From: Oceaniovalibus sp. ACAM 378
GTDB lineage: Bacteria; Pseudomonadota; Alphaproteobacteria; Rhodobacterales; Rhodobacteraceae
Reading direction: 5' to 3'
NCBI RefSeq assembly: GCF_008085915.1
Contig: NZ_VSJK01000001.1
Coordinates: 1 to 64,000 of the forward strand
DNA length: 64,000 nucleotides
The translations under genes and the position numbers were made by a program. Numbering within the stretch: the first letter of the stretch is position 1; each line of letters opens with the position of its first letter. Below the pieces are notes generated by a model, which was given only the letters and a program-made list of their open reading frames with translations, made no database searches and had not been told where the DNA came from. Shown in pieces: positions 1 through 64,000 of this stretch.

Positions 1-330
1 TGCTTGGCCGTCAAACTTAAGTCGACTCGCGATCTGTTCCGGAGACCAGCCTGCCTTGAGCTGTTTGATCACGGCATCTCGCAGTTCAATAAACCGCACC
101 AGCTTGCGCCGACGCGCGCGCCGGTCGCCGGCAGACCTTTGTGCAGTCACCCCGTAATAGCCGTTCAGCTTTGGCAGCTCGTCATCAATATATCTGTTCC
201 GCTTGATCTCGCGAAACACGGTTGAACGATGCCTACCAATCTCAGCAGCAATCTTGTCCACCGACATCTTTGCATTCAACATGTCTTCTATAGTGCGTCT
301 CTCACGTAATCCTAACTCTGTGTGGCCCAT
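1..330 (-). CDS. IS30-family transposase, N-terminal part (runs off window)
   Basis: This frame reads leftwards from an ATG at 328-330 and stays open to base 1, so only the first 110 residues are seen. The start of the protein (MGHTELGLRERRTIEDML) and the following KIAAEIGRHRSTVFREIKRN segment form the helix-turn-helix typical of IS30 transposases, which bind the element ends. A second helical segment, WSPEQIASRLK near residues 95-105, is also family-typical. The catalytic DDE core lies outside the window. I cannot tell whether the element is intact beyond the edge. It lies downstream of the 3' end of the catabolic cluster and does not interrupt it. Confidence 0.85.
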   Translation of the reverse strand, partial: MGHTELGLRERRTIEDMLNAKMSVDKIAAEIGRHRSTVFREIKRNRYIDDELPKLNGYYGVTAQRSAGDRRARRRKLVRFIELRDAVIKQLKAGWSPEQIASRLKFDGQA

Positions 331-391
331 CTTCCGTTCTCCTTGCTTTCCAGCAAGATAGGGGATTTGTCGCAACCCAGTTTAGAATGTG
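1..391 (-). mobile_element. IS30-like element, one end
   Basis: The transposase frame plus about 60 bases before its ATG form one side of an insertion sequence. The segment around 370-391 (TTTGTCGCAACCCAGTTTAG and next bases) is the likely terminal inverted repeat, judged only from its position. The other end is outside the window, so the boundary and any target-site duplication cannot be verified. Confidence 0.5.
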
Positions 392-413
392 CCCCGGCTA
401 TATCCATATATCT

Positions 414-429
414 CATAATCGGTATTATG
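414..429. repeat. AT-rich inverted repeat downstream of the catabolic cluster
   Basis: CATAAT-CGGT-ATTATG is a perfect 6-bp inverted repeat with a 4-base loop. It sits in an unusually AT-rich stretch (about 395-450) between the IS30 end and the stop codon of the last cluster gene. It could be part of a weak 3' end signal for the minus-strand operon or remnant DNA left by the insertion. The stem has almost no GC and no clear U-tract follows, so a terminator is not established. Confidence 0.3.
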
Positions 430-478
430 TTGTATATCTATTGACCATCTATCCCAGAAACGGTTTTGTTTTGTCACG

Positions 479-2083
479 TCATTCCCGTGTCAGCGCGGCG
501 ATTACGGCATCTGTGGTGCTCACTGTTGCGACATTCTGCATGGCGAAGTTGATTGATGCCCGGTGCCAGTCTTCATTCATCGTCGAACAGGCATCTTCGG
601 GAACGACGATGTGAAATCCCTTGTCGGCTCCTGTCCGCGCCGTGTGTTCAACGCTCATGTTGGTCCAGGCGCCGCAGTTGATGATCGTGTCGCGGCCGCC
701 ATGGCGCAGATAGCTTTCAAGGCGCGTGGTTTCCCATCCGCTCATCGACATCTTTTCAACGATCAAATCACCGGATTGCGGCTCGACTCCCGGCGCTGGT
801 CTCGCGCCCCAAGTACCTCGCACCAAAGCCTTTTCCTTTTTAAGGCTTTGCATCAGGGCCGCGTGTTGCGCGAGGAACGGATGCCCCGGTTCACAGACCA
901 TCCAGACATGGATGACCATCACGCCATTGGCCCGGGCCGCCGTCGCCAGTCGCGCGGCATTGGCCAGAACGTTCTGGGTCCGGGCATGTTCAGGCGATCC
1001 GCTGGCCGCAAAAGCGCCACCCTCCATGATCACATCGTTCTGCAGATCCTGAAGGATCAGAGCGCTGCGCGATCCGATGATACGGTCCTTGAGCGGCACG
1101 GTGATCAGTCCGGGTCTTGGCATGGTTTGCGGTTGGGTTTGCAGTTGTGGGCGCCGTTGGACCGGGTTGGGATACATGAAAGGTTCGTCGCGACCCTTTG
1201 TTTTCGTTTGTAATTCGTAAAGTGAAGTCGTGGCGCAGAGGTAAAGTGTGCTCCAATCGGCACCGCCCCAATGCAGGTTCGCCACCATTTCAGGACAGGC
1301 AATTTTGCCGATCAGCTCGCCATGGAACGAATAGACCCAGACGCCGCCGGGTGCCGTGACATAGATATTGCCGTGGAGGTCAGCCTTCATTCCGTCGGGC
1401 AAACCGGGTTTCAACGCATCCTTGATGCCACCCGCGAAAACCCGGCCGTTCTCCAGACGACCAGAGATAACATCGAACATGCGGATGTTTGCCTGATCGG
1501 TATCGTTCACCCACATCCAGCGCTCGCAAGGCGAGAAGCAAAGCCCATTTGGTTGCGAAAACAGGTAGTTGTCCACAACAAGTTCAGGTTCATCACCGGC
1601 CCTGTGACCGGGCGAAAGACGATATACACCCTGAAATCCCAGCTGTGTCGGGCGCGGCACGCCAAAATGTTCCAACCGGCCATAGGTGGGATCGGTGAAC
1701 CAGATTGCGCCATCCTTGCCGACGACGATATCGTTCGGGCTGTTCAACTCGCGCCCCTGAAAATGCGAGCACAGAACCGTTCGCGTGCCGTCGGGGGTGA
1801 TGCGCACCACCGACGATGTCGAATGTTCGCAGACCAGAAGATTCAGGTCGGCGTCATAGGTCATGCCGTTGCCCTTGTTTGACGGGCGCGCGATTTCACG
1901 CACGCCCTGCCCCGGCACATACTGTCGCCGCACATCCCCCGGCATGTCGGAAAAGATCAGTGACTGGTCCACCGGATGCCAGAGCGGCCCCTCGGTAAAG
2001 ATGTACCCGGTGCCGATCTGGCGGATGGGTTCATGTTCGTCGATCAGGGAGCGGAAACTGTCGGCAATGGCGGTATGGGCCAT
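479..2083 (-). CDS. SMP-30/gluconolactonase-isochorismatase-like fusion protein
   Basis: This 534-residue protein has two enzyme modules. Residues 1-300 are an SMP-30/gluconolactonase beta-propeller, with EGPLW (Glu31), NSPND (about 114-118), QPNG (Asn179) and PDGMK (Asp230) as the usual metal-site positions, so lactone hydrolysis is expected. A Gln/Pro-rich linker (about 305-325) leads to an isochorismatase-like cysteine-hydrolase fold (335-534). In that fold the Asp (LQDLQND, Asp346) and Lys (EKMSMSGW, Lys444) of the triad are present. The position normally held by the nucleophilic Cys is Ser477 (GAWTNMSVEHTAR). The second module may therefore be inactive or use Ser. It is the last gene of the catabolic cluster, 27 bases after the MBL gene. 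The fold calls are firm and the substrate is unknown. Confidence 0.9.
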   Translation of the reverse strand: MAHTAIADSFRSLIDEHEPIRQIGTGYIFTEGPLWHPVDQSLIFSDMPGDVRRQYVPGQGVREIARPSNKGNGMTYDADLNLLVCEHSTSSVVRITPDGTRTVLCSHFQGRELNSPNDIVVGKDGAIWFTDPTYGRLEHFGVPRPTQLGFQGVYRLSPGHRAGDEPELVVDNYLFSQPNGLCFSPCERWMWVNDTDQANIRMFDVISGRLENGRVFAGGIKDALKPGLPDGMKADLHGNIYVTAPGGVWVYSFHGELIGKIACPEMVANLHWGGADWSTLYLCATTSLYELQTKTKGRDEPFMYPNPVQRRPQLQTQPQTMPRPGLITVPLKDRIIGSRSALILQDLQNDVIMEGGAFAASGSPEHARTQNVLANAARLATAARANGVMVIHVWMVCEPGHPFLAQHAALMQSLKKEKALVRGTWGARPAPGVEPQSGDLIVEKMSMSGWETTRLESYLRHGGRDTIINCGAWTNMSVEHTARTGADKGFHIVVPEDACSTMNEDWHRASINFAMQNVATVSTTDAVIAALTRE

Positions 2084-2110
2084 GGGGCGTCCTTTCTCGG
2101 TACGTGCGGA

Positions 2111-2959
2111 TCAGACCGGAAACCAGGGCCGGTCGGGCAGGGTCTGGGTCAGCGGCCCGGGCACCGTCATACCCAGCCGTCCGACAACCTTTTGCCGTTC
2201 GATCTTTGCCGGTTTGTCGTGGATCGGCAGCAGGAACGTATAGTTGTTCAGCAGTTTCTTGATCGCGCCCTTTTCCTCGCGCTTTGACTGGCTGTGGTTG
2301 CCAGTCACCCGGGGCTCCATCCAATTGTTCGTGTGGACATGGTTCACGATCTGATCGTTGAAATCATAGATCACATCGCCGCAGATACAGGCCAGACCTT
2401 CCGCCGTTTCAACGATCACGTTCATCGACCCTTCGGTATGGGCGCCTGCATATTCGCACCAGACGCCCGGAATGATCTCTTCGCCGCCGGTGATGTCGAG
2501 ATCAAGGAACCGCATCGCCTCGGGCTCATAGATCCGGTCGACCAGATGTTTGATATCGGGTTTGGGATATTGCGGGAACATGATGCCGCTGACCGAAAAC
2601 TCCATCTCGCGCCGGTTGATGACAACGGTGGTGTTCATCGGAAACTTGTCGTCTTGCCCGGCGTGGTCGATATGCAGGTGGGTGTGCAGGATATAACGGA
2701 TATCACCCAGCCGCAGCCCATGTCTCACCAGTTGATTTTCGATCAGGTTGTCGTGAAACTGCAACCCGCGCATGCCGAGCGACTCCATGATCGCATTGTC
2801 GCGATAGCCGGTATCGACCAATACGGGATGTTCCCCCCCGGTGATCAAAAACCCATAGACCGGCACCCGGCGGACCCGACCGCATTCGTGGCCCAGCACC
2901 AGAAACGATGTCTCAAGTTCGATATCGCCGTAATCAAGAACGTGGATTTGCAAGGCCAT
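2111..2959 (-). CDS. MBL-fold metallo-hydrolase, AHL-lactonase-like
   Basis: This is a 282-residue metallo-beta-lactamase-fold hydrolase. The dinuclear metal motif HTHLHIDHAG (residues 92-101) carries His94, His96, Asp98 and His99. A further metal His is in GAHTEGS, the bridging Asp is in CGDVIYDF, and a late His is in LPIHDKP. Spacing and length resemble N-acyl-homoserine-lactone lactonases, but related enzymes open many lactones or esters. Given its neighbours, a catabolic lactone is a better guess than quorum quenching. The gene lies 11 bases after the amidohydrolase and 27 bases before the SMP-30 fusion, inside the same minus-strand operon. Confidence 0.85.
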   Translation of the reverse strand: MALQIHVLDYGDIELETSFLVLGHECGRVRRVPVYGFLITGGEHPVLVDTGYRDNAIMESLGMRGLQFHDNLIENQLVRHGLRLGDIRYILHTHLHIDHAGQDDKFPMNTTVVINRREMEFSVSGIMFPQYPKPDIKHLVDRIYEPEAMRFLDLDITGGEEIIPGVWCEYAGAHTEGSMNVIVETAEGLACICGDVIYDFNDQIVNHVHTNNWMEPRVTGNHSQSKREEKGAIKKLLNNYTFLLPIHDKPAKIERQKVVGRLGMTVPGPLTQTLPDRPWFPV

Positions 2960-2970
2960 ATGCGCCCTCC

Positions 2971-3846
2971 CTAGATGCCATAGACACGGGCGGCCGTGTC
3001 GTTGAAAATTGCGGATTGTTTCTTCTTGCTCAGTGACTTGGCGCCCTTATTGAAGGCGTTGAACAGTTCTGTGTAACTGGTCCAGAGCTTTTCGATGGGA
3101 AAGTTCGATCCGAACATGCAGCGGTCCGCGCCGAAGATGTTTTCGGTGCTGACGATCATGTCTTCGATGAAATCAGGATCGTTGCGGTGGATGAACGTGC
3201 CGAAGGCCGATAATTTCGTCACCACATTGGGACAATCGGCCAGCGCTGTCATGCCATCGCGCCATTCCCTGCGACCCGCATCAGAATTATCCTCAAGCAT
3301 TCCGGCATGTTGCAGAATGAACGTGATGTGCGGACAGGCGTTGGCCAGTTCGACCGCACCGGCCATCTGCGACGGGAACACCTGAAGATCGAAGCTCCAG
3401 CCGTAATCCCCCAACCGCGCGATGTTTTTCTGCACGGTCGGATTGCGGCACAAATCCGGATTGGCGGCGAAACAATAGGTCGGATTCTCGTGCCAGTGGA
3501 ACTGCTGACGGATACCGCGCATCCGGTCATAGGGTTTCAGCCGGTCCAGTTGATCGCGCACATCGCCCGTGGTGAAATCGGCATATCCGACGATGGCATC
3601 GGGCATTCCAGAGGCTTCGCCTTCGCCCTGTACCCAGGCGGCTTCGTCCATGAACCAGTTTGGTGCCCAGTTTGCCTGAACATAGACCGATTTCGTGATG
3701 CCGGTTCCGGCCAGATCGGCCTGATACTCGTGGATCGTATAATCCCGCATGATCGCCCGGTAAGGCCCGAATATCCTTGGCTGTTCCGGGCCCAGAAGCC
3801 AGGGCAGATCCTTTTGCAGCCAGATGTGGTGATGTGCGTCGATCAT
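2971..3846 (-). CDS. Amidohydrolase-2 family TIM-barrel hydrolase
   Basis: This 291-residue protein begins MIDAHHHIW, the metal-binding HxH of the amidohydrolase-2/fuconolactonase-like family, which hydrolyses lactones or decarboxylates. A mid-protein His is in ILQHAGM. The C-terminal signature reads FGSNFPIE, where many relatives have Asp instead of Asn, a variation that may alter metal or substrate handling. The start overlaps the stop of the upstream VWA gene by four bases (ATGA), indicating translational coupling. In this operon it probably hydrolyses the product of the molybdenum hydroxylase. The exact substrate cannot be read from sequence. Confidence 0.88.
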   Translation of the reverse strand: MIDAHHHIWLQKDLPWLLGPEQPRIFGPYRAIMRDYTIHEYQADLAGTGITKSVYVQANWAPNWFMDEAAWVQGEGEASGMPDAIVGYADFTTGDVRDQLDRLKPYDRMRGIRQQFHWHENPTYCFAANPDLCRNPTVQKNIARLGDYGWSFDLQVFPSQMAGAVELANACPHITFILQHAGMLEDNSDAGRREWRDGMTALADCPNVVTKLSAFGTFIHRNDPDFIEDMIVSTENIFGADRCMFGSNFPIEKLWTSYTELFNAFNKGAKSLSKKKQSAIFNDTAARVYGI

Positions 3847-4949
3847 GCCGTCCGCCTTTCACGTGCCATGGTCAAAATGTGGTTGGTGATGGCTGCGGTC
3901 CCTGCCCCGTCGGCCAAATGGATCATTGGCAAAATCGCTTTCATTCCAGCGGTTTCGGGGCTGTAGTCGGGATCTCCCGCCAGCGGCGACAGCCAGTCCA
4001 GCCGCCACGCACTTCGCCCCAGCCGCGCGACCGCATCGATCATGGCAGCCGGATCACCCCGTTCCAGCCCGTCGGAGAGCACAACCACCGCTGCGCCCCG
4101 GGCAAATCCGGCAAAGCGTGGCACGGCCAGAAACGCCGTCAGCGCCTCGCCAATCCTTGTGCCACCATCGAAATCCGCCACCGCAGCCGCCGCTCGGCTC
4201 AGCGCGCGATCCGGGTCAGACAGGCGCAGGGGCGCCGTGATCCGCGTCAGCCGGGTGCCAAGGGTGAACACTTCGGCCCGGTCGGCCGCCTGGATCACCG
4301 CATGAGCCAGTCGCAGCGTCGGTTCGGTGCGATCCTTCATCGATCCGGAAACATCGATCAACAACAGGATGCGCCGTTGCCGGGTCTTGCGCCGGGTGGT
4401 GAACAGGTGCGTCACCTCACCGCCGTGGCGGGAAGCGTCGCGCAGGGTGCGGCGCAGGTCGGGTGCATCGCCGCGTTTCGCCCGCCTGCGGCGATAGGAC
4501 AATCGCCGAGGCAGTGCCGCCGGAGCCTCGCGCCGCAGCCGCGCCAGCGCGCGGTCGGCATCGTCTGCCGCGATGTCGCGTCGGCCCAACCGTTCGGCGA
4601 CCACGGCATCGCCGCCTGCTTCTGTGTCGTCGCCCGCTTCGATGTCATGGGTGTCGCCGGTCGGCTCGAACGCCTCGACACTGTCGTCGTCGCCCTCGCC
4701 CGGTGCGGCAACCGTCTGCCCAAGAAAGATCGCCCGGAACAGCGCGTCGTATTCCTCCAGCCGTTCCGGCGGGATCGAGAAAAGCGCACGCCCGGCCCGC
4801 CAGATATCGGTCATGTCGCGCGGACCCAACAGGCCCACAGCCGCAATAAATCCTGCCGTTTGATCGGGCGACACCGGCATTCCCGCACGACGCAGCGCCT
4901 GCGGCAACGCAATGAACGGGGCGAGGGCACGGGGCAAAAGCTCAGTCAT
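3843..4949 (-). CDS. VWA-domain protein, CoxE-like
   Basis: This 368-residue protein has an N-terminal helical part (1-80), an acidic low-complexity stretch (about 82-115), and a C-terminal von Willebrand A domain with the MIDAS motif DVSGS at 199-203. CoxE-type proteins pair with a MoxR/CoxD AAA ATPase to mature the active site of CO-dehydrogenase-like molybdenum enzymes. The ATPase gene is directly upstream with an ATGA overlap, and the enzyme subunits precede it. The role as a cytoplasmic maturation factor is inferred from family and context. Confidence 0.88.
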   Translation of the reverse strand: MTELLPRALAPFIALPQALRRAGMPVSPDQTAGFIAAVGLLGPRDMTDIWRAGRALFSIPPERLEEYDALFRAIFLGQTVAAPGEGDDDSVEAFEPTGDTHDIEAGDDTEAGGDAVVAERLGRRDIAADDADRALARLRREAPAALPRRLSYRRRRAKRGDAPDLRRTLRDASRHGGEVTHLFTTRRKTRQRRILLLIDVSGSMKDRTEPTLRLAHAVIQAADRAEVFTLGTRLTRITAPLRLSDPDRALSRAAAAVADFDGGTRIGEALTAFLAVPRFAGFARGAAVVVLSDGLERGDPAAMIDAVARLGRSAWRLDWLSPLAGDPDYSPETAGMKAILPMIHLADGAGTAAITNHILTMARERRTA

Positions 4950-5827
4950 GCCGCCTCTCCGGGGAGCAGTTGATCCAGCCGCGGCGCGAGAAAGGCCATG
5001 TCATCGTGATCCTTGATTGCCACGCCAATCGCACGGCGGAATGCATCGGGCCAGCGCGCGCCCTGGGTGTTCAGCAGCGTCGCCGCCTCGGCCCATTCGA
5101 TTGTCTCGGCCACACCCGGTGGCTTGGCCAAAGGCTCGCCGCGCAGGGCGTTGACCGATGCAACCACTGCATCCGCCGTTGCGCGCGCCACCTGCGATGC
5201 CCGGGCCATGACGATCTCGGCCTCAAGTGCCGGATCGGGATAATCAATCCAGTGATAGACACAGCGCCGGCGCAGCGCCTCGTGCAGATCACGGGTGCGG
5301 TTCGAGGTCAGCACGACAACCGGTGGCTGTGTGGCGCGCACGGTGCCAGTTTCCGGGATCGAGATGGTGAAATCCGACAGGAATTCCAGCAAAAACGCTT
5401 CGAACTCATGATCCGCCCGGTCAATTTCGTCGATCAGTAACAACGAGGTGGCGGGGTTTCTTAAAGCGGTCAGCAGCGGACGTTCCAACAGAAAATCCTC
5501 AGAATACAGATCCACTTGTTCGTCGCCTGCCTGCCGTATCGCCAGCATCTGCCGGGGATAGTTCCATTCATAGAGCGCCGCCGCCGCATCGATGCCCTCA
5601 TAACACTGCAGCCGGATCACCTGCCGCCCCAGAACCCCACCCAGAGCCTTGGCCGCCTCGGTCTTGCCAACACCCGGCGCGCCCTCAAGCAGCATCGGCT
5701 TGCCCAGTGCCAGCGCCAGATAACTGGCCGTGGCCAGGGCATCGTCGGCCAGATACTGCGCGTCGATCAGGGCGCGCTGCAACGCATCGGGGCTTCCGAG
5801 CCCGGCAATGTTGGGGCGGACTGCCAT
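4946..5827 (-). CDS. MoxR-family AAA ATPase, CoxD-like
   Basis: This is a 293-residue AAA+ ATPase of the MoxR branch. The Walker A loop GAPGVGKTE is at 49-57, Walker B LLLIDEID at about 129-136, and the sensor TSNRTRDL follows. In CO-dehydrogenase and related clusters CoxD remodels or loads the molybdenum site together with the VWA partner CoxE, which follows here with an ATGA overlap. Its ATG abuts the TAA stop of the preceding molybdopterin subunit with no gap, so it belongs to the same transcript. The assignment as maturation ATPase for this hydroxylase is inference from context. Confidence 0.9.
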   Translation of the reverse strand: MAVRPNIAGLGSPDALQRALIDAQYLADDALATASYLALALGKPMLLEGAPGVGKTEAAKALGGVLGRQVIRLQCYEGIDAAAALYEWNYPRQMLAIRQAGDEQVDLYSEDFLLERPLLTALRNPATSLLLIDEIDRADHEFEAFLLEFLSDFTISIPETGTVRATQPPVVVLTSNRTRDLHEALRRRCVYHWIDYPDPALEAEIVMARASQVARATADAVVASVNALRGEPLAKPPGVAETIEWAEAATLLNTQGARWPDAFRRAIGVAIKDHDDMAFLAPRLDQLLPGEAA

Positions 5828-6892
5828 TTAGCGCTGACCCTGTGGCATACTGCCGCCCTGCGTCGCGCCATTATTGCCACCCTGCGGGCGGGCTCCGCCG
5901 TTCGCCTGCAACCCGCGCAACACCTTTTCCGGCGTGATCGGCAACCGGTCGCACCGCACACCAACGGCGTTATAGATCGCATTGGCGATGGCGGGCAGAA
6001 CCGGATTGGCGCACATTTCGCCCGGCCCCTTGCCACCGAATGGCGCGTCCTCGGCCGGGCGTTCCAGCACCGCGATATGGTGCGGCACGATCTGGCCGGG
6101 TCCGGGCATCAGGTAGGTGTTGAAATCCTCGGGCCCGTGCGAGCGGTCGGGGTAATAGGGTTCGGTGGTTTCATAAAGCGCGTGGGAAACGCCCATCCAC
6201 GCCCCGCCGATCAACTGTTGTTCCACCAGCCTCGGGTTCAGCGCCCGACCGACCTCATAAGCCGAATTGATCTCGGTCACCTCAACCTCGCCGGTTTCGT
6301 CATCAACGATCACGTCGATCACCAATGCCGCATGGGCGAAACAGGTCACCGGGGTCATTTCTCCGGTATCGGGATCCGCATCGGACGGGGGGATCAGGAA
6401 AATACCGCGCCCCGACAGCGTGCGCCCTTGCTTGAATTGCGCAGCAGTGGCTGTGTCGGCCACGGTGATACTGCGGCTTGGCGCGCCCTTGACGTGGATA
6501 TTCCCACGCCCGTCGGTGGTCAGATCGGCGGCGTTGACCTCCAATTCGTCAGCCGCCGCCTCCATCATCTGTTTGCGCGCCTCGGCGCTGGCGCGGATCA
6601 CTGCGTTGCCGACCCGGTGGGTCCCGCGCGAGGCGAAAGACCCCATATCATGCGGGCCGGTGTCGCTGTCGGCGGTATCGACATAGACATCTTCGACCGG
6701 CACACCCAGAGTTTCGGCGGCGATCTGGCGGGTGACCGATTTCATCCCCTGCCCCAGATCGATCGCCGACAGAGCGACCATGAATTTACCGTCGGGCGTG
6801 GAATGGACCAACGCCTGTGCCGGATCACCGCCAAGGTTCATGCCGATGGGATAGTTGATACAGGCGAAACCGCGCCCCCGGTGAATGGCCAT
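5828..6892 (-). CDS. Molybdenum hydroxylase large subunit, C-terminal half as separate protein
   Basis: This 354-residue protein corresponds to the second half of a xanthine-dehydrogenase-family molybdopterin subunit. It begins MAIHRGRGFACINYPIG, the block that normally follows mid-protein. It then carries DLGQGM (about 45-50), ASRGTHRVGNA, and near the end GPGEMCANPVLPAIANA with the conserved catalytic Glu292. The N-terminal half is the preceding gene. Stop and start are one base apart (TGA G ATG), and a GGAG ribosome-binding site stands eight bases before this ATG, so the break looks like a real start rather than a sequencing slip. The C-terminus ends in a short Gly/Asn/Gln-rich tail. The two chains must associate to make one active site. 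Confidence 0.85.
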   Translation of the reverse strand: MAIHRGRGFACINYPIGMNLGGDPAQALVHSTPDGKFMVALSAIDLGQGMKSVTRQIAAETLGVPVEDVYVDTADSDTGPHDMGSFASRGTHRVGNAVIRASAEARKQMMEAAADELEVNAADLTTDGRGNIHVKGAPSRSITVADTATAAQFKQGRTLSGRGIFLIPPSDADPDTGEMTPVTCFAHAALVIDVIVDDETGEVEVTEINSAYEVGRALNPRLVEQQLIGGAWMGVSHALYETTEPYYPDRSHGPEDFNTYLMPGPGQIVPHHIAVLERPAEDAPFGGKGPGEMCANPVLPAIANAIYNAVGVRCDRLPITPEKVLRGLQANGGARPQGGNNGATQGGSMPQGQR

Positions 6893-6893
6893 C

Positions 6894-8816
6894 TCAGCGT
6901 CTCCGCGTGCCGGACAGGAAGGGTGAGGTGCCGGGTTTGCGCACCCCCCTGCTGAACGGACGATCAGGTTGATAGGGTTTTTCGGCGGGTGGCGCGGCCT
7001 GCGGTGACGCAGGCGGTGTCGGTGCGGCAGGCGGTGGCGCATAGGCGGATGGCGCCGCCTGCTGTGACGGTGGCGCATAGGCGGGTGGCGCAGCCCGTGA
7101 CGCTGCAACAGGAGCAGCCTGCGGGGGTGCTGCGGGCCTTGGTGGCACGATGTCGGCACCTGTCCTTTGCGGCGCAATCGCTTGGCGCGCATAGGTCGGC
7201 GCAGGACTGGCTACCGGTGCGCCGTGGCTGGCCGCGATGGCGTGGCCGATCCTGTCGACCTCGATTTGCATGTCCTCATTCTGGACCGGGACGGCGACAA
7301 CCGCCTGGCCCGCCTGCCCGGCTGCCACCCGTCCAGTCGGTCGTTTCGACGGCGCGGTGTCAGGCGCGCGGCCTGCACGGCGCTCGCCAATCCGGCCTTC
7401 TTCGTCCGTCGCGGTTTCGGGGATCAGCGCACGGTCACCCTGCCCGCCCCCAAGCGATGTCATCGCGGCCAGATCCGCCGACAACGGCCAACCTGCCTTT
7501 CCCGCTGCCACCTGACAGCACTCGATCAAAGCGGTGTTCTTTGCCACCCGCCGGTGCGCCTTCATGTCGCCGTCACGGTATGCGTTCTTCAGCCGCAGCG
7601 CGATGGGGTCGACTCCGGTCACTTCGGACACCCGGTCCATGTGGCATTCAATGGCGAAATCGGCGGCAGTGATGCCAAAGCCCCGCATCGCCGTAGCGGG
7701 TGTGCGGTTTGTCACGACGCAAAAGACGTTGGCGGCAATATTCGGGATCGAATAGGGCCCCGGCAGATGCCCTGCCGCCTTGATGATCGCATAGGGCGAC
7801 AGCCGCATATAGGCGCCTGAATCGAAGAACCCGGTGAATTCGCGGGCAATGATCGAGCCGTCGGCCATTACCCCGTCCTTGATCCGCCAGCGTTCACCGC
7901 CGCGCGGTGCGCCGACCTGCATTTCCTCGTAACGGTCCCAGGTAAAACGCACCGGTCGTCCGGTCAGAACGGCACCCAGAACGGCGGTAGGTTCGACGAT
8001 GGAATCCACTTTGCCGCCAAATCCGCCCCCCGACGTTCCGCCGATGAAATGCAGCCGCGACGACGCCATATCCAGCAGCTTGGCCGTGGTGCCCAGCGAA
8101 AAGAACAGCGCCTGCGTGTTGGTATGGCAGACATAGCGGCCATTCTGTTCGGGAGCGGCAATCGCGCCGCAAGTCTCGATCGGCGCCTGTTCAATCGGCG
8201 ACATCTGATACTCGGCCTCGACAATGTGATCGGCGCGGGCAAAGGCGGCATTCACATCGCCAAAGCGCAGCTTTTGATGATCGTACTTGCCGTGATAATC
8301 GAAGGTGTTGTTGGGATAGACTTCGTTCACCAGGGGCGCGCCAGGCTTCAGCGCCTCCTCGACATCCAAAACATGCGGCAGCGGATCATAATCCACCCGC
8401 ACCTGCGCCACCGCATCGCGCGCCTGCCGTTCAGTGTCGGCGATGATCCAGGCGACAGTCTCCCCCAGAAACCGCACCTTGTCATGGGCACACAGCGGTT
8501 CATCATCGCGACCGAAATTGATCAGCGACAGCAGCGTGTTCAAGTTCACCGGCACATCGCGGGCCGTCACCACACGCCGCACACCGGGCATAACGGCAGC
8601 GCGAGAGGTGTCGATATTGCGGATGCGGGCGTGGTGATGCGGCGAGCGGACCGCGCGCATGTGCAGCAACCCGTCAAACAGATGGTCGTCGAAATACGGC
8701 GTGCGCCCGGTGACATGGCCCAGAATATCCTGCCGTATCGTCGGCTTGCCGATTTCGTGCAGTGTGTCGTCACGTTCGTCGGCGAACAGATCCTTGCGGA
8801 ATTCGACGGTGGTCAT
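6894..8816 (-). CDS. Molybdenum hydroxylase large subunit, N-terminal half with disordered tail
   Basis: This is a 640-residue protein. Residues 1-440 match the first half of a xanthine-dehydrogenase/CO-dehydrogenase-type large subunit, with the molybdopterin-contact motif GGGFGG (263-268) and the active-site loop AMRGFG (376-381). That loop is of the xanthine-dehydrogenase type, not the AYxCSFR loop of true form I CO dehydrogenase. After about residue 455 the domain stops and a Pro/Ala-rich low-complexity tail runs to residue 640. The missing half is the next gene. The start was set at the ATG that overlaps the small-subunit stop (ATGA). A longer in-frame extension upstream exists but would run into the small subunit. 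The substrate is unknown. Confidence 0.87.
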   Translation of the reverse strand: MTTVEFRKDLFADERDDTLHEIGKPTIRQDILGHVTGRTPYFDDHLFDGLLHMRAVRSPHHHARIRNIDTSRAAVMPGVRRVVTARDVPVNLNTLLSLINFGRDDEPLCAHDKVRFLGETVAWIIADTERQARDAVAQVRVDYDPLPHVLDVEEALKPGAPLVNEVYPNNTFDYHGKYDHQKLRFGDVNAAFARADHIVEAEYQMSPIEQAPIETCGAIAAPEQNGRYVCHTNTQALFFSLGTTAKLLDMASSRLHFIGGTSGGGFGGKVDSIVEPTAVLGAVLTGRPVRFTWDRYEEMQVGAPRGGERWRIKDGVMADGSIIAREFTGFFDSGAYMRLSPYAIIKAAGHLPGPYSIPNIAANVFCVVTNRTPATAMRGFGITAADFAIECHMDRVSEVTGVDPIALRLKNAYRDGDMKAHRRVAKNTALIECCQVAAGKAGWPLSADLAAMTSLGGGQGDRALIPETATDEEGRIGERRAGRAPDTAPSKRPTGRVAAGQAGQAVVAVPVQNEDMQIEVDRIGHAIAASHGAPVASPAPTYARQAIAPQRTGADIVPPRPAAPPQAAPVAASRAAPPAYAPPSQQAAPSAYAPPPAAPTPPASPQAAPPAEKPYQPDRPFSRGVRKPGTSPFLSGTRRR

Positions 8817-9295
8817 GCGGTTCTCCCCTGCATCTTTGCCGCCGCCGTCAGGATGGCGTCGACGATGGGTTCGTATCCGGTGCACCGGCACAGATTGCCG
8901 CTGATCGCCTCAATCACCTGATCCCTTGTCGGATTTGGTGTCTGGTCAAGCAGTGCCTTGGCCGACATCAACATACCGGCAGTGCAGAATCCGCATTGCG
9001 CGGCGAACCCCTCCATAAAGGCGGTCTGCAGCGGGTGAAGTTCCGGCCCGACCGCCAGCCCGCCAGTGGTCGAGATACGCCGCCCCTCGGCCATTTCGGC
9101 GAGGGTGAGACAGGACAGATGCGGCACCCCGTCAATCAGCACGGTGCAGGCGCCACAGGCGCCCTGAGCACAGCCCTCTTTTGGCGTCAGATCGCCCGCG
9201 CCCCGGCGCAAGACGTCCAACAGGTTGCTGCCGGGAACTACAAACACCCCGATTTCGGCGTCGTTCAGCGTGAAGGTCAGCGGTACTTTGGCCAT
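8813..9295 (-). CDS. Molybdenum hydroxylase [2Fe-2S] small subunit, CoxS-like
   Basis: This 160-residue protein has both iron-sulfur domains of the family. The plant-type ferredoxin cluster uses Cys42, Cys47, Cys50 and Cys62 (CAQGACGAC and SC). The helical domain cluster uses Cys101, Cys104, Cys136 and Cys138 (CGFC, CRC). It passes electrons from the molybdenum centre to the FAD subunit. The ATG at 9293-9295 shares its A with the stop of the FAD subunit (TGATG) and follows GGAGACAAGG, which decides the start over longer frames. It overlaps the molybdopterin gene by ATGA. Confidence 0.95.
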   Translation of the reverse strand: MAKVPLTFTLNDAEIGVFVVPGSNLLDVLRRGAGDLTPKEGCAQGACGACTVLIDGVPHLSCLTLAEMAEGRRISTTGGLAVGPELHPLQTAFMEGFAAQCGFCTAGMLMSAKALLDQTPNPTRDQVIEAISGNLCRCTGYEPIVDAILTAAAKMQGRTA

Positions 9296-10086
9296 CACCT
9301 TGTCTCCAACAAAAGTCGTTTGAGATGCACCGGCGCGACTGCGCGGCGATACCACGCGGTTGCCAGCGGATCATCGGCGGGTTGCAACCCGTCACAACAT
9401 ACCGCCAAAGCCGCGGCGATCCCCGGCTCGGTCAGGTCGCGCCCGCGCAGCGCCTGTTCCGCCGCCTTCGCCCGCAGCGGAGTCGGCCCCATGGTGCCAA
9501 AGGCAATCCGCGCCTCGTCAATCCGGCCCGAGCCGCGCAGCCACAGGGCAATCGCCATCATCGACGCACCTTTCGGTTTCACGCGGCTGATCTTGGCAAA
9601 GCGGAATTCCCGCTCGGACACCCGTGGCACAGTGACGGCCACCACCAACCCGCGCGCCCGGTCACGCCCCGACAGGAAGCTCTCCATCGGCTGGTTTTGC
9701 CCGTCAGCCATTTGCACCGTTGCATCCAGCGCAAGCAGTGCGGTGGCGAAGTCACCAAAGGGCGCCGCGGCGAACAGATTGCCGCCGACCGTCCCCATGT
9801 TGCGCACCGCCGGACCACCGATGACCCGCGCCACAGGATGGAGAAACCCTGCATCACGCGACGCCAGAACGTCGGCCATCGTCGCCCCCGCGCCGATCCT
9901 CACCCCCTGCCCCTCATTGCGGATGGTTCGGTCGATCTCGCGACTTATCACAATCCGATCAAAGCTTTGATCGCCATAGTTCACAGCCCGCATCAACAGC
10001 GTCCCACCGCCGATATAGCGCGCCCGATCGCCGATCGCCTGCGATGCTTCGCGCAGGGTCGGATATGTCTCAACACTCAAGCTCAT
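9295..10086 (-). CDS. Molybdenum hydroxylase FAD-binding medium subunit, CoxM-like
   Basis: This is a 263-residue protein of the FAD-binding dehydrogenase subunit family. The flavin pyrophosphate motifs RYIGGGTLLM (about 24-33) and NMGTVGGNLFAAAPFGD (about 95-112) are intact, and a CO-dehydrogenase flavoprotein C-terminal domain follows. It re-oxidises the small subunit and passes electrons to an acceptor. The gene order medium-small-large is the common one for CoxMSL-type enzymes. The start overlaps the stop of the upstream SRPBCC gene (ATGA). Confidence 0.94.
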   Translation of the reverse strand: MSLSVETYPTLREASQAIGDRARYIGGGTLLMRAVNYGDQSFDRIVISREIDRTIRNEGQGVRIGAGATMADVLASRDAGFLHPVARVIGGPAVRNMGTVGGNLFAAAPFGDFATALLALDATVQMADGQNQPMESFLSGRDRARGLVVAVTVPRVSEREFRFAKISRVKPKGASMMAIALWLRGSGRIDEARIAFGTMGPTPLRAKAAEQALRGRDLTEPGIAAALAVCCDGLQPADDPLATAWYRRAVAPVHLKRLLLETR

Positions 10087-10529
10087 GCGCCCTCCAGCCC
10101 CATATGCGTGCGGATTGCGTCGAGCCCCGCGGAGTAAATGTTATCGCCCACCATCGCCGCCAGCTCGGCCTCGCGCCCCTTGGGGGTGTCAAAGCGGCTG
10201 CGCCAATCACAGAAGGTGTGATCGCTGTCGGTCACCGGGATCAGCCGCAAATGCGCGACATAGTTCAGCAGCGGAATCGGCGTATCCAGCAGGCAATAAC
10301 TGAAGGTGGTTTCAGCGTCCGAAAGGCTCAGCAATTGCTCGCGCAGCTCCGACCCGTCAGCCAGCCGAAACGCACGCACACATCCGACACGGTCACTGTC
10401 GCGGCCCCGCTCGATGGCGCTTGTTGCCACGGCGGGATGCCAGCGGTCATGGCCGTTAAAATCGCGCACCACATCCCACACCGCCTCAATCGGCGCCGCC
10501 AGAATAGTGCTGCGGATGACGGTGACCAT
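10083..10529 (-). CDS. SRPBCC-family protein (second of a tandem pair)
   Basis: This 148-residue protein of the START/Bet v1-like fold begins MVTVIRSTILAAPIEAVWDVVRDF, the usual first strand and helix of SRPBCC proteins, which bind hydrophobic ligands. It is a diverged paralogue of the gene just upstream: both keep VWxxxRDFN, WHPA/WHPR, DxxGCxRxF and a C-terminal amphipathic helix. CoxG-like members of this fold occur beside molybdenum hydroxylases and may help membrane recruitment. The ATG at 10527-10529 was preferred to one four codons earlier because it follows GGGGG at good spacing and leaves one base after the upstream stop. Confidence 0.85.
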   Translation of the reverse strand: MVTVIRSTILAAPIEAVWDVVRDFNGHDRWHPAVATSAIERGRDSDRVGCVRAFRLADGSELREQLLSLSDAETTFSYCLLDTPIPLLNYVAHLRLIPVTDSDHTFCDWRSRFDTPKGREAELAAMVGDNIYSAGLDAIRTHMGLEGA

Positions 10530-10530
10530 C

Positions 10531-10968
10531 TCAGCCCCCAAAATGCCGTTTCAGCGCGTCGAAACCGCCCTGAAACACATTGGTCCCGATCCCGCTTATC
10601 AGATCGGCTTCATCCTTCGCCTCACACTCGAATTCTGCCGACCATTCGGCAAATGTCCGTAGGCCATCGGTCACGGGGGTCAGTCGAACCGTCGCCATAT
10701 AGTCCCACAGGGGCATTGGGCCCTCAACCATGGAATAGGTGAAGAACGTATCGTAATCACTTAGTCCCAATAACTTTTCACGGATCATATCACCATTCTG
10801 AAGGTGAAAGTTTCGAATGCAGCCGATCTTGTCTCCCGGCAGGGCGTCTTCGATCCGGCTGTCGCGGATGCGCGGGTGCCATTTTGGCATGGCGTTGAAA
10901 TCGCGGATCCTTTCCCAGACGCGCGATGCCTCGGCGGGGATGACGGAACTGATGAAAACACGTGCCAT
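10531..10968 (-). CDS. SRPBCC-family protein (first of a tandem pair)
   Basis: This 145-residue protein begins MARVFISSVIPAEASRVWERI and shows the same fold and motifs as the following gene, so the pair arose by tandem duplication. SRPBCC proteins have a deep hydrophobic pocket for small ligands or lipids. Its ATG directly abuts the TAA stop of the giant flotillin-like gene, and its TGA is one base before the next ATG, so all three are co-translated. I infer a helper role for the downstream hydroxylase or the membrane scaffold. A catalytic role such as a cyclase or dehydratase is also possible. Confidence 0.85.
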   Translation of the reverse strand: MARVFISSVIPAEASRVWERIRDFNAMPKWHPRIRDSRIEDALPGDKIGCIRNFHLQNGDMIREKLLGLSDYDTFFTYSMVEGPMPLWDYMATVRLTPVTDGLRTFAEWSAEFECEAKDEADLISGIGTNVFQGGFDALKRHFGG

Positions 10969-13900
10969 TTACGATTTCTCCCCGGGCTTTTCGCCCGCCG
11001 GTTTTGAGGACTTGGCGCGGGCCATCTCGTTTGCCGCGCGCGTCATGTCCGAGGCATTGCGGAATATGTCGGACTTGCCGATATTCGCACCGTCCAGCCC
11101 GATATCAGCCAGCAAACTGTCGACCATCGGCGCCTGCACACGGTAGCGCAAGGCGCTGTTCATCACCTCGTCCGTCGGGCTTGAACCGCCGCCGCCGCTG
11201 CCGCCCGGCGATCCATCGGCCCAGTTCAGCCCCTGTGTGCCGCTGCCGCCCAGTTGCATGATCCGGATATCGTTGATCTTTTCCAACGGCTTGACGCTGG
11301 CGGCGACGATGCCTTCCACATGCTCGAGCATCTTGCGCTTGAACAGCGAGGTGCGCGCGCCTTCGGTCAGAACGTTCTCGGCCTCGTTGATCAGCTTCTG
11401 CGCCTCGGCCTCGACTGCGCTGCGGATCTTGTCGGCCTCGGCCTTGATGCGGGTCTTTTCCGCCTCCAGTTCGGCCGCTGTCACGCCGACAACCTTGCGA
11501 CGCGACGCCTCTTCACGCTCGCCTGCGGTCTTGACCTTCTCTGCGGCCTCGACGGCGCGGGCGCGGGCATTGTCGGCCTCAATGGCGGCAGCGGATTGAT
11601 CCAGCGACTTCTGATACAGCGCGATGGCTTTTTCCATAATTGCCTCTTCCACGGCCCTTTCGCGGCCGATTTCAAGACGCCGACGCTCGGTCTGGTGGCC
11701 GATGCGGGCATCATCCAGCCCGCGTTCCGACGCGATACGGGCCCGCTCAATCTCTTCCTGACTGGCAATCTCGGCCTCGTTCAAGGCCTGAACCCGAGCG
11801 ATTTCAAGCTGTTCCAGCGCACGGCGGCGCTCCAAACGTCTCGCCTCCAACTCCTGCTCGGCGCCGATCCTTTCGGCGTCTACCGTTTTGGTCTTGGCAA
11901 CCCGGGCGGCCTCGATGGCCTGATCCGCAGCGATCTGGGCAGCATCCAACGCCTGGTTCCGCTGGATCTCCAGATCCCGGATCTTGCGGTCGCGGGCAAT
12001 CTTCTCGATGGTCGTCTCGGACTCTTTCTCGATCCGCTGACCGTCGATCAACCGGCGGGATGAGATTTCAGCCGCCTCGATCGCCTCGTGCTTCTCAATC
12101 TCGCGACTGCGGATTTCAGCGTCACGGGCGATTTCGGCCGCCCGGGTGCGAACGGATTCAGCGATCTTGGCGGCACTGACCACTTCCTGAGCGGTTGTTG
12201 TGGCCACGTCGATGGCGCGGTTGCGGGCAATCTCACGCTCGCGCATGTCTTGTTCATAGGCAATGCGCTCGGCGGCCAGCTTTTTCTCCTTGGCGATGCG
12301 TTTCGCCTCGACCGCTTCCTGTTTGGCGGTTTCAGCAAATGCAACCGCCTGTTCGCGAGCCAGATCGCGCTCTTTCGTGCGTTCTTCGCTTTCAATCCTC
12401 TCGACGGCGGTACGGGCATCGGTGGCGATGCGGGACTTATCCACAGCCTCGCGCGCCGCGATTTCGGCCTGTTCTATGGCCTCGTTGCGCGCGATTTCCA
12501 ATCCACGCACGCGCTGCTCCTGCGCAATCCGTTCCTTGCTGGTCATTTCCGAGGCTTCGATTTCGGCCTTGTCCAACACGCGACGCTGTTCAATTTCCAA
12601 CGCACGAGTGGCCTGCTGGCTTTCGATCCGTTCAGCGGCAAGCATCTTTTCACGGGCGATCCGCGCAGCCTCAATCGCTTGTTCACTTGCGATTTCAGCA
12701 GCTTCAAGCGCTTTCCTGCGTTCGATTTCCAGCGTGCGGGTTTCCCTGTCCGAACTGATGCGCTCGGCGCTGATCGTCCGCTCCTGGGCGATGCGCAGCC
12801 GTTCTGATGCCTCTCGACTGGCGATCTCGGCTTCTTCGATGGCAAGGTTGCGCGCAATCTCCTTCTCTCGGGTGTTGCGTTCTGAATCAATCCGCGCCTC
12901 GGTGATTTCCCGCTCCTGCGCGATCTTGGCTTTTTCGATCACCTCGCGAGCAGAAAGATCGGCCGCTTCGATGATGCGTTTGCGATTGATCTCGCTGCTC
13001 TGGGTTTGCAGATCCTTCTCGATCCGCGCCTCGGTTAAGCTGCGCTCCTGCGCAATACGCGCCTTTTCAATGGATTCGCGGGCGGAAATCTCGGCTGCGT
13101 CGGTGTCGCGGGTGTTGGTGATCCGCGCCTCGGTCAGGGTACGTTCCTGCAGGATGCGCGCCTTTTCGACGACTTCGCGGGTTGAAATCTCGGCCTCGTC
13201 GATCACCCGCTGGCGTTCAATTTCATGCTGTCGGATTTTCCGTTCCGAGGCAATTCGGGCTTCGGCGATCTGCTCTTCGTTTGAGATCCGGGCACGTTCG
13301 ATGGCCTCGCGGCTGAGCAGGGTCGCCTCTTCCCCCTCCTTTTCCCGTTCGCCACGTTCGCGGGCAAGGTCGGCACGCTGCTGGGCGCGACGGAATTCGA
13401 TATCACGCTCTTGATCCAGCCGGGCCGATTCCGATTCACGTTCAATATCAAGGCTCTGCCGCTCGGCTTCAAGGTTGCGCGTGCGGATCTTGATCATCGT
13501 ATCCTGTTCGATGTCATTCCGGAGCTTGCGTCGCCCCTCGATCGCCTCAATCACCGAAGTCAGACCTTCGGCGTCGAACCGATTGGAAGGATTGAAATAT
13601 TCGATATCCGTCTGATCGATATCCAGGATCGCAACGCTTTCCAGTTCCAACCCGTTTTTATCCAACCCCTCCTGCGCATAGGCCAGCACCCGGCGCACAT
13701 ATTCGCCGCGCTGTTCGTGCAGTTCTTCCATCGTCATTTCCGACGCGACCGCGCGCATCGCCGACACGAATTTCCCAGACAATAACTGGTGAATCCGCTC
13801 GGGCTCCAACGTCCGGCGCCCAAGGGTAGAGGCTGCGAGGGTGACCGCCTGCCGCGTCTGCGCCACGCGGACATAGAACGACGCCTCGATGTCCACGCGC

Positions 13901-14172
13901 ATCCGGTCCTTGGTGATCAGCGCACGGTCCTTTTCCCGGGTCACGTTCAGATCGAGCGAATTCATGTTGACCGGCGTGATGTCGTGAATGATCGGCCAGA
14001 CAAAAGCACCGCCGTCGATCACCACCTTTTCCCCCAGGAATCCGGTGCGGACAAAGGCGATTTCCTTGGTCGAGCGGCGATACAGCCAGTTCATCACCCA
14101 ATACAGGATGAAGATGACGATCACCGCCATGATCAGCCACAGGATGAGCTGTCCTATCAATTGTCCGGTCAT
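10969..14172 (-). CDS. Giant flotillin-like SPFH protein with a 561-residue hendecad stalk
   Basis: This 1067-residue protein has one N-terminal membrane helix (about 8-28) and an SPFH/band-7 domain (about 32-215), then a helical region of exceptional regularity. Residues 283-843 divide without a gap into 51 consecutive 11-residue units of the type A-E/R-I-A-x-x-E/R-x-I-E-x. A flotillin-like C-terminal helical part follows (844-960), then a Gly-rich stretch (GGSGGGGSS) and a charged tail. Ordinary flotillins are about half this length. SPFH proteins oligomerise into membrane cages or rafts. This one lies between transporter and hydroxylase genes, so it may scaffold them at the membrane. The ORF boundaries and domains are clear, and the function is inference. 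Confidence 0.9.
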   Translation of the reverse strand: MTGQLIGQLILWLIMAVIVIFILYWVMNWLYRRSTKEIAFVRTGFLGEKVVIDGGAFVWPIIHDITPVNMNSLDLNVTREKDRALITKDRMRVDIEASFYVRVAQTRQAVTLAASTLGRRTLEPERIHQLLSGKFVSAMRAVASEMTMEELHEQRGEYVRRVLAYAQEGLDKNGLELESVAILDIDQTDIEYFNPSNRFDAEGLTSVIEAIEGRRKLRNDIEQDTMIKIRTRNLEAERQSLDIERESESARLDQERDIEFRRAQQRADLARERGEREKEGEEATLLSREAIERARISNEEQIAEARIASERKIRQHEIERQRVIDEAEISTREVVEKARILQERTLTEARITNTRDTDAAEISARESIEKARIAQERSLTEARIEKDLQTQSSEINRKRIIEAADLSAREVIEKAKIAQEREITEARIDSERNTREKEIARNLAIEEAEIASREASERLRIAQERTISAERISSDRETRTLEIERRKALEAAEIASEQAIEAARIAREKMLAAERIESQQATRALEIEQRRVLDKAEIEASEMTSKERIAQEQRVRGLEIARNEAIEQAEIAAREAVDKSRIATDARTAVERIESEERTKERDLAREQAVAFAETAKQEAVEAKRIAKEKKLAAERIAYEQDMREREIARNRAIDVATTTAQEVVSAAKIAESVRTRAAEIARDAEIRSREIEKHEAIEAAEISSRRLIDGQRIEKESETTIEKIARDRKIRDLEIQRNQALDAAQIAADQAIEAARVAKTKTVDAERIGAEQELEARRLERRRALEQLEIARVQALNEAEIASQEEIERARIASERGLDDARIGHQTERRRLEIGRERAVEEAIMEKAIALYQKSLDQSAAAIEADNARARAVEAAEKVKTAGEREEASRRKVVGVTAAELEAEKTRIKAEADKIRSAVEAEAQKLINEAENVLTEGARTSLFKRKMLEHVEGIVAASVKPLEKINDIRIMQLGGSGTQGLNWADGSPGGSGGGGSSPTDEVMNSALRYRVQAPMVDSLLADIGLDGANIGKSDIFRNASDMTRAANEMARAKSSKPAGEKPGEKS
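11644..13326 (-). repeat. 51-unit hendecad coding repeat in the flotillin-like gene
   Basis: Each 33-base unit encodes 11 residues with Ile, Leu or Val mostly at position 3 and a second aliphatic near position 9, for example ARIAQERTLTE-like and AEIASREAIEK-like units. Units usually cycle in sets of four (44 residues): AEI, ARI, ERI/ARI and xEIERxxAIE types. The set shortens to three in a few places, for example near units 5-8 and 24-27. The DNA copies are diverged, so this is an old expansion. An 11-residue period fits three helical turns and predicts a nearly straight coiled coil. Confidence 0.9.
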
Positions 14173-14208
14173 GTGTTAATCCTCATGTACTGGGTGAATT
14201 CCGTCGCT

Positions 14209-15033
14209 CTAGCGGCTGATATTCTTGAATTTTCTAGTTTGTTCAGTAAGTGCTATCTCGGTCGGAAGACGCTCCATCGACGAAGCGCCATAGAACCCGT
14301 GACAGTGCTTCGTGTTCTTCAGGACGTATTCGGCATCTTCGGGCATCGCCACCGGGCCGCCATGTACAAGCACGATAACATCGGGGTTCACCTCCAGTGC
14401 CGCCTTCGCCCAGGCATCGGTCAGTCCCGGCGCCTGCTCCAGCGTCACGCCGGTTTCCGCGCCGATGGACCCGCCGGTCGTCAGGCCCAGATGGACGACG
14501 ATGATATCGGCACCTGCCCCGGCCATCGCGCGGGCGTCATCCTCGCAAAACACGTAAGGCGTTGTCAGCATGTCCTTTTCATGGGCCATGCGGATCATGT
14601 CGACCTCGAGAGAAAAGGACATTCCGGTCTCTTCCAGATTGGCGCGAAACGTCCCGTCAATCAGCCCGACAGTGGGAAAGTTCTGCACCCCCGAAAATCC
14701 CGCGGCCTTGATCTGATCCAGAAACTTGTCCATCAGCCGAAACGGGTCCGAGGCACAGACCCCGGCCAGCACCGGCGTATGTTTGACCACCGGAAGAACC
14801 TCGCCCGCCATTTCCATCACCACGGCGTTCGCGTCACCGTAAGGCATCAGCCCCGCCAGCGATCCGCGCCCGGCCATACGATACCGACCCGAGTTGTAGA
14901 TGACGATCAGGTCGATCCCCCCCGCCTCTTCGCATTTTGCCGACAGGCCGGTCCCGGCGCCGCCACCGACAATGGGTGTGCCCGCGTCGCGCATGGCACG
15001 GAATTTCTTCATAAGTTCGGTGCGGTCATGCAT
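14209..15033 (-). CDS. PEP-hydrolase-family TIM-barrel protein
   Basis: This 274-residue protein belongs to the phosphoenolpyruvate hydrolase-like TIM-barrel family (PF09370 type). Typical segments are [20 protein letters not shown] near the start, then [21 protein letters not shown] and the GASSMERLP end. It usually occurs next to, or fused with, a Tm-1-like UPF0261 protein, and that partner is indeed the upstream gene here, two bases away. The biochemical role of the pair is poorly defined, and lyase or hydrolase activity on a small acid is assumed from the fold. The spacing places it in the Liv transporter transcript. Confidence 0.88.
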
Positions 15034-15035
15034 CT

Positions 15036-17163
<2,128 letters not shown>

Positions 17164-17171
<8 letters not shown>

Positions 17172-17958
17172 GACCACCCCCAAGATACAGCGCCTGCACT
17201 TCGGGATCTTCCTCGATCTCGGCCGGTTTGCCCTCTTTGAAGATGCGGCCATTGTGCATCATCGTCACCCGGTCGGACACGCGCAGCGCGACATCCATGT
17301 CATGTTCGATGATGATAAATCCCACATGGCCCGGCAGGCCGGTCAGGATATCGACCAGCTCGCGCCGTTCGGTGGGCGACAGCCCTGCCGCGGGTTCATC
17401 GAACAGGATGAAGCGCGGCGCGCCCGACAGGGCCATCGCGATTTCCAACTGCCGCTGCTGACCATAGGACAGATTGCTGACCATCGTGTCACGCACATCA
17501 TCCAGGTGGACAACGCGCACCAGATCCTCGGCCGATTGCATCAAAGCGTCATTGCGGCGGGGACGCAGCAGGGAAAACCGCCCACGCGACACGCCCCGGC
17601 AGGCCAGATAGATATTGTCGATCACAGACAGACCGGTAAACAACAGCGATATCTGATAGGTACGGCGCAACCCCCGGCGAATACGCTCTTGCGCGGGAAA
17701 GCCGGTCACATCCTCGCCGAAGAACCGGATCGAGCCTGTGGTCGGGGGGAAATCGCCGGTGATGCAGTTGAACAGAGTCGTTTTGCCCGCACCGTTGCTG
17801 CCCAGAACCGCGCGCCGCTCGCCCGGCTTGACCGTCATGTCGATGTCGCCCAGAGCCTCAAGCGCGCCGAACATTTTACTGACCCCGCGCAGTTCCAAAG
17901 CATTGGCGGTGCCGGTGGCGGCCATCCTGTCGGAGATATTGGTGGCGGAAACGCTCAT
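17164..17958 (-). CDS. livG: Branched-chain-amino-acid-type ABC transporter ATPase LivG
   Basis: This 264-residue ABC ATPase has P-loop GSNGAGKTT (53-61), signature LSYGQQRQLE, Walker B ILFDEP and the LivG-type extra segment between Walker A and signature. It pairs with LivF to drive uptake through LivH/LivM. The start was set at the ATG overlapping the livM stop (ATGA), preceded by GGGGGCCAGAG. A longer frame upstream reads into livM. The transported solute is unknown and, given the neighbours, need not be an amino acid. Confidence 0.93.
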
Positions 17959-19004
17959 CTCTGGCCCCCGGTCAATGGATCGCGGCGACGGCTTGCCTTG
18001 AGCTTTTCCCACAGGCCGAGCAGGCCGTCGGGTGAAAAGAATACGATGATCAGAAACCCCATCCCGATCAGCAGCTGGAACCGTTCACCCCCAAGCCCAA
18101 GCGCGATCAGCACATCCACCGCAAAAGTCTTGAGCAGTACAAAGATGAAAGCACCGATAAAAGCGCCGATCGGATGACGCAGCCCGCCGATCACCGCGAT
18201 CACCAGAATGTCGATGGCAGACTGGATTCCTACGGTTCCGGGCGAGATCTGCGCCGACTGCCAGGTCAGAAGAATGCCGCCAATTCCGGCAATCACCGCC
18301 GCGAAGGCATAGGCGGCAACCCGGTGTGCCGTCACATTATACCCCAGCGCGGCCATGCGGCGCGGGTTGTCACGAACCCCCTGCAACGCCAGCCCGAACG
18401 GCGCACGCGATACATAAAGCACCGCGCCAAACCCGGTAACGGCCCAGAACATCGTAAGGTAATAGAACGCCTCGGGGCCGCGCCAGTCGATCCCGAACAG
18501 CTCTGGCGGCAGGACCGAGTTGAACCCCTGAAACCCGTTGAACAGCTCATAGTTCTGCCGGGTGAAATAGAAGAACGCTGCCGCGATGGCGAGCGTGATC
18601 ATGATGGTGTAAATACCCTCGGTCCGCACAGCCAGCCAGCCAACCGCGGTAGCAAAGATAACCGTCAGGAACAGCGCAAGCGGGATCACGATCCACCACG
18701 GCCAGCCCTGCGATATGCCGCTGATCGCACTGTCGCCAAAGATCGCGACCATATAGCCCGCAAACCCCGCAAATGCCATTTGTGCCAGCGAAACCATGCC
18801 GCCATAACCGCCGAGAAACATCAGCGACAGCGCGATCAGACCAAGGATGAACGTCCAGCCCATGATCTGGAACATCACGAAATCGCTGGCAAATGCCGGT
18901 ATGATCAGCAGCAGGATGCCAAGCACCCAATAGGCGGGTGGGACGGACGCAATCCGGCGACGCAGGTCCGTGGTCGTGGTGCGAGGAGAGTCGATAGCCA
19001 CCAT
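17955..19004 (-). CDS. livM: Branched-chain-amino-acid-type ABC permease LivM
   Basis: This 349-residue polytopic inner-membrane protein has about nine to ten hydrophobic segments and the LivM hallmark block GLIALSLMFLGGYGGMVSLAQMAFAG (about 70-95), plus a C-terminal GxxRHPIGAFIGA loop that contacts the ATPase. It forms the translocation channel with LivH. The ATG at 19002-19004 is one base after the livH stop. A frame extending 16 codons further would overlap livH and is less likely. Confidence 0.92.
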   Translation of the reverse strand: MVAIDSPRTTTTDLRRRIASVPPAYWVLGILLLIIPAFASDFVMFQIMGWTFILGLIALSLMFLGGYGGMVSLAQMAFAGFAGYMVAIFGDSAISGISQGWPWWIVIPLALFLTVIFATAVGWLAVRTEGIYTIMITLAIAAAFFYFTRQNYELFNGFQGFNSVLPPELFGIDWRGPEAFYYLTMFWAVTGFGAVLYVSRAPFGLALQGVRDNPRRMAALGYNVTAHRVAAYAFAAVIAGIGGILLTWQSAQISPGTVGIQSAIDILVIAVIGGLRHPIGAFIGAFIFVLLKTFAVDVLIALGLGGERFQLLIGMGFLIIVFFSPDGLLGLWEKLKASRRRDPLTGGQR

Positions 19005-19005
19005 A

Positions 19006-20016
19006 TCAGGCGCGCCCCAACAAGCCTTGCGGGCGGAAGGCCAGCACGACAACCATGATCAGAAAAGTCAGCACCACGGCATAGGTGGGGAAATATACCG
19101 ATCCGAATTGTTCGGCCAATCCGATCAGCAATGCGCCGAGAGCCGCTCCGGGGATCGACCCCATGCCACCGACGATCACCACAACGAGGCTTGCGAGAAG
19201 GAACCGGATATCTTCCCCCGGGGCGATGGATTGGAAGGTGCCGCCGACCACGCCGGCGATCCCGGCCAGCCCCGCGCCAAAGGCAAAGACGCCGACAAAC
19301 ACGATCTGAATCCGCGCACCCGTCGCCGACAGCATGTCACGGTCATCGACCCCGGCACGGATCATCATACCGATGCGCGTCTTGTTCAGCGCCAGCCACA
19401 TCGCCACCCCGACGACGACCGAAGCCGCAAAGATCACGATGCGCACCATCGGATACTTCATGAACACCGGTTCGCCCGAAGATTTGACGGCGGTCACGAA
19501 AAATGTGTCCATCGGGCCCGACAACCACTGCGGCGGTGTAATGTTATAAAAATCGCCGCCGAACCCCCAGAGCATCAAGTCAGCCACGACGATGGAAATC
19601 CCGATGGTGACAAGCGTCTGGCGCAAATCCTCGCCCTCCATCCGCCGGAAGACCAGAACTTGCAGCAGGATGCCGAAGAACCCGACGACGACAAAGGCAA
19701 CCGGAAAGGCCAGCAACCAATATCCCGTCGCCTCGGCGGCAAAATATCCGACATAGCCCCCCAGCAGATAGAGCGAGCCATGGGCCAGATTGACATTGCG
19801 CATCAGTCCAAAGATCAGGGTGAACCCGCTGGCCACCAGAAAATACAGCCCGCCCAAGGTGATGCCATTGAACAATGCGTTCAGAAACACCTTTTTGCGG
19901 CCGATCACGTCTTCCAGCCCGTCAGGCCAGACCGCAAAGATCATCCACAGCAGAATCGCCGCGACCACGGCGATAATCGCGGCCCAGACCGGATGGCGGG
20001 TGGCAAAGAGCCTCAT
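19006..20016 (-). CDS. livH: Branched-chain-amino-acid-type ABC permease LivH
   Basis: This 336-residue permease has the LivH block GITLGGLYFLVASGFTLIFG (about 50-70), NLAHGSLYLLGGY and the C-terminal coupling loop GGMGSIPGAALGALLIG. It is about 40 residues longer than many LivH proteins because of an extra N-terminal hydrophobic helix (about 10-30). It is the first main gene of the livHM-G-F/Tm-1 transcript. Its ATG overlaps the stop of a 24-codon reading frame (see 20013-20087), so translation may be coupled. Confidence 0.92.
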   Translation of the reverse strand: MRLFATRHPVWAAIIAVVAAILLWMIFAVWPDGLEDVIGRKKVFLNALFNGITLGGLYFLVASGFTLIFGLMRNVNLAHGSLYLLGGYVGYFAAEATGYWLLAFPVAFVVVGFFGILLQVLVFRRMEGEDLRQTLVTIGISIVVADLMLWGFGGDFYNITPPQWLSGPMDTFFVTAVKSSGEPVFMKYPMVRIVIFAASVVVGVAMWLALNKTRIGMMIRAGVDDRDMLSATGARIQIVFVGVFAFGAGLAGIAGVVGGTFQSIAPGEDIRFLLASLVVVIVGGMGSIPGAALGALLIGLAEQFGSVYFPTYAVVLTFLIMVVVLAFRPQGLLGRA

Positions 20017-20087
20017 CCGGTGCAGGATTCCCGGCGGCTTCGCTGCCCCGATCCCGATTGCTGCGCGTTTCGCGATCCCATTGTCAT
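20013..20087 (-). CDS. Possible 24-codon leader peptide coupled to livH
   Basis: An ATG at 20085-20087 stands behind a strong ribosome-binding site (GGGAGGATTTG) and opens a 24-codon frame, beginning MTMGSRNAQQ and ending in a TGA that overlaps the livH ATG (ATGA). LivH itself has no clear site of its own immediately upstream. The simplest reading is a translated leader that feeds ribosomes into livH. The peptide is Ser/Arg/Gln-rich with no recognisable function. A chance frame cannot be excluded. Confidence 0.45.
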   Translation of the reverse strand: MTMGSRNAQQSGSGQRSRRESCTG

Positions 20088-20127
20088 CAAATCCTCCCGC
20101 GCCCTGTTCCCGGGCCCTGCGGCGATG

Positions 20128-21027
20128 TTAGATCGACACAGCGCCAACCGGCATACCCGAAAGTCTTTCCGGGTGGCCAATCATCGGAAAAGCGGCGGGC
20201 GAACAATTTGCCACACGCCGGTATTCGCTGGGCGCGATGCCGACGTTGGAGGAAAAGAACCGGGTAAAGCTGGCCTGTGACGAAAACCCCAGATCATGGG
20301 CAATATCGGTGACCGTCTTGTCGGTTGTCAGCAAATCCTCGATCGCCTGTTCGGCCCGTAGCGTGTTGAGATAGATATTCGGCGTGACGCCCATCTGTTG
20401 TTTGAACAGCTTGAAAAAGTGCGGCCGCGACAGGCCCACCGCACGGGCAATCCCTTCGATGTCCAGATCGTCGGTCATCCGATCCTGCATCAGGCGCAGC
20501 GAACGGCGCACCCGAAAATCGCTGGACCGTTGAAAGGCTGGGTTCAGATTGCTCACCGGTGCGCGGGCCCAGGATTGTTCGAAACATTCCCTTGTCAGGG
20601 CAAAAAGCAGGTCGTCGAAGCCCTTGTTGTCCTCATCCTCAAGCATGTGAGCGGTCAGGCGCTTGATCAGATTGCCAATGAAAGGTGTGATCGCGATATC
20701 AGGACGCCCGAATTTCAGCGCGAATTCAGCCGACTCCGAATTCTCAAGAAACCACATCGGCTTGATATACAGGGTCAGGCTCATCACCTCGGCGCCGGGG
20801 TCGATGTCGGCGCCGTCCCAGCTGTGCGGCTCCCACGGGTTGATCGCACAGGCGGTCAGCGCGGTGGCGGGCACTTTCGCATCGGCCACGGTCATCGAAC
20901 CGTCGGCTCCGCCGATGCAGAACACCAGATGACCTTCGCGGTGCGCATGGTTGATTATCGGGCGATCCAACCGATATAGGGTCGCACGCCCGAAGGCTCC
21001 GTGTGACACGGATACCGCATGGCTCAT
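20128..21027 (-). CDS. AraC-family transcriptional regulator
   Basis: This 299-residue regulator has an N-terminal ligand-sensing part rich in aromatic residues (1-180) and a C-terminal AraC/XylS DNA-binding domain. The domain has its two helix-turn-helix units at IARAVGLSRPHFFKLFKQQMG and IAHDLGFSSQASFTRFFSSNVG (about 205-285). The ATG follows GGGAGGACGATAAG. It sits between the aldehyde dehydrogenase and livH on the same strand and is the only regulator in the catabolic cluster, so it probably senses the imported compound and activates the cluster. Confidence 0.92.
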   Translation of the reverse strand: MSHAVSVSHGAFGRATLYRLDRPIINHAHREGHLVFCIGGADGSMTVADAKVPATALTACAINPWEPHSWDGADIDPGAEVMSLTLYIKPMWFLENSESAEFALKFGRPDIAITPFIGNLIKRLTAHMLEDEDNKGFDDLLFALTRECFEQSWARAPVSNLNPAFQRSSDFRVRRSLRLMQDRMTDDLDIEGIARAVGLSRPHFFKLFKQQMGVTPNIYLNTLRAEQAIEDLLTTDKTVTDIAHDLGFSSQASFTRFFSSNVGIAPSEYRRVANCSPAAFPMIGHPERLSGMPVGAVSI

Positions 21028-21100
21028 CTTATCGTCCTCCCGGTCTGCGCTCCGCTCTTACGGCGAATGTCGCGGGTTTCAGTGCCACATGGGCACCCAT

Positions 21101-21160
21101 CTCGGGCAGAACCCGAGAGTTCAAGAATCATACTCATTGTTACGTCAACAACGGCGTAAC
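21101..21160. promoter_or_regulatory. Inverted repeats in the aldehyde dehydrogenase-araC gap
   Basis: The 149-base gap before the AraC gene holds two dyads. CTCGGG-CAGAA-CCCGAG (21101-21117) could form a short hairpin in the leader or a weak terminator of the upstream gene. GTTACG-N10-CGTAAC (21139-21160) resembles an operator. Regulation by the AraC protein is a guess, and I could not assign a confident promoter. Confidence 0.35.
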
Positions 21161-21176
21161 GCCAGACCGACAGTGA

Positions 21177-22607
21177 TCAGGGATGAATATAGGCCGTCTT
21201 GCCCTGGGTGAAGAATTCGCGCGCCCACGAGCCCTGTTCGCGCGGTCCATGGCTGCTGGCCTTGCGCCCGCCAAAGGGTACGTGGGGGTCGACACCGGCC
21301 GTCGGCAAGTTGACCATCACCATACCGGCCTGCGCCATCCGTTTGAAATGACTGGCATGTTTCAGGCTGCTGGTGCAAATCCCCGCCACCAGACCAAACG
21401 GCGTGTCATTGGCCACCGCCAGCGCCTGATCATAATCACGCACGCGGATCACACTGGCGACGGGACCAAAAACCTCTTCACGGTTGATCGTCATGTCGGC
21501 GGTCGTGCCGGTGATCAGCGCGGGCGACAGGAAGAACCCCGGCGTGTCCGACCGCAGCACCTCGCCGCCGTGCCGCAGATGACCGCCCTCGCGGCGGGCG
21601 ATTTCAATATACCGCAGGTCCTGCTCCAGCTGGGTCGCGTCGACCACCGGGCCGATATCGGTGCCATCGTGCAGCGCATGACCCACCTTCAGCCGCGCCA
21701 TGGCATCGGCCAATCCGGAGATAAATCGGTCGTGGATGCCTTCGGTCACAATCAGGCGGGACGAGGCGGTGCAACGCTGCCCGGTGGAAAAGAACGCACC
21801 GTCCAGCGCACAGGCGATGGCGCGGTCCAGATCGCAGTCATCCAACACGACCAGCGGGTTTTTTCCGCCCATTTCCATCTGGATACGGCGCATGTGCGGC
21901 AGGCTGGCGCGGGCCACCCGTTCGCCGGTTGCCTGACTGCCGGTAAAGGTGATTGCGTCGATCCGCGGATCGTCGATTATCGCCTGCCCAACCACCGAGC
22001 CCTTGCCGATCAGCAGGTTGAATACACCCGCAGGCACTCCGGAGCGGTGCAGAATCTCGGCCAGCGCATGGGCGCAGCCGGGAACGAGTTCGGCGGGTTT
22101 GAACACCACCGTATTGCCGTAACAAAGGGCCGGCGCGATCTTCCATGCCGGGATGGCGAGCGGGAAATTCCATGGCGCGATCACCCCGACCACGCCGACA
22201 GGTTCGCGGGTCAGTTCCACCGTCACACCGGGCCGGGTTGAGGGCAGGAGTTCGCCGCTCAGGCGCAGCGCCTCGCCCGCAAAAAAGTGGAAGATACGGG
22301 CGGCGCGCACCGCTTCAGCCACGCCTTCGGACAGGATTTTACCCTCTTCGCGCGACAGGAGATGGCCCAACTCATCTGCCCGGGCCATGATCTCATCTCC
22401 CACGCGGCGCAGGATATCATGGCGGTCCTGTGGGTTCGACAGACCCCAGCCGGGTGCCGCATCCGCAGCGGCGGCGATAGCAGTCTGGGTTTCCGCCACG
22501 CCCGCCTGAGCAAAACTGTCAATGATATCCGTCGTATCCGACGGGTTGATGTCATCGACCCCGTGGGAAGTGCGGACCCATTCGCCGCCGATCAGCAGAG
22601 GTTTCAA
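21177..22607 (-). CDS. NAD(P)-dependent aldehyde dehydrogenase
   Basis: This is a 476-residue ALDH-superfamily enzyme with catalytic Cys279 (FFSTGQRCT), general base Glu245 (MEMGGKNP) and the oxyanion/cofactor segment APWNFPLAIP. The ending VPFGGRKASSHGPREQG is like 2-oxoglutarate-semialdehyde dehydrogenases, though vanillin- and betaine-type enzymes are related. It would oxidise an aldehyde intermediate of the pathway to an acid. I chose a TTG start (22605-22607) because it follows GAAGGAAAC at good spacing and gives the family length. No ATG lies nearby, and a longer frame begins with another TTG at 22685. It lies between the binding-protein gene and araC. Confidence 0.87.
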   Translation of the reverse strand: MKPLLIGGEWVRTSHGVDDINPSDTTDIIDSFAQAGVAETQTAIAAAADAAPGWGLSNPQDRHDILRRVGDEIMARADELGHLLSREEGKILSEGVAEAVRAARIFHFFAGEALRLSGELLPSTRPGVTVELTREPVGVVGVIAPWNFPLAIPAWKIAPALCYGNTVVFKPAELVPGCAHALAEILHRSGVPAGVFNLLIGKGSVVGQAIIDDPRIDAITFTGSQATGERVARASLPHMRRIQMEMGGKNPLVVLDDCDLDRAIACALDGAFFSTGQRCTASSRLIVTEGIHDRFISGLADAMARLKVGHALHDGTDIGPVVDATQLEQDLRYIEIARREGGHLRHGGEVLRSDTPGFFLSPALITGTTADMTINREEVFGPVASVIRVRDYDQALAVANDTPFGLVAGICTSSLKHASHFKRMAQAGMVMVNLPTAGVDPHVPFGGRKASSHGPREQGSWAREFFTQGKTAYIHP

Positions 22608-22704
22608 GGTGTTTCCTTCGGCAACCGCTGCACCGCATTCCAATCCAGCCGCGTAAGGGACGGAAGACCAGCGGCAGGTCGCCAAGCTTTTGAGATAAAA
22701 TACA

Positions 22705-22738
22705 ATTCCGGGCGGCGCTGGCAGGCGCCGCCCGGAAT
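22705..22738 (-). terminator. Rho-independent terminator of the solute-binding-protein gene
   Basis: A perfect 14-bp GC-rich stem (ATTCCGGGCGGCGC with its complement) encloses a six-base loop, 18 bases after the stop of the binding-protein gene. On the minus strand it is followed by a T-rich run (TTGTATTTTATC). It should limit read-through into the aldehyde dehydrogenase gene and keep binding protein in excess. Confidence 0.85.
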
Positions 22739-22755
22739 CCGGTCAGTTCAATCGA

Positions 22756-24015
22756 TCAATAGGACGTCTTGCACTCGGGCGCGTCGCGGCTGGGAAGCCC
22801 GATGGCGTCAAAGGCTTCTTTGCTCAGACCCAGACGCTGATCGACACCATCCACCACATTGACCACGTTGTTGGCCAGCGTGCCATCGGGCTGTTCCTGA
22901 ACCTCGGTGATAAAGTTCGTGCCGATCGCCTGACGGTTTTCGTCCAGCGTGATCATGCCGTTCGGCGCATCCAGTTGCAGATTTTTCAGGCAGTCGCGGA
23001 AATCGGCCTGACCTTCGCCAAGATTGCCACCCACCTGCTCGACACACTGAAGCATCGCATTGGTCGAGTTGTAGTAACCGGTGGCGAACAGCGACGGCGT
23101 CGGGAAACCATCCGGGAACATCTCTTTGTAGGCATCGACATAGGCGACCCACTTTTCGCCGTCATAAGTATCGGCCTGAGGTCCGGAGGAGGGAACACCG
23201 ATCAGCGCATCCTTTGCCGACCCTTTCGAGTTGAGCACGGTTCCATCGACCATGATTGTGCCGCCAATCAGGTTCGCCTCGCCGCCTGCCTGCTGATACT
23301 GGTTCAGGAAATTGACGGCATCGCCGCCGCCCAGCCCCAGATAGATCGCATCGACGTCATCTGGCAGCGATGCGATGATCGAGCCGAAATCCTTGGTCCC
23401 CAGTGGCACCCAGAAGCGTTCGGTGATTTCCCCGCCCGCCTGACAGAACCCAATTGCGAACCCCAGAACCTGAGTATAGATGAAAGAATAATCCTCGCCG
23501 ATTGTCGCGACGGTCTTGTAACCCTTTTCGTTGACGACATAATCGCCCAGACCGGCCGACCACTGTGCGCCTTCCATGTTGTAGCGGAAGAAGTTTTCCG
23601 AGGGGTCGACATAGGTCGCTTCCTGCGCCCCCGAGATACCGTTGATGAAGGTCACATCCGGCTGGGTTTTTGAATAGTCGCGGATTGCGATGCCTTCGGA
23701 ACCAGAAAGCGGCCCGATCACGATATCGACGCCGTCCTGCTCGACCAGTTTGCGCGCACCGCGTACGGCGCTGTCGGGGGTGGTGTCGGTGGACACGGTC
23801 GTCAGCTCGATCTCGCGACCGCCGGCCATGTTTCCGGCCTGCTCCATCGCCAGCTTGATGCCGCGCACGCCGTCTTCGCCGGGGACGGCATAGGTGCCCT
23901 CAAGCGTGACCAGAATGCCAACCTTGAGCGGACCGCTGTGCGCGTCAGCAAAAGCCATGCCGCCTGTGGTCATCAACGCAAGTGCGGAAATCGTCCCGAG
24001 ATAGGTTTTTTTCAT
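22756..24015 (-). CDS. Liv-type periplasmic solute-binding protein
   Basis: This 419-residue protein begins with a clear Sec signal (MKKTYLGTISALALMTTGG, cleavage near AFADA) and continues as a periplasmic-binding-protein type 1 (LivJ/amide-binding-like): GILVTLEGTYAVPGEDGVRGIKLA, then GPLSGSEG. It captures the substrate for LivHM. The ATG at 24013-24015 follows GGAGGAATTGCA. An ATG five codons earlier would destroy that site's role. Strong translation signals and its own terminator fit a highly expressed binding protein. The ligand could be an amide, amino acid or aromatic acid. Confidence 0.92.
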   Translation of the reverse strand: MKKTYLGTISALALMTTGGMAFADAHSGPLKVGILVTLEGTYAVPGEDGVRGIKLAMEQAGNMAGGREIELTTVSTDTTPDSAVRGARKLVEQDGVDIVIGPLSGSEGIAIRDYSKTQPDVTFINGISGAQEATYVDPSENFFRYNMEGAQWSAGLGDYVVNEKGYKTVATIGEDYSFIYTQVLGFAIGFCQAGGEITERFWVPLGTKDFGSIIASLPDDVDAIYLGLGGGDAVNFLNQYQQAGGEANLIGGTIMVDGTVLNSKGSAKDALIGVPSSGPQADTYDGEKWVAYVDAYKEMFPDGFPTPSLFATGYYNSTNAMLQCVEQVGGNLGEGQADFRDCLKNLQLDAPNGMITLDENRQAIGTNFITEVQEQPDGTLANNVVNVVDGVDQRLGLSKEAFDAIGLPSRDAPECKTSY

Positions 24016-24398
24016 TGCAATTCCTCCCATATGAGGCGCCCGCGTTCGTCGCGCCGGGACGCGGCCCCATGGTGGGGTAAGCGGGCGGCTGAACTGATCT
24101 CTGACAGTGCGCCGGCGTAACCCTCAGTCTGTTTTTCGGCTTTCGGGTCGCCTGCCCGGTGCCCGGCCCAGATTGTGCTAAAGCTCACCTGCCCGATTAT
24201 TCCGGACGCGCTGCCCCTGCGCTCCGCGCGTTCGGCGCTGAAATCCGTCCACTGGACGGCTTTCCGGGCGCGCTGCCCCGGCGCTCCGCGCGTTCGGCGC
24301 TGAAATCCGTCCACTGGACGGCTTTCCGGGCGCGCTGCCCCGGCGCTCCGCGCGTTCGGCGCTGAAATCCGTCCACTGGACGGCTTTCCGGGCGCGCC
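24016..24398. other. 383-base gene-free region between phoB and the binding-protein gene
   Basis: No gene is supported here. The region holds the start-proximal leader of the binding-protein gene (24016-24060), a possible promoter zone around 24120-24200 that I cannot pin down, and a three-copy 62-base tandem repeat (24208-24393) directly after phoB. Open frames through the repeats are artefacts of their periodicity and high GC. Confidence 0.6.
24208..24393. repeat. Three tandem copies of a 62-bp hairpin-containing repeat
   Basis: Copies begin at 24208, 24270 and 24332 and are identical except for one base in the first (CCCCTGCGCT versus CCCCGGCGCT). Each holds a dyad CCGTCCA-C-TGGACGG and the GC-rich block GGCGCTCCGCGCGTTCGGCG. 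The array starts within ten bases of the phoB stop codon, so on the minus strand it yields three successive hairpins at the 3' end of the pho transcript. The near-identity of copies indicates recent expansion. It may act as a transcription end or mRNA-stability element, similar to REP sequences. Confidence 0.85.
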
Positions 24399-25088
24399 TC
24401 ACCCCAAAGCATATCCTGCGCCGCGCACTGTGCGCACCGGGTCTTCGCCGCCGTTCTGGCACAGCGCTTTTCTCAGCCGCCCGATGTGAACATCGACGGT
24501 GCGCGAGTCGACAAAGACGTCTCGGCCCCAGACCCGGTCAAGCAGTTGCTCGCGGCTCCATACCCTGCCCGGTCTTTCCATAAACGTGGACAGCAGGCGG
24601 AATTCAGTCGGCCCCAGCTTTAACGGCGCGTCGGCCCGCGTCACCCGATGGGTTTCGGCGTCCAGCAGGATATCGTCAAACTCCAACCGCCCCCCCACCG
24701 CAGCGGGCCGGGTGCGGCGCAGTTGTGCGCGCACCCGGGCCATCAGTTCGATAACCGAATAGGGTTTGGCCATATAGTCGTCTGCGCCGGTCTCCAGACC
24801 GCGGACCTTGTCCACGTCTTCGCCGTTCGCGCTCAGCATGATGACCGGGATTGCGCGGGTGTCGGTGCGCATTTTCAGGCGGCGGCAGATCTCGATTCCC
24901 GATACGCCGGGCAGCATCCAGTCAAGCAGGATCAGGTCTGGCGGGTTTTCGGCCACCAGCAACAGCGCCTCATCCCCGGTTGCGGCGCGTGACACGACGA
25001 ACCCTTCCGACTCAAGATTGTAGGCCAGAACCTCGCGTTGGGCGGCTTCATCCTCGACGATCAGAACGCGTGGGCGACTGGCTCCCAT
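24399..25088 (-). CDS. phoB: Phosphate regulon response regulator PhoB
   Basis: This 229-residue OmpR-type regulator has a receiver domain (8-120) with phosphoacceptor Asp56 (LILLDWMLPG), the acidic pocket VEDE, and Lys in MAKPYS. A winged-helix DNA-binding domain (about 135-228) ends in SRTVDVHIGRLRKAL. Phosphorylated by PhoR, it binds Pho boxes such as that upstream of pstS. The ATG at 25086-25088 follows the phoU stop by four bases. A frame 28 codons longer would overlap phoU. It is last in the pho-pst transcript. Confidence 0.95.
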   Translation of the reverse strand: MGASRPRVLIVEDEAAQREVLAYNLESEGFVVSRAATGDEALLLVAENPPDLILLDWMLPGVSGIEICRRLKMRTDTRAIPVIMLSANGEDVDKVRGLETGADDYMAKPYSVIELMARVRAQLRRTRPAAVGGRLEFDDILLDAETHRVTRADAPLKLGPTEFRLLSTFMERPGRVWSREQLLDRVWGRDVFVDSRTVDVHIGRLRKALCQNGGEDPVRTVRGAGYALG

Positions 25089-25092
25089 CCGC

Positions 25093-25806
25093 TTAACCCC
25101 CGACCTTGCCGACAAACGAGGTGCGATCCAGCTTGCGGCGATCCTCATCGGGAATTTCACCAGAAACCACATAGATCACCTGTTCGGCAATCGACGTGAC
25201 GTGATCGCCCATCCGTTCAATATTCTTGGCAATGAAATGCAGGTGCATGCAGGCGGTGATATTGCGCGGATCCTCCATCATATGCGTCAGGAATTCGCGA
25301 AACAGCGCATTATACATTTGATCGATCTCGGTGTCCCGGGCGCGGACATCGGCAGCCAGTTCGGTGTCGCGCTGGATATAGGCATCCAGAACATCCTTGA
25401 GCATCCTTTCAACCTCACGCGCCATCCGGCGGATCGCGTTTGAAGATCCCCCTATCGGCGGCATTTCGGCCAGAACGGTGGTGCGTTTTGCAAGATTCTT
25501 GCAATAATCACCACAGCGCTCCAGATTGTGCGAGATTTTCATCACGCTCAGCACCGTGCGCAGATCGCCGCCCACGGGTGCGCGCAGGGCGATAAGGCGC
25601 GCGGCCTCTTCGTTGATCTGTATTTCAAGCGCGTCGATTGCCTTGTCGCCTGCGCGCACCTTTGCCGCCAGTTCGACATCCCGGTCGACCAGCGAATTGG
25701 CGCTGTTCAGGATCGCCGATTCCACTAGCCCGCCCATTTTCATGATCAGCGCGGTGATGTCTTCCAGATCGCGGTCAAAGGCCGAGGCGATGTGTAGATC
25801 CTGCAT
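25093..25806 (-). CDS. phoU: Phosphate signalling protein PhoU
   Basis: This 237-residue all-helical protein has two PhoU repeats with the metal-binding E/DxxxD motifs, for example in RAGDKAIDALE and RARDTEIDQMYN. PhoU links the Pst transporter to PhoR and keeps the regulon off when phosphate is plentiful. The ATG follows GGAGACATC and lies nine bases after pstB. The gene order pstB-phoU-phoB is standard in alphaproteobacteria. Confidence 0.95.
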   Translation of the reverse strand: MQDLHIASAFDRDLEDITALIMKMGGLVESAILNSANSLVDRDVELAAKVRAGDKAIDALEIQINEEAARLIALRAPVGGDLRTVLSVMKISHNLERCGDYCKNLAKRTTVLAEMPPIGGSSNAIRRMAREVERMLKDVLDAYIQRDTELAADVRARDTEIDQMYNALFREFLTHMMEDPRNITACMHLHFIAKNIERMGDHVTSIAEQVIYVVSGEIPDEDRRKLDRTSFVGKVGG

Positions 25807-25815
25807 GATGTCTCC

Positions 25816-26613
25816 TTACCCGATCCGCCCGGTGATATAGCTTTCGGTGCGTTTGTCCTGAGGGTTGGTGAAAATCTGGCCCGTTTCGCCGTATTCGACA
25901 AGATGGCCAAGGTGAAAGAACGCCGTGTGTTGCGAAACACGGGCGGCCTGTTGCATCGAATGGGTGACGATGACGACGCAATAGTTCTGGCGCAACTCAT
26001 CAATCAACTCTTCGATCTGCGCTGTAGCAATCGGATCGAGCGCGCTGCAGGGTTCGTCCATCAACAGCACCTCGGGTGCGGTTGCAACGGCGCGGGCGAT
26101 GCACAGGCGTTGCTGTTGCCCCCCCGACAACCCGGTGCCCGGCTGGCCAAGCCGATCTTTGGCCTCGTCCCAAAGTGCCGCGCGACGCAGGGATTTCTCG
26201 ACGATTTCATCCAGTTCCGGCTTGTTGCGGGCCAGCCCGTGAATCCGCGGCCCATAGGCCACATTGTCATAGATGGATTTTGGAAACGGATTGGGTTTCT
26301 GAAACACCATCCCGACCTTGGCGCGCAGTTGGACCGGATCGACCTGTCGGTCATAGATGTCTTCAGCGTCAATCAGGATATCGCCCTTGACGCGACAAAT
26401 CTCGATCGTGTCATTCATCCGGTTGATACAGCGCAGAAAAGTCGATTTCCCACAGCCCGACGGGCCAATAAAGGCGGTCACGGTATTGTCGCGGATCTTG
26501 ACGTTCACATCCTGGAGCGCATGGGTCTCGCCATAGAAAACGTTGACGTCTTGCGCGGAAATCTTGATCTCGTCCATGGTCGTGTCTCTTTCGATGGCTT
26601 TCGGTTCATTCAC
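25816..26613 (-). CDS. pstB: Phosphate ABC transporter ATPase PstB
   Basis: This is the ATPase of the high-affinity phosphate importer, with P-loop GPSGCGKST, signature LSGGQQQRL, Walker B LLMDEP and the PstB-specific [10 protein letters not shown]. The frame given starts at a GTG (265 residues). An in-frame ATG at 26575-26577 (253 residues, after AAAGAGACACG) is an equally possible start. It lies 11 bases after pstA in the pst operon and drives transport through PstC/PstA at the inner face of the membrane. Confidence 0.94.
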
Positions 26614-26624
26614 GGCAAGCCCGC

Positions 26625-27971
26625 TTACCAGCGGCGTTCAAAGCGACGGCGCAACAGAACCGCGACGGTGTTCATGGCGATCAGAAAGACCAGCAGAACG
26701 ATGATGGCACCCGATGCACGTTCGACAAAGGCCGGGTCGGCGCGCTGAGTCCAGTTGAAGATCTGCACCGGCAGCGCACTGGCCGGATCAAAGAAACCTT
26801 CGGGCGGAGCACCGGGAAATTCCTTGACGAAGGCCACCATGCCGATCAACAGCAGCGGCGCAGTTTCGCCCAGAGCCTGCGCCAGCCCGATGATCGTCCC
26901 GGTCAGGATGCCCGGCGCTGCCAGCGGCAGGACATGGTGAAACACCGCCTGCATCTTTGAGGCGCCCACGCCAAGGGCTGCGTCGCGGATGCTCGGCGGG
27001 ACCGATTTCAGCGATGCCCGGGTGGCGATGATGATGGTGGGCAGGGTCATCAGCGTCAGCACCAGCCCACCGACGATGGGTGCGCTTTGCGGCAACCCGG
27101 CAAAGTTGATGAATATGGCAAGCCCGAGGATGCCAAACACAATCGACGGCACGGCGGCAAGGTTGGATATGTTCACCTCGATCACGTCGGTCCAGCGGTT
27201 TTTCGGAGCGAATTCCTCAAGGTATATGCTGGCCGCCACCCCGATCGGCAGGGCGAGCACAAGGACGATCATCATCATATAAAGCGAGCCCAGGATCGCC
27301 ACGCCCAACCCCGCCGCCTCGGGGCGCTGATCGGATGCGTCTGAGTCGGTGATGAACCCGGGGTTCAGCGAAGTTGCGAGCAGCCCCGCCGCCTTCAGCG
27401 CATCGGCAAGGATCAGCAGTTCGGGCGATACATTGGCGTCGCGTGTGGCGCTGACCATGGTGACGGCGCCCTTGTAATATCCATCGATTCGGCCATTCGC
27501 CAGCAGGCGGAATTCATGCACCGTGCCGATCAATGCCGGGTTCGCAATAACCGCATCGCGCAATTTTGCCGGTGCCTCTTTCGAGATGATCCCTGCGGCT
27601 TGCTTGGCGCTCAACCCGTCGATGGTGATGCCGAGTTGCGCCATCGTCTGTTCCAGCGCCGTATCGATCAGCGGCGCATAACCGAAGGTCGACACTTTTT
27701 TGATCGCCTCCAGATCGCCTGTGCCGGACTTGTCCAGCTTTGCTTGGGGCAGTTCGATCTGCAACGTCACAAAGGTCTGACGAAACGACGACAGCCCGTT
27801 GCCAAGGATCGTGGTCAAAAGCACAACCAGCGCCAGCAGGCCAAAGGCGACCGCGGCCATCCCGTAAAGCTCGAACCGCTTTTCGGCGAAATTGCGTTTG
27901 CGGGTGCGGGACGATTGATCCAGCAGCGAGGTTTTCAGCCGCAACGCGCGGCCCAGAGCAATATCGGTCAT
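26625..27971 (-). CDS. pstA: Phosphate ABC transporter permease PstA (long form)
   Basis: This 448-residue permease has an N-terminal membrane helix (about 38-58) and a large periplasmic insertion (about 60-220, DUF3333-like). The usual PstA core of five to six helices follows, with the coupling loop [26 protein letters not shown]. Canonical PstA is about 290 residues, so the insertion accounts for the extra length. It forms the channel with PstC. The start overlaps the pstC stop (ATGA). Confidence 0.93.
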
Positions 27972-29425
27972 TCGTACTGTTCCCGGTATTTGCGCACGAT
28001 GATCAGCGCGACGACGTTCAGCGCAAGGGTGATGACGAACAACGTCAGCCCAAGCGCAAAGGCGACCATGGTTTCCGGCGATGCGAAATCCGTGTCGCCG
28101 GTCAGTTGCGACACGATCTTGACGGTTATTGTGGTCATTGCCTCGAACGGATTCAGGTCCAGTTTGGCCGCCGCCCCTGCCCCCAGCACCACAATCATCG
28201 TTTCACCGATCGCCCGCGATGCGGCCAGCAGGATCGCGCCAACGATGCCCGGCAGGGCTGCGGGCACGATCACCTGCTGGATGGTTTCGGATTTCGTGGC
28301 ACCAAGGGCATAGCTGCCGTCGCGCATCGTCTGCGGCACGGCATTGATGACATCATCGGACAGGGACGAAACGAATGGGATCAACATGATCCCCATCACA
28401 AGGCCCGCGGTCATCACGCTGGACCCCGACGACCCCAGCCCCAGCGGCTGGGCAAAATAATCGCGCAACAGCGGACCGACCGTGACCAGCGCGAACAGTC
28501 CATAGACGATGGTGGGAATCCCGGCCAGAACCTCAATCAGCGGCTTGATCAGCGTCCGCACCCGGGGGCCGGCGTATTCCGACAGATAGATCGCCGAGAA
28601 GAGCCCGACAGGCACCGCCAACAGCAGCGCGATGAAACTGATGTACAGCGTCCCCCAGAGTAACGGCAGGATGCCCAGTTGCGAATTGCCGCGAAAATTT
28701 GGTGACCAGGTGGTGCCGAAGAAAAAGTCGCGCGCCGGATACTGGCCGAAGAAGTTAACGGTTTCGAACAGCATCGACAACACGATGCCGCCCGTGGTCA
28801 GGATCGCGATCGAGGCCGCGCCGATCAGCAGCGCCAGAACCGCACGTTCAACCCTGTTGCGGGCGCGAAAATCGCGACTGATGCGCGACAGGGCAAAGAC
28901 CAGACCGGCCACCGCCAGCAGCAAAACTGCGATACTCCGGGCCAGATCGCCACGGGCTGAAATCATTCGATACCGCTGCGCCGCCGCAAGCACCGCAGGC
29001 TGAACATCCGAAGCCAAGGCAACACCCGCCCGCCCCAGCAGGGCGCGGATTTCGTCACCCACCTGCAAGCCCTGCACCGCATCGCTGCCGATTTCGCCCT
29101 GTTCAACCACAGCGTCAAGCCCATCGGCAAGACGACGCACATCGCTCATCACCAGTGACCGAGTTGTGCTGTCGGAAATCGCGATTTCGGGGATCAGCCC
29201 GGACACCCGGCTTTCCACCACGACCGGCTGGATCAAAAGCCATACGAACAACACCAGCAGCGCGGGCACCAGCGCCGCCAGCGCTACATTCAATCCATAA
29301 TAGATCGGGCGCGAATGCAGACGGCGGATATCGCCACCGGCACTGGCCACTGCCCGGCGACGCCCGGCACCGTACCCGGCCAGCGTCAGCGCCAGCAGTA
29401 TTGCAAAAAGCCAGAGCAGCGGCAT
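27968..29425 (-). CDS. pstC: Phosphate ABC transporter permease PstC (long form)
   Basis: This 485-residue permease has an N-terminal helix, a second helix near 45-70 and a periplasmic/helical insertion (to about 210). The PstC core then carries FFGTTWSPNFRG, the AGIPTIVYGLFAL helix and the coupling loop GSYALGATKSETIQQVIVPAALPGI. Like PstA here it is much longer than the enterobacterial form, and both extensions probably interact. It starts 66 bases after pstS, separated by a hairpin that may set the PstS:PstC ratio. Confidence 0.93.
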   Translation of the reverse strand: MPLLWLFAILLALTLAGYGAGRRRAVASAGGDIRRLHSRPIYYGLNVALAALVPALLVLFVWLLIQPVVVESRVSGLIPEIAISDSTTRSLVMSDVRRLADGLDAVVEQGEIGSDAVQGLQVGDEIRALLGRAGVALASDVQPAVLAAAQRYRMISARGDLARSIAVLLLAVAGLVFALSRISRDFRARNRVERAVLALLIGAASIAILTTGGIVLSMLFETVNFFGQYPARDFFFGTTWSPNFRGNSQLGILPLLWGTLYISFIALLLAVPVGLFSAIYLSEYAGPRVRTLIKPLIEVLAGIPTIVYGLFALVTVGPLLRDYFAQPLGLGSSGSSVMTAGLVMGIMLIPFVSSLSDDVINAVPQTMRDGSYALGATKSETIQQVIVPAALPGIVGAILLAASRAIGETMIVVLGAGAAAKLDLNPFEAMTTITVKIVSQLTGDTDFASPETMVAFALGLTLFVITLALNVVALIIVRKYREQYE

Positions 29426-29469
29426 GTTGTCTCCCGGATTGGAAATGCGGGACCGACGCGTATTGCGCC

Positions 29470-29492
29470 AGCCCCGCGCTTTGGTTGGGGCT
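29470..29492 (-). promoter_or_regulatory. Hairpin between pstS and pstC
   Basis: AGCCCC and GGGGCT pair around an 11-base loop at the very end of pstS. No U-run follows on the minus strand, so this is more likely a processing or stabilising hairpin (raising PstS over the membrane subunits) or a weak attenuator than a full terminator. Confidence 0.45.
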
Positions 29493-30529
29493 TATCCAGC
29501 CGGGCTGATCACCTGTTCATCGGCGATCATGGTCTGGGTGTCTGACAGTTCCGGATCGCTCACCAGACCATATTCGGCCAAGGGGCCGTCTGGTCCGGCG
29601 ATTTCGTCAGCGACAAAAAATTCAGCGTATTCTTTCAGACCCGGGATCACGCCGATATGCGCTTTCTTGATATAAAAGAACAACGGCCGCGACACCGGAT
29701 ATTCCCCCGACGACACAGTTTCAGTCGACGGTGTAACACCCCCCATGGTCGCGACCTGCAACTTGTCGGTGTTGTTTTCATAGAACGACAGGCCGAACAC
29801 GCCGATGCCGTTCTTGTTGCTGTCGATCCGGGCCAGTGTTTCGGTATAATCACCGTCAATATCGACTGAAACTCCGTCAGTGCGGATCGCCATACACTTG
29901 CCCTCGGCGGTGTCTTCGTCGATGCCCGCGTCCTGCATCGCTTGCAGCGCGCCGCTGTTCTCGCAGCCGGCAAAGATCACCTGCTCTTCGAACACTTCGC
30001 GCGTTCCGTGCTTGGTGCCCGGAATGAACGCTGCAATCGGCTGGGCGGGCAGTTCGGGGTTCACCTGATCCCAGGACGTGACGGTGTTGGTTTGCAACGC
30101 GCCGTCAACGACAACTTCGGCGGCCAGTGCCCTGTACCAATCCTCAGGCGTAAAGGCGAAGGAATTGCCGTTGATGTCGCTGGCAAAGACGATACCGTCA
30201 TAGCCAAACCGCACTTCGATGATGTCGGTGACGCCGGCGCTGGCACAGGCCTTGATCTCATTCTCGCGGATCGGGCGCGATGAATTGGCGATGTCGATGG
30301 TGTTTTCGCCGGTGCCCTCGCAGAATTTTTTCAACCCTGCCGAAGATCCGCCGGATTCAATCACCGGGGTCGGAAAGTCAAAATTCTCGCCGAAGGCTTC
30401 GGCGACGATGGTGGCATAGGGCAGAACCGTGGAAGACCCGGCAACCTGCACCTGATCACGGGCGACGGCGGCAGTTGCGGAAACGGCAGCAAGGGCGATG
30501 GCTGAAACGGAAAGTTTCACGAATGGCAT
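29492..30529 (-). CDS. pstS: Periplasmic phosphate-binding protein PstS
   Basis: This 345-residue protein has a Sec signal (MPFVKLSVSAIALAAVSATAAVA, cut near ARDQ). The mature start VQVAGSSTVLPYA and the ESGGSSAG loop are the phosphate-binding loops of PstS, and SSRPIRENE is the third. It delivers phosphate to PstCA. The ATG follows AGGAGC. A Pho box lies 80-108 bases upstream, so expression should rise on phosphate starvation. Confidence 0.95.
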   Translation of the reverse strand: MPFVKLSVSAIALAAVSATAAVARDQVQVAGSSTVLPYATIVAEAFGENFDFPTPVIESGGSSAGLKKFCEGTGENTIDIANSSRPIRENEIKACASAGVTDIIEVRFGYDGIVFASDINGNSFAFTPEDWYRALAAEVVVDGALQTNTVTSWDQVNPELPAQPIAAFIPGTKHGTREVFEEQVIFAGCENSGALQAMQDAGIDEDTAEGKCMAIRTDGVSVDIDGDYTETLARIDSNKNGIGVFGLSFYENNTDKLQVATMGGVTPSTETVSSGEYPVSRPLFFYIKKAHIGVIPGLKEYAEFFVADEIAGPDGPLAEYGLVSDPELSDTQTMIADEQVISPAG

Positions 30530-30608
30530 GGAAAGCTCCTGTCATGCGGTTCGGACCGTGCAGTCACGATCCATGCGTCGGGGTCTAGGCGCGCTGTGCT
30601 GACCTTTT

Positions 30609-30637
30609 GTGACGTGCATGTAACAGTTTGATGACAA
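30609..30637 (-). promoter_or_regulatory. Pho box (three half-sites) upstream of pstS
   Basis: Read on the minus strand the region shows TTGTCAT-CAAA-CTGTTAC-ATGC-ACGTCAC, three 7-base units repeated every 11 bases and close to the CTGTCAY half-site of PhoB boxes (CTGTCAY-N4-CTGTCAY). It ends 80 bases before the pstS ATG. This fits PhoB activation of a pstS promoter distinct from phoR transcription. Confidence 0.75.
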
Positions 30638-30652
30638 ATGACCGGAATGCCG

Positions 30653-31699
30653 TCAGCCCAGCGGCAGAAAGACCGAAAAAGTGCTGCCCTGCCCCGGTTT
30701 GCTTTCAATCTTCAGCCGTCCGCGGTGCCGGTTGATGATATGTTTGACGATGGCAAGCCCAAGCCCGGTGCCGCCCATATCCTGTGACCGGTGCGCGTCG
30801 ACCCGATAAAATCGCTCGGTCAGGCGCGGCAGGTGGATCGGATCGATCCCTTCGCCACTGTCGCGCACATCAATCCGCAGCGCCGGGCCGCGCATGCTTG
30901 GCTCGTGGTCGATCTGGGTCGCGGTGATGGTAACCGTCCCACCAAAACCGCCGTATTTCGCCGCGTTTTCGATCAGATTGGTGAACACCTGGCACAACTG
31001 GTCGCCGTCACCCGGCAGATCGGGCAGATCGGCGCAGCCTTCCAGGTTGATCGTCACGCTCTGCGCTTCCAGCAAAGGCCCAAGGCTCACAGTAACCGAA
31101 CGCAAAAGATCGCCGGGATTCAGCCGCACGGTGGGGCGCAAACGCTCTTCGCTTTCGACCCGGCTGAGCGATAACAGATCCTGCACCAGCCGGTTCATCC
31201 GGTTTGCCTCGCGCGCCATGATCGACAAAAACCTGTCGCGCGCCGCCGGATCGTTGCGCGCCGCACCGCCCAGCGTTTCGATAAACCCGATCAAAGCGGT
31301 CAGCGGCGTGCGCAATTCATGGCTGACGTTAGCGACAAAATCGCGCCGCATTTGGCCCGCCTCTTCGGTGGCGGTGGTGTCCTCAAAGCTGACAAGAGCA
31401 CCGCGCTGCCCGGCCACAATCAGGGCGCGTGCGCTGGCCTGCCAGATGGTTTCGCCCGCATCCTGACCGGTGATGAAGGGTGCCGCTGCGCTGTCGCCGC
31501 CACGCAGAACCGAATCAATGGCATCAAGGATAACCGGTTGACGCAGCACCGAGAAATAATGTCGCCCGGCCAAAGCGCCGCCCAGCATATCGCGGGCCGG
31601 ACGGTTGGAAATCGTGATACGGTTGTCGTGATCGACGAAGACGGTCGGCGGCTGTAGTGCTTCGATCACGGTCAGAACATGTTCGACATCAACCTGCAC
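30653..31699 (-). CDS. phoR: Phosphate regulon sensor kinase PhoR (no membrane segment)
   Basis: This 348-residue histidine kinase has a PAS-like domain (about 8-110), phosphoacceptor His127 in FVANVSHELRTPLTALIGF, and a complete ATPase domain with N-box NLIENAAKYG and G-boxes DSGEGI and GGTGLGLAI. It phosphorylates PhoB. Unlike Escherichia coli PhoR it has no N-terminal hydrophobic helix, so membrane attachment must come through partners such as PhoU/Pst. The start is a GTG at 31697-31699 behind GGAAAGG. Its orientation and place before pstS support the assignment over other kinases. Confidence 0.9.
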   Translation of the reverse strand: MQVDVEHVLTVIEALQPPTVFVDHDNRITISNRPARDMLGGALAGRHYFSVLRQPVILDAIDSVLRGGDSAAAPFITGQDAGETIWQASARALIVAGQRGALVSFEDTTATEEAGQMRRDFVANVSHELRTPLTALIGFIETLGGAARNDPAARDRFLSIMAREANRMNRLVQDLLSLSRVESEERLRPTVRLNPGDLLRSVTVSLGPLLEAQSVTINLEGCADLPDLPGDGDQLCQVFTNLIENAAKYGGFGGTVTITATQIDHEPSMRGPALRIDVRDSGEGIDPIHLPRLTERFYRVDAHRSQDMGGTGLGLAIVKHIINRHRGRLKIESKPGQGSTFSVFLPLG

Positions 31700-31833
31700 T
31701 TTTTGCCTTTCCGCATACTTGACATGCAGATACGCCCTGAGCGAGCGAGATCATGCCGACTGCCACACTTTCGACATGATCGACAATGATTTTCAAGGGT
31801 GATCCACCGCATTTTGGGTCCGGTGAAAGGTGA

Positions 31834-32295
31834 ATGCCAGTGTCGTCGCAGGTATCAGTTGCAGAGAGATTAGCCATCCGGCCCCGCCTTGCGCCCGCAA
31901 CCGGAAGCGCTGGCCGGTTGTTCGTGGGCGATGCTGACGATCTTGGCCGTTCGGGTCTGAGACTGCCCGATTCTGCAAGGCTTACACCCTCTGACCTCGG
32001 CGCTTTGGACACGGCCCTGCGCCTGCGCCAGCACCCTGGATTGATACTGACCCGAGCGGTGTCGGGCCAGTTCGATTGTCTGGACGTTGCGCGGCTTCTG
32101 GCGTTTCGCGAGTTTCGTGGACGGTTTCGGGTTCTGGTAGACGCCATGCCCTGTCCCTCGATCGTCATCGACGAATTGCGCGCGGTCTTCACCGGGCTCG
32201 ATATCGCCGGACTCCATCCGGGCGATCCGGTTGTGTTGCAACCTGCTTTCCCGATCAGTCTCAGACCGATTGCGAGGCATGCACTGCAGCGGTAA
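31834..32295 (+). CDS. Hypothetical protein, possible small gene
   Basis: This 153-codon frame lies in the gap between the divergent-side end of phoR and the convergent PLP-enzyme gene. It has AAAGG six bases before the ATG, and codon third positions are strongly GC in its second half, as in neighbouring genes. The protein is Leu/Arg/Asp-rich with no signal peptide or known motif that I recognise. Its last 35 bases overlap the end of the opposite gene. The opposing minus-strand frame is Ser/Arg/Pro-rich and looks like a shadow. A non-coding spacer cannot be ruled out. Confidence 0.45.
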   Translation: MPVSSQVSVAERLAIRPRLAPATGSAGRLFVGDADDLGRSGLRLPDSARLTPSDLGALDTALRLRQHPGLILTRAVSGQFDCLDVARLLAFREFRGRFRVLVDAMPCPSIVIDELRAVFTGLDIAGLHPGDPVVLQPAFPISLRPIARHALQR

Positions 32296-33445
32296 ATTCC
32301 GCGAGCAGCAGATCATCGGGTTCAACGCCGACAGACACCCGGAACACACCCTCTCCCAGTCCCAGTTCGGCGCGCCGTTCGGGCGTCAGCGCCCGGTGTG
32401 ACGACGTGGCCGGATGGCTGAGCGTCGTGCCGATATCGCCCAGCGTCGGGGCAAAGGCGATGTTTTCAGCCGCCCGCACCAGCGCGTTGGTCTGTGCCCG
32501 CCCGCCTTCGATTTCAAATGTCACCATACATCCGCCGCGGCCGTTCAACAGGGAAACGGCGCGATTGTGGTCGGGGTGGTCGGGCCGCGTGGGATAGATC
32601 ACGCGCCTGATCCCCGGCAAGGTGGCCAGATGATCGGCCAGACGTGCCGCATTTTCTTCGGCCCGGTCATAGCGCAGTTCGAACGAATACAGCCCACGCT
32701 CGGCCAGCCAGCAGTCAAACGGGCTGGGCGTCAGGCCCAAGGTCACAGCCGTGCCCCGCATCGCCGCGTTGTGGTCAGGATCGCGGGCCGCGACATAGCC
32801 AAGTGTCACATCGGAATGTCCCGCCAGCAGTTTCGTCACCGAATGGATCACGATATCGGCGCCATGATCAAACGGTCGGAACCCGCGCGGCGTGGTAAAG
32901 GTATTGTCCACCACGAGCAGCGCACCGGCATCTTTTGCCACCCGCGCAATGCCGGCCACATCGGCGACGCGCAGGGTGGGATTGCTGACCACTTCGATCA
33001 GGATCATCCGGGTGTTCGGGCGGATCGCGGCGGCCATCGCCTCGGCGTCACTCGGATCGGCCAGCGATGTTTCGATGCCCATACGCGGCAGTTCATTGCT
33101 CATCATCCGCATCGAGCGGCCATAAAGCTGATTGCCCCCCAGCACATGATCGCCCGCCTTGAGCAGGCCGAACATCGCTGCTGTGACGGCCGCCATCCCC
33201 GATCCAACGATGAAACCGCCAGTCGCGCCTTCCATTCCGTCGATCTTGGTGGCCAGAACATCGGCGTTCGGGTGGCCTTCGCGTGCATAGGAATAGCCCG
33301 GCGCGCGACCTTCATAGAGATCATCCAAGGCGTCGGGGCTGTCGCTGGAATAAACCACCGAGGGTTGCAGCGGAGTGCCCACCGCTCGTGACGTACCGGC
33401 GGGCCATGGGGTGCGGCGAACAAGGGTGGCGGGGGGCTTGATCAT
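32261..33445 (-). CDS. Trans-sulfuration-family PLP enzyme (cystathionine beta-lyase/gamma-synthase type)
   Basis: This 394-residue Cys/Met-metabolism PLP enzyme has the Schiff-base Lys205 in HSVTKLLAGHSD, the cofactor ring contact near VSNPTLRV, and DNTFTTPRG. Family members make or cleave cystathionine, or add sulfide to homoserine esters. The sequence does not let me choose firmly, and no met operon surrounds it. The ATG at 33443-33445 follows AGAGG, and the longer upstream frame has no family similarity. It lies 25 bases after the carbonic anhydrase-like gene. Confidence 0.88.
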   Translation of the reverse strand: MIKPPATLVRRTPWPAGTSRAVGTPLQPSVVYSSDSPDALDDLYEGRAPGYSYAREGHPNADVLATKIDGMEGATGGFIVGSGMAAVTAAMFGLLKAGDHVLGGNQLYGRSMRMMSNELPRMGIETSLADPSDAEAMAAAIRPNTRMILIEVVSNPTLRVADVAGIARVAKDAGALLVVDNTFTTPRGFRPFDHGADIVIHSVTKLLAGHSDVTLGYVAARDPDHNAAMRGTAVTLGLTPSPFDCWLAERGLYSFELRYDRAEENAARLADHLATLPGIRRVIYPTRPDHPDHNRAVSLLNGRGGCMVTFEIEGGRAQTNALVRAAENIAFAPTLGDIGTTLSHPATSSHRALTPERRAELGLGEGVFRVSVGVEPDDLLLAEFTAAVHASQSV

Positions 33446-33470
33446 TGTGGACCTCTGGTGTGAATTGGGG

Positions 33471-33992
33471 TCAAACGGCTTGCAGGCCAGTGGAAAAGCG
33501 GCGGGCGTTCGCGCGGTATCCTGCGGCAGATCCCAGCAGTGCCGCGATTGCCGCATCGTCCAGTTGGCGCACCACGCGGCCCGGCGAACCCATCACCAGA
33601 CTGCCGTCGGGAATCACCTTGCCCTCGGTGATCAGCGCATTCGCCCCGATCAGACAGCCCTTGCCGATCACCGCGCCGTTCAGCACCGTCGCGCCCATGC
33701 CGATCAGCGTTCCGTCGCCAATGGTACAGCCGTGCAGCATCGCCTTGTGGCCGATGGTACAATCGGCGCCGATGGTCAGCGGAAACCCAAGGTCGCTGTG
33801 CAACACAGTGTTTTCCTGAACATTACTGCCCTCTCCCAACTCGATCATTTCGTTGTCGCCGCGCAGGGTGGCGCAGAACCAGACCGAACTGCCGGGCAGC
33901 AGACGCACCTTGCCGATGATGTTCGCATCCGGCGCAACCCAGACATCCCCGGCAATCTCCGGCGCCAGCCCATCAAGTGCATAGATGGTCAT
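33471..33992 (-). CDS. Gamma-class carbonic anhydrase-like hexapeptide protein
   Basis: This 173-residue protein is built of left-handed beta-helix hexapeptide repeats (V-x-G-x-x-x and I-G-x-x-x-x runs between residues 20 and 130). It has the metal-ligand pattern HS/IGH in [28 protein letters not shown]. It belongs to the YrdA/PaaY/gamma-carbonic-anhydrase group and may hydrate CO2 or hydrolyse thioesters. It overlaps the gmk stop by ATGA, so it is co-translated with guanylate kinase. Confidence 0.88.
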
Positions 33993-34627
33993 GATCTCTC
34001 CTCGAATTGGCTTTGTAACGCGCGCACATGGGACACGATATCGGGTTGTTGCGACAGGCGCAGCCGTTCGGCACCGATGATTGTTTTAAGCCGTGCTTCG
34101 GTTTCGTCCAGGTCGCCGTTGACCAGAACGTAATCATAACCGTCCCAGTGGCTGATTTCATCCCAGCTTTTTTCCATCCGGCCCGCGATGGTATCGGCGT
34201 CATCCTGACCGCGCGATTCAAGCCGGCGGCGCAGTTCGGGAATGCTGGGCGGCAGGATGAAGATCGACAGGACATGCTGTTGCAGCGAGGATTTCGAGAT
34301 CTGTTGCGCACCCTGCCAATCAATATCGAACAAGACATCGCGCCCGTCCTTGATCGCCGCTTCGACCGGACCCTTGGGCGAGCCGTAATAGTTGCCGAAC
34401 ACCTGAGCATGTTCGAGCATCTCGTCCTCTTTGACGAAGGCTTTGAACGCATCCTGACCGACGAAATAATAATCCTCCGCCTCAACCTCGCCCTCGCGGG
34501 GGGGACGGGTCGTTGCCGACACCGAAAACCGGATCGACGGATCCCAGGTCATCAACCGCCGTGCCAGTGTCGATTTTCCGGCACCTGACGGCGATGACAG
34601 GATAATAAGAAGACCGCGTCGCGCCAC
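33989..34627 (-). CDS. gmk: Guanylate kinase
   Basis: This 212-residue kinase phosphorylates GMP to GDP in nucleotide synthesis. It shows the P-loop [10 protein letters not shown] near the start, the GMP-binding [11 protein letters not shown] and EDYYFV, and the lid region with [11 protein letters not shown] chose the GTG at 34625-34627 because it follows GGAG by seven bases and gives the family length. The reading frame extends 20 codons further into yicC without family similarity. The pair yicC-gmk is conserved in proteobacteria. Confidence 0.94.
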
Positions 34628-34631
34628 AGTG

Positions 34632-35531
34632 TTACTCCACGTTTTGAACCTGTTCGCGCATTTGGTCGATGCTGGACTTGAGCGCAAGGCCGACGCGCGT
34701 CAGTTCGATGTTCTGCGCCTTGGAGCACAGGGTATTCGCCTCGCGGTTAAATTCCTGCATCAGGAAATCCAGCTTGCGCCCCACCGGCCCCGCGTGATCC
34801 AGCAAATCGCGGGCGGCGGTAACATGGGCGGTCAGGCGGTCCAGCTCTTCGGTGATGTCGGTCTTGACTGCGACGATTGCCAGTTCCTGCGCGACCCTGT
34901 CGGGATCTGCGCCCTCGGTGTTGTCCATCACCCGCGCCAGAGCATCGCGCAGGGCCGCACGCATCTGATCGGCACGGGCGGCACAAAGCACCTTCGCCTC
35001 TTTGTTCAGAATCTCGATCTGATCCAGTTGCGCGGTCAAAATACCTTGCAGCGCCCGCCCTTCGGCGCCGCGCATGGCGTTGAAACCGGCGATCACCCCG
35101 GTCAGATCACGAATCAGCGCAGCAGCCAGCGCTGCGGTGTTGCCCGTGTCACCGTTGTTGCCGGATGTGTCGACGATGCCGCGCTGATTCAGAATGTCCG
35201 TGGCGCTGGGCGCGACGATGTTCACCCCGTGGGCCATAGCAGCCGATTCGATCTCGGCGATCTGCGCCAGAACCCGGTCCAAAACAGCCGCATCGATCCG
35301 CGCCGCCACAATTTCGCCATGCCGCGTCAGTCGCAGCGAAAGCGTCACGTTGCCGCGGGAAACCGATTTCTGCACCTGCGCGCGGGCGGCAGATTCAAGT
35401 CCGTCGATCCAGTCGGGCATGCGTAACCGAATATCCAGCCCACGCCCGTTGACTGCGCGCATGTCCCAGGTCCATGTCCAGCCGTCGAACCCGCCCTGCC
35501 CCGCCGCGAAACCGGTCATCGAATGCAGCAT
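34632..35531 (-). CDS. YicC-family endoribonuclease-like protein
   Basis: This 299-residue protein begins [11 protein letters not shown], the invariant start of YicC/YloC proteins. It ends with the family's C-terminal domain, including [21 protein letters not shown] (about 250-270), which carries conserved acidic residues. Members are metal-dependent endoribonucleases in characterised cases. It sits five bases before gmk, the usual arrangement. The ATG follows GAAAGG. A longer frame to 35747 reads into the divergent promoter region and is rejected. Confidence 0.92.
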
Positions 35532-35738
35532 GAATATTAACCTTTCAGACAAAAAGTGACAGATTCGTGGCAAAATCCGGGCTATGGTTGGGTCAGCGCC
35601 GGGAACTGTGACAGCGGTATCAGACCCCCGCGCCACCGACAACACGACCGATCCGGCACCCGTCCGGACAACCATTGAACGGCCGGGCGTCCAGCGTTGA
35701 CGACAGGCACCTACGACAGACAGGATGAAAGGCAGACC

Positions 35739-36395
35739 ATGGCACAATCAGACCCCCCACATGCCCCGGTCGTTCCGCTGTTCGCAGCAAACCCCAAAGC
35801 GGCCACCTGTTTTTCCGAGCTTGAGGCCTATTGGCAGAGCCTGTGCAAGGGGCGGATCATGCCGCAACGCTCGGAGATCGATCCGCGCGGCATTGTCGGC
35901 GCGCTGGACCGGACGTTTCTGGTCGAACGGGTGGCGCCCGGCGTGGCGCGGTTCCGGCTGGCCGGGATGCACCTGTCCGATCTGATGGGGATGGAGGTGC
36001 GGGGGATGCCGCTGACCTGCTTTTTCCTGCCCGGCGCACGGACCGAGATCGCCGAGGCCGTCGAGGCGGTGTTCAGCGAACCGGCCCGGGTCGATCTATG
36101 GCTGACCCGCCCGCGCGGAATGTTGCAGCGGTCGACGGCGGCGCGCATGTTGCTTCTGCCCCTGCGCGATGATCACGGACAGGTCACCCGCGCCATCGGC
36201 TGTCTTTCGGCAAGTGCCACCGCCGGATCGCCGCCGCACCGATTCACCATCACGTCCGACAACCGGCAGACGCTGATCGGTTACGGCCAACGGCCCGACG
36301 GTGTGACGACGCCGGACATTCCCGCGGTCCTTCAACGGGTGCGCAAACGGACAACCGGTCACGCGCGCCCGCATCTGACAGTGGTTAAAACCTGA
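35739..36395 (+). CDS. PAS-domain protein of the alphaproteobacterial PAS_5 family
   Basis: This 218-residue soluble protein matches the short PAS_5 (DUF1457-like) family common in Rhodobacterales: AYWQSLCKGRIMPQRSEIDPRGI near residues 30-52, then RFRLAGMHLSDLMGMEVRGMPL, then a Pro/Arg-rich tail. Such proteins are thought to be sensory or regulatory, and ligand and partner are unknown. The ATG follows AAAGGCAGACC. It is divergent from yicC and monocistronic, with a hairpin terminator after it. Confidence 0.85.
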   Translation: MAQSDPPHAPVVPLFAANPKAATCFSELEAYWQSLCKGRIMPQRSEIDPRGIVGALDRTFLVERVAPGVARFRLAGMHLSDLMGMEVRGMPLTCFFLPGARTEIAEAVEAVFSEPARVDLWLTRPRGMLQRSTAARMLLLPLRDDHGQVTRAIGCLSASATAGSPPHRFTITSDNRQTLIGYGQRPDGVTTPDIPAVLQRVRKRTTGHARPHLTVVKT

Positions 36396-36445
36396 GGTTA
36401 AAACCTGATTCCGGATCAAAGTATCTGACCCGGATCCAGGGTTCT

Positions 36446-36482
36446 GGCGGTGTGAAAGAGGATCGCCTCTTATCACACCGCC
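36446..36482 (+). terminator. Rho-independent terminator after the PAS gene
   Basis: GGCGGTGTGAAAGAGG pairs with CCTCTTATCACACCGCC (one-base bulge) around the loop ATCG, followed by TTCTTTC. It lies 51 bases after the PAS gene stop and, from the other side, 44 bases beyond the stop of the convergent DAHP synthase gene, so it may serve both. Confidence 0.85.
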
Positions 36483-36525
36483 TTCTTTCAAACGGACTCA
36501 GGCTGACCTTGTCAGACTGGCCCTT

Positions 36526-37893
36526 TCAGCTTGCCGCCTGTTGGCGTTCGGCCTGCCGGCTGCCCAGTTGTTCGGCCACAAGAAACGCCAGTTCCAGCGC
36601 CTGAGAGGCGTTCAGACGCGGATCGCAAGCCGTGTGATAACGGCTGGACAGATCGCCATCGGTCACGGCGCGGACGCCACCGGTGCATTCGGTCACGTCT
36701 TGTCCGGTCATTTCGAAATGCACGCCACCCGGCACAGTGCCTTCTGCCGTGTGCACCGCAAAGAACTCCTGCACCTCGCGCAGCACGGATTCGAACGGGC
36801 GCGTTTTATACCCGCTGTCGGACTTGATCGTGTTGCCGTGCATCGGATCACAGCTCCAGACGACATTGGCGCCTTCTTCTTGCACCGCTTTAATCAGCTT
36901 GGGCAGGTGGTCGCCCACGCTTCCCGCACCGAAACGCGCGATCAGGGTCAGACGCCCCGCCTCGTTTTCCGGATTCAGGGTGGCCATCAAACGCTTCAGT
37001 TCGTCGGCGGTGATGGACGGTCCGCATTTCATCCCGATGGGATTCAGCACACCTTTGCAGAATTCCACATGCGCGCCGTCGGGTTGACGGGTGCGATCGC
37101 CGATCCAGATCAGATGCCCGGACCCGGCCAGAACCTTGCCGCTGGTCGAATCGACCCGCGCCAGTGCCTCTTCGTATTCCAGCAACAGCGCCTCGTGCGA
37201 GGTATAGAAATCGACCGTCGACAGATCAGAGTTGTTCGCGCTGGTCAGACCCGCAGCCGTCATGAAATCCAGAGAATCCTGAATCCGGTTGGCCATGTCG
37301 CGATATTTCTCGGCCTCTTCGGAATCGGTGAACCCCAATGTCCAAGAATGGACCCGGTGGATGTCGGCATAGCCACCTTTTGACAGCGCGCGCAGGAAGT
37401 TCAGCGTCGCCGCCGCCTGAGTATAGCCGTCAAGCATTCGGTTTGGATCGGGAATCCGCGCCTCGGGGGTGAACTCGAACCCGTTGATGATGTCACCGCG
37501 ATAGGATGGCAGTTCCACACCGTTGACGGTTTCGGTCGGGGTGCTGCGTGGTTTGGCAAACTGGCCGGCCATGCGTCCGACCTTTACCGTTGGAACCTTG
37601 GCGCCAAAGGTCAGAACCATCGCCATCTGCAGCATCACCTTGAAGGTGTCGCGCACGTTGTCGGCGGAAAACTCCGAGAAGCTTTCGGCGCAATCACCGC
37701 CCTGAAGCAGGAATGCCTCGCCCCGGCTGACAGCGGCAAGAGACTTTTTCAATGTCCGCGCCTCACCGGCAAAGACCAGCGGAGGAAACCGCCCCAACCG
37801 TTGCTCGACCGCCGCCAGAGCGGCAGGATCGGTATAGTCGGGCATCTGCACCCGGGGTTTGCCGCGCCAATCGGATTTCTGCCACTGGGTCAT
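36526..37893 (-). CDS. Class II 3-deoxy-7-phosphoheptulonate synthase
   Basis: This 455-residue type II DAHP synthase joins phosphoenolpyruvate and erythrose 4-phosphate in the first step of aromatic amino-acid synthesis. Visible blocks are [12 protein letters not shown] (about 62-73), [26 protein letters not shown], the metal-site Cys/His/Glu in [14 protein letters not shown] and [15 protein letters not shown]. The start at the ATG 37891-37893 follows GGAGCGGTGACG. The frame remains open far upstream only because it is antisense to the next gene. It is monocistronic. Confidence 0.95.
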
Positions 37894-38091
37894 CGTCACC
37901 GCTCCGTTTCCTCGCGGGGTGCCCGGTGCACCGCCGCCATATGTGCCCGGTCTTATAGGCGGGCCCACCGGCGAAGAAAACCGCAATCCCGCGCAATACG
38001 ACCCACGCCGCGTCGCTTTTCGCACATCGCGCCTTGAATGCGTGGAACAAACCTGTTTCGCTCCGGCCACCCTCAGGATCGGGTCAGACGT

Positions 38092-39096
38092 ATGGAAGTG
38101 AGTCGATACAGCGTCGATGTAGACACGGTCGGGCGTAAACCGCGCCATGTGGTCTTTGTTCTGCTCGACAATTTTACGCTTTTGTCCTTTGCAAGCGCAC
38201 TGGACTGCCTGCGCGTCGCCAATCGTCTGGCACGCGCGGAACTTTACACATGGGCGCTGACCGGCGAAGGCGGCGCAACGGTGAGCTGTTCGGCGGGCAC
38301 TGCGTTCCAGCTCGATTCCGATCTTGCAGAGCTGGGGCGTGACGATATCGCTCTGGTCTGCGGCGGCATCGATGTGGCGCAGGCAACGACCAAGCGGATT
38401 TTGAACTGGCTTCGGCGTGAATCCCGGCGCGGGGTGATTATCGGCGGATTGTGCACCGCCGGATATGCCTTGGCCAAGGCGGGGTTGCTGGATGGCAAAC
38501 GCGCGACGATCCATTGGGAAAATCAGGACAGTTTCGCCGAAGAGTTCGAAGACGTAACGCTGACCAGATCGGTCTTTGTGGTCGACGGGAACCGGTACAC
38601 CACTGCCGGGGGCACGTCCTCGATTGATCTGATGTTGAAACTGATTGCGGATCATCACGGTGATGCGCTGGCCAGTGCTGTGGCGGATCAACTGATTTAT
38701 TCTTCGATCCGCACGGATCAGGACACCCAGCGGCTTTCGGTGCCCACACGAATCGGAGTGCGCCATCCCAAACTGTCCAGCGTCATACAGATGATGGAAG
38801 CCCATATTGAGGATCCGATCAGCCCGGCCATCCTGGCCCGCGACGTGGGGATGAGCACGCGCCAGCTGGAACGGCTGTTCCGCCGGTATCTGAACCGTTC
38901 GCCCAAGAGGTATTACATGGAGCTGCGGCTGGGAAAGGCGCGCAACCTGTTGATGCAGACCGATATGAGCGTGATCAACGTCGCGCTGGCCTGTGGTTTC
39001 ACCAGCCCGTCGCATTTCTCCAAATGTTACCGCGCCCATTATGAAACCACGCCCTATCGCGAACGTGGAATTCAGACGACGCGAATTTCGGGCTGA
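38092..39096 (+). CDS. GlxA-family transcriptional regulator (DJ-1/PfpI plus AraC domains)
   Basis: This 334-residue regulator has an N-terminal DJ-1/PfpI amidotransferase-like domain (about 15-190, with [22 protein letters not shown] and [18 protein letters not shown]). The nucleophile-elbow Cys in LCTAG is kept, but enzymatic activity is not expected in this family. A C-terminal AraC helix-turn-helix domain follows (about 230-330, [22 protein letters not shown] and [17 protein letters not shown]). Close relatives control choline, carnitine or arginine catabolism. The start is uncertain: another ATG lies 54 bases upstream, and neither has a clear ribosome site. Confidence 0.88.
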
Positions 39097-39173
39097 TCGG
39101 GGCACAAAGCGGAACCAATGTGATGCGCTGCGTCTTGGTTTGGTGCGGCATTCCGCCGCAGATGGGTCACGCA

Positions 39174-39572
39174 ATGCTACCGAAAGTATTTCAGACGATA
39201 ACCCTGATGCTTGTCCTTACCGCCTGCGGCGCGGACGGACCGGCAAATACCACGCCTCCCGCCCCCGGAACAGACGCGGTGGTCGAGCTGACGACGACGC
39301 TCAAGTTTGCGCCCGAACGTCTGACCATCCCGGCAGGTGCGACAGTCGAATGGCGCAACAGCTCGATCCTGGATCATACGGTGTCGGGCGATCCCGCGAC
39401 TGCCGAATACCCTGCGGATGTGGCAATTCCGGCGGGCGCAGCAGGATTTTCCGCCGATCTTCCGGCAGGCGGGGTATTTCGCCACACCTTCAACGTGCCC
39501 GGCACCTATCGCTATTATTGCGATCCGCACCAAGGGCTTGGGATGAAGGGCGAAATCACCGTCACGCCCTGA
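39174..39572 (+). CDS. Cupredoxin (plastocyanin/azurin-type) lipoprotein
   Basis: This 132-residue protein has a lipoprotein signal ([18 protein letters not shown], Cys18) and a cupredoxin domain whose type 1 copper ligands are all visible: His68 (LDHTVS), Cys116 and His119 (YYCDPHQG), and Met124 (GLGM). It should bind copper in the periplasm and carry single electrons, partner unknown. The ATG giving the shortest clean signal was chosen; in-frame ATGs four and eighteen codons earlier are possible. It runs convergently into mfd with nine bases between. Confidence 0.87.
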
Positions 39573-39581
39573 CCAAAACCA

Positions 39582-43043
<3,462 letters not shown>

Positions 43044-43330
43044 GGCGTCTCAGGTAACAGCCCGCCTGCCACAGTCAATCCACAAAGCCGCCCCCGGCGC
43101 ACCATCGGCAGAGGTTCCGTCCGATGAGGCACAGCCCAAAAGCCCGCCGCGCGCTTCGCATCGGCAAGGCCGATCATTCAAGTGCGACGTGATCCGCAAG
43201 GCTTATTGGCTGAACAAGGACCTTCGACGGCCAGAGCCGCAGATCGCAACGCTGATTGACGCCACCGGGCGCAAGCGTCTTGATATCACGCGGATTTGTC
43301 TGAGGCCGCTCGGCCCCTGACTTACCGGTT

Positions 43331-43858
43331 TCAGCCCCCAAGTGGCCCGACGTCAAGGTTCTTGTACATGCCCCACATCGCCGTAAAGAAAATCGAAACA
43401 ATCCCGATCAGCTGCGTCCACAGACGGTGGCGTGTCAGGCGCTTCTGCAATGCCTCGCCCGTGGCGCTCTGATCATCAATCGCCTTGGCCGCTGACACGG
43501 ACAACGCCCAGACCACCGTCAACGGCAATGCCATCAGCACAATCGCCTGAGCGAATTCGACACCGTACCAAAACGCCAGTGTCAGCAGTGCGGTCAACAC
43601 CATCGAAGCGAGCGATATCAGCCCCAGCCCGGACACCCGCGCGATATTTAACAGTCGGTTGACGTTGATTTGCGCCAATGCATCAAGGTCGGTTTCAGCC
43701 TGTCCGCCAAAGCGGCGCGCCCGTGTGACCATGTCGAAAGGCACGCCCAAAACCCAGTGCGATGCGGTGGACCAAACCGTTGCCAGCGCGATCCAGTACC
43801 AAAGATTCGAGAAGGATCGCATGTCGATCAGTTCAAAGACGACCGAGTACCAATTCAC
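43331..43858 (-). CDS. Small polytopic membrane protein, SufBCD-complex-component-like
   Basis: This 175-residue protein has about four hydrophobic segments (near 15-35, 75-97, 102-122 and 150-168). It resembles a Rhodobacteraceae family often labelled component of the SufBCD complex, with YSVVFELIDMRSFSNLWYWIALA and SHWVLGVPFDM. That name is by recollection, and the biochemical role is unproven. I prefer the GTG start at 43856-43858, because GGAG stands six bases upstream. The ATG two codons earlier abuts the GGAG directly. It is divergent from hemB. Confidence 0.65.
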   Translation of the reverse strand: MNWYSVVFELIDMRSFSNLWYWIALATVWSTASHWVLGVPFDMVTRARRFGGQAETDLDALAQINVNRLLNIARVSGLGLISLASMVLTALLTLAFWYGVEFAQAIVLMALPLTVVWALSVSAAKAIDDQSATGEALQKRLTRHRLWTQLIGIVSIFFTAMWGMYKNLDVGPLGG

Positions 43859-44069
43859 CGGCATCTCCTGCTTGAAATTCGCCGCGACACTAGAGGCGCA
43901 ATCCTGCGAATACCAGAGATCAATGACAGACCCGTCTGGCCGCTGCCGCAGCAACCTCCAGCAACTTTGCCCCGAAAGCCTCACATCAGGCCCGCATCAG
44001 AGCAGCATCGGACTTGAGCCGGGGCGACATCCGTGCCACCCAAGGCCGGACACAGCCACGAGATCAGCC

Positions 44070-45062
44070 ATGACCACAGCCGCCTATCCCGCCGCCCGCT
44101 TTCGCCGCCTGAAATCCCATGCCGCCCTGCGTGCGCTGACCGCCGAACATCGTCTGACGGTGCACGATCTGATCTGGCCGGTTTTCCTGCGCGATGGCGA
44201 GGGTGTGCGCGAGGACGTCGCGTCGATGCCCGGCGTTGCCCGCATGTCGGTGGATCTGGTGGTCAAGGCGGCGCGGGATGCGGCGGATCTGGGCATTCCC
44301 GCGATTTGCCTGTTTCCCTATACTGATCCATCGCTGAAAACCCGATTGTGCGAAGAGGCGTGGAACCCCGACAACCTGTCGAACCGTGCGATCCGCGCGA
44401 TCAAGGCGGCCGTGCCGGAAATCGCGGTGATGACCGACGTCGCGCTTGACCCCTATAATATCAACGGCCACGACGGAATTGTGCGCGACGGTGTTATCGT
44501 CAACGACGAATCGGTCGAGGCGCTGGTCAAGATGGCGCTGGCACAGGCTGACGCGGGCGCCGACATTCTTGGCCCCTCCGATATGATGGACGGGCGGATC
44601 GGCGCGATCCGCAACGCGCTTGAACGGGCCGGGCACCAGAACGTCACGATCATGTCCTATGCCGCGAAATACGCCAGCGGGTTTTATGGCCCATTCCGCG
44701 ATGCCGTGGGCGCGTCCGGCGCGCTGACCGGGGACAAGAAGACGTATCAGATGGATCCGGGCAATGTCTCCGAGGCGCTGCGTCTGGTCGAGCGTGATCT
44801 GAGCGAGGGGGCCGACATGGTGATGATAAAGCCCGGCCTGCCCTATCTTGATGTCTGCCGCGCGGTCAAAGACCGGTTTGGCGCGCCGACCTTTGCCTAT
44901 CAGGTCAGCGGCGAATACGCGATGATTCAGGCGGCTGCGGCACAGGGGTGGGTTGACGGGGAACAGGTGATGATCGAATCCCTGACGGCGTTCAAACGTG
45001 CGGGCTGCGACGGTATCCTGACCTATTTCGCACCGGCCATGGCGCGGTTGTTGCCAAGCTGA
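44070..45062 (+). CDS. hemB: Delta-aminolevulinic acid dehydratase (porphobilinogen synthase)
   Basis: This 330-residue enzyme condenses two 5-aminolevulinate molecules to porphobilinogen in tetrapyrrole synthesis. It shows the Schiff-base Lys regions MSYAAKYASGFYGPFRDA and MVMIKPGLPYLD, plus the DVALDPYNINGHDGI metal/lid segment, which lacks the Cys triad of zinc enzymes and so fits a magnesium-type HemB. The ATG at 44070 was chosen for family length. The frame runs far upstream by chance. Confidence 0.95.
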   Translation: MTTAAYPAARFRRLKSHAALRALTAEHRLTVHDLIWPVFLRDGEGVREDVASMPGVARMSVDLVVKAARDAADLGIPAICLFPYTDPSLKTRLCEEAWNPDNLSNRAIRAIKAAVPEIAVMTDVALDPYNINGHDGIVRDGVIVNDESVEALVKMALAQADAGADILGPSDMMDGRIGAIRNALERAGHQNVTIMSYAAKYASGFYGPFRDAVGASGALTGDKKTYQMDPGNVSEALRLVERDLSEGADMVMIKPGLPYLDVCRAVKDRFGAPTFAYQVSGEYAMIQAAAAQGWVDGEQVMIESLTAFKRAGCDGILTYFAPAMARLLPS

Positions 45063-45079
45063 AGCCTGCGATCAGCACA

Positions 45080-45097
45080 ATGGCCCTGCCCGGCCAT
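45080..45097 (+). terminator. Short hairpin after hemB
   Basis: ATGGCC-CTGCCC-GGCCAT forms a 6-bp stem 17 bases after the hemB stop. It lacks a U-run, so a terminator role is weakly supported. The convergent Hint-domain gene ends at 45161. Confidence 0.3.
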
Positions 45098-45160
45098 AAG
45101 CAACATCCGACTTTGCTGACCAGTCCCCGGTCGGCGGATGACGCAAAGAAGCCCGCGGAT

Positions 45161-45847
45161 TCATCCGATCTGCCTGACGTCTGGCAACGTCACCTCTCCC
45201 TGCGCCACCGCTTCGGCAAGTTCAGTGCGCGACAAAACCCGCAGCACGGGTGAGTCATAGCCGTCTGCGGACCCCCAGATGCCGATCAGCCCGCGCAATG
45301 CCGATTGTTCAGCCACAGCCAACCGCGAGAGAGCCGCGTGATCGGGGAAGAAACTTTCCAGAGCGACGCCATTGGCCGTGATGATCGCATGCTTTTGCAG
45401 CAGGATCAGATGATGGACGATGTCCGCAGGCGCCGGCACAATCCGGGCAATTGCGGTTTCATGGGCCAGATGCCGCGCGCGGACCAACACCCTTTCTCCC
45501 GATTTCAGGACAAGCACCAGACACCGGCGCGGCGCCAGGAACAGATCCGCACTGCGGCCAGCAATGCGGATACAGCCCTGCAGATGACCGGAGGTCGGAA
45601 GATTCACTCCAACAGTTTGACTATGTACCGGGCCGGACTCCGTTCCCTCTGTCGCGGTTGAATGCACCCGTTCGATACCGTGCCAGATCACCGGCAGGGG
45701 TGGCCCGCCCTGAACCGATACGGGATCGCCGGGGCGCAAATGATCGATCCGCCGCCGCCCCCCGGGAACGTCGATCATCATCCGCCAACCCGCAGTCGGC
45801 GCGACAGGCAGAGGGTCCGACGACAGAGAATCACTAGTATCCGACAT
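45161..45847 (-). CDS. Hint-domain protein
   Basis: This 228-residue protein contains a Hint (hedgehog/intein-like) domain of the Rhodobacterales type: GGRRRIDHLRPGDPVSV near the start, then PVIWHGIERV, LFLAPRRCLVL and a His in VHHLILLQKHAIITANGVALESF. The free-standing family is frequent in marine alphaproteobacteria, often near secreted repeat proteins, and its role is unknown. No signal peptide or catalytic N-terminal Cys is seen, so self-splicing is unlikely. The start is uncertain: ATGs at 45895 and here are both weakly supported. Confidence 0.75.
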   Translation of the reverse strand: MSDTSDSLSSDPLPVAPTAGWRMMIDVPGGRRRIDHLRPGDPVSVQGGPPLPVIWHGIERVHSTATEGTESGPVHSQTVGVNLPTSGHLQGCIRIAGRSADLFLAPRRCLVLVLKSGERVLVRARHLAHETAIARIVPAPADIVHHLILLQKHAIITANGVALESFFPDHAALSRLAVAEQSALRGLIGIWGSADGYDSPVLRVLSRTELAEAVAQGEVTLPDVRQIG

Positions 45848-46078
45848 GGTACAGCCCAGTTGCAGGACCGAACCGTTTCGCCCCGGGCCAAGCATTGCAG
45901 AGTTTCCTGACCACTTGGTTACTGCAAATGCGAATTCACTCCCGCCCGGTATTTCGGCAATTTCCCGCCCGTGCGGGATGATTCCGTGACATTGCACCGA
46001 TATCTGCATATAAATGCGCACGAACGGTCGGGACAGACCGTCATTCGAGGTAAACCGGCAGTAAAAGGGTCACATCCC

Positions 46079-46639
46079 ATGAAAATATATTCCCGCCGCA
46101 TGGTTCTTGCGGGCGTGGCGTCGGGCGCCGCTCTGACGGCGGCCTGTTCGAACGGTCTGAACAGTCGCGGCCCCGCAACAATCGATGCGCGCGTTTCGAG
46201 TTCGCTCGAACATCTCTACCGCACCTATCCGGCGACGCAGGATCTGCGCGACAAGGCGGCGGGCGTTCTGGTGATGCCGCTGGTCACCGAGGCCGGTTTT
46301 GGAATTGGCGGCTCTTACGGGCGCGGTGCCTTGCAAGTGGCGGGATCGACCATCGACTATTACTCGGCCACTCAGGCCAGCGTCGGATTTCAGATCGGCG
46401 CACAGCAATATGCCCATGTGTTGTTCTTCATGACCAACGATTCGCTGTATAATTTCCGCAACTCGCCCGGATGGTCGGCAGGTGCAGATGTGCAATATGC
46501 GGTGAATGATCAGGCGGGCAACCTGTCTGCCGACACCACCACATCTCTTGCGCCAGTGATCGCGGTGATCTTCGGACAAGCCGGACTGATTGCCGGAGCG
46601 ACCGTTAAAGGCACCAAATACAGCCGTATCATTCCCTGA
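46079..46639 (+). CDS. YSC84/SYLF-domain lipoprotein
   Basis: This is a 186-residue protein with a twin-arginine-like lipoprotein signal (SRRMVLAGVASG, lipobox LTAAC, Cys23) and a SYLF/YSC84 domain: KAAGVLVMPLVTEAGFGIGGSYGRGAL and the C-terminal AGLIAGATVKGTKYSRI. SYLF domains bind lipids. In bacteria such lipoproteins are common, and their function is not settled. The ATG follows AAGGGTCACATCCC. It is divergent from the Hint-domain gene. Confidence 0.87.
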   Translation: MKIYSRRMVLAGVASGAALTAACSNGLNSRGPATIDARVSSSLEHLYRTYPATQDLRDKAAGVLVMPLVTEAGFGIGGSYGRGALQVAGSTIDYYSATQASVGFQIGAQQYAHVLFFMTNDSLYNFRNSPGWSAGADVQYAVNDQAGNLSADTTTSLAPVIAVIFGQAGLIAGATVKGTKYSRIIP

Positions 46640-46759
46640 ACCGGGCTTCGGCGGCACGTCAGGCGATTGCGGCTGTTTCGCCCCGTTAATCGACCACTTT
46701 CATTGACTGCGACAGCGCTCTAGGGTCGGGCAAAATCCTGCCCGACCGGAGCTTGCCAG

Positions 46760-47938
46760 ATGACACTGATCCTGAACCCGAATATGGCCGCCACCTTTCC
46801 GCCTCCGGTGATGGAGGCGCGGCGATGGCTGGACGGCGTTGAATTCCCCCCCGATCGCCCGATGATCAACGTCTCGCAGGCGGCCCCCACGGCCCCGCCC
46901 ACCGCCGAGATGCGCGCCGCCATGGCCGACATGATCGTCAACCTGCCCGAAACACACCTGTACGGCCCGGTTCTGGGCCTGCCGGCATTGCGCGATGCCG
47001 TGGCGAAGGAATGGACCTCGGCCTATGGCGGCAAGATCGCACCCGCACAGGTGGCCATCACTTCGGGCTGCAATCAGGCATTCGCGGCGATCATTTCAAC
47101 GCTCGCCGCCACCGGCGACGAGGTGATCCTGCCAACGCCTTGGTATTTCAACCACAAGATGTGGCTGGACATGAACGGTATCGGCGCCGTGCCGCTGCCC
47201 ACGGGTGACGGGTTGATCCCCGATGCCGAGTCTTGCGCGGCGCTGATCACTCCACGCACACGGGCCATTGTTCTGGTCACGCCGAACAACCCGGGCGGGG
47301 CGGAATACCCGGCTGAAACGCTCCGCGCCTTTGCCACGCTGGCCCGGTCGCGCGGTCTGTCGCTGATCGTCGATGAAACCTATCGCGATTTCGATTCCCG
47401 CAGCGGTGCGCCCCACGATCTGTTTACCGATCCCGACTGGGACGAGGTTCTGATCCAGCTCTATTCGTTCTCCAAGGCCTATCGCCTGACCGGACATAGG
47501 GTGGGCGCGGTGACCGCATCCCCCGCGCGTCTGGCCGAGGTCGAAAAGTTTCTAGATTCGGTCACGATCTGCCCGAACCAGTTGGGCCAGCATGCAGCAC
47601 TGTGGGGCATGACAAATCTGCGCCAGTGGCTTGCAGGCGAACGGGACGAGATACTGGACCGGCGCGCGGCCATCGAACAGGGGTTTCCTGCGCTTGAGGG
47701 TTGGCGTTTGCTGGGGTGCGGTGCCTTTTTTGCCTATGTCGAACACCCGTTCGATCTGACCTCGGACGTGTTGGCGCAGCGACTGGTAAAGGACGCCGGG
47801 GTGCTGTTGCTGCCCGGAACGATGTTCACCCCCAAGGGCGATGCCGACGGGGCGCGGCAATTGCGGATTGCGTTTGCCAATATCGACCGGGCCGGGATCG
47901 GAACTCTGTTCGATCGGCTAAAGACAGTGAAGTACTGA
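46760..47938 (+). CDS. Class I/II PLP aminotransferase
   Basis: This 392-residue fold-type I aminotransferase has cofactor residues visible as NNPGG (about 177-181), VDETYRDF (Asp/Tyr ring contacts) and SFSKAYRLTGHRVG (Schiff-base Lys and phosphate-binding Arg). It ends IAFANIDRAGIGTLFDRL. It should transfer an amino group between an amino acid and a 2-oxo acid, substrate not predictable from sequence. The ATG follows GGAGCTTGCCAG. It is a single gene with a hairpin terminator. Confidence 0.9.
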   Translation: MTLILNPNMAATFPPPVMEARRWLDGVEFPPDRPMINVSQAAPTAPPTAEMRAAMADMIVNLPETHLYGPVLGLPALRDAVAKEWTSAYGGKIAPAQVAITSGCNQAFAAIISTLAATGDEVILPTPWYFNHKMWLDMNGIGAVPLPTGDGLIPDAESCAALITPRTRAIVLVTPNNPGGAEYPAETLRAFATLARSRGLSLIVDETYRDFDSRSGAPHDLFTDPDWDEVLIQLYSFSKAYRLTGHRVGAVTASPARLAEVEKFLDSVTICPNQLGQHAALWGMTNLRQWLAGERDEILDRRAAIEQGFPALEGWRLLGCGAFFAYVEHPFDLTSDVLAQRLVKDAGVLLLPGTMFTPKGDADGARQLRIAFANIDRAGIGTLFDRLKTVKY

Positions 47939-47946
47939 GACCGGTC

Positions 47947-47978
47947 AGGGGCGCGGCAATCACCGCATACGCGCCCCT
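47947..47978 (+). terminator. Hairpin terminator after the aminotransferase
   Basis: AGGGGCGCG pairs perfectly with CGCGCCCCT around a 14-base loop, nine bases after the aminotransferase stop. The downstream bases TTCGGAATAATT are only moderately U-rich. Confidence 0.6.
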
Positions 47979-48108
47979 TCGGAATAATTGACCACCAAAG
48001 AGGTCCGGGTTGATCGGTGAAAGGCGCACAGGCGCTTGCCCGTTCGCGCGTCCTGTCATAGGGATGGCAACGCCCCGATCCGGCGGGGTGAACAGAACGG
48101 GGGGCCCC

Positions 48109-49959
48109 ATGGCCAAACGCGGTAAAGGCATGTTTTCCAACATCGCGGTGGGGGCGATCCTGCTGTTGCTTGTCGTTGCGCTGGCAGGGTTCGGCGCAGG
48201 CGGGTTCGGCGGACAGATCCGCACCATCGGCAGCGTCGGCGACACCGAGATCAGCATCGACCGGTATTCCCGCGCGCTGCAACAAGAATTGCGGACCCTT
48301 GAGGCGCAGACCGGACAACGGTTTACCTTCGCACAGATGCAGTCCTTCGGGCTGGACCAGGCCGTATTGCAACAGGTGGTGGCCACCGTCGCGCTGGAAA
48401 ACGAGGCAGACCGGCTGGGCCTGTCGGTCGGTGACGAAGCCGTGCGCCGCGAAGTTCTGCGGGTGCCCGCATTTCAGGGTCTGTCCGGAGAGTTCGACCG
48501 GGAATCCTATGAATTTGCGCTGCGTCAGAACGGCCAGACGATCGCCGAGTTCGAGACGACAATCCGCGCCGAAACCGCACGCACCCTGTTGCAGGGCGCG
48601 GTGGTGGCCGGGATCGAAACTCCGGCCGAGTTCACCGACACCCTCTACGCCTATGCCCGCGAAAGCCGCGATTTCACCTATGTCATGTTCGGCCCCGAAG
48701 ATCTGACGACGCCCCTGCCCGCGCCCGACGACGCGGCGCTCAAGGCGTTCTATGCCGACAACCCCGAAATGTTCACCCTGCCCGAACGGCGGCGCGTCAC
48801 CTATGCTTGGGTCACGCCCACCATGATGGCCGATATGGTCGAGATCGACGAGAAAGCCCTGCGCGCCCTCTATGACGAACGGATCGATGAATTCGTTCAG
48901 CCCGAGCGGCGGCTGGTCGAACGTCTGGTGTTTGGAACGCAAGAGGATGCCGAGGCGGCACTGGCGCGGCTGAATGACGGCGCTGTGAGCTTTGACGATC
49001 TGGTGACCGAACGCGGTCTCAAACCAGCCGATATCGATCTGGGTGATCTGTCGCGCGCACAGCTTGGCTCGGCGGCGGATGCGGTGTTCGCGCTTGACGA
49101 ACCCGGTGTTGCCGGTCCGGCCGACACAGATCTGGGCCCGGCGCTGTTCCGGGTGAATGCCATACTGGCGGCGCAAGAAGTCACCTATGAGGAAGCCCGC
49201 GACGATCTGTTGATCGAATTCGCCGACGGTGCCGCCCGCCGCGAGGTGCAGGCGCAGATTGATCCGGTTGACGATCTGCTGGCCGGAGGCGCGACACTGG
49301 AACAGGTGGCGCAGGACACACCGCTGGAGCTGGGCGAAGTTCTGTTGTCGGATGCCAGCGAAGAACCCATCGCCGGTTATCTCGCGTTCCGCACGGCGGC
49401 CACCGCTGCTGCGATCGGTGATTTCCCCGAGGTGACCGATCTGGACGATGGCGGCATCTTTGCATTGCGGCTGGACGAAATCGTACCGCCCACCCTGCAA
49501 CCGTTCGACGAGGTAAAGGTGCAGGTGATCCAAGGCTGGGAGGACGCCGAGACTGCAAAGGCGCTGACCGCTCAGGCCGAGGCATTGAAAACCGCAGTGG
49601 AGGGTGGCGAAGGAATGTTTGCCGGTACCGTCGCGCCAGAAACCCATACCGATGCCCTGCGTGACACCTTCATCGAGGACACGCCCGAGGCGCTGGTCAC
49701 CACCGTCTTCGACATGGAACCGGGCGAGGCCCGGGTGATCGAAGACGAAACCGGCGCGGTGCTTGTCCGGCTTGACGCGGTGACAGCCCCCGACATCGAG
49801 TCCTCCGAAGCGGTCACGATCCGCGCCGGGTTTGCGACCCAGACGGCGCAAAGCTATGCTCAGGACATGGTCGATGCCTTCACCATCGCCATTCAGGGGC
49901 AAGCCGGAATCGAAATGAACCAGACCGCAATCAACGCGGTTCACGCACAATTCCCCTGA
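48109..49959 (+). CDS. PpiD-like periplasmic peptidyl-prolyl isomerase/foldase
   Basis: This 616-residue protein has one N-terminal membrane helix (about 10-32, AVGAILLLLVVALAGFGAGG), a SurA-N-like chaperone domain (about 45-165) and a parvulin-type region (about 240-370), followed by a C-terminal helical part. Inner-membrane PpiD foldases have this plan and help newly exported proteins fold. The parvulin core is diverged, so isomerase activity is uncertain. The ATG follows ACGGGGGG. It lies 11 bases before trpE, an arrangement common in this group. Confidence 0.88.
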   Translation: MAKRGKGMFSNIAVGAILLLLVVALAGFGAGGFGGQIRTIGSVGDTEISIDRYSRALQQELRTLEAQTGQRFTFAQMQSFGLDQAVLQQVVATVALENEADRLGLSVGDEAVRREVLRVPAFQGLSGEFDRESYEFALRQNGQTIAEFETTIRAETARTLLQGAVVAGIETPAEFTDTLYAYARESRDFTYVMFGPEDLTTPLPAPDDAALKAFYADNPEMFTLPERRRVTYAWVTPTMMADMVEIDEKALRALYDERIDEFVQPERRLVERLVFGTQEDAEAALARLNDGAVSFDDLVTERGLKPADIDLGDLSRAQLGSAADAVFALDEPGVAGPADTDLGPALFRVNAILAAQEVTYEEARDDLLIEFADGAARREVQAQIDPVDDLLAGGATLEQVAQDTPLELGEVLLSDASEEPIAGYLAFRTAATAAAIGDFPEVTDLDDGGIFALRLDEIVPPTLQPFDEVKVQVIQGWEDAETAKALTAQAEALKTAVEGGEGMFAGTVAPETHTDALRDTFIEDTPEALVTTVFDMEPGEARVIEDETGAVLVRLDAVTAPDIESSEAVTIRAGFATQTAQSYAQDMVDAFTIAIQGQAGIEMNQTAINAVHAQFP

Positions 49960-49970
49960 GGCCATCCACC

Positions 49971-51482
49971 ATGCAGCTTTCGCCCAGTTACGAAGATTTT
50001 GCCAAGGCATATGAGGCCGGAGAGAATCAGGTGGTGCATGCGCTCCTTGCCGCCGATCTCGACACGCCGGTTTCGCTGATGCTGAAGCTGGGCGAGGCAA
50101 AGAAGGACAGCTTCCTGCTGGAATCTGTTACGGGCGGCGAAGTGCGCGGACGCTATTCGATCATCGGGTTGAAACCGGATCTGATCTGGGAATGTCACGG
50201 AACGACCAGCCGGATCAATCGCTCGGCGCGGTTCGATCCCGATGGCTGGACCCCCTGCGACGGTGATCCGCTGACCGCGCTGCGTTCTTTGATCGCGGAA
50301 TCGCGAATCGCTCTGCCTGAATCCCTGCCCGCCTCGGCTGCCGGGCTGTTCGGGTATCTCGGATACGACATGATCCGACTGGTCGAACACCTGCCCAATG
50401 TGAACCCCGATCCGCTGAACCTGCCCGATGCGGTAATGCTGCGCCCTTCGGTCGTGGCCGTTCTGGACGGGGTCAAAGGCGAGGTGACGGTGGTTTCGCC
50501 TGCCTGGGCCGGTGGCGGTCTGTCGGCCCGCGCCGCCTATGCGCAGGCGGCCGAGCGGGTGATGGATGCGATCCGCGATCTGGAGCGCAGTCCGCGCGGC
50601 GAATCCCGCGATTTCGGCGAAGAGCTGGCCGCACCGGAACTGACATCGAACTTTACCCATGCGGGATATCTGGCGGCGGTCGAAAAGGCCAAAGAGTATG
50701 TGCGGCAAGGCGACATCTTTCAGGTGGTGCCGTCACAGCGGTGGTCGGTGCCTTTCACCCTGCCACCCTTTGCGCTTTATCGGTCGTTGCGACGCACCAA
50801 CCCTTCGCCGTTCATGTTCCACTTCAACTTTGGCGATTTTCAGGTGATCGGCGCATCGCCCGAGATTCTGGTGCGGGTGTTCGATGGCGAAGTCACCATT
50901 CGACCCATCGCCGGAACCCGTCCGCGCGGTGCCACCCCGGAAGAAGACCGCGCCTATGAGGCCGATCTGCTATCCGACGAAAAGGAACGCGCCGAACATC
51001 TGATGTTGCTTGATCTCGGGCGCAACGATGTGGGCCGTGTCGCCAAGATCGGCACTGTCCGGCCTACGGAACAGTTCATCGTCGAGAAATACAGCCACGT
51101 CATGCACATCGTTTCCAACGTGGTGGGCGAACTGGCACCCGAGCATGACGCGCTGTCAGCACTTCTCGCCGGGCTGCCAGCCGGGACGGTTTCCGGCGCG
51201 CCCAAGGTGCGGGCGATGGAGATCATCGACGAGCTGGAGCCAGAAAAGCGCGGCGTCTATGCGGGCGGCGTCGGATATTTCAGCGCCGGGGGCGACATGG
51301 ACATGTGCATCGCCCTGCGCACAGCGGTGCTGAAGGACGAAATCCTGTACATTCAGGCCGGTGGCGGCGTGGTTTACGACAGCGACCCCGAGTCCGAATA
51401 TGTCGAAACCGTCAACAAATCGAATGCCATCCGGCGCGCAGCAGAAGATGCCGGGCGCTTTGCGGGCAATTCGAACGGCTGA
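49971..51482 (+). CDS. trpE: Anthranilate synthase component I
   Basis: This 503-residue chorismate-using enzyme shows the TrpE N-terminal inhibitor-site segment LLESVTGGEVRGRYSIIG and the catalytic blocks VVPSQRWSVPF, SPEILVR, PIAGTRPRG, ERAEHLMLLDLGRNDVGRV, KYSHVMHIVSNV and GTVSGAPKVRAMEIIDE. It makes anthranilate with the glutaminase TrpG, which is not in this window. Co-transcription with the PpiD-like gene is likely because of the 11-base gap. The active-site residues are complete. Confidence 0.96.
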   Translation: MQLSPSYEDFAKAYEAGENQVVHALLAADLDTPVSLMLKLGEAKKDSFLLESVTGGEVRGRYSIIGLKPDLIWECHGTTSRINRSARFDPDGWTPCDGDPLTALRSLIAESRIALPESLPASAAGLFGYLGYDMIRLVEHLPNVNPDPLNLPDAVMLRPSVVAVLDGVKGEVTVVSPAWAGGGLSARAAYAQAAERVMDAIRDLERSPRGESRDFGEELAAPELTSNFTHAGYLAAVEKAKEYVRQGDIFQVVPSQRWSVPFTLPPFALYRSLRRTNPSPFMFHFNFGDFQVIGASPEILVRVFDGEVTIRPIAGTRPRGATPEEDRAYEADLLSDEKERAEHLMLLDLGRNDVGRVAKIGTVRPTEQFIVEKYSHVMHIVSNVVGELAPEHDALSALLAGLPAGTVSGAPKVRAMEIIDELEPEKRGVYAGGVGYFSAGGDMDMCIALRTAVLKDEILYIQAGGGVVYDSDPESEYVETVNKSNAIRRAAEDAGRFAGNSNG

Positions 51483-51699
51483 CCGGAGCGGGGCTTGCGA
51501 GGGCGGCGGATCACGCGCCCCGGCAAGCCCTGACATCGCACCGGCGGAAACTTTGTCGCAATATGTGTCAACAGCCCCGGCGGCGACATTCGGCGACAAT
51601 GCCCGGATCGCGCTGACGGCCATTCCCTGCGATCACAGTCTGGATCAGTTTCGTCGAAACAATCTCGTTTCCCGGAACAATCAGGAAAAGGACTGAAAA

Positions 51700-52248
51700 A
51701 TGACCAGCAGTAAAATCCTGCCCGCAGCGGCTCTCGTTTCAATCATTTTCGGGTCGGGCGCCATGGTCGCCACTGCCCAGACTGCGCCCGTTGCAGAACC
51801 CGGTGCCACAGAGGCGCCGATGAACAAGGTCCACGCAAAGGGCGACCGGGGTGATCACGCCGCAAAGGGCGATCGGGGTGATCGCGCCGGAAAGCACCAT
51901 CGTGGCCAGCGAATGATGGGCGGATTCGGGGGCCACGAAGGCCTTGGCGCACTGTTTGCCGAGGTTGATGCAGACGATGACGGAACAGTGACCCGGGCCG
52001 AAATCGACAGCTATCTCGCGGGCAAGATCACCGGTGCCGACGCTTCGGGCGACGGCGCGCTGACCATCGAAGAATTCGATACCCTGTACCGCGAATTCAC
52101 CCGCACGCGGATGGTGCGGGCGTTCCAGCGGCTTGATGCTGATGGCAATGGCCAGATCGATGCCGCGGAAGTCGACACCAACCTGAACAACATCGTGGAT
52201 CGTATGGACCGCGACGGCGACGGTGCCCTGACCCTCAAGAAGCGCTGA
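51700..52248 (+). CDS. Secreted EF-hand calcium-binding protein
   Basis: This 182-residue protein has a Sec signal (cut near TAQTA), a Gly/Asp/Lys/Arg-rich stretch with two copies of AKGDRGD, and four EF-hand loops: DADDDGTVTRAE, DASGDGALTIEE, DADGNGQIDAAE and DRDGDGALT. It should bind calcium in the periplasm or outside. Such EF-hand proteins are frequent in marine alphaproteobacteria, usually without a known partner. The ATG follows AGGAAAAGGACTGAAAA. Confidence 0.9.
   Translation: MTSSKILPAAALVSIIFGSGAMVATAQTAPVAEPGATEAPMNKVHAKGDRGDHAAKGDRGDRAGKHHRGQRMMGGFGGHEGLGALFAEVDADDDGTVTRAEIDSYLAGKITGADASGDGALTIEEFDTLYREFTRTRMVRAFQRLDADGNGQIDAAEVDTNLNNIVDRMDRDGDGALTLKKR
51835..51888 (+). repeat. 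Two tandem 27-bp coding repeats
   Basis: Units at 51835-51861 and 51862-51888 encode AKGDRGDHA and AKGDRGDRA and differ at two bases. The near-identity points to a recent in-frame duplication in the linker between the signal peptide and the EF hands. Confidence 0.8.
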
Positions 52249-52254
52249 AGGCAG

Positions 52255-52286
52255 GGCTGCGGGCGGAAATCGCACCGCCCGCAGCC
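52255..52286. terminator. Bidirectional hairpin terminator
   Basis: A perfect 12-bp stem (GGCTGCGGGCGG with CCGCCCGCAGCC) and an eight-base loop lie six bases after the EF-hand gene and 23 bases beyond the end of the convergent cellulose-cluster gene. It has no strong U-run on either side, but position and stem strength support a shared terminator. Confidence 0.7.
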
Positions 52287-52309
52287 ATCCATCACCAGAG
52301 CGCCCGCAA

Positions 52310-53818
52310 TTAGCGCGCCGCGTTCAGGGCAGAACGGGTTTCTGCTGTCGCAAGGACGTCGTGCAGCGCCTGAAATTCTGCCCGGGCCATCTCACGGTCG
52401 CCCAGATTCAGGTGAGCATAGCCGCGCAGGATCGCCAGATCGCGCCGCAGTCCGCCCTGCAATCCTTCCAGCGCATCGAAATAATCAACGGCGCTGCGAT
52501 AATCCTTTGCCTCATAGGCGCGCACGCCGCGCTGATCCAGAATGATCACCTCGACATCCCGGCGTTGTTCCAGCGTCAGGTCGGTCTCGGCGGCGATCCG
52601 GGCCGCGTCATCGGTCATTGACAACTTCAGCATCGACAACGCCATGCCGAACCGCGCATCGCGAGTTAGCGTTCCGCCCAGCCCGCCCTGCGCCGCAGCC
52701 GCGAAATAGGCCAGCGATTCCAGCGGCCGCTCAAGATTGTATGCGCACCACGACCGTTCATAGGCAATGTCGAGCGACTGCGGATTCGCCGACCGGGCAA
52801 GGCAATCGGCAAAGTTGCCCGCCCCTGCCGCAGAGCGGGTCTGCGCCACCCGGCTGTCGCCCGAACGCGGCAAACGAACGGGCGATGTCACGGCGCTGAC
52901 CGGTGGTGCAGGTGCGGCCACGGGCGTTGGTTGCGCTGTGGCGACCAGTGCCGCCGGTTGCGCTGTGGTCGCGGTGGGTTCAGCCTTGCGGGTCTCGGGG
53001 CGCGTTGGTGTCACGACGGGCACGGATGCCGTCGCAGGTGCCGTGCCCCGCCCCCGCCCGGCCAAAAGCCGCCGCTCAAGCGCTGTGAACGTCGCGCCAT
53101 GGGCCGTAAATCGTTGCCGCGCCACGCCGACCAGCCCGGACAGTTCGGCATCGCTGGTCACCGCTTCGGCCTTTTCGATCGTGGCGACCAGATCAGGCAC
53201 CGTGGTGCAGGTTGCCACAATCTGGCGATACGCAGCCAGCGCACGCGCCGGATTGCCCGATGCGGACTGAAGCTCGGCCAGATTCCAGGCGTTGTTGATC
53301 CGGTCACACCGAAACAGCGAAGGCGTCTGGCTGCCAAGCCGCACCGCCTGCCCCGTGTCGCGGGCGTTCACCGCGCGGTCAAAGGCCACCTGCGCCTCGG
53401 CCAATTCGATGGCGCGGGCAAGATCCGGCGGCACCTGCCAGCCGGGAAACCGCGCTTGGGTCTTTTGCACAACCCGGCGCATGCCTTCGATATCGCCGCG
53501 CCCCAGACGGGCATAGATGTCGGCGATTTCAGTTGTCGGACCGCTCTGTGCCTGCTGGCTCAGATCGCCGAGGTCGGTGGGCGGAACCCAGCCGGGAAAC
53601 GCCGCCTTCAACCGGTTGATCTCAGCCTGGACCGCTGCGGTTTCGTTCTTCTGGACGTAAAACCGCAGGGCGCGCAGATCTTCGGTGCCCGGCGCGGTCT
53701 GGGCGGCCAGCGGAGCGGCGGTCAGCATCAGGGACAGCGCGGCCGCCGCAACCCCGGCAAAACGACCGGGACGGCTTCGGGCAAAGGGCACAAGGCGGGC
53801 ATTTTTCATATGGATCAT
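52310..53818 (-). CDS. Exported TPR-like protein of the cellulose cluster
   Basis: This is a 502-residue protein with a signal peptide (LSLMLTAAPLAAQ), helical repeat-like N-terminal (45-250) and C-terminal (340-500) regions and a Pro/Ala/Thr-rich linker (about 260-320). Segments such as AWNLAELQSASGNPARALAAYRQI and GVRAYEAKDYRSAVDYFDALEG look like tetratricopeptide repeats. It is the last gene of the bcsA-bcsB-bcsZ run, with an ATGA overlap. By position it corresponds to the TPR part of BcsC, but there is no C-terminal beta-barrel. I infer a periplasmic scaffold for the glucan. An ATG three codons later is an alternative start. Confidence 0.75.
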   Translation of the reverse strand: MIHMKNARLVPFARSRPGRFAGVAAAALSLMLTAAPLAAQTAPGTEDLRALRFYVQKNETAAVQAEINRLKAAFPGWVPPTDLGDLSQQAQSGPTTEIADIYARLGRGDIEGMRRVVQKTQARFPGWQVPPDLARAIELAEAQVAFDRAVNARDTGQAVRLGSQTPSLFRCDRINNAWNLAELQSASGNPARALAAYRQIVATCTTVPDLVATIEKAEAVTSDAELSGLVGVARQRFTAHGATFTALERRLLAGRGRGTAPATASVPVVTPTRPETRKAEPTATTAQPAALVATAQPTPVAAPAPPVSAVTSPVRLPRSGDSRVAQTRSAAGAGNFADCLARSANPQSLDIAYERSWCAYNLERPLESLAYFAAAAQGGLGGTLTRDARFGMALSMLKLSMTDDAARIAAETDLTLEQRRDVEVIILDQRGVRAYEAKDYRSAVDYFDALEGLQGGLRRDLAILRGYAHLNLGDREMARAEFQALHDVLATAETRSALNAAR

Positions 53819-54942
53819 ATCGGCACACATTCAGGGGCGATGGTGATCTGGGTGATCAGGACCATCAGGTGAAGAGTTGCGGGATAGTATGGCTGGTCGA
53901 CCGTTCGATAAAACGGGATCGGAGCGCCCCGGTCGGGTGTCGTGGCACAGTCCAACAGCGCGGCCAGCGCGCCATACCCGACATGAGGGCTGGTTTCGAC
54001 CGCCTGGCCTGTGGCGCGGTCAAATACAGTGACATGGTCTTGCCCGGCTGTTGATCCGGGCATTTCCGGCGCCGCACGCTGATAGGCGCGGGCTTGCTGT
54101 GCGACGGCAGGATGGTCGCGATTGCCGGACCAGCACAGGAACAACGGCACGCGCATCGCCTCGTATCCGTTGTGGTCAGGGCGGTCGGTGGGCGCGGAAA
54201 ATCCCTCCGGCCCAATCCGCACCCAATCGGGAATCAAACTTCCCTGCGCCAGATCCGCCATCATCGCCACACCATCCGCCGCACAGATCGCCAAATCAGT
54301 CGTACCGGTGGCCCGCGCCACGTCGCGCATCGCCAGCGGCATGTAATAGGACGGATTGATCAGCAGCCCGTCGTCATCGTCGAACCCCCAAGCCGCCGGA
54401 GTGAGGACAAGCCGGCCCGAGCCGTCGGGGGCCGGGCGCACGCAGGCGGCAACCAGATCGCGGGCAATGGCGCCTGCACGTCCCTGCATCGCCGCGTTGC
54501 CATCGCGCTGACCGCGGAGCACCAACCCCCAAGCATAGAACAGATCGCCGTCGCTGGCGTTGTTCAGATCGGGCACTTCGCCCGTACCTTCGGGCAGCCA
54601 TCGCCAGGCCAAAAGCGCATCGGGCCGGATTGCCAGATTTGCCTCGGTCCAGCCAAAAATCGCATCAAACGCTGCGTCGTCGCCGAACAGCGCCGCCAGA
54701 TACAGCCCATAGCCCTGACTTTCAGAGTGGCTGGCGCCCTGTTGCAGCGTGTCGATAACCCGCCCATCCTCGGCCAGAAACGCCGCCTTCCACGCCGCCC
54801 AAGGAGCGGCAAGGGGGTTTTGCGGACCGGCCAGATCGACCGCCGACATCTGGGCACGGACAGGTGCGCCGGTCATTGCTTGCGTCAGAACCAGCCCGCC
54901 CGCCGTGGCGGCCATCCGGTGCAACATCGTGCGTCGGTTCAT
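53815..54942 (-). CDS. bcsZ: Glycoside hydrolase family 8 endoglucanase BcsZ
   Basis: This is a 375-residue exported cellulase of the GH8 type. It has an Arg-Arg containing signal (MNRRTMLHRMAATAGGLVL, cut near VRAQ), the general acid Glu74 in SHSESQGYGLYLAAL, and the catalytic Asp region NNASDGDLFYAWGL (131-133). BcsZ trims nascent cellulose and is required or helpful for fibre export. The ATG overlaps the bcsB stop (ATGA). A frame 65 codons longer overlaps bcsB and is rejected. Confidence 0.9.
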   Translation of the reverse strand: MNRRTMLHRMAATAGGLVLTQAMTGAPVRAQMSAVDLAGPQNPLAAPWAAWKAAFLAEDGRVIDTLQQGASHSESQGYGLYLAALFGDDAAFDAIFGWTEANLAIRPDALLAWRWLPEGTGEVPDLNNASDGDLFYAWGLVLRGQRDGNAAMQGRAGAIARDLVAACVRPAPDGSGRLVLTPAAWGFDDDDGLLINPSYYMPLAMRDVARATGTTDLAICAADGVAMMADLAQGSLIPDWVRIGPEGFSAPTDRPDHNGYEAMRVPLFLCWSGNRDHPAVAQQARAYQRAAPEMPGSTAGQDHVTVFDRATGQAVETSPHVGYGALAALLDCATTPDRGAPIPFYRTVDQPYYPATLHLMVLITQITIAPECVPI

Positions 54943-57344
54943 CTTTTGCGCCTTCCTCTGGTCGTGACGACAAATATCAGGGCCATTGCGACCGACAGCA
55001 GGGTCAGCACGAACAAGACCGCTCCGAACAGGACCGGCGACCAGGAGGCATAGTTGCCCGCGACCGCCCGGAAATTGGAAACCGTCAGCGGCTCTTCCAG
55101 AACCGGCGGGTGGGTGGTGTCGTTCCAGCTGTTCCACTGCCCGTCAGGCGACAGGACCGAAAGTCGCCCGCGCGGCCCGTTCGGCGATATCCTTGCCTGT
55201 GACAGCAGCACAGCAATCTGTTGCGGATCCGTGCCCTTGGCAACGATCAGCGACAGCGATTCCGGCATATCCGCGTCGGGCATCATCAGCACCGCCTTGG
55301 CCGTGCGTCCGTCCAGCCAGCGGTCAACGGGTCCGTCGCCGGGTTTGGCCAGCTGCGTCACGCGCCCGGTCATTCCGGCCGCAATTGTACGCACCCGTTC
55401 TGTCAGCCCCGGTGCTTCGGTCGCTTCGGGGCCGGGTTCAGCCGGAGTGGGATTTGCATCGTCAGTCGCGGGCGTCGGTCCAACACCCGGTCCGCTGGCG
55501 GCAAACAACCGGTCCAGATCGCGCCGGGTCAATCCGGGAATACCGGCTTCGCCCAGACTTTCGATCCCCAGCCGGTCCAACCCGGCGGAATCGGTCACGG
55601 TCAGGCTTGCAGCTTCGTGCCGCTCGGTGCCGTCAATCGGTCGCAGGGTCGAGGCCAGCGCCACCACCAGAGCCTCGGCCACCGGATCGTCTCCGTCACG
55701 GGGCACCGGGCGAATTTGATCGGGCCGGACATCGACAAGCGCCGCATCCACTCCGTCGATCCGCATCCGCGGCGATGCGGGCACCAGCAGTGTCGACTCG
55801 GGCTCGATCTGCATCAGCGGAGCGGTGACCGGCGGACATGGCAGATCGGGCGGGTCTCCAGGCACGATCGTCTCAAACCGCAATGCATTGGCACCCGGAT
55901 GCAGCAACCGGGCGGGAAATCCGATTTCCAACGGTGGCTGAATCGTGCCGCCCTTGCTGTCAAGCGGCAGCAGACGCACAGTCGTGTCGTTCACCTTGAC
56001 CAGCATCAGCGCGCCTTTGGGCAATCCGGCAGAAAACCCGTAAACAAGGTTCAGAGCTGCCTTTTGCGAGGCCAGCAACAGCCAGTCGCGCGGCATCCGG
56101 AACGCAAGGGTCTGTTGCGAGTACCGGTTGAAAGTGGCGCGATCGGTAAACCCCAGATCGTCCAATCGCACCGCGGTTCCCGGAAGCAGAGTTGCGATAT
56201 CCTTCGGCGCCGCGATCCGTGGCAGCAGCGGGTCAAGATCGGGCAGTTGCCCGTCAAGCCCCGCCGACAGGGCCAGAACCATTGCACCGTCAGCGCCGTG
56301 GCGCACCTCGGCTGTTGGCAAGCCGCCGAACATGCCACTGGGCAGCAGGGTCACCCGCGCCCCTTGCGCCGGGCCATCGACCACACCATAGGCCGGTTCC
56401 GGCGTCAGCACGACCGGCACCCCGTCGCGCACCCCAGACAGACGCCGTGTCAGCGCCCCCAGAAGCCCGGCATCGGCGGGATCGACGACCCGCACCGGAA
56501 CAATGCCCTGCACACCCAGTTGAGCGCGCAACGCCATCGCCAACCCGGCCTGATCACCGGGCATCGCATTGCGCGCCAACCGAACGCCGCTGGTGGCCGT
56601 GTCGATTTCGGTCCAGACGGCGAATGTTGCATCGGGGCCGCAGAAGATGCGGTGCGAATGGTGCACGGTGATCGTGATTTCATTGCGCCCCTCGACCAGC
56701 GGCGCGTCGCTCAGGACAACGGATTCGAACCCTTCAAAGGCATGCGGTTGGATCGGCGGCATTTCAACGCCGTTTACCCGGACCCGCAGTTCCGATTGCT
56801 CGGGCAGCACGTTGATCGCGATGCGATAGGACAGCACAAGATCGTGCAATCCGTCGCCAGACTCCAAGGTCGAACCGGCAGGCAGATCGACAAAGAACCG
56901 CTCGCCCTGCACTTCGCCTGATAACCGCTGAATGCCGTCGATGGTTGGAATGACCGCGCGCATCGGCAACAGGATGTGGTCGGGAATCCGGATCGCGCCA
57001 GTGTCGCCACCGGCGCCATCATTGGCTGCAGTCTGGCCCGAACGGGCATATTCCGGAACCGTCAACGGACCATCGGGCATTTCCACCGCAGGACGTGCAG
57101 CCAGGCGTTCTGGCCGGTCGTTTGGTGCCTGCAGAGTTTCGGGCGCATCCAGAACCGCCCCGAGATCAATCAATTGCACCTCGTCAGCGGATTGTGAGAC
57201 CTGCTCCGCCGTCTGGCCATACAGCGGCAGTCCGCCCCACATCAGACCCCCTGCGACACAGACCCGGCACAGGGTCGCGGACAACGCCCTGCCCTTTGCG
57301 GACGTTCCGGACTTTGCAACCTTCATATTGTGCACGTCAGTCAT
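54939..57344 (-). CDS. bcsB: Cellulose synthase regulatory/periplasmic subunit BcsB
   Basis: This 801-residue protein has an N-terminal signal-like segment (25-45), two carbohydrate-binding/flavodoxin-like repeats through the periplasmic body, and a single C-terminal membrane helix (about 770-795, VLFGAVLFVLTLLSVAMALIFVV) that packs against BcsA. The segment HSHRIFCGPDATFAVWTEID (about 228-247) is typical. It guides the glucan chain through the periplasm. The start overlaps the bcsA stop (ATGA). A methionine six residues later is a possible alternative. Confidence 0.92.
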   Translation of the reverse strand: MTDVHNMKVAKSGTSAKGRALSATLCRVCVAGGLMWGGLPLYGQTAEQVSQSADEVQLIDLGAVLDAPETLQAPNDRPERLAARPAVEMPDGPLTVPEYARSGQTAANDGAGGDTGAIRIPDHILLPMRAVIPTIDGIQRLSGEVQGERFFVDLPAGSTLESGDGLHDLVLSYRIAINVLPEQSELRVRVNGVEMPPIQPHAFEGFESVVLSDAPLVEGRNEITITVHHSHRIFCGPDATFAVWTEIDTATSGVRLARNAMPGDQAGLAMALRAQLGVQGIVPVRVVDPADAGLLGALTRRLSGVRDGVPVVLTPEPAYGVVDGPAQGARVTLLPSGMFGGLPTAEVRHGADGAMVLALSAGLDGQLPDLDPLLPRIAAPKDIATLLPGTAVRLDDLGFTDRATFNRYSQQTLAFRMPRDWLLLASQKAALNLVYGFSAGLPKGALMLVKVNDTTVRLLPLDSKGGTIQPPLEIGFPARLLHPGANALRFETIVPGDPPDLPCPPVTAPLMQIEPESTLLVPASPRMRIDGVDAALVDVRPDQIRPVPRDGDDPVAEALVVALASTLRPIDGTERHEAASLTVTDSAGLDRLGIESLGEAGIPGLTRRDLDRLFAASGPGVGPTPATDDANPTPAEPGPEATEAPGLTERVRTIAAGMTGRVTQLAKPGDGPVDRWLDGRTAKAVLMMPDADMPESLSLIVAKGTDPQQIAVLLSQARISPNGPRGRLSVLSPDGQWNSWNDTTHPPVLEEPLTVSNFRAVAGNYASWSPVLFGAVLFVLTLLSVAMALIFVVTTRGRRKR

Positions 57345-59677
57345 CCCTGAACCTCCACGGGCGCGGTTCGGGCGGCATGGGCCGCAGCGCGCACTTCCGC
57401 CTCCAGATCGACACCAAAGGCCAGCAGATGCGCGGGTTTCTCTTCGCGCACCGGGCGGCTTGCCAGACCGGCGCGGCGGGCGGGTTCGCGCGCCAGATCG
57501 TTCAGCAGTTTCGGAAATCCAGTCAGGAACAGCCAGAAGGCATAGCCGAACCCCGCGATCATCCCTTTGCTCCCCTGGCTTTCGCCCCGGATACGGCGCC
57601 AGTTTTCACTTTCGCCAAAAATCAGGGTGGCGACGGTTTCGCGGGCCGACAGATCCTGTTCGGCCACAATCACCAGCCCCAGAACCTGACCTTCGGGCGA
57701 GGTCTGCGATGTTGTCACCCGGGCCAGAACCGCAGATTCCAGATGCGGCGAGTCCGGAAAGCTGGGGCAGAAATAGACGTTGCGCCCCATCAGGTTTGAT
57801 ACAGCCTCACCTGCCCCCGGAACATTTTCAACAAGGATACCCACACCGCTGGTCGAGGCGTTGACGATTGTAACCGGCAGTTCGTTCTGCGGCCCCTCGC
57901 CCAGCCAGACGGTCGCCGGTACCGCAGTCATGACCCGGGGGCTGGCCCGACGCTGCTGTTTCTCGGAAACCGCGCGATAGGCGATCGACACCAGAAGGAA
58001 GTTGAAGACAGCCCAGCCTCCCACAACGCTCAACACCGAATGGTCACCCGGAAAGGCGACCCAGCGGATCGCAAGCGCGATCACCCCTGCCAGCATTGCC
58101 AGCCACATGATGGTCAGCGGCCAGTGGATCGGAGAGATGTAATCCTCCTCCAGAGTCTCGTCTTTTGCAGTAACGTTAAACTTTGCACTGCGCGGACGGA
58201 TCACCGTGCGCAACACGGCGCGGGCCAGATAGGGCGCCTGCGCCACCTCGTAGATCTCGGAAATCAGCGGCCAGCGGGTGCGTGCGTAAAGCGCATTCTG
58301 CACCAGAAACGCCACGGTCAGATAGGACAGCATATAGGCCATGACCTCGGGGAAGGTGGCCACGAAAATCTCGATCCCGAAGAACAGGTAAACCAGCGGC
58401 ACCAGAAGATATGTCATGCGAACCAGCGGAAACAGCCAGAAACTCATCGAGTTTATATAGCAAAGCCGTTGTGGAAGACGCAGACCCTTGCGGAACAATG
58501 GGTTCTTCAGCATCAGCATCTGCATCATGCCCGCAGCCCACCGGCCCCGCTGTTCAATGAAGGACGCGAATGTTTCAGGCTGCAGCCCGGCGATCATCGC
58601 GCGGTCCAGATACAGGCTTTTCCAGCCCTGCGAATGGATTTCCAGCGCGGTTTCGGCGTCTTCCGTGATGGTTTCACCCGCGAAGCCACCGACGCTGTCC
58701 AGCGCCGCACGGCGCAACACGGCGGCAGACCCGCAAAAGAACGCGCCGCCCCAACGGTCAAGACCCCGGTGGATGAAGGAATAGAACATCTCGTTTTCCG
58801 GCGGGCAACGCGGGCTCAGGTCAAGATTGCGCTGGATCGGATCGGGGTTGATGAAAAAGTGCGGCGTCTGCACCAGAAACAGTTTCGGATCGTCGTTGAA
58901 ATAGCCCACGGTGCGGGCCAGAAAATCGCGCGACGGAACGTGATCGGCATCAAAGACCACCACCAGATCGCCGGTCAGATCCTCAAGCGCGGCAGACATG
59001 TTGCCGGCCTTGGCTTTCTCGTTCTTTTCCCGAGTGGAATATTTCACGCCCAGCTCGGCGCACAGCGCCTGCAATTCAGCCCGCCGCGCCCGCGACCGTT
59101 CGGCCAGTTCGGGGTCGGAGGAGTTGCACCGCTGATCGGTGCCGCCGTCATCACACAAAACCACGGTGCGCTTGTCCGCCGGATAGATCATGTTGCGCGC
59201 GGCGGCGAGCGTGATGCTCAGCATTTCGATCGGTTCGTTATAGGACGGAACAAGAATGTCGACCGTGGGCAGTTGATCCACGGGAACCTGTTTTGGAAAC
59301 GGACGTTCGGTCGGGTCGGCGGTGATAAAGGCGTTCAGCAGGAACACCAGAATCGAATAGGTTTCGACCACGAACAACAGGACCGCCACCAGAAACGCGA
59401 TCGAGATTGAAGGATCGGGAATGGTTTCAAGCAGCCGCCACAACCAATACCGCATGACAATGACTGCCGCCGTGGCCAGCAGGACGAAACGCGGCACCAT
59501 CTTTCGCGCCATCGGTTTCAGCAGTGCAACGATCACCACCGCGACGATCCCAAGAAACGCCTGCCCTCCGGTCGAGGTCGGCACACTGACCAGTATCGCG
59601 ATCGGAATGGCGGTCAGCACCCAAAGCGCAAAAACCGGACGGTTGTTTGTTCTGCCGTTCGAACGCGAAGCTGTCAT
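57341..59677 (-). CDS. bcsA: Cellulose synthase catalytic subunit BcsA
   Basis: This 778-residue processive family 2 glycosyltransferase has all catalytic elements: DDG (176-178), DAD (243-245), TED with the base Asp (338-340) and QRGRW (376-380). Transmembrane helices flank the domain on both sides. A C-terminal PilZ domain has the c-di-GMP motif RxxxR (577-581) and NxSxxG (606-611), so activity should depend on cyclic di-GMP. It polymerises UDP-glucose and moves the glucan across the inner membrane with BcsB. The ATG at 59675-59677 gives standard length; a longer frame upstream lacks support. Confidence 0.95.
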   Translation of the reverse strand: MTASRSNGRTNNRPVFALWVLTAIPIAILVSVPTSTGGQAFLGIVAVVIVALLKPMARKMVPRFVLLATAAVIVMRYWLWRLLETIPDPSISIAFLVAVLLFVVETYSILVFLLNAFITADPTERPFPKQVPVDQLPTVDILVPSYNEPIEMLSITLAAARNMIYPADKRTVVLCDDGGTDQRCNSSDPELAERSRARRAELQALCAELGVKYSTREKNEKAKAGNMSAALEDLTGDLVVVFDADHVPSRDFLARTVGYFNDDPKLFLVQTPHFFINPDPIQRNLDLSPRCPPENEMFYSFIHRGLDRWGGAFFCGSAAVLRRAALDSVGGFAGETITEDAETALEIHSQGWKSLYLDRAMIAGLQPETFASFIEQRGRWAAGMMQMLMLKNPLFRKGLRLPQRLCYINSMSFWLFPLVRMTYLLVPLVYLFFGIEIFVATFPEVMAYMLSYLTVAFLVQNALYARTRWPLISEIYEVAQAPYLARAVLRTVIRPRSAKFNVTAKDETLEEDYISPIHWPLTIMWLAMLAGVIALAIRWVAFPGDHSVLSVVGGWAVFNFLLVSIAYRAVSEKQQRRASPRVMTAVPATVWLGEGPQNELPVTIVNASTSGVGILVENVPGAGEAVSNLMGRNVYFCPSFPDSPHLESAVLARVTTSQTSPEGQVLGLVIVAEQDLSARETVATLIFGESENWRRIRGESQGSKGMIAGFGYAFWLFLTGFPKLLNDLAREPARRAGLASRPVREEKPAHLLAFGVDLEAEVRAAAHAARTAPVEVQG

Positions 59678-59814
59678 GGGAAACCTGTCAAAAAAATGTG
59701 TGACGCGCGGCGCCATAACCAGTAACGGCGGATACAATCGAGGTGGCCGGAAACCCGGCGCCGGACGGCATCAATCGCGCCCGAAAGAGATATGAAAAGA
59801 CATAATACATTCGG

Positions 59815-60513
59815 TCAATTCCGGGGTGCGGCCAGCGGCGACAGGATGCGCCCGCCCACCGTGGCGGCCGAGGTGTGGCCGGTTGTGCCGGCACGGATGT
59901 TGGTGTCACGGATCGGCGCCAATGCCATATCCATCGAGCCGACAACGCAATTGCGCAGGAACACCTCAAGGGTGTTGGTCCCGCGTGGCAATGCGCGCGC
60001 CGCACTTTCCAACCGCCGGAACGCAATGACACAGTTGGTCTGCCCACCGCTACGCCACTCCTGCCAGAAATATGGACCCAGCGTGTCGGTGCCGTTTCGC
60101 AGATTGCGATTGTCCAGACTTTGGAACGGTGCGGGCACACCGCCGACGCGACCGATCAACCCTTCAAGGTCGAAACGGCCACTGTTGCGCCCCTTGTAAG
60201 CGCGCAGCCAAAGGAGGTTGTCACCGCTCAGGGATGTTGCATTCTCCAGCCCGATCAACTGGATACCTTCACCCGCATCGGCGCGTTGAACCAACGTCAA
60301 TGCGCCGGGGGCCGATGTCCACAGCCTGTCGACCTGCCCCATCGCATATTGCGCCGTGCTGCGCGTTACATCGGCGCCGAAGTTGCCCAGCCCCGGCGCG
60401 GTCGTGCAGGCGGCAAGCGCCAGCCCCGCAACAAGTCCGGTTCGGCGCAGGCAGGATACCGCGACCGAGTATAAACCTGCGTGCCCGGATGGGCGCATGG
60501 TGCCGCGAGTCAT
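59815..60513 (-). CDS. bcsN: Cellulose biosynthesis lipoprotein BcsN-like
   Basis: This 232-residue protein has a lipoprotein signal (hydrophobic stretch ending LALAAC, Cys36) followed by a soluble domain that includes FWQEWRSGGQTNCVIAFRR and TLEVFLRNCVVGSMD. It matches the alphaproteobacterial BcsN type found beside bcsA in rhizobia, whose function is unknown. It precedes bcsA with a 137-base gap on the same strand. The ATG follows AAGGGGAGAACC. The family name is by resemblance and position rather than a decisive motif. Confidence 0.72.
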   Translation of the reverse strand: MTRGTMRPSGHAGLYSVAVSCLRRTGLVAGLALAACTTAPGLGNFGADVTRSTAQYAMGQVDRLWTSAPGALTLVQRADAGEGIQLIGLENATSLSGDNLLWLRAYKGRNSGRFDLEGLIGRVGGVPAPFQSLDNRNLRNGTDTLGPYFWQEWRSGGQTNCVIAFRRLESAARALPRGTNTLEVFLRNCVVGSMDMALAPIRDTNIRAGTTGHTSAATVGGRILSPLAAPRN

Positions 60514-60922
60514 TGGTTCTCCCCTTCTTGGAAGAAAGCTGGGTAAGGACGGTCATGATTGATCGACGCTGCTGCCGGCGGCACGCCTGACCGGGTTGAT
60601 CCCGGCTCACCAACGCGCCACGTTGTAATCCTTACTTAAAGTTAACCTGTATTCTAGGCCAATTTTTATGAAACCGTTCGCTATGTCATAATTTATCCGA
60701 CGGTTGGGGATTATGGTCACACTGGTGATTCCGGTTTTGCAATACAATTTCCATTGGAATCCAGCCTGCCATGCCCTGCCCCGGAACGGTCCGGAAGATG
60801 CCTTAACCCCGACAGCGGCTCTCCGCATTCCCGCCACGATTGGTTGGTTAATGGGTTTCAAGGGCAGCACATCGGCCCCTTCGGCGGAACTCCACCGAGG
60901 TCAACGGCAGACGGTAAAAACC
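60514..60922. promoter_or_regulatory. 409-base divergent intergenic region of the cellulose locus and diguanylate cyclase
   Basis: No gene is supported here; the in-frame extension of the cyclase into it lacks coding character. The middle (60620-60710) is AT-rich for this genome and holds ACTTAAAGTTAACC. TTAA/TTAACC half-sites also occur near 60802 and 60846. These resemble CtrA-type half-sites (TTAA-N7-TTAA), but none has ideal spacing. Divergent promoters for bcsN and the cyclase should lie here. Confidence 0.5.
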
Positions 60923-61786
60923 ATGGTCATGACATCGCTTACATCGCAGCAGTACCCGCTTTGGAACGAAGCGCCCGAGCCATGCCAGCAGCCGTCGCGA
61001 CTGTTCACCGTTCTGGGTTGTGTCACCGCCGTACCGGTTCTGGGCAACATCGCTGCCCGGCTTATGGAAACCACAACCATTGGCATCGACCCGCTGCCTT
61101 TCGTCATCTCCGTCGGTCTTGTCGGGCTGACCTGGTTGGTCTGTGCCAATCAGAACGCCGATGCGACCGCCACCGCGCGTGAGGCCAACCGGGCGCTTGA
61201 GGCCGCACTGGCCGCCAGCGAAGACCAGCATGAGGTCCTGCGCAACCGCTGCGCCGAACTGGAACAGTTGCTGACGACTGATCCGCTGACCGGAGTGCAC
61301 AACCGTCGCGGGCTGGAAACCGACTTTGCCGCTGTAATGGCAGAGTCTGGGTCCGACACTGTGATGGCGCTGCTGGATATCGACCATTTCAAGAAAATCA
61401 ACGACACCTTTGGCCATGCCGCTGGCGACCGCGCTCTCAAGGATTTCAGCCGCCTGTTGCGTGCACGGCTGAACGACAGCCTGCCGGTGTACCGCGTCGG
61501 CGGTGAAGAGTTTGTGGTGCTGTTCCCGAAGGCCCAGATGGCAACGGTTGCTGCCCTGCTCGACAATTTCCGCGCTGACCTGCAATTGGGCACCTTTACC
61601 CGCGTGCAGGACAGAATTCCGGTCTCATTCTCGGCCGGGCTGGCGCAGGTGCGCGAAACCGGTGCGGATTTCAGCGAGATGTTCAAACTGGCTGACGACC
61701 GTCTTTATGCCGCCAAGACCGCCGGCCGTGGCAGAACCGTCTTTCTTGACGCTGCGCCTTGTGAGAAGGTGCAAGTCGCGGCCTGA
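60923..61786 (+). CDS. Membrane-bound diguanylate cyclase (GGDEF)
   Basis: This 287-residue protein has two hydrophobic segments (about 27-46 and 57-75), a short coiled coil and a GGDEF domain (about 115-285). The domain has DxLTGVxNRRG, LDIDHFKKINDTFGHAAGD and the catalytic GGEEF at 193-197. The inhibitory RxxD site five residues upstream is absent (residues are NDSL), so product feedback through that site is not expected. It makes cyclic di-GMP, and its divergence from the bcs genes suggests it feeds the PilZ domain of BcsA. The start is uncertain among nearby ATGs. Confidence 0.9.
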   Translation: MVMTSLTSQQYPLWNEAPEPCQQPSRLFTVLGCVTAVPVLGNIAARLMETTTIGIDPLPFVISVGLVGLTWLVCANQNADATATAREANRALEAALAASEDQHEVLRNRCAELEQLLTTDPLTGVHNRRGLETDFAAVMAESGSDTVMALLDIDHFKKINDTFGHAAGDRALKDFSRLLRARLNDSLPVYRVGGEEFVVLFPKAQMATVAALLDNFRADLQLGTFTRVQDRIPVSFSAGLAQVRETGADFSEMFKLADDRLYAAKTAGRGRTVFLDAAPCEKVQVAA

Positions 61787-61913
61787 CGGCACCCGTCCGG
61801 TGCCGGTCGGATTGACCGGGCGGATCAGGATCGAAAGACCGGTGTTGAGCAAAGACACTCCACAACAGCACAGACCCGGCGCTTTGGCGGCTCCCGCTGA
61901 CTAAATCGGTCTG

Positions 61914-62546
61914 ATGTCGGCTCTGACGCGACTTGCCGTTGAAACCGACCGCCCGACACCCGGCGCGCCCTCTGCCACCGATCCGGCCTCCCGGAGGGCT
62001 CTAGCGCTGATCGGAAACGCTCTGGATGCTATGCAGGTGCAACTGTTCCTGGGCAGCGACTCCCAAGACTTGATCCTGACCCGCAGTTGGACACCGGAAA
62101 ACCCGGACACGGAAATCCCCGAAGCAGTCTGCGACTGGTCGCCCGATTGCCTGCAACGTCTGGCCGGGGGAAGACCGGTTTTTGTCGACACAGAACCCGG
62201 CGAATGTTTGATCCCGACCATGTCCGGCGGTGACCGATTGTGCGGCGTTTTGCGTATTCTTTACGGGGTCGAAGATTCAGCGCTTTACGATCCCGCCCAA
62301 CTTGCCCCGATTGGCAATGTGTTGCTGCTGCTGGAACGGCGCGACATTGACATGGAAGCTCGGGAACCGGCAACGCTCGACACGATGGCGGCATACCAGC
62401 TTTTGGACCGCAGCGGCGCGGCGCAGCAGGGGTGCGAGACCGTGCAGGGATATCTGGGCGGGCGTTCGGTGGCCCCGGACAACTTCGAGCGTCTTCATCT
62501 GCGTCGCCGCTCACCAAAGTTCCGGCCCAAGAGGGCCGAAACCTGA
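61914..62546 (+). CDS. GAF-like domain protein, function unknown
   Basis: This 210-residue frame has coding-like composition and a recognisable GAF-like layout: a helix (RRALALIGNALDAMQVQLFL), strands with LTRSWTP, a hydrophobic strand GGDRLCGVLRILYGVEDSALYD and a final helix LAPIGNVLLLLERRDI. The last 60 residues are basic and low in structure. It has no enzymatic module. It follows the diguanylate cyclase by 127 bases on the same strand and could sense a ligand in the same circuit. No clear ribosome site is seen, so the exact start is open. Confidence 0.6.
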   Translation: MSALTRLAVETDRPTPGAPSATDPASRRALALIGNALDAMQVQLFLGSDSQDLILTRSWTPENPDTEIPEAVCDWSPDCLQRLAGGRPVFVDTEPGECLIPTMSGGDRLCGVLRILYGVEDSALYDPAQLAPIGNVLLLLERRDIDMEAREPATLDTMAAYQLLDRSGAAQQGCETVQGYLGGRSVAPDNFERLHLRRRSPKFRPKRAET

Positions 62547-62559
62547 TCGCGCCGCCGGT

Positions 62560-63432
62560 TCAGCCGATTGATTGCAACCGGCGGAACAGCGCTGACGTGT
62601 CCCAGCGCCCGCCGCCCATCTTTTGAACGTCTTTATAGAATTGATCGACCAGCGCAGTGACCGGCAGGCTGGCGCCGTTTTCATCCGCCGCATCAAGGCA
62701 GATGCCCAGATCCTTGCGCATCCAGTCGACCGCAAACCCGTGCTCGAACTGATCCTCAAGCATGGTTTCATGGCGGTTGGCCATCTGCCACGATCCGGCA
62801 GCGCCCTGAGAAATCACCTCGACCACCGCGCGTCCGTCCAGCCCGGCCTTTTCGGCAAAATGCAGCGCCTCGGACAGACCCTGCACCAGCCCTGCAATGG
62901 CGATCTGGTTGCACATCTTGGTCATCTGCCCGGCACCGGTATCACCGATCCGCCGACAGATCCGCGCATAGGCCGCAATCACCGGTTCGGCCCGGGCATA
63001 GGCATCAGCGTCGCCGCCGCACATCACCGACAGCACGCCGTTTTCGGCCCCCGCCTGACCGCCAGAGATCGGCGCATCAATAAAGGCGATCCCGCCCTCG
63101 GCGGCGGCAGCGGCCAGTTCGCGTGTCACTGCCGCGGAGACGGTGGTGTGATCGACAAAAACACTGCCCGCCTCCATTCCGGCAAAGGCCCCGTCTTCGC
63201 CAAGGCAGATGGCACGAAGATCGTCATCGTTGCCAACGCAGGACAGAACAAATTCGGCCCCCTTGGCCGCCGCGCGGGGGGTTGTCGCCGCCGTGCCATT
63301 GTGGGCTTCGACCCAGACACCGGCCTTTTCGCCCGTGCGGTTATAGACCGTTACATCATGCCCGGCCTTTGCCAGATGCCCCGCCATCGGAGCCCCCATC
63401 ACGCCCAGTCCCAGAAACGCCAGTTTCGTCAC
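62560..63432 (-). CDS. NAD(P)-dependent 3-hydroxyisobutyrate dehydrogenase-family enzyme
   Basis: This 290-residue beta-hydroxyacid dehydrogenase has an N-terminal Rossmann motif FLGLGVMGAPMA (6-17), the substrate-loop DAPISGGQAGAENG (119-132) and catalytic Lys172 in GAGQMTKMCNQ. It should oxidise a beta-hydroxy acid such as 3-hydroxyisobutyrate or tartronate semialdehyde-type substrates. I chose the GTG start (63430-63432), because GGGGGAGAAAAG precedes it and the length fits. The longer ATG-started frame adds a non-homologous basic leader. It converges on the GAF-like gene. Confidence 0.9.
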   Translation of the reverse strand: MTKLAFLGLGVMGAPMAGHLAKAGHDVTVYNRTGEKAGVWVEAHNGTAATTPRAAAKGAEFVLSCVGNDDDLRAICLGEDGAFAGMEAGSVFVDHTTVSAAVTRELAAAAAEGGIAFIDAPISGGQAGAENGVLSVMCGGDADAYARAEPVIAAYARICRRIGDTGAGQMTKMCNQIAIAGLVQGLSEALHFAEKAGLDGRAVVEVISQGAAGSWQMANRHETMLEDQFEHGFAVDWMRKDLGICLDAADENGASLPVTALVDQFYKDVQKMGGGRWDTSALFRRLQSIG

Positions 63433-63502
63433 GCCTTTTCTCCCCCGATTAAATCGCCTAGTCCTAACTAACCCATCGCTCCCATTGGTCAACCGAGGTT
63501 TC

Positions 63503-64000
63503 ATGTCACTCGCCTTTCGCTGGCTTTTGCGTATCTTCACCGGGCTGACCGCCTTGACACTGATTGCGCTCTTTGTCGTTTATCAGTTCACCGCGCGCTC
63601 CCTGCCCGACTATTCCGCCCGCTATACCGCGCCTGAACTGTCGGGCCCGGTGGAAATCGTGCATGACAACGCCAGCGTGCCGCATATTTTTGGAAGCACG
63701 GACGCCGACGTTTATTTCGGGTTGGGATTTGCCCATGCGCAGGACCGGCTGTGGCAAATGACGATGCTGCGGCGCACCGCACAGGGGCGTCTGTCCGAGA
63801 TTTTCGGCGCGCGCACTGTGCGGACCGACGATCTGCTGCGGCGGCTCGACATCTACAATCTTGCTGTGCAGTCGTTCGAGGCGCAGTCAGGCGAGACAAA
63901 GATCGCCCTCAGGGCCTATGCTGCCGGGGTCAATTCCTGGCTGGAGCAGGTGAACGACGGGGCGCGGGGGCGCGGCGCACCGGAATTTTTCCTGTTCTCG
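63503..64000 (+). CDS. Penicillin acylase-family protein, N-terminal part (runs off window)
   Basis: The first 166 residues are seen. A membrane/signal segment (about 12-27, FTGLTALTLIALFVVYQF) is followed by the penicillin-acylase alpha-chain start: VEIVHDNASVPHIFGSTDADVYFGLGFAHAQDRLWQMTMLRR and later LRAYAAGVNSWLE. These Ntn-hydrolases cut themselves into two chains and hydrolyse N-acyl bonds, including acyl-homoserine lactones. The nucleophilic Ser lies beyond the window. The ATG follows GAGG. It is divergent from the dehydrogenase gene. Confidence 0.88.
   Translation, partial: MSLAFRWLLRIFTGLTALTLIALFVVYQFTARSLPDYSARYTAPELSGPVEIVHDNASVPHIFGSTDADVYFGLGFAHAQDRLWQMTMLRRTAQGRLSEIFGARTVRTDDLLRRLDIYNLAVQSFEAQSGETKIALRAYAAGVNSWLEQVNDGARGRGAPEFFLFS

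What the first reader, a model, noticed from the sequence alone, without database searches (positions are those of the whole stretch)
10969..14172. Flotillin-like protein with 51 gap-free hendecads
Residues 283-843 of this 1067-residue SPFH protein split exactly into 51 consecutive 11-residue units with no insertion or deletion, mostly grouped in fours (44-residue super-repeat). Usual flotillins have short heptad-like EA repeats. An 11-residue period predicts a nearly straight helical rod of about 80 nm if continuous (561 residues at 1.5 angstrom each). A membrane-anchored rod of this size encoded inside a catabolic operon, directly abutting SRPBCC and molybdenum-hydroxylase genes, suggests a physical scaffold for a transport-enzyme assembly.
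Basis: partly seen in the sequence, partly recalled or inferred. Interest (0 to 1): 0.78.

Follow-up and report, generated by a model that had tools for sequence, protein, structure and literature searches.

The report
Giant-walled flotillin in catabolic operon
A bacterial membrane protein of the flotillin family carries a helical segment several times longer than in its ordinary relatives, built of whole 11-residue units, and it travels with a nutrient importer and usually an oxidising enzyme, which suggests an unusually large protein cage on the cell membrane.

Summary
The repeat is real. The gene is on the minus strand (1067 aa). Residues 283-843 are 51 gap-free hendecads; the in-register run is 244-844. 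The protein is a true flotillin: Band_7 and Flot domains over Pfam cut-off; flotillin cages are the best PDB fold match of its N-terminus.

The hendecads are an expansion. Fifteen of 20 other flotillins have about 5-8 units at this place; long operon-linked ones about 38-71. Between fixed anchors, 118 of 122 rows are 0 or 3 mod 11, and 44,541 repeat residues hold no proline. I read the segment as the wall of a flotillin-type cage, not a free rod; no assembly was modelled.

The operon link is strong: Liv importer, LivF-UPF0261 fusion, PEP_hydrolase, flotillin, SRPBCC proteins, usually a molybdenum hydroxylase, whose split large subunit ends in a conserved peptide in 61 of 61 complete copies. 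Shorter-walled versions carry a zinc dehydrogenase, fused to SRPBCC where checked. One giant (L202) lacks the Mo enzyme.

That the cage exists and holds importer and enzymes is inference.

The parts
10969..14172 (-). giant flotillin (SPFH) gene, 1067 aa
14083..14148 (-). likely N-terminal transmembrane helix, residues about 9-30, followed by RRSTK (suggests a cytoplasmic SPFH domain)
   Evidence: sequence; positive-inside rule (recalled); no TM predictor run
13594..14052 (-). SPFH / Band_7 domain, residues 41-193
   Evidence: AF2 model of residues 1-300, mean pLDDT 82; fold match to flotillin complexes
11641..13443 (-). uninterrupted hendecad run, residues 244-844 (54.6 units); proposed wall helix
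11095..11478 (-). Flot C-terminal domain PF15975, residues 899-1026; proposed cap
22756..24030 (-). LivK-type periplasmic binding protein (Peripla_BP_6)
21177..22685 (-). aldehyde dehydrogenase (on the same strand in 34 of 82 type A rows)
20128..21027 (-). AraC-family regulator
19006..20016 (-). LivH-type permease (named by resemblance; not scanned by Pfam)
17955..19052 (-). LivM-type permease (named by resemblance; not scanned by Pfam)
17164..18012 (-). LivG-type ATPase (named by resemblance; not scanned by Pfam)
15036..17252 (-). LivF-type ATPase fused to UPF0261 (Tm-1-like) domains
14209..15033 (-). PEP_hydrolase family protein (PF09370)
10531..10968 (-). SRPBCC protein 2 (Polyketide_cyc2), immediately downstream of the flotillin
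10083..10541 (-). SRPBCC protein 1 (Polyketide_cyc2)
9295..10086 (-). Mo-hydroxylase FAD subunit
8813..9286 (-). Mo-hydroxylase 2Fe-2S subunit (listed ORF starts at 9355; start chosen here)
6894..8891 (-). Mo-hydroxylase large subunit, N-half (MoCoBD_1), with Pro-rich C-terminal tail
6894..6962 (-). conserved C-terminal peptide of that subunit (possible docking peptide)
5828..7192 (-). Mo-hydroxylase large subunit, C-half (MoCoBD_2); true start is probably inside the listed ORF
4946..5827 (-). MoxR-type AAA ATPase
3843..4949 (-). CoxE-type VWA protein

Best explanation
This is a flotillin whose wall helix was lengthened about seven- to eleven-fold between fixed anchors (593 residues against 54-87 in most other flotillins) by adding whole 11-residue units. 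Shown: the domains, the phase-locked run, the length ladder and the operon. Inferred: many copies stand side by side on the inner membrane, SPFH domains at the base and Flot domains at the cap, forming a tall barrel or dome of the kind solved for flotillin, stomatin, prohibitin and HflK/C. Inferred: the cage sits around or beside the Liv importer, whose LivF ATPase is fused to a UPF0261 domain. The downstream oxidoreductase is held at the same place through the SRPBCC proteins and, in the Mo version, by a flexible tail ending in a conserved peptide. Imported substrate would then be oxidised where it enters. My confidences: hendecad-expanded flotillin wall 0.9; multimeric cage 0.75; spatial coupling of importer and enzyme 0.4.
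For: Band_7 67.9 bits (cut-off 23.6) and Flot 116.7 bits (cut-off 27). Foldseek of the AF2 model of residues 1-300 ranks flotillin complexes 9l3g and 9bq2 first (E 2.4e-9, 7.1e-9). Phase-locked hendecads. Span between fixed anchors: 76 of 76 long rows, window included, are 0 or 3 mod 11, 26 of 26 further rows (counted), and 16 of 20 other flotillins are class 0. Zero Pro in 44,541 residues of runs of at least 61 residues in the 76 rows. Two large-aliphatic stripes, phase 3 (94%) and phase 9 (73%), 131/229 degrees apart, suit a helix with two neighbours. Operon order: PEP_hydrolase directly upstream in 77 of 79 type A rows with at least 1 kb there, SRPBCC2 directly downstream in 78 of 78 with at least 0.5 kb, Mo module in 57 of 58 with at least 9 kb. 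Conserved terminal peptide in 61 of 61 complete Mo N-half subunits. In shorter-walled operons a zinc dehydrogenase is present in 7 of 9 and is fused to SRPBCC1 where checked. Precedents: the flotillin wall is a 44-helix barrel (PMC11260169); stomatin domes surround AQP1 and UT-B (PMC12407830).
Against: No oligomer was modelled or seen. AF2 of the full chain is weak (mean pLDDT 60.6) and breaks the helix at 365-380, 571-581 and 718-721. The fold matches have low TM-scores (0.41 and 0.40 by query) and large rmsd (9.8, 14.2), so they support domain identity, not assembly. The human flotillin wall, the structural template, does not show an 11-residue period (top period 2.22-2.23). One giant (L202) sits in a Liv-SRPBCC operon without Mo hydroxylase or PEP_hydrolase, so length is not strictly tied to the Mo enzyme. 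A lengthened hendecad wall also occurs outside the operon (L036, 728 aa). Four of 20 other flotillins are off the ladder. Nothing here shows the enzymes inside or on the cage; the peptide could bind the other half-subunit, the maturation proteins or lipid.
Confidence: 0.5

Rival explanations
1. A generic giant flotillin microdomain organiser: it forms a large cage, but the operon link reflects co-regulation only (membrane or redox stress during catabolism), with no capture of importer or enzymes.
For: Flotillins are discussed as cages and clustering factors with many clients (PMC11260169 section 11). Other flotillins have unrelated neighbours: none of the operon genes on the same strand at the thresholds used in 20 of 20 type C loci, though L043, L044 and L045 have weaker Liv-type and (L043, L045) ALDH matches on the flotillin's strand.
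Against: Direct adjacency to PEP_hydrolase and SRPBCC2 is kept widely (77 of 79; 78 of 78), and the oxidoreductase carries a tether-like tail or an SRPBCC fusion. This is tighter than co-regulation needs, but does not exclude it.
Confidence: 0.3
2. A thin coiled-coil rod or tether (dimer to tetramer) about 90-110 nm long that spaces the membrane from a cytoplasmic partner.
For: Hendecads give nearly straight, slightly right-handed coiled coils (recalled). The helix length at 1.5 A per residue is 90 nm for 601 residues and 109 nm for 729.
Against: Two separate aliphatic stripes rather than one core; solved SPFH relatives assemble into rings or domes (16-fold pseudo-symmetry for stomatin, 22, 24, 26 and 44 subunits for others).
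Confidence: 0.12
3. A lipid-binding 11-residue amphipathic helix (as in apolipoproteins, perilipins, synuclein; recalled) lying along a membrane or lipid granule.
For: 11-residue repeats are typical of such helices (recalled).
Against: The broad weakly polar face is Ala with 14-27% Asp/Glu at phases 11, 4, 8 and 1, and the large residues sit at its edges; a lipid-binding face would have large residues in the centre (recalled). The run keeps its phase between the two end domains.
Confidence: 0.05
4. Neutral repeat growth: the wall lengthens and shrinks by tandem duplication with no function for the length.
For: Length varies between relatives (879-1261 aa among 71 complete giants), and near-identical internal DNA repeats exist (up to 95.5% over 66 nt in L092).
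Against: All 100 operon-linked rows (window included) stay on the ladder, with one shared 3-residue shift, and no proline enters the runs. In the tree the giants form one side of a branch with no short member (SH-aLRT 85, not starred). Constraint on phase is supported; constraint on total length is not shown.
Confidence: 0.15

Closest known systems
Human flotillin-1/2 cage (9bq2, 9l3g; PMC11260169)
   Same: SPFH domain, long wall helix, capped C-terminus; best fold match of the N-terminal model
   Different: Wall 186 aa against 601 (hendecad run) to 729 (AF2 helix) here; no 11-residue period in human flotillin-1. It is built of two paralogues; here one gene is in the operon, and a partner among the other SPFH proteins of the genome (6 Band_7 matches in all) is not excluded
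Other bacterial flotillins (20 type C rows, 482-938 aa)
   Same: Same family by N-terminal match; in most, hendecads start near residue 245; same length ladder in 16 of 20
   Different: 15 of 20 have only about 5-8 hendecads, and none has the operon at the thresholds used
Bacillus-type FloT (NCBIfam NF058507)
   Same: Weak match over residues 31-398
   Different: 28.5 bits against a cut-off of 700
Stomatin dome around AQP1 and UT-B (PMC12407830)
   Same: Proposed mode of action: an SPFH dome around a transporter
   Different: 16-fold pseudo-symmetry, eukaryotic; partners are channels or transporters, no enzyme described in the section read
Major vault protein
   Same: SPFH-type domain in a very large barrel; appears in the fold search
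   Different: No membrane anchor of this kind (recalled), other domains; far weaker match

Membership tests
SPFH superfamily / flotillin | Band_7 domain over Pfam cut-off | tested here: met
   67.9 bits against 23.6
SPFH superfamily / flotillin | Flotillin C-terminal domain PF15975 | tested here: met
   116.7 bits against 27
SPFH superfamily / flotillin | N-terminal membrane anchor | tested here: inconclusive
   hydrophobic segment about residues 9-30 by reading the sequence; no TM predictor was run
SPFH superfamily / flotillin | Ring or cage assembly | not testable with these tools
   only single chains can be predicted; full-length model mean pLDDT 60.6
FloT (NCBIfam NF058507) | score over curated cut-off | tested here: not met
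   28.5 bits against 700
SPFH2 / NfeD operon type (PMC2636767) | NfeD gene beside the flotillin | tested here: not met
   direct neighbours are PEP_hydrolase and SRPBCC; the rest of the genome was not searched for NfeD
classical heptad coiled coil | hydrophobic period 3.5 (7/2) | tested here: not met
   3.5 is not among the eight strongest periods of the repeat; the three strongest are harmonics of 11. In three other giants the power at 3.5 is 0.3-0.5 against 41-59 at 2.75
bacterial microcompartment or encapsulin | BMC or HK97-type shell gene in the operon | tested here: not met
   no such domain among the operon proteins scanned by Pfam; LivH, LivM, LivG and the 2Fe-2S subunit were not scanned by Pfam
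molybdenum hydroxylase (xanthine dehydrogenase / CO dehydrogenase type) | FAD, 2Fe-2S and MoCo subunits | tested here: met
   of the subunits, both MoCo halves and the 2Fe-2S one were scanned by NCBIfam and none reached a cut-off, so the substrate is not identified

The most novel reading that the evidence does not exclude
A flotillin-walled metabolic compartment: more than 100 giant flotillins form a dome roughly 90-110 nm tall on the inner membrane, enclosing the Liv importer and its tethered oxidation enzymes, with a wall whose length was changed in evolution in 11-residue steps to fit the cargo. It would be a protein organelle unrelated to microcompartments and encapsulins. If the published linear rule (subunits = 0.1782 x CC1 length + 10.22; PMC12624060) held outside its range, a 601-729 aa wall would give about 117-140 subunits.
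Probability: 0.22. Interest if true: 0.92.

Novelty: new variant of a known kind. Interest (0 to 1): 0.64.

Why it matters
The SPFH proteins compared in the flotillin cryo-EM paper have wall helices of 44-189 aa (PMC11260169 section 10), and a later paper fits subunit number to wall length by a straight line (PMC12624060 section 12). Here is a natural series from 54 to 783 residues between fixed anchors, nearly all on an 11-residue ladder, which makes that rule directly testable far outside its range. It also ties a bacterial flotillin to a defined importer and enzyme set, so the question of what a bacterial flotillin holds can be asked with named candidates.

Tried and rejected
Heptad reading: 3.5 is not among the strongest periods. 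Lipid-binding 11-mer helix: acidic residues on the Ala face. 44-residue quantisation of length: differences are multiples of 11 or 11n+3, not of 44. Co-variation of wall length with the Mo-subunit linker: Spearman rho 0.32, p 0.012, n 61, confounded by descent, left out of the argument. Hendecads in human flotillin-1: not found. Terminal peptide on other proteins: a stricter pattern run over the ORFs of all loci then held gave, apart from Mo N-half subunits, one unrelated hit in L164 and one in L061 (in loci L047-L121 it found at least one hit in 56 of 75); in the window's genome a DNA pattern matched twice, once at the Mo subunit and once without a stop codon, while the reversed control matched 5 times, so that search alone proves little. 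Full-length AF2: too weak to use beyond 'helical'. Strict link of giant wall and Mo enzyme: rejected because of L202.

L071 was the one type A row with 9 kb downstream and no Mo module. Its Mo genes lie on the same contig and strand but about 13-30 kb upstream of the flotillin, out of order, in two blocks, with the N-half gene split between them, and runs of N lie beside the break points. I read this as mis-ordered assembly rather than real absence; a real rearrangement is not excluded. I repaired nothing.

Literature: searches for flotillin with hendecad (0 papers), Tm-1-like ATP-binding with flotillin, hendecad, coiled coil, right-handed and SPFH, three of four (21 held, 12 listed), flotillin with metabolon terms and two of UPF0261, flotillin, molybdenum hydroxylase, SPFH (226 held, 10 listed) showed no title or abstract on a giant hendecad flotillin or this operon. 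Only openly licensed PMC papers are held. Listings alone were seen for papers not named next. Papers seen: PMC11260169 passages and sections 7, 10, 11; PMC12624060 passages and section 12; PMC12407830 outline, abstract and section 8; PMC13086221, PMC2636767 and PMC6788730 passages only.

Rows dropped: of 75 genome-contig loci, L085, L098, L111 and L120 were left out of length counts because the gene is cut. L031 and L105 hold the same protein, so 76 rows are 75 distinct, the 82 type A rows 81, and 122 rows 121. The tree dropped rows at 97% identity or more (94 kept); it warns of long branches (L046, L044, L037 and others) and does not hold L193-L206.
Full report
Observation. The gene lies on the minus strand at 10969-14172 and encodes 1067 residues. 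Residues 283-843 split into 51 gap-free hendecads. The three strongest Fourier peaks of large hydrophobics are 5.50, 2.75 and 2.20, harmonics of 11, with power up to 71 against a shuffle maximum of 12.7; charge is less regular (top peak 2.585). A phase model trained on the family puts the in-register run at 244-844. Lag 44 is the strongest self-match, but 121 and 165 are close.

Identity. Pfam finds Band_7 at 41-193 and the Flot domain at 899-1026, both over cut-off. AF2 of residues 1-300 (mean pLDDT 82) matches solved flotillin complexes best by E-value, then prohibitin, stomatin, HflK/C and vault protein; the TM-scores by query are at most 0.45 among the 50 listed, so this is domain identity only. 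The full-length AF2 model is weak (mean pLDDT 60.6); it is helical from 203 to 931 with three breaks.

Homologues. A scan of the genome collection gave 164 relatives, of which the best 80, 75 distinct loci, were kept. Of these, 71 are complete and 879-1261 aa long. The record titles kept are mainly Rhodobacteraceae and Rhizobiales, with some Granulosicoccaceae and other bins. In an evenly drawn sample of 289 genomes of the class, the window's own included, 32 had an N-terminal match at E 1e-58 or better; in a phylum sample of 398, 38 at 1e-75 or better.

Length ladder. Measured between two fixed anchors (reference residues 261 and 854), 76 of 76 long rows, window included, are 0 (50) or 3 (26) mod 11 relative to the window. 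All 26 further rows fit: 12 from the class and family samples, 12 operon-linked and 2 other flotillins from the phylum sample (count). Of 20 other flotillins 16 are class 0; the exceptions are L165 and L171 (7), L046 (2) and L044 (8). Together 118 of 122 rows. The first 102 rows hold 34 distinct lengths from 65 to 783; one search adds shorter and intermediate ones, the shortest 54. Class 3 goes with a single register shift roughly 90-120 residues before the end of the run. I chose the two classes after seeing the data, and rows are related, so the probability printed is only illustrative.

Helix. Runs of at least 61 residues in the 76 rows contain 0 Pro and 0.76% Gly in 44,541 residues, against 2.0% Pro and 5.4% Gly in the N-terminal part. 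At 3.667 residues per turn, large aliphatics occupy phase 3 (94%) and phase 9 (73%), 131 degrees apart across a charged side and 229 degrees across an Ala-rich but partly acidic side. This suits a helix touching a neighbour on each side. The best internal DNA repeat lies at a multiple of 33 nt in 75 of 76 genes, with identity up to 95.5% over 66 nt, so lengthening is most simply by tandem duplication.

Origin. Fifteen of 20 other flotillins have spans of 54-87 residues, about 5-8 hendecads, at the same place (phase runs, none found in three rows and a short or displaced one in a few). In a quick tree of 94 N-terminal sequences the giants form one side of a branch (SH-aLRT 85, not starred), and shorter operon-linked flotillins branch next to and below them; the tree carries long-branch warnings and lacks L202. 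One main expansion followed by many length changes on the ladder is the simplest reading.

Operon. In 82 type A rows (81 distinct) the gene directly upstream is PEP_hydrolase in 77 of 79 with at least 1 kb there (misses L095, without a match, and L109, not within 400 nt), and SRPBCC2 is directly downstream in 78 of 78 with at least 0.5 kb. The Mo module (FAD, FeS, both MoCo halves) is present in 57 of 58 with at least 9 kb downstream; in the miss, L071, these genes lie out of order upstream on the same contig beside runs of N. Of ten further giants fetched from the phylum sample, nine (L193-L201) have the Mo module. The tenth, L202, is a counterexample: a 960-aa giant with Liv genes, a LivF fusion with weak UPF0261_C similarity (23.9 bits, cut-off 27), two SRPBCC proteins, Fe-ADH, ALDH and a protein resembling the window's metallo-beta-lactamase-fold one, but no Mo enzyme or PEP_hydrolase match in the piece fetched. 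Nine shorter-walled operons (529-690 aa) have a PEP_hydrolase match in 9 of 9 (directly upstream in 8; L161 is the miss) and SRPBCC2 directly downstream in 9 of 9. They have no Mo genes on the same strand at the thresholds used in 9 of 9 (only two have 9 kb downstream in the fetched piece, and L157 has weaker Mo-type matches on the other strand), and a zinc dehydrogenase in 7 of 9. In L156 and L203 Pfam shows the dehydrogenase fused to an SRPBCC domain, and one search places both matches in one ORF in L155, L157, L159 and L162; in L158 and L161 the best SRPBCC1 match fell in another ORF. L203 and L204 (729 and 734 aa) also carry the dehydrogenase match. Twenty other flotillins have none of these genes on their strand at the thresholds used; L043, L044 and L045 have weaker Liv-type matches there, and L043 and L045 also ALDH.

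Tail peptide. The N-half of the Mo large subunit ends in a variable Pro/Ala-rich linker and then a conserved basic peptide (in the window ...SPFLSGTRRR). With a loose pattern it is present in 61 of 61 complete copies among 79 loci (11 cut, 7 without a match), and the tails of L152-L154 and of nine of nine further giants with the Mo module end alike. It resembles a tethered docking peptide; its receptor is unknown.

Mechanism. Shown: an in-phase expansion of the flotillin wall and a nearly fixed operon. Inferred: a cage, by family resemblance; and coupling of importer and enzymes, from the operon, the LivF-UPF0261 and SRPBCC-dehydrogenase fusions and the tail peptide. An SPFH dome around transporters has been reported for stomatin (PMC12407830 abstract and section 8). 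If the published length rule extrapolated, 601-729 residues would mean about 117-140 subunits, but human flotillin shows no hendecads, so this is a prediction to test, not a result.

Verdict.

Noticed in passing
window 5828-8891 (-): The Mo-hydroxylase large subunit is encoded as two ORFs (MoCoBD_1 half and MoCoBD_2 half); separate ORFs also in 57 of 57 genome-contig loci that have both halves. Split large subunits are known elsewhere (recalled).
   Followed up: partly
window 15036-17252 (-): LivF ATPase fused to UPF0261 (Tm-1-like) domains: an ABC transporter ATPase joined to a putative enzyme; one long ORF with both matches also in other loci, such as L071.
   Followed up: partly
L046 8893-11760: Another long flotillin (938 aa) with a different repeat (lag about 29 by eye, top hydrophobic period 2.22), off the hendecad ladder; perhaps an independent wall elongation. 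Human flotillin-1 shows a similar 2.23 period.
   Followed up: no
L036 9273-11537: A 728-aa flotillin with hendecads and span 252 (class 0) outside this operon.
   Followed up: no
L165 and L171: Two flotillins with span 182 that share a different register class (7), possibly a second ladder.
   Followed up: no
L071 and L207 (G325:C12): In the Labrenzia sp. DG1229 record the operon is in three blocks out of order on one contig, bounded by runs of N; probably scaffold misordering.
   Followed up: partly
L043, L044, L045: Ordinary-length flotillins with weaker Liv-type ABC genes on the same strand nearby (ALDH also in L043 and L045), perhaps a looser form of the same importer-flotillin pairing.
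   Followed up: no
window 479-3846 (-): Downstream of CoxE: Amidohydro_2, a metallo-beta-lactamase-fold protein and an SMP-30/isochorismatase fusion; together with ALDH this may be a lactone-forming catabolic route, substrate unknown.
   Followed up: partly
window 24399-31699 (-): Ordinary phosphate (pst/pho-type) gene cluster beside the operon, named by resemblance only.
   Followed up: no
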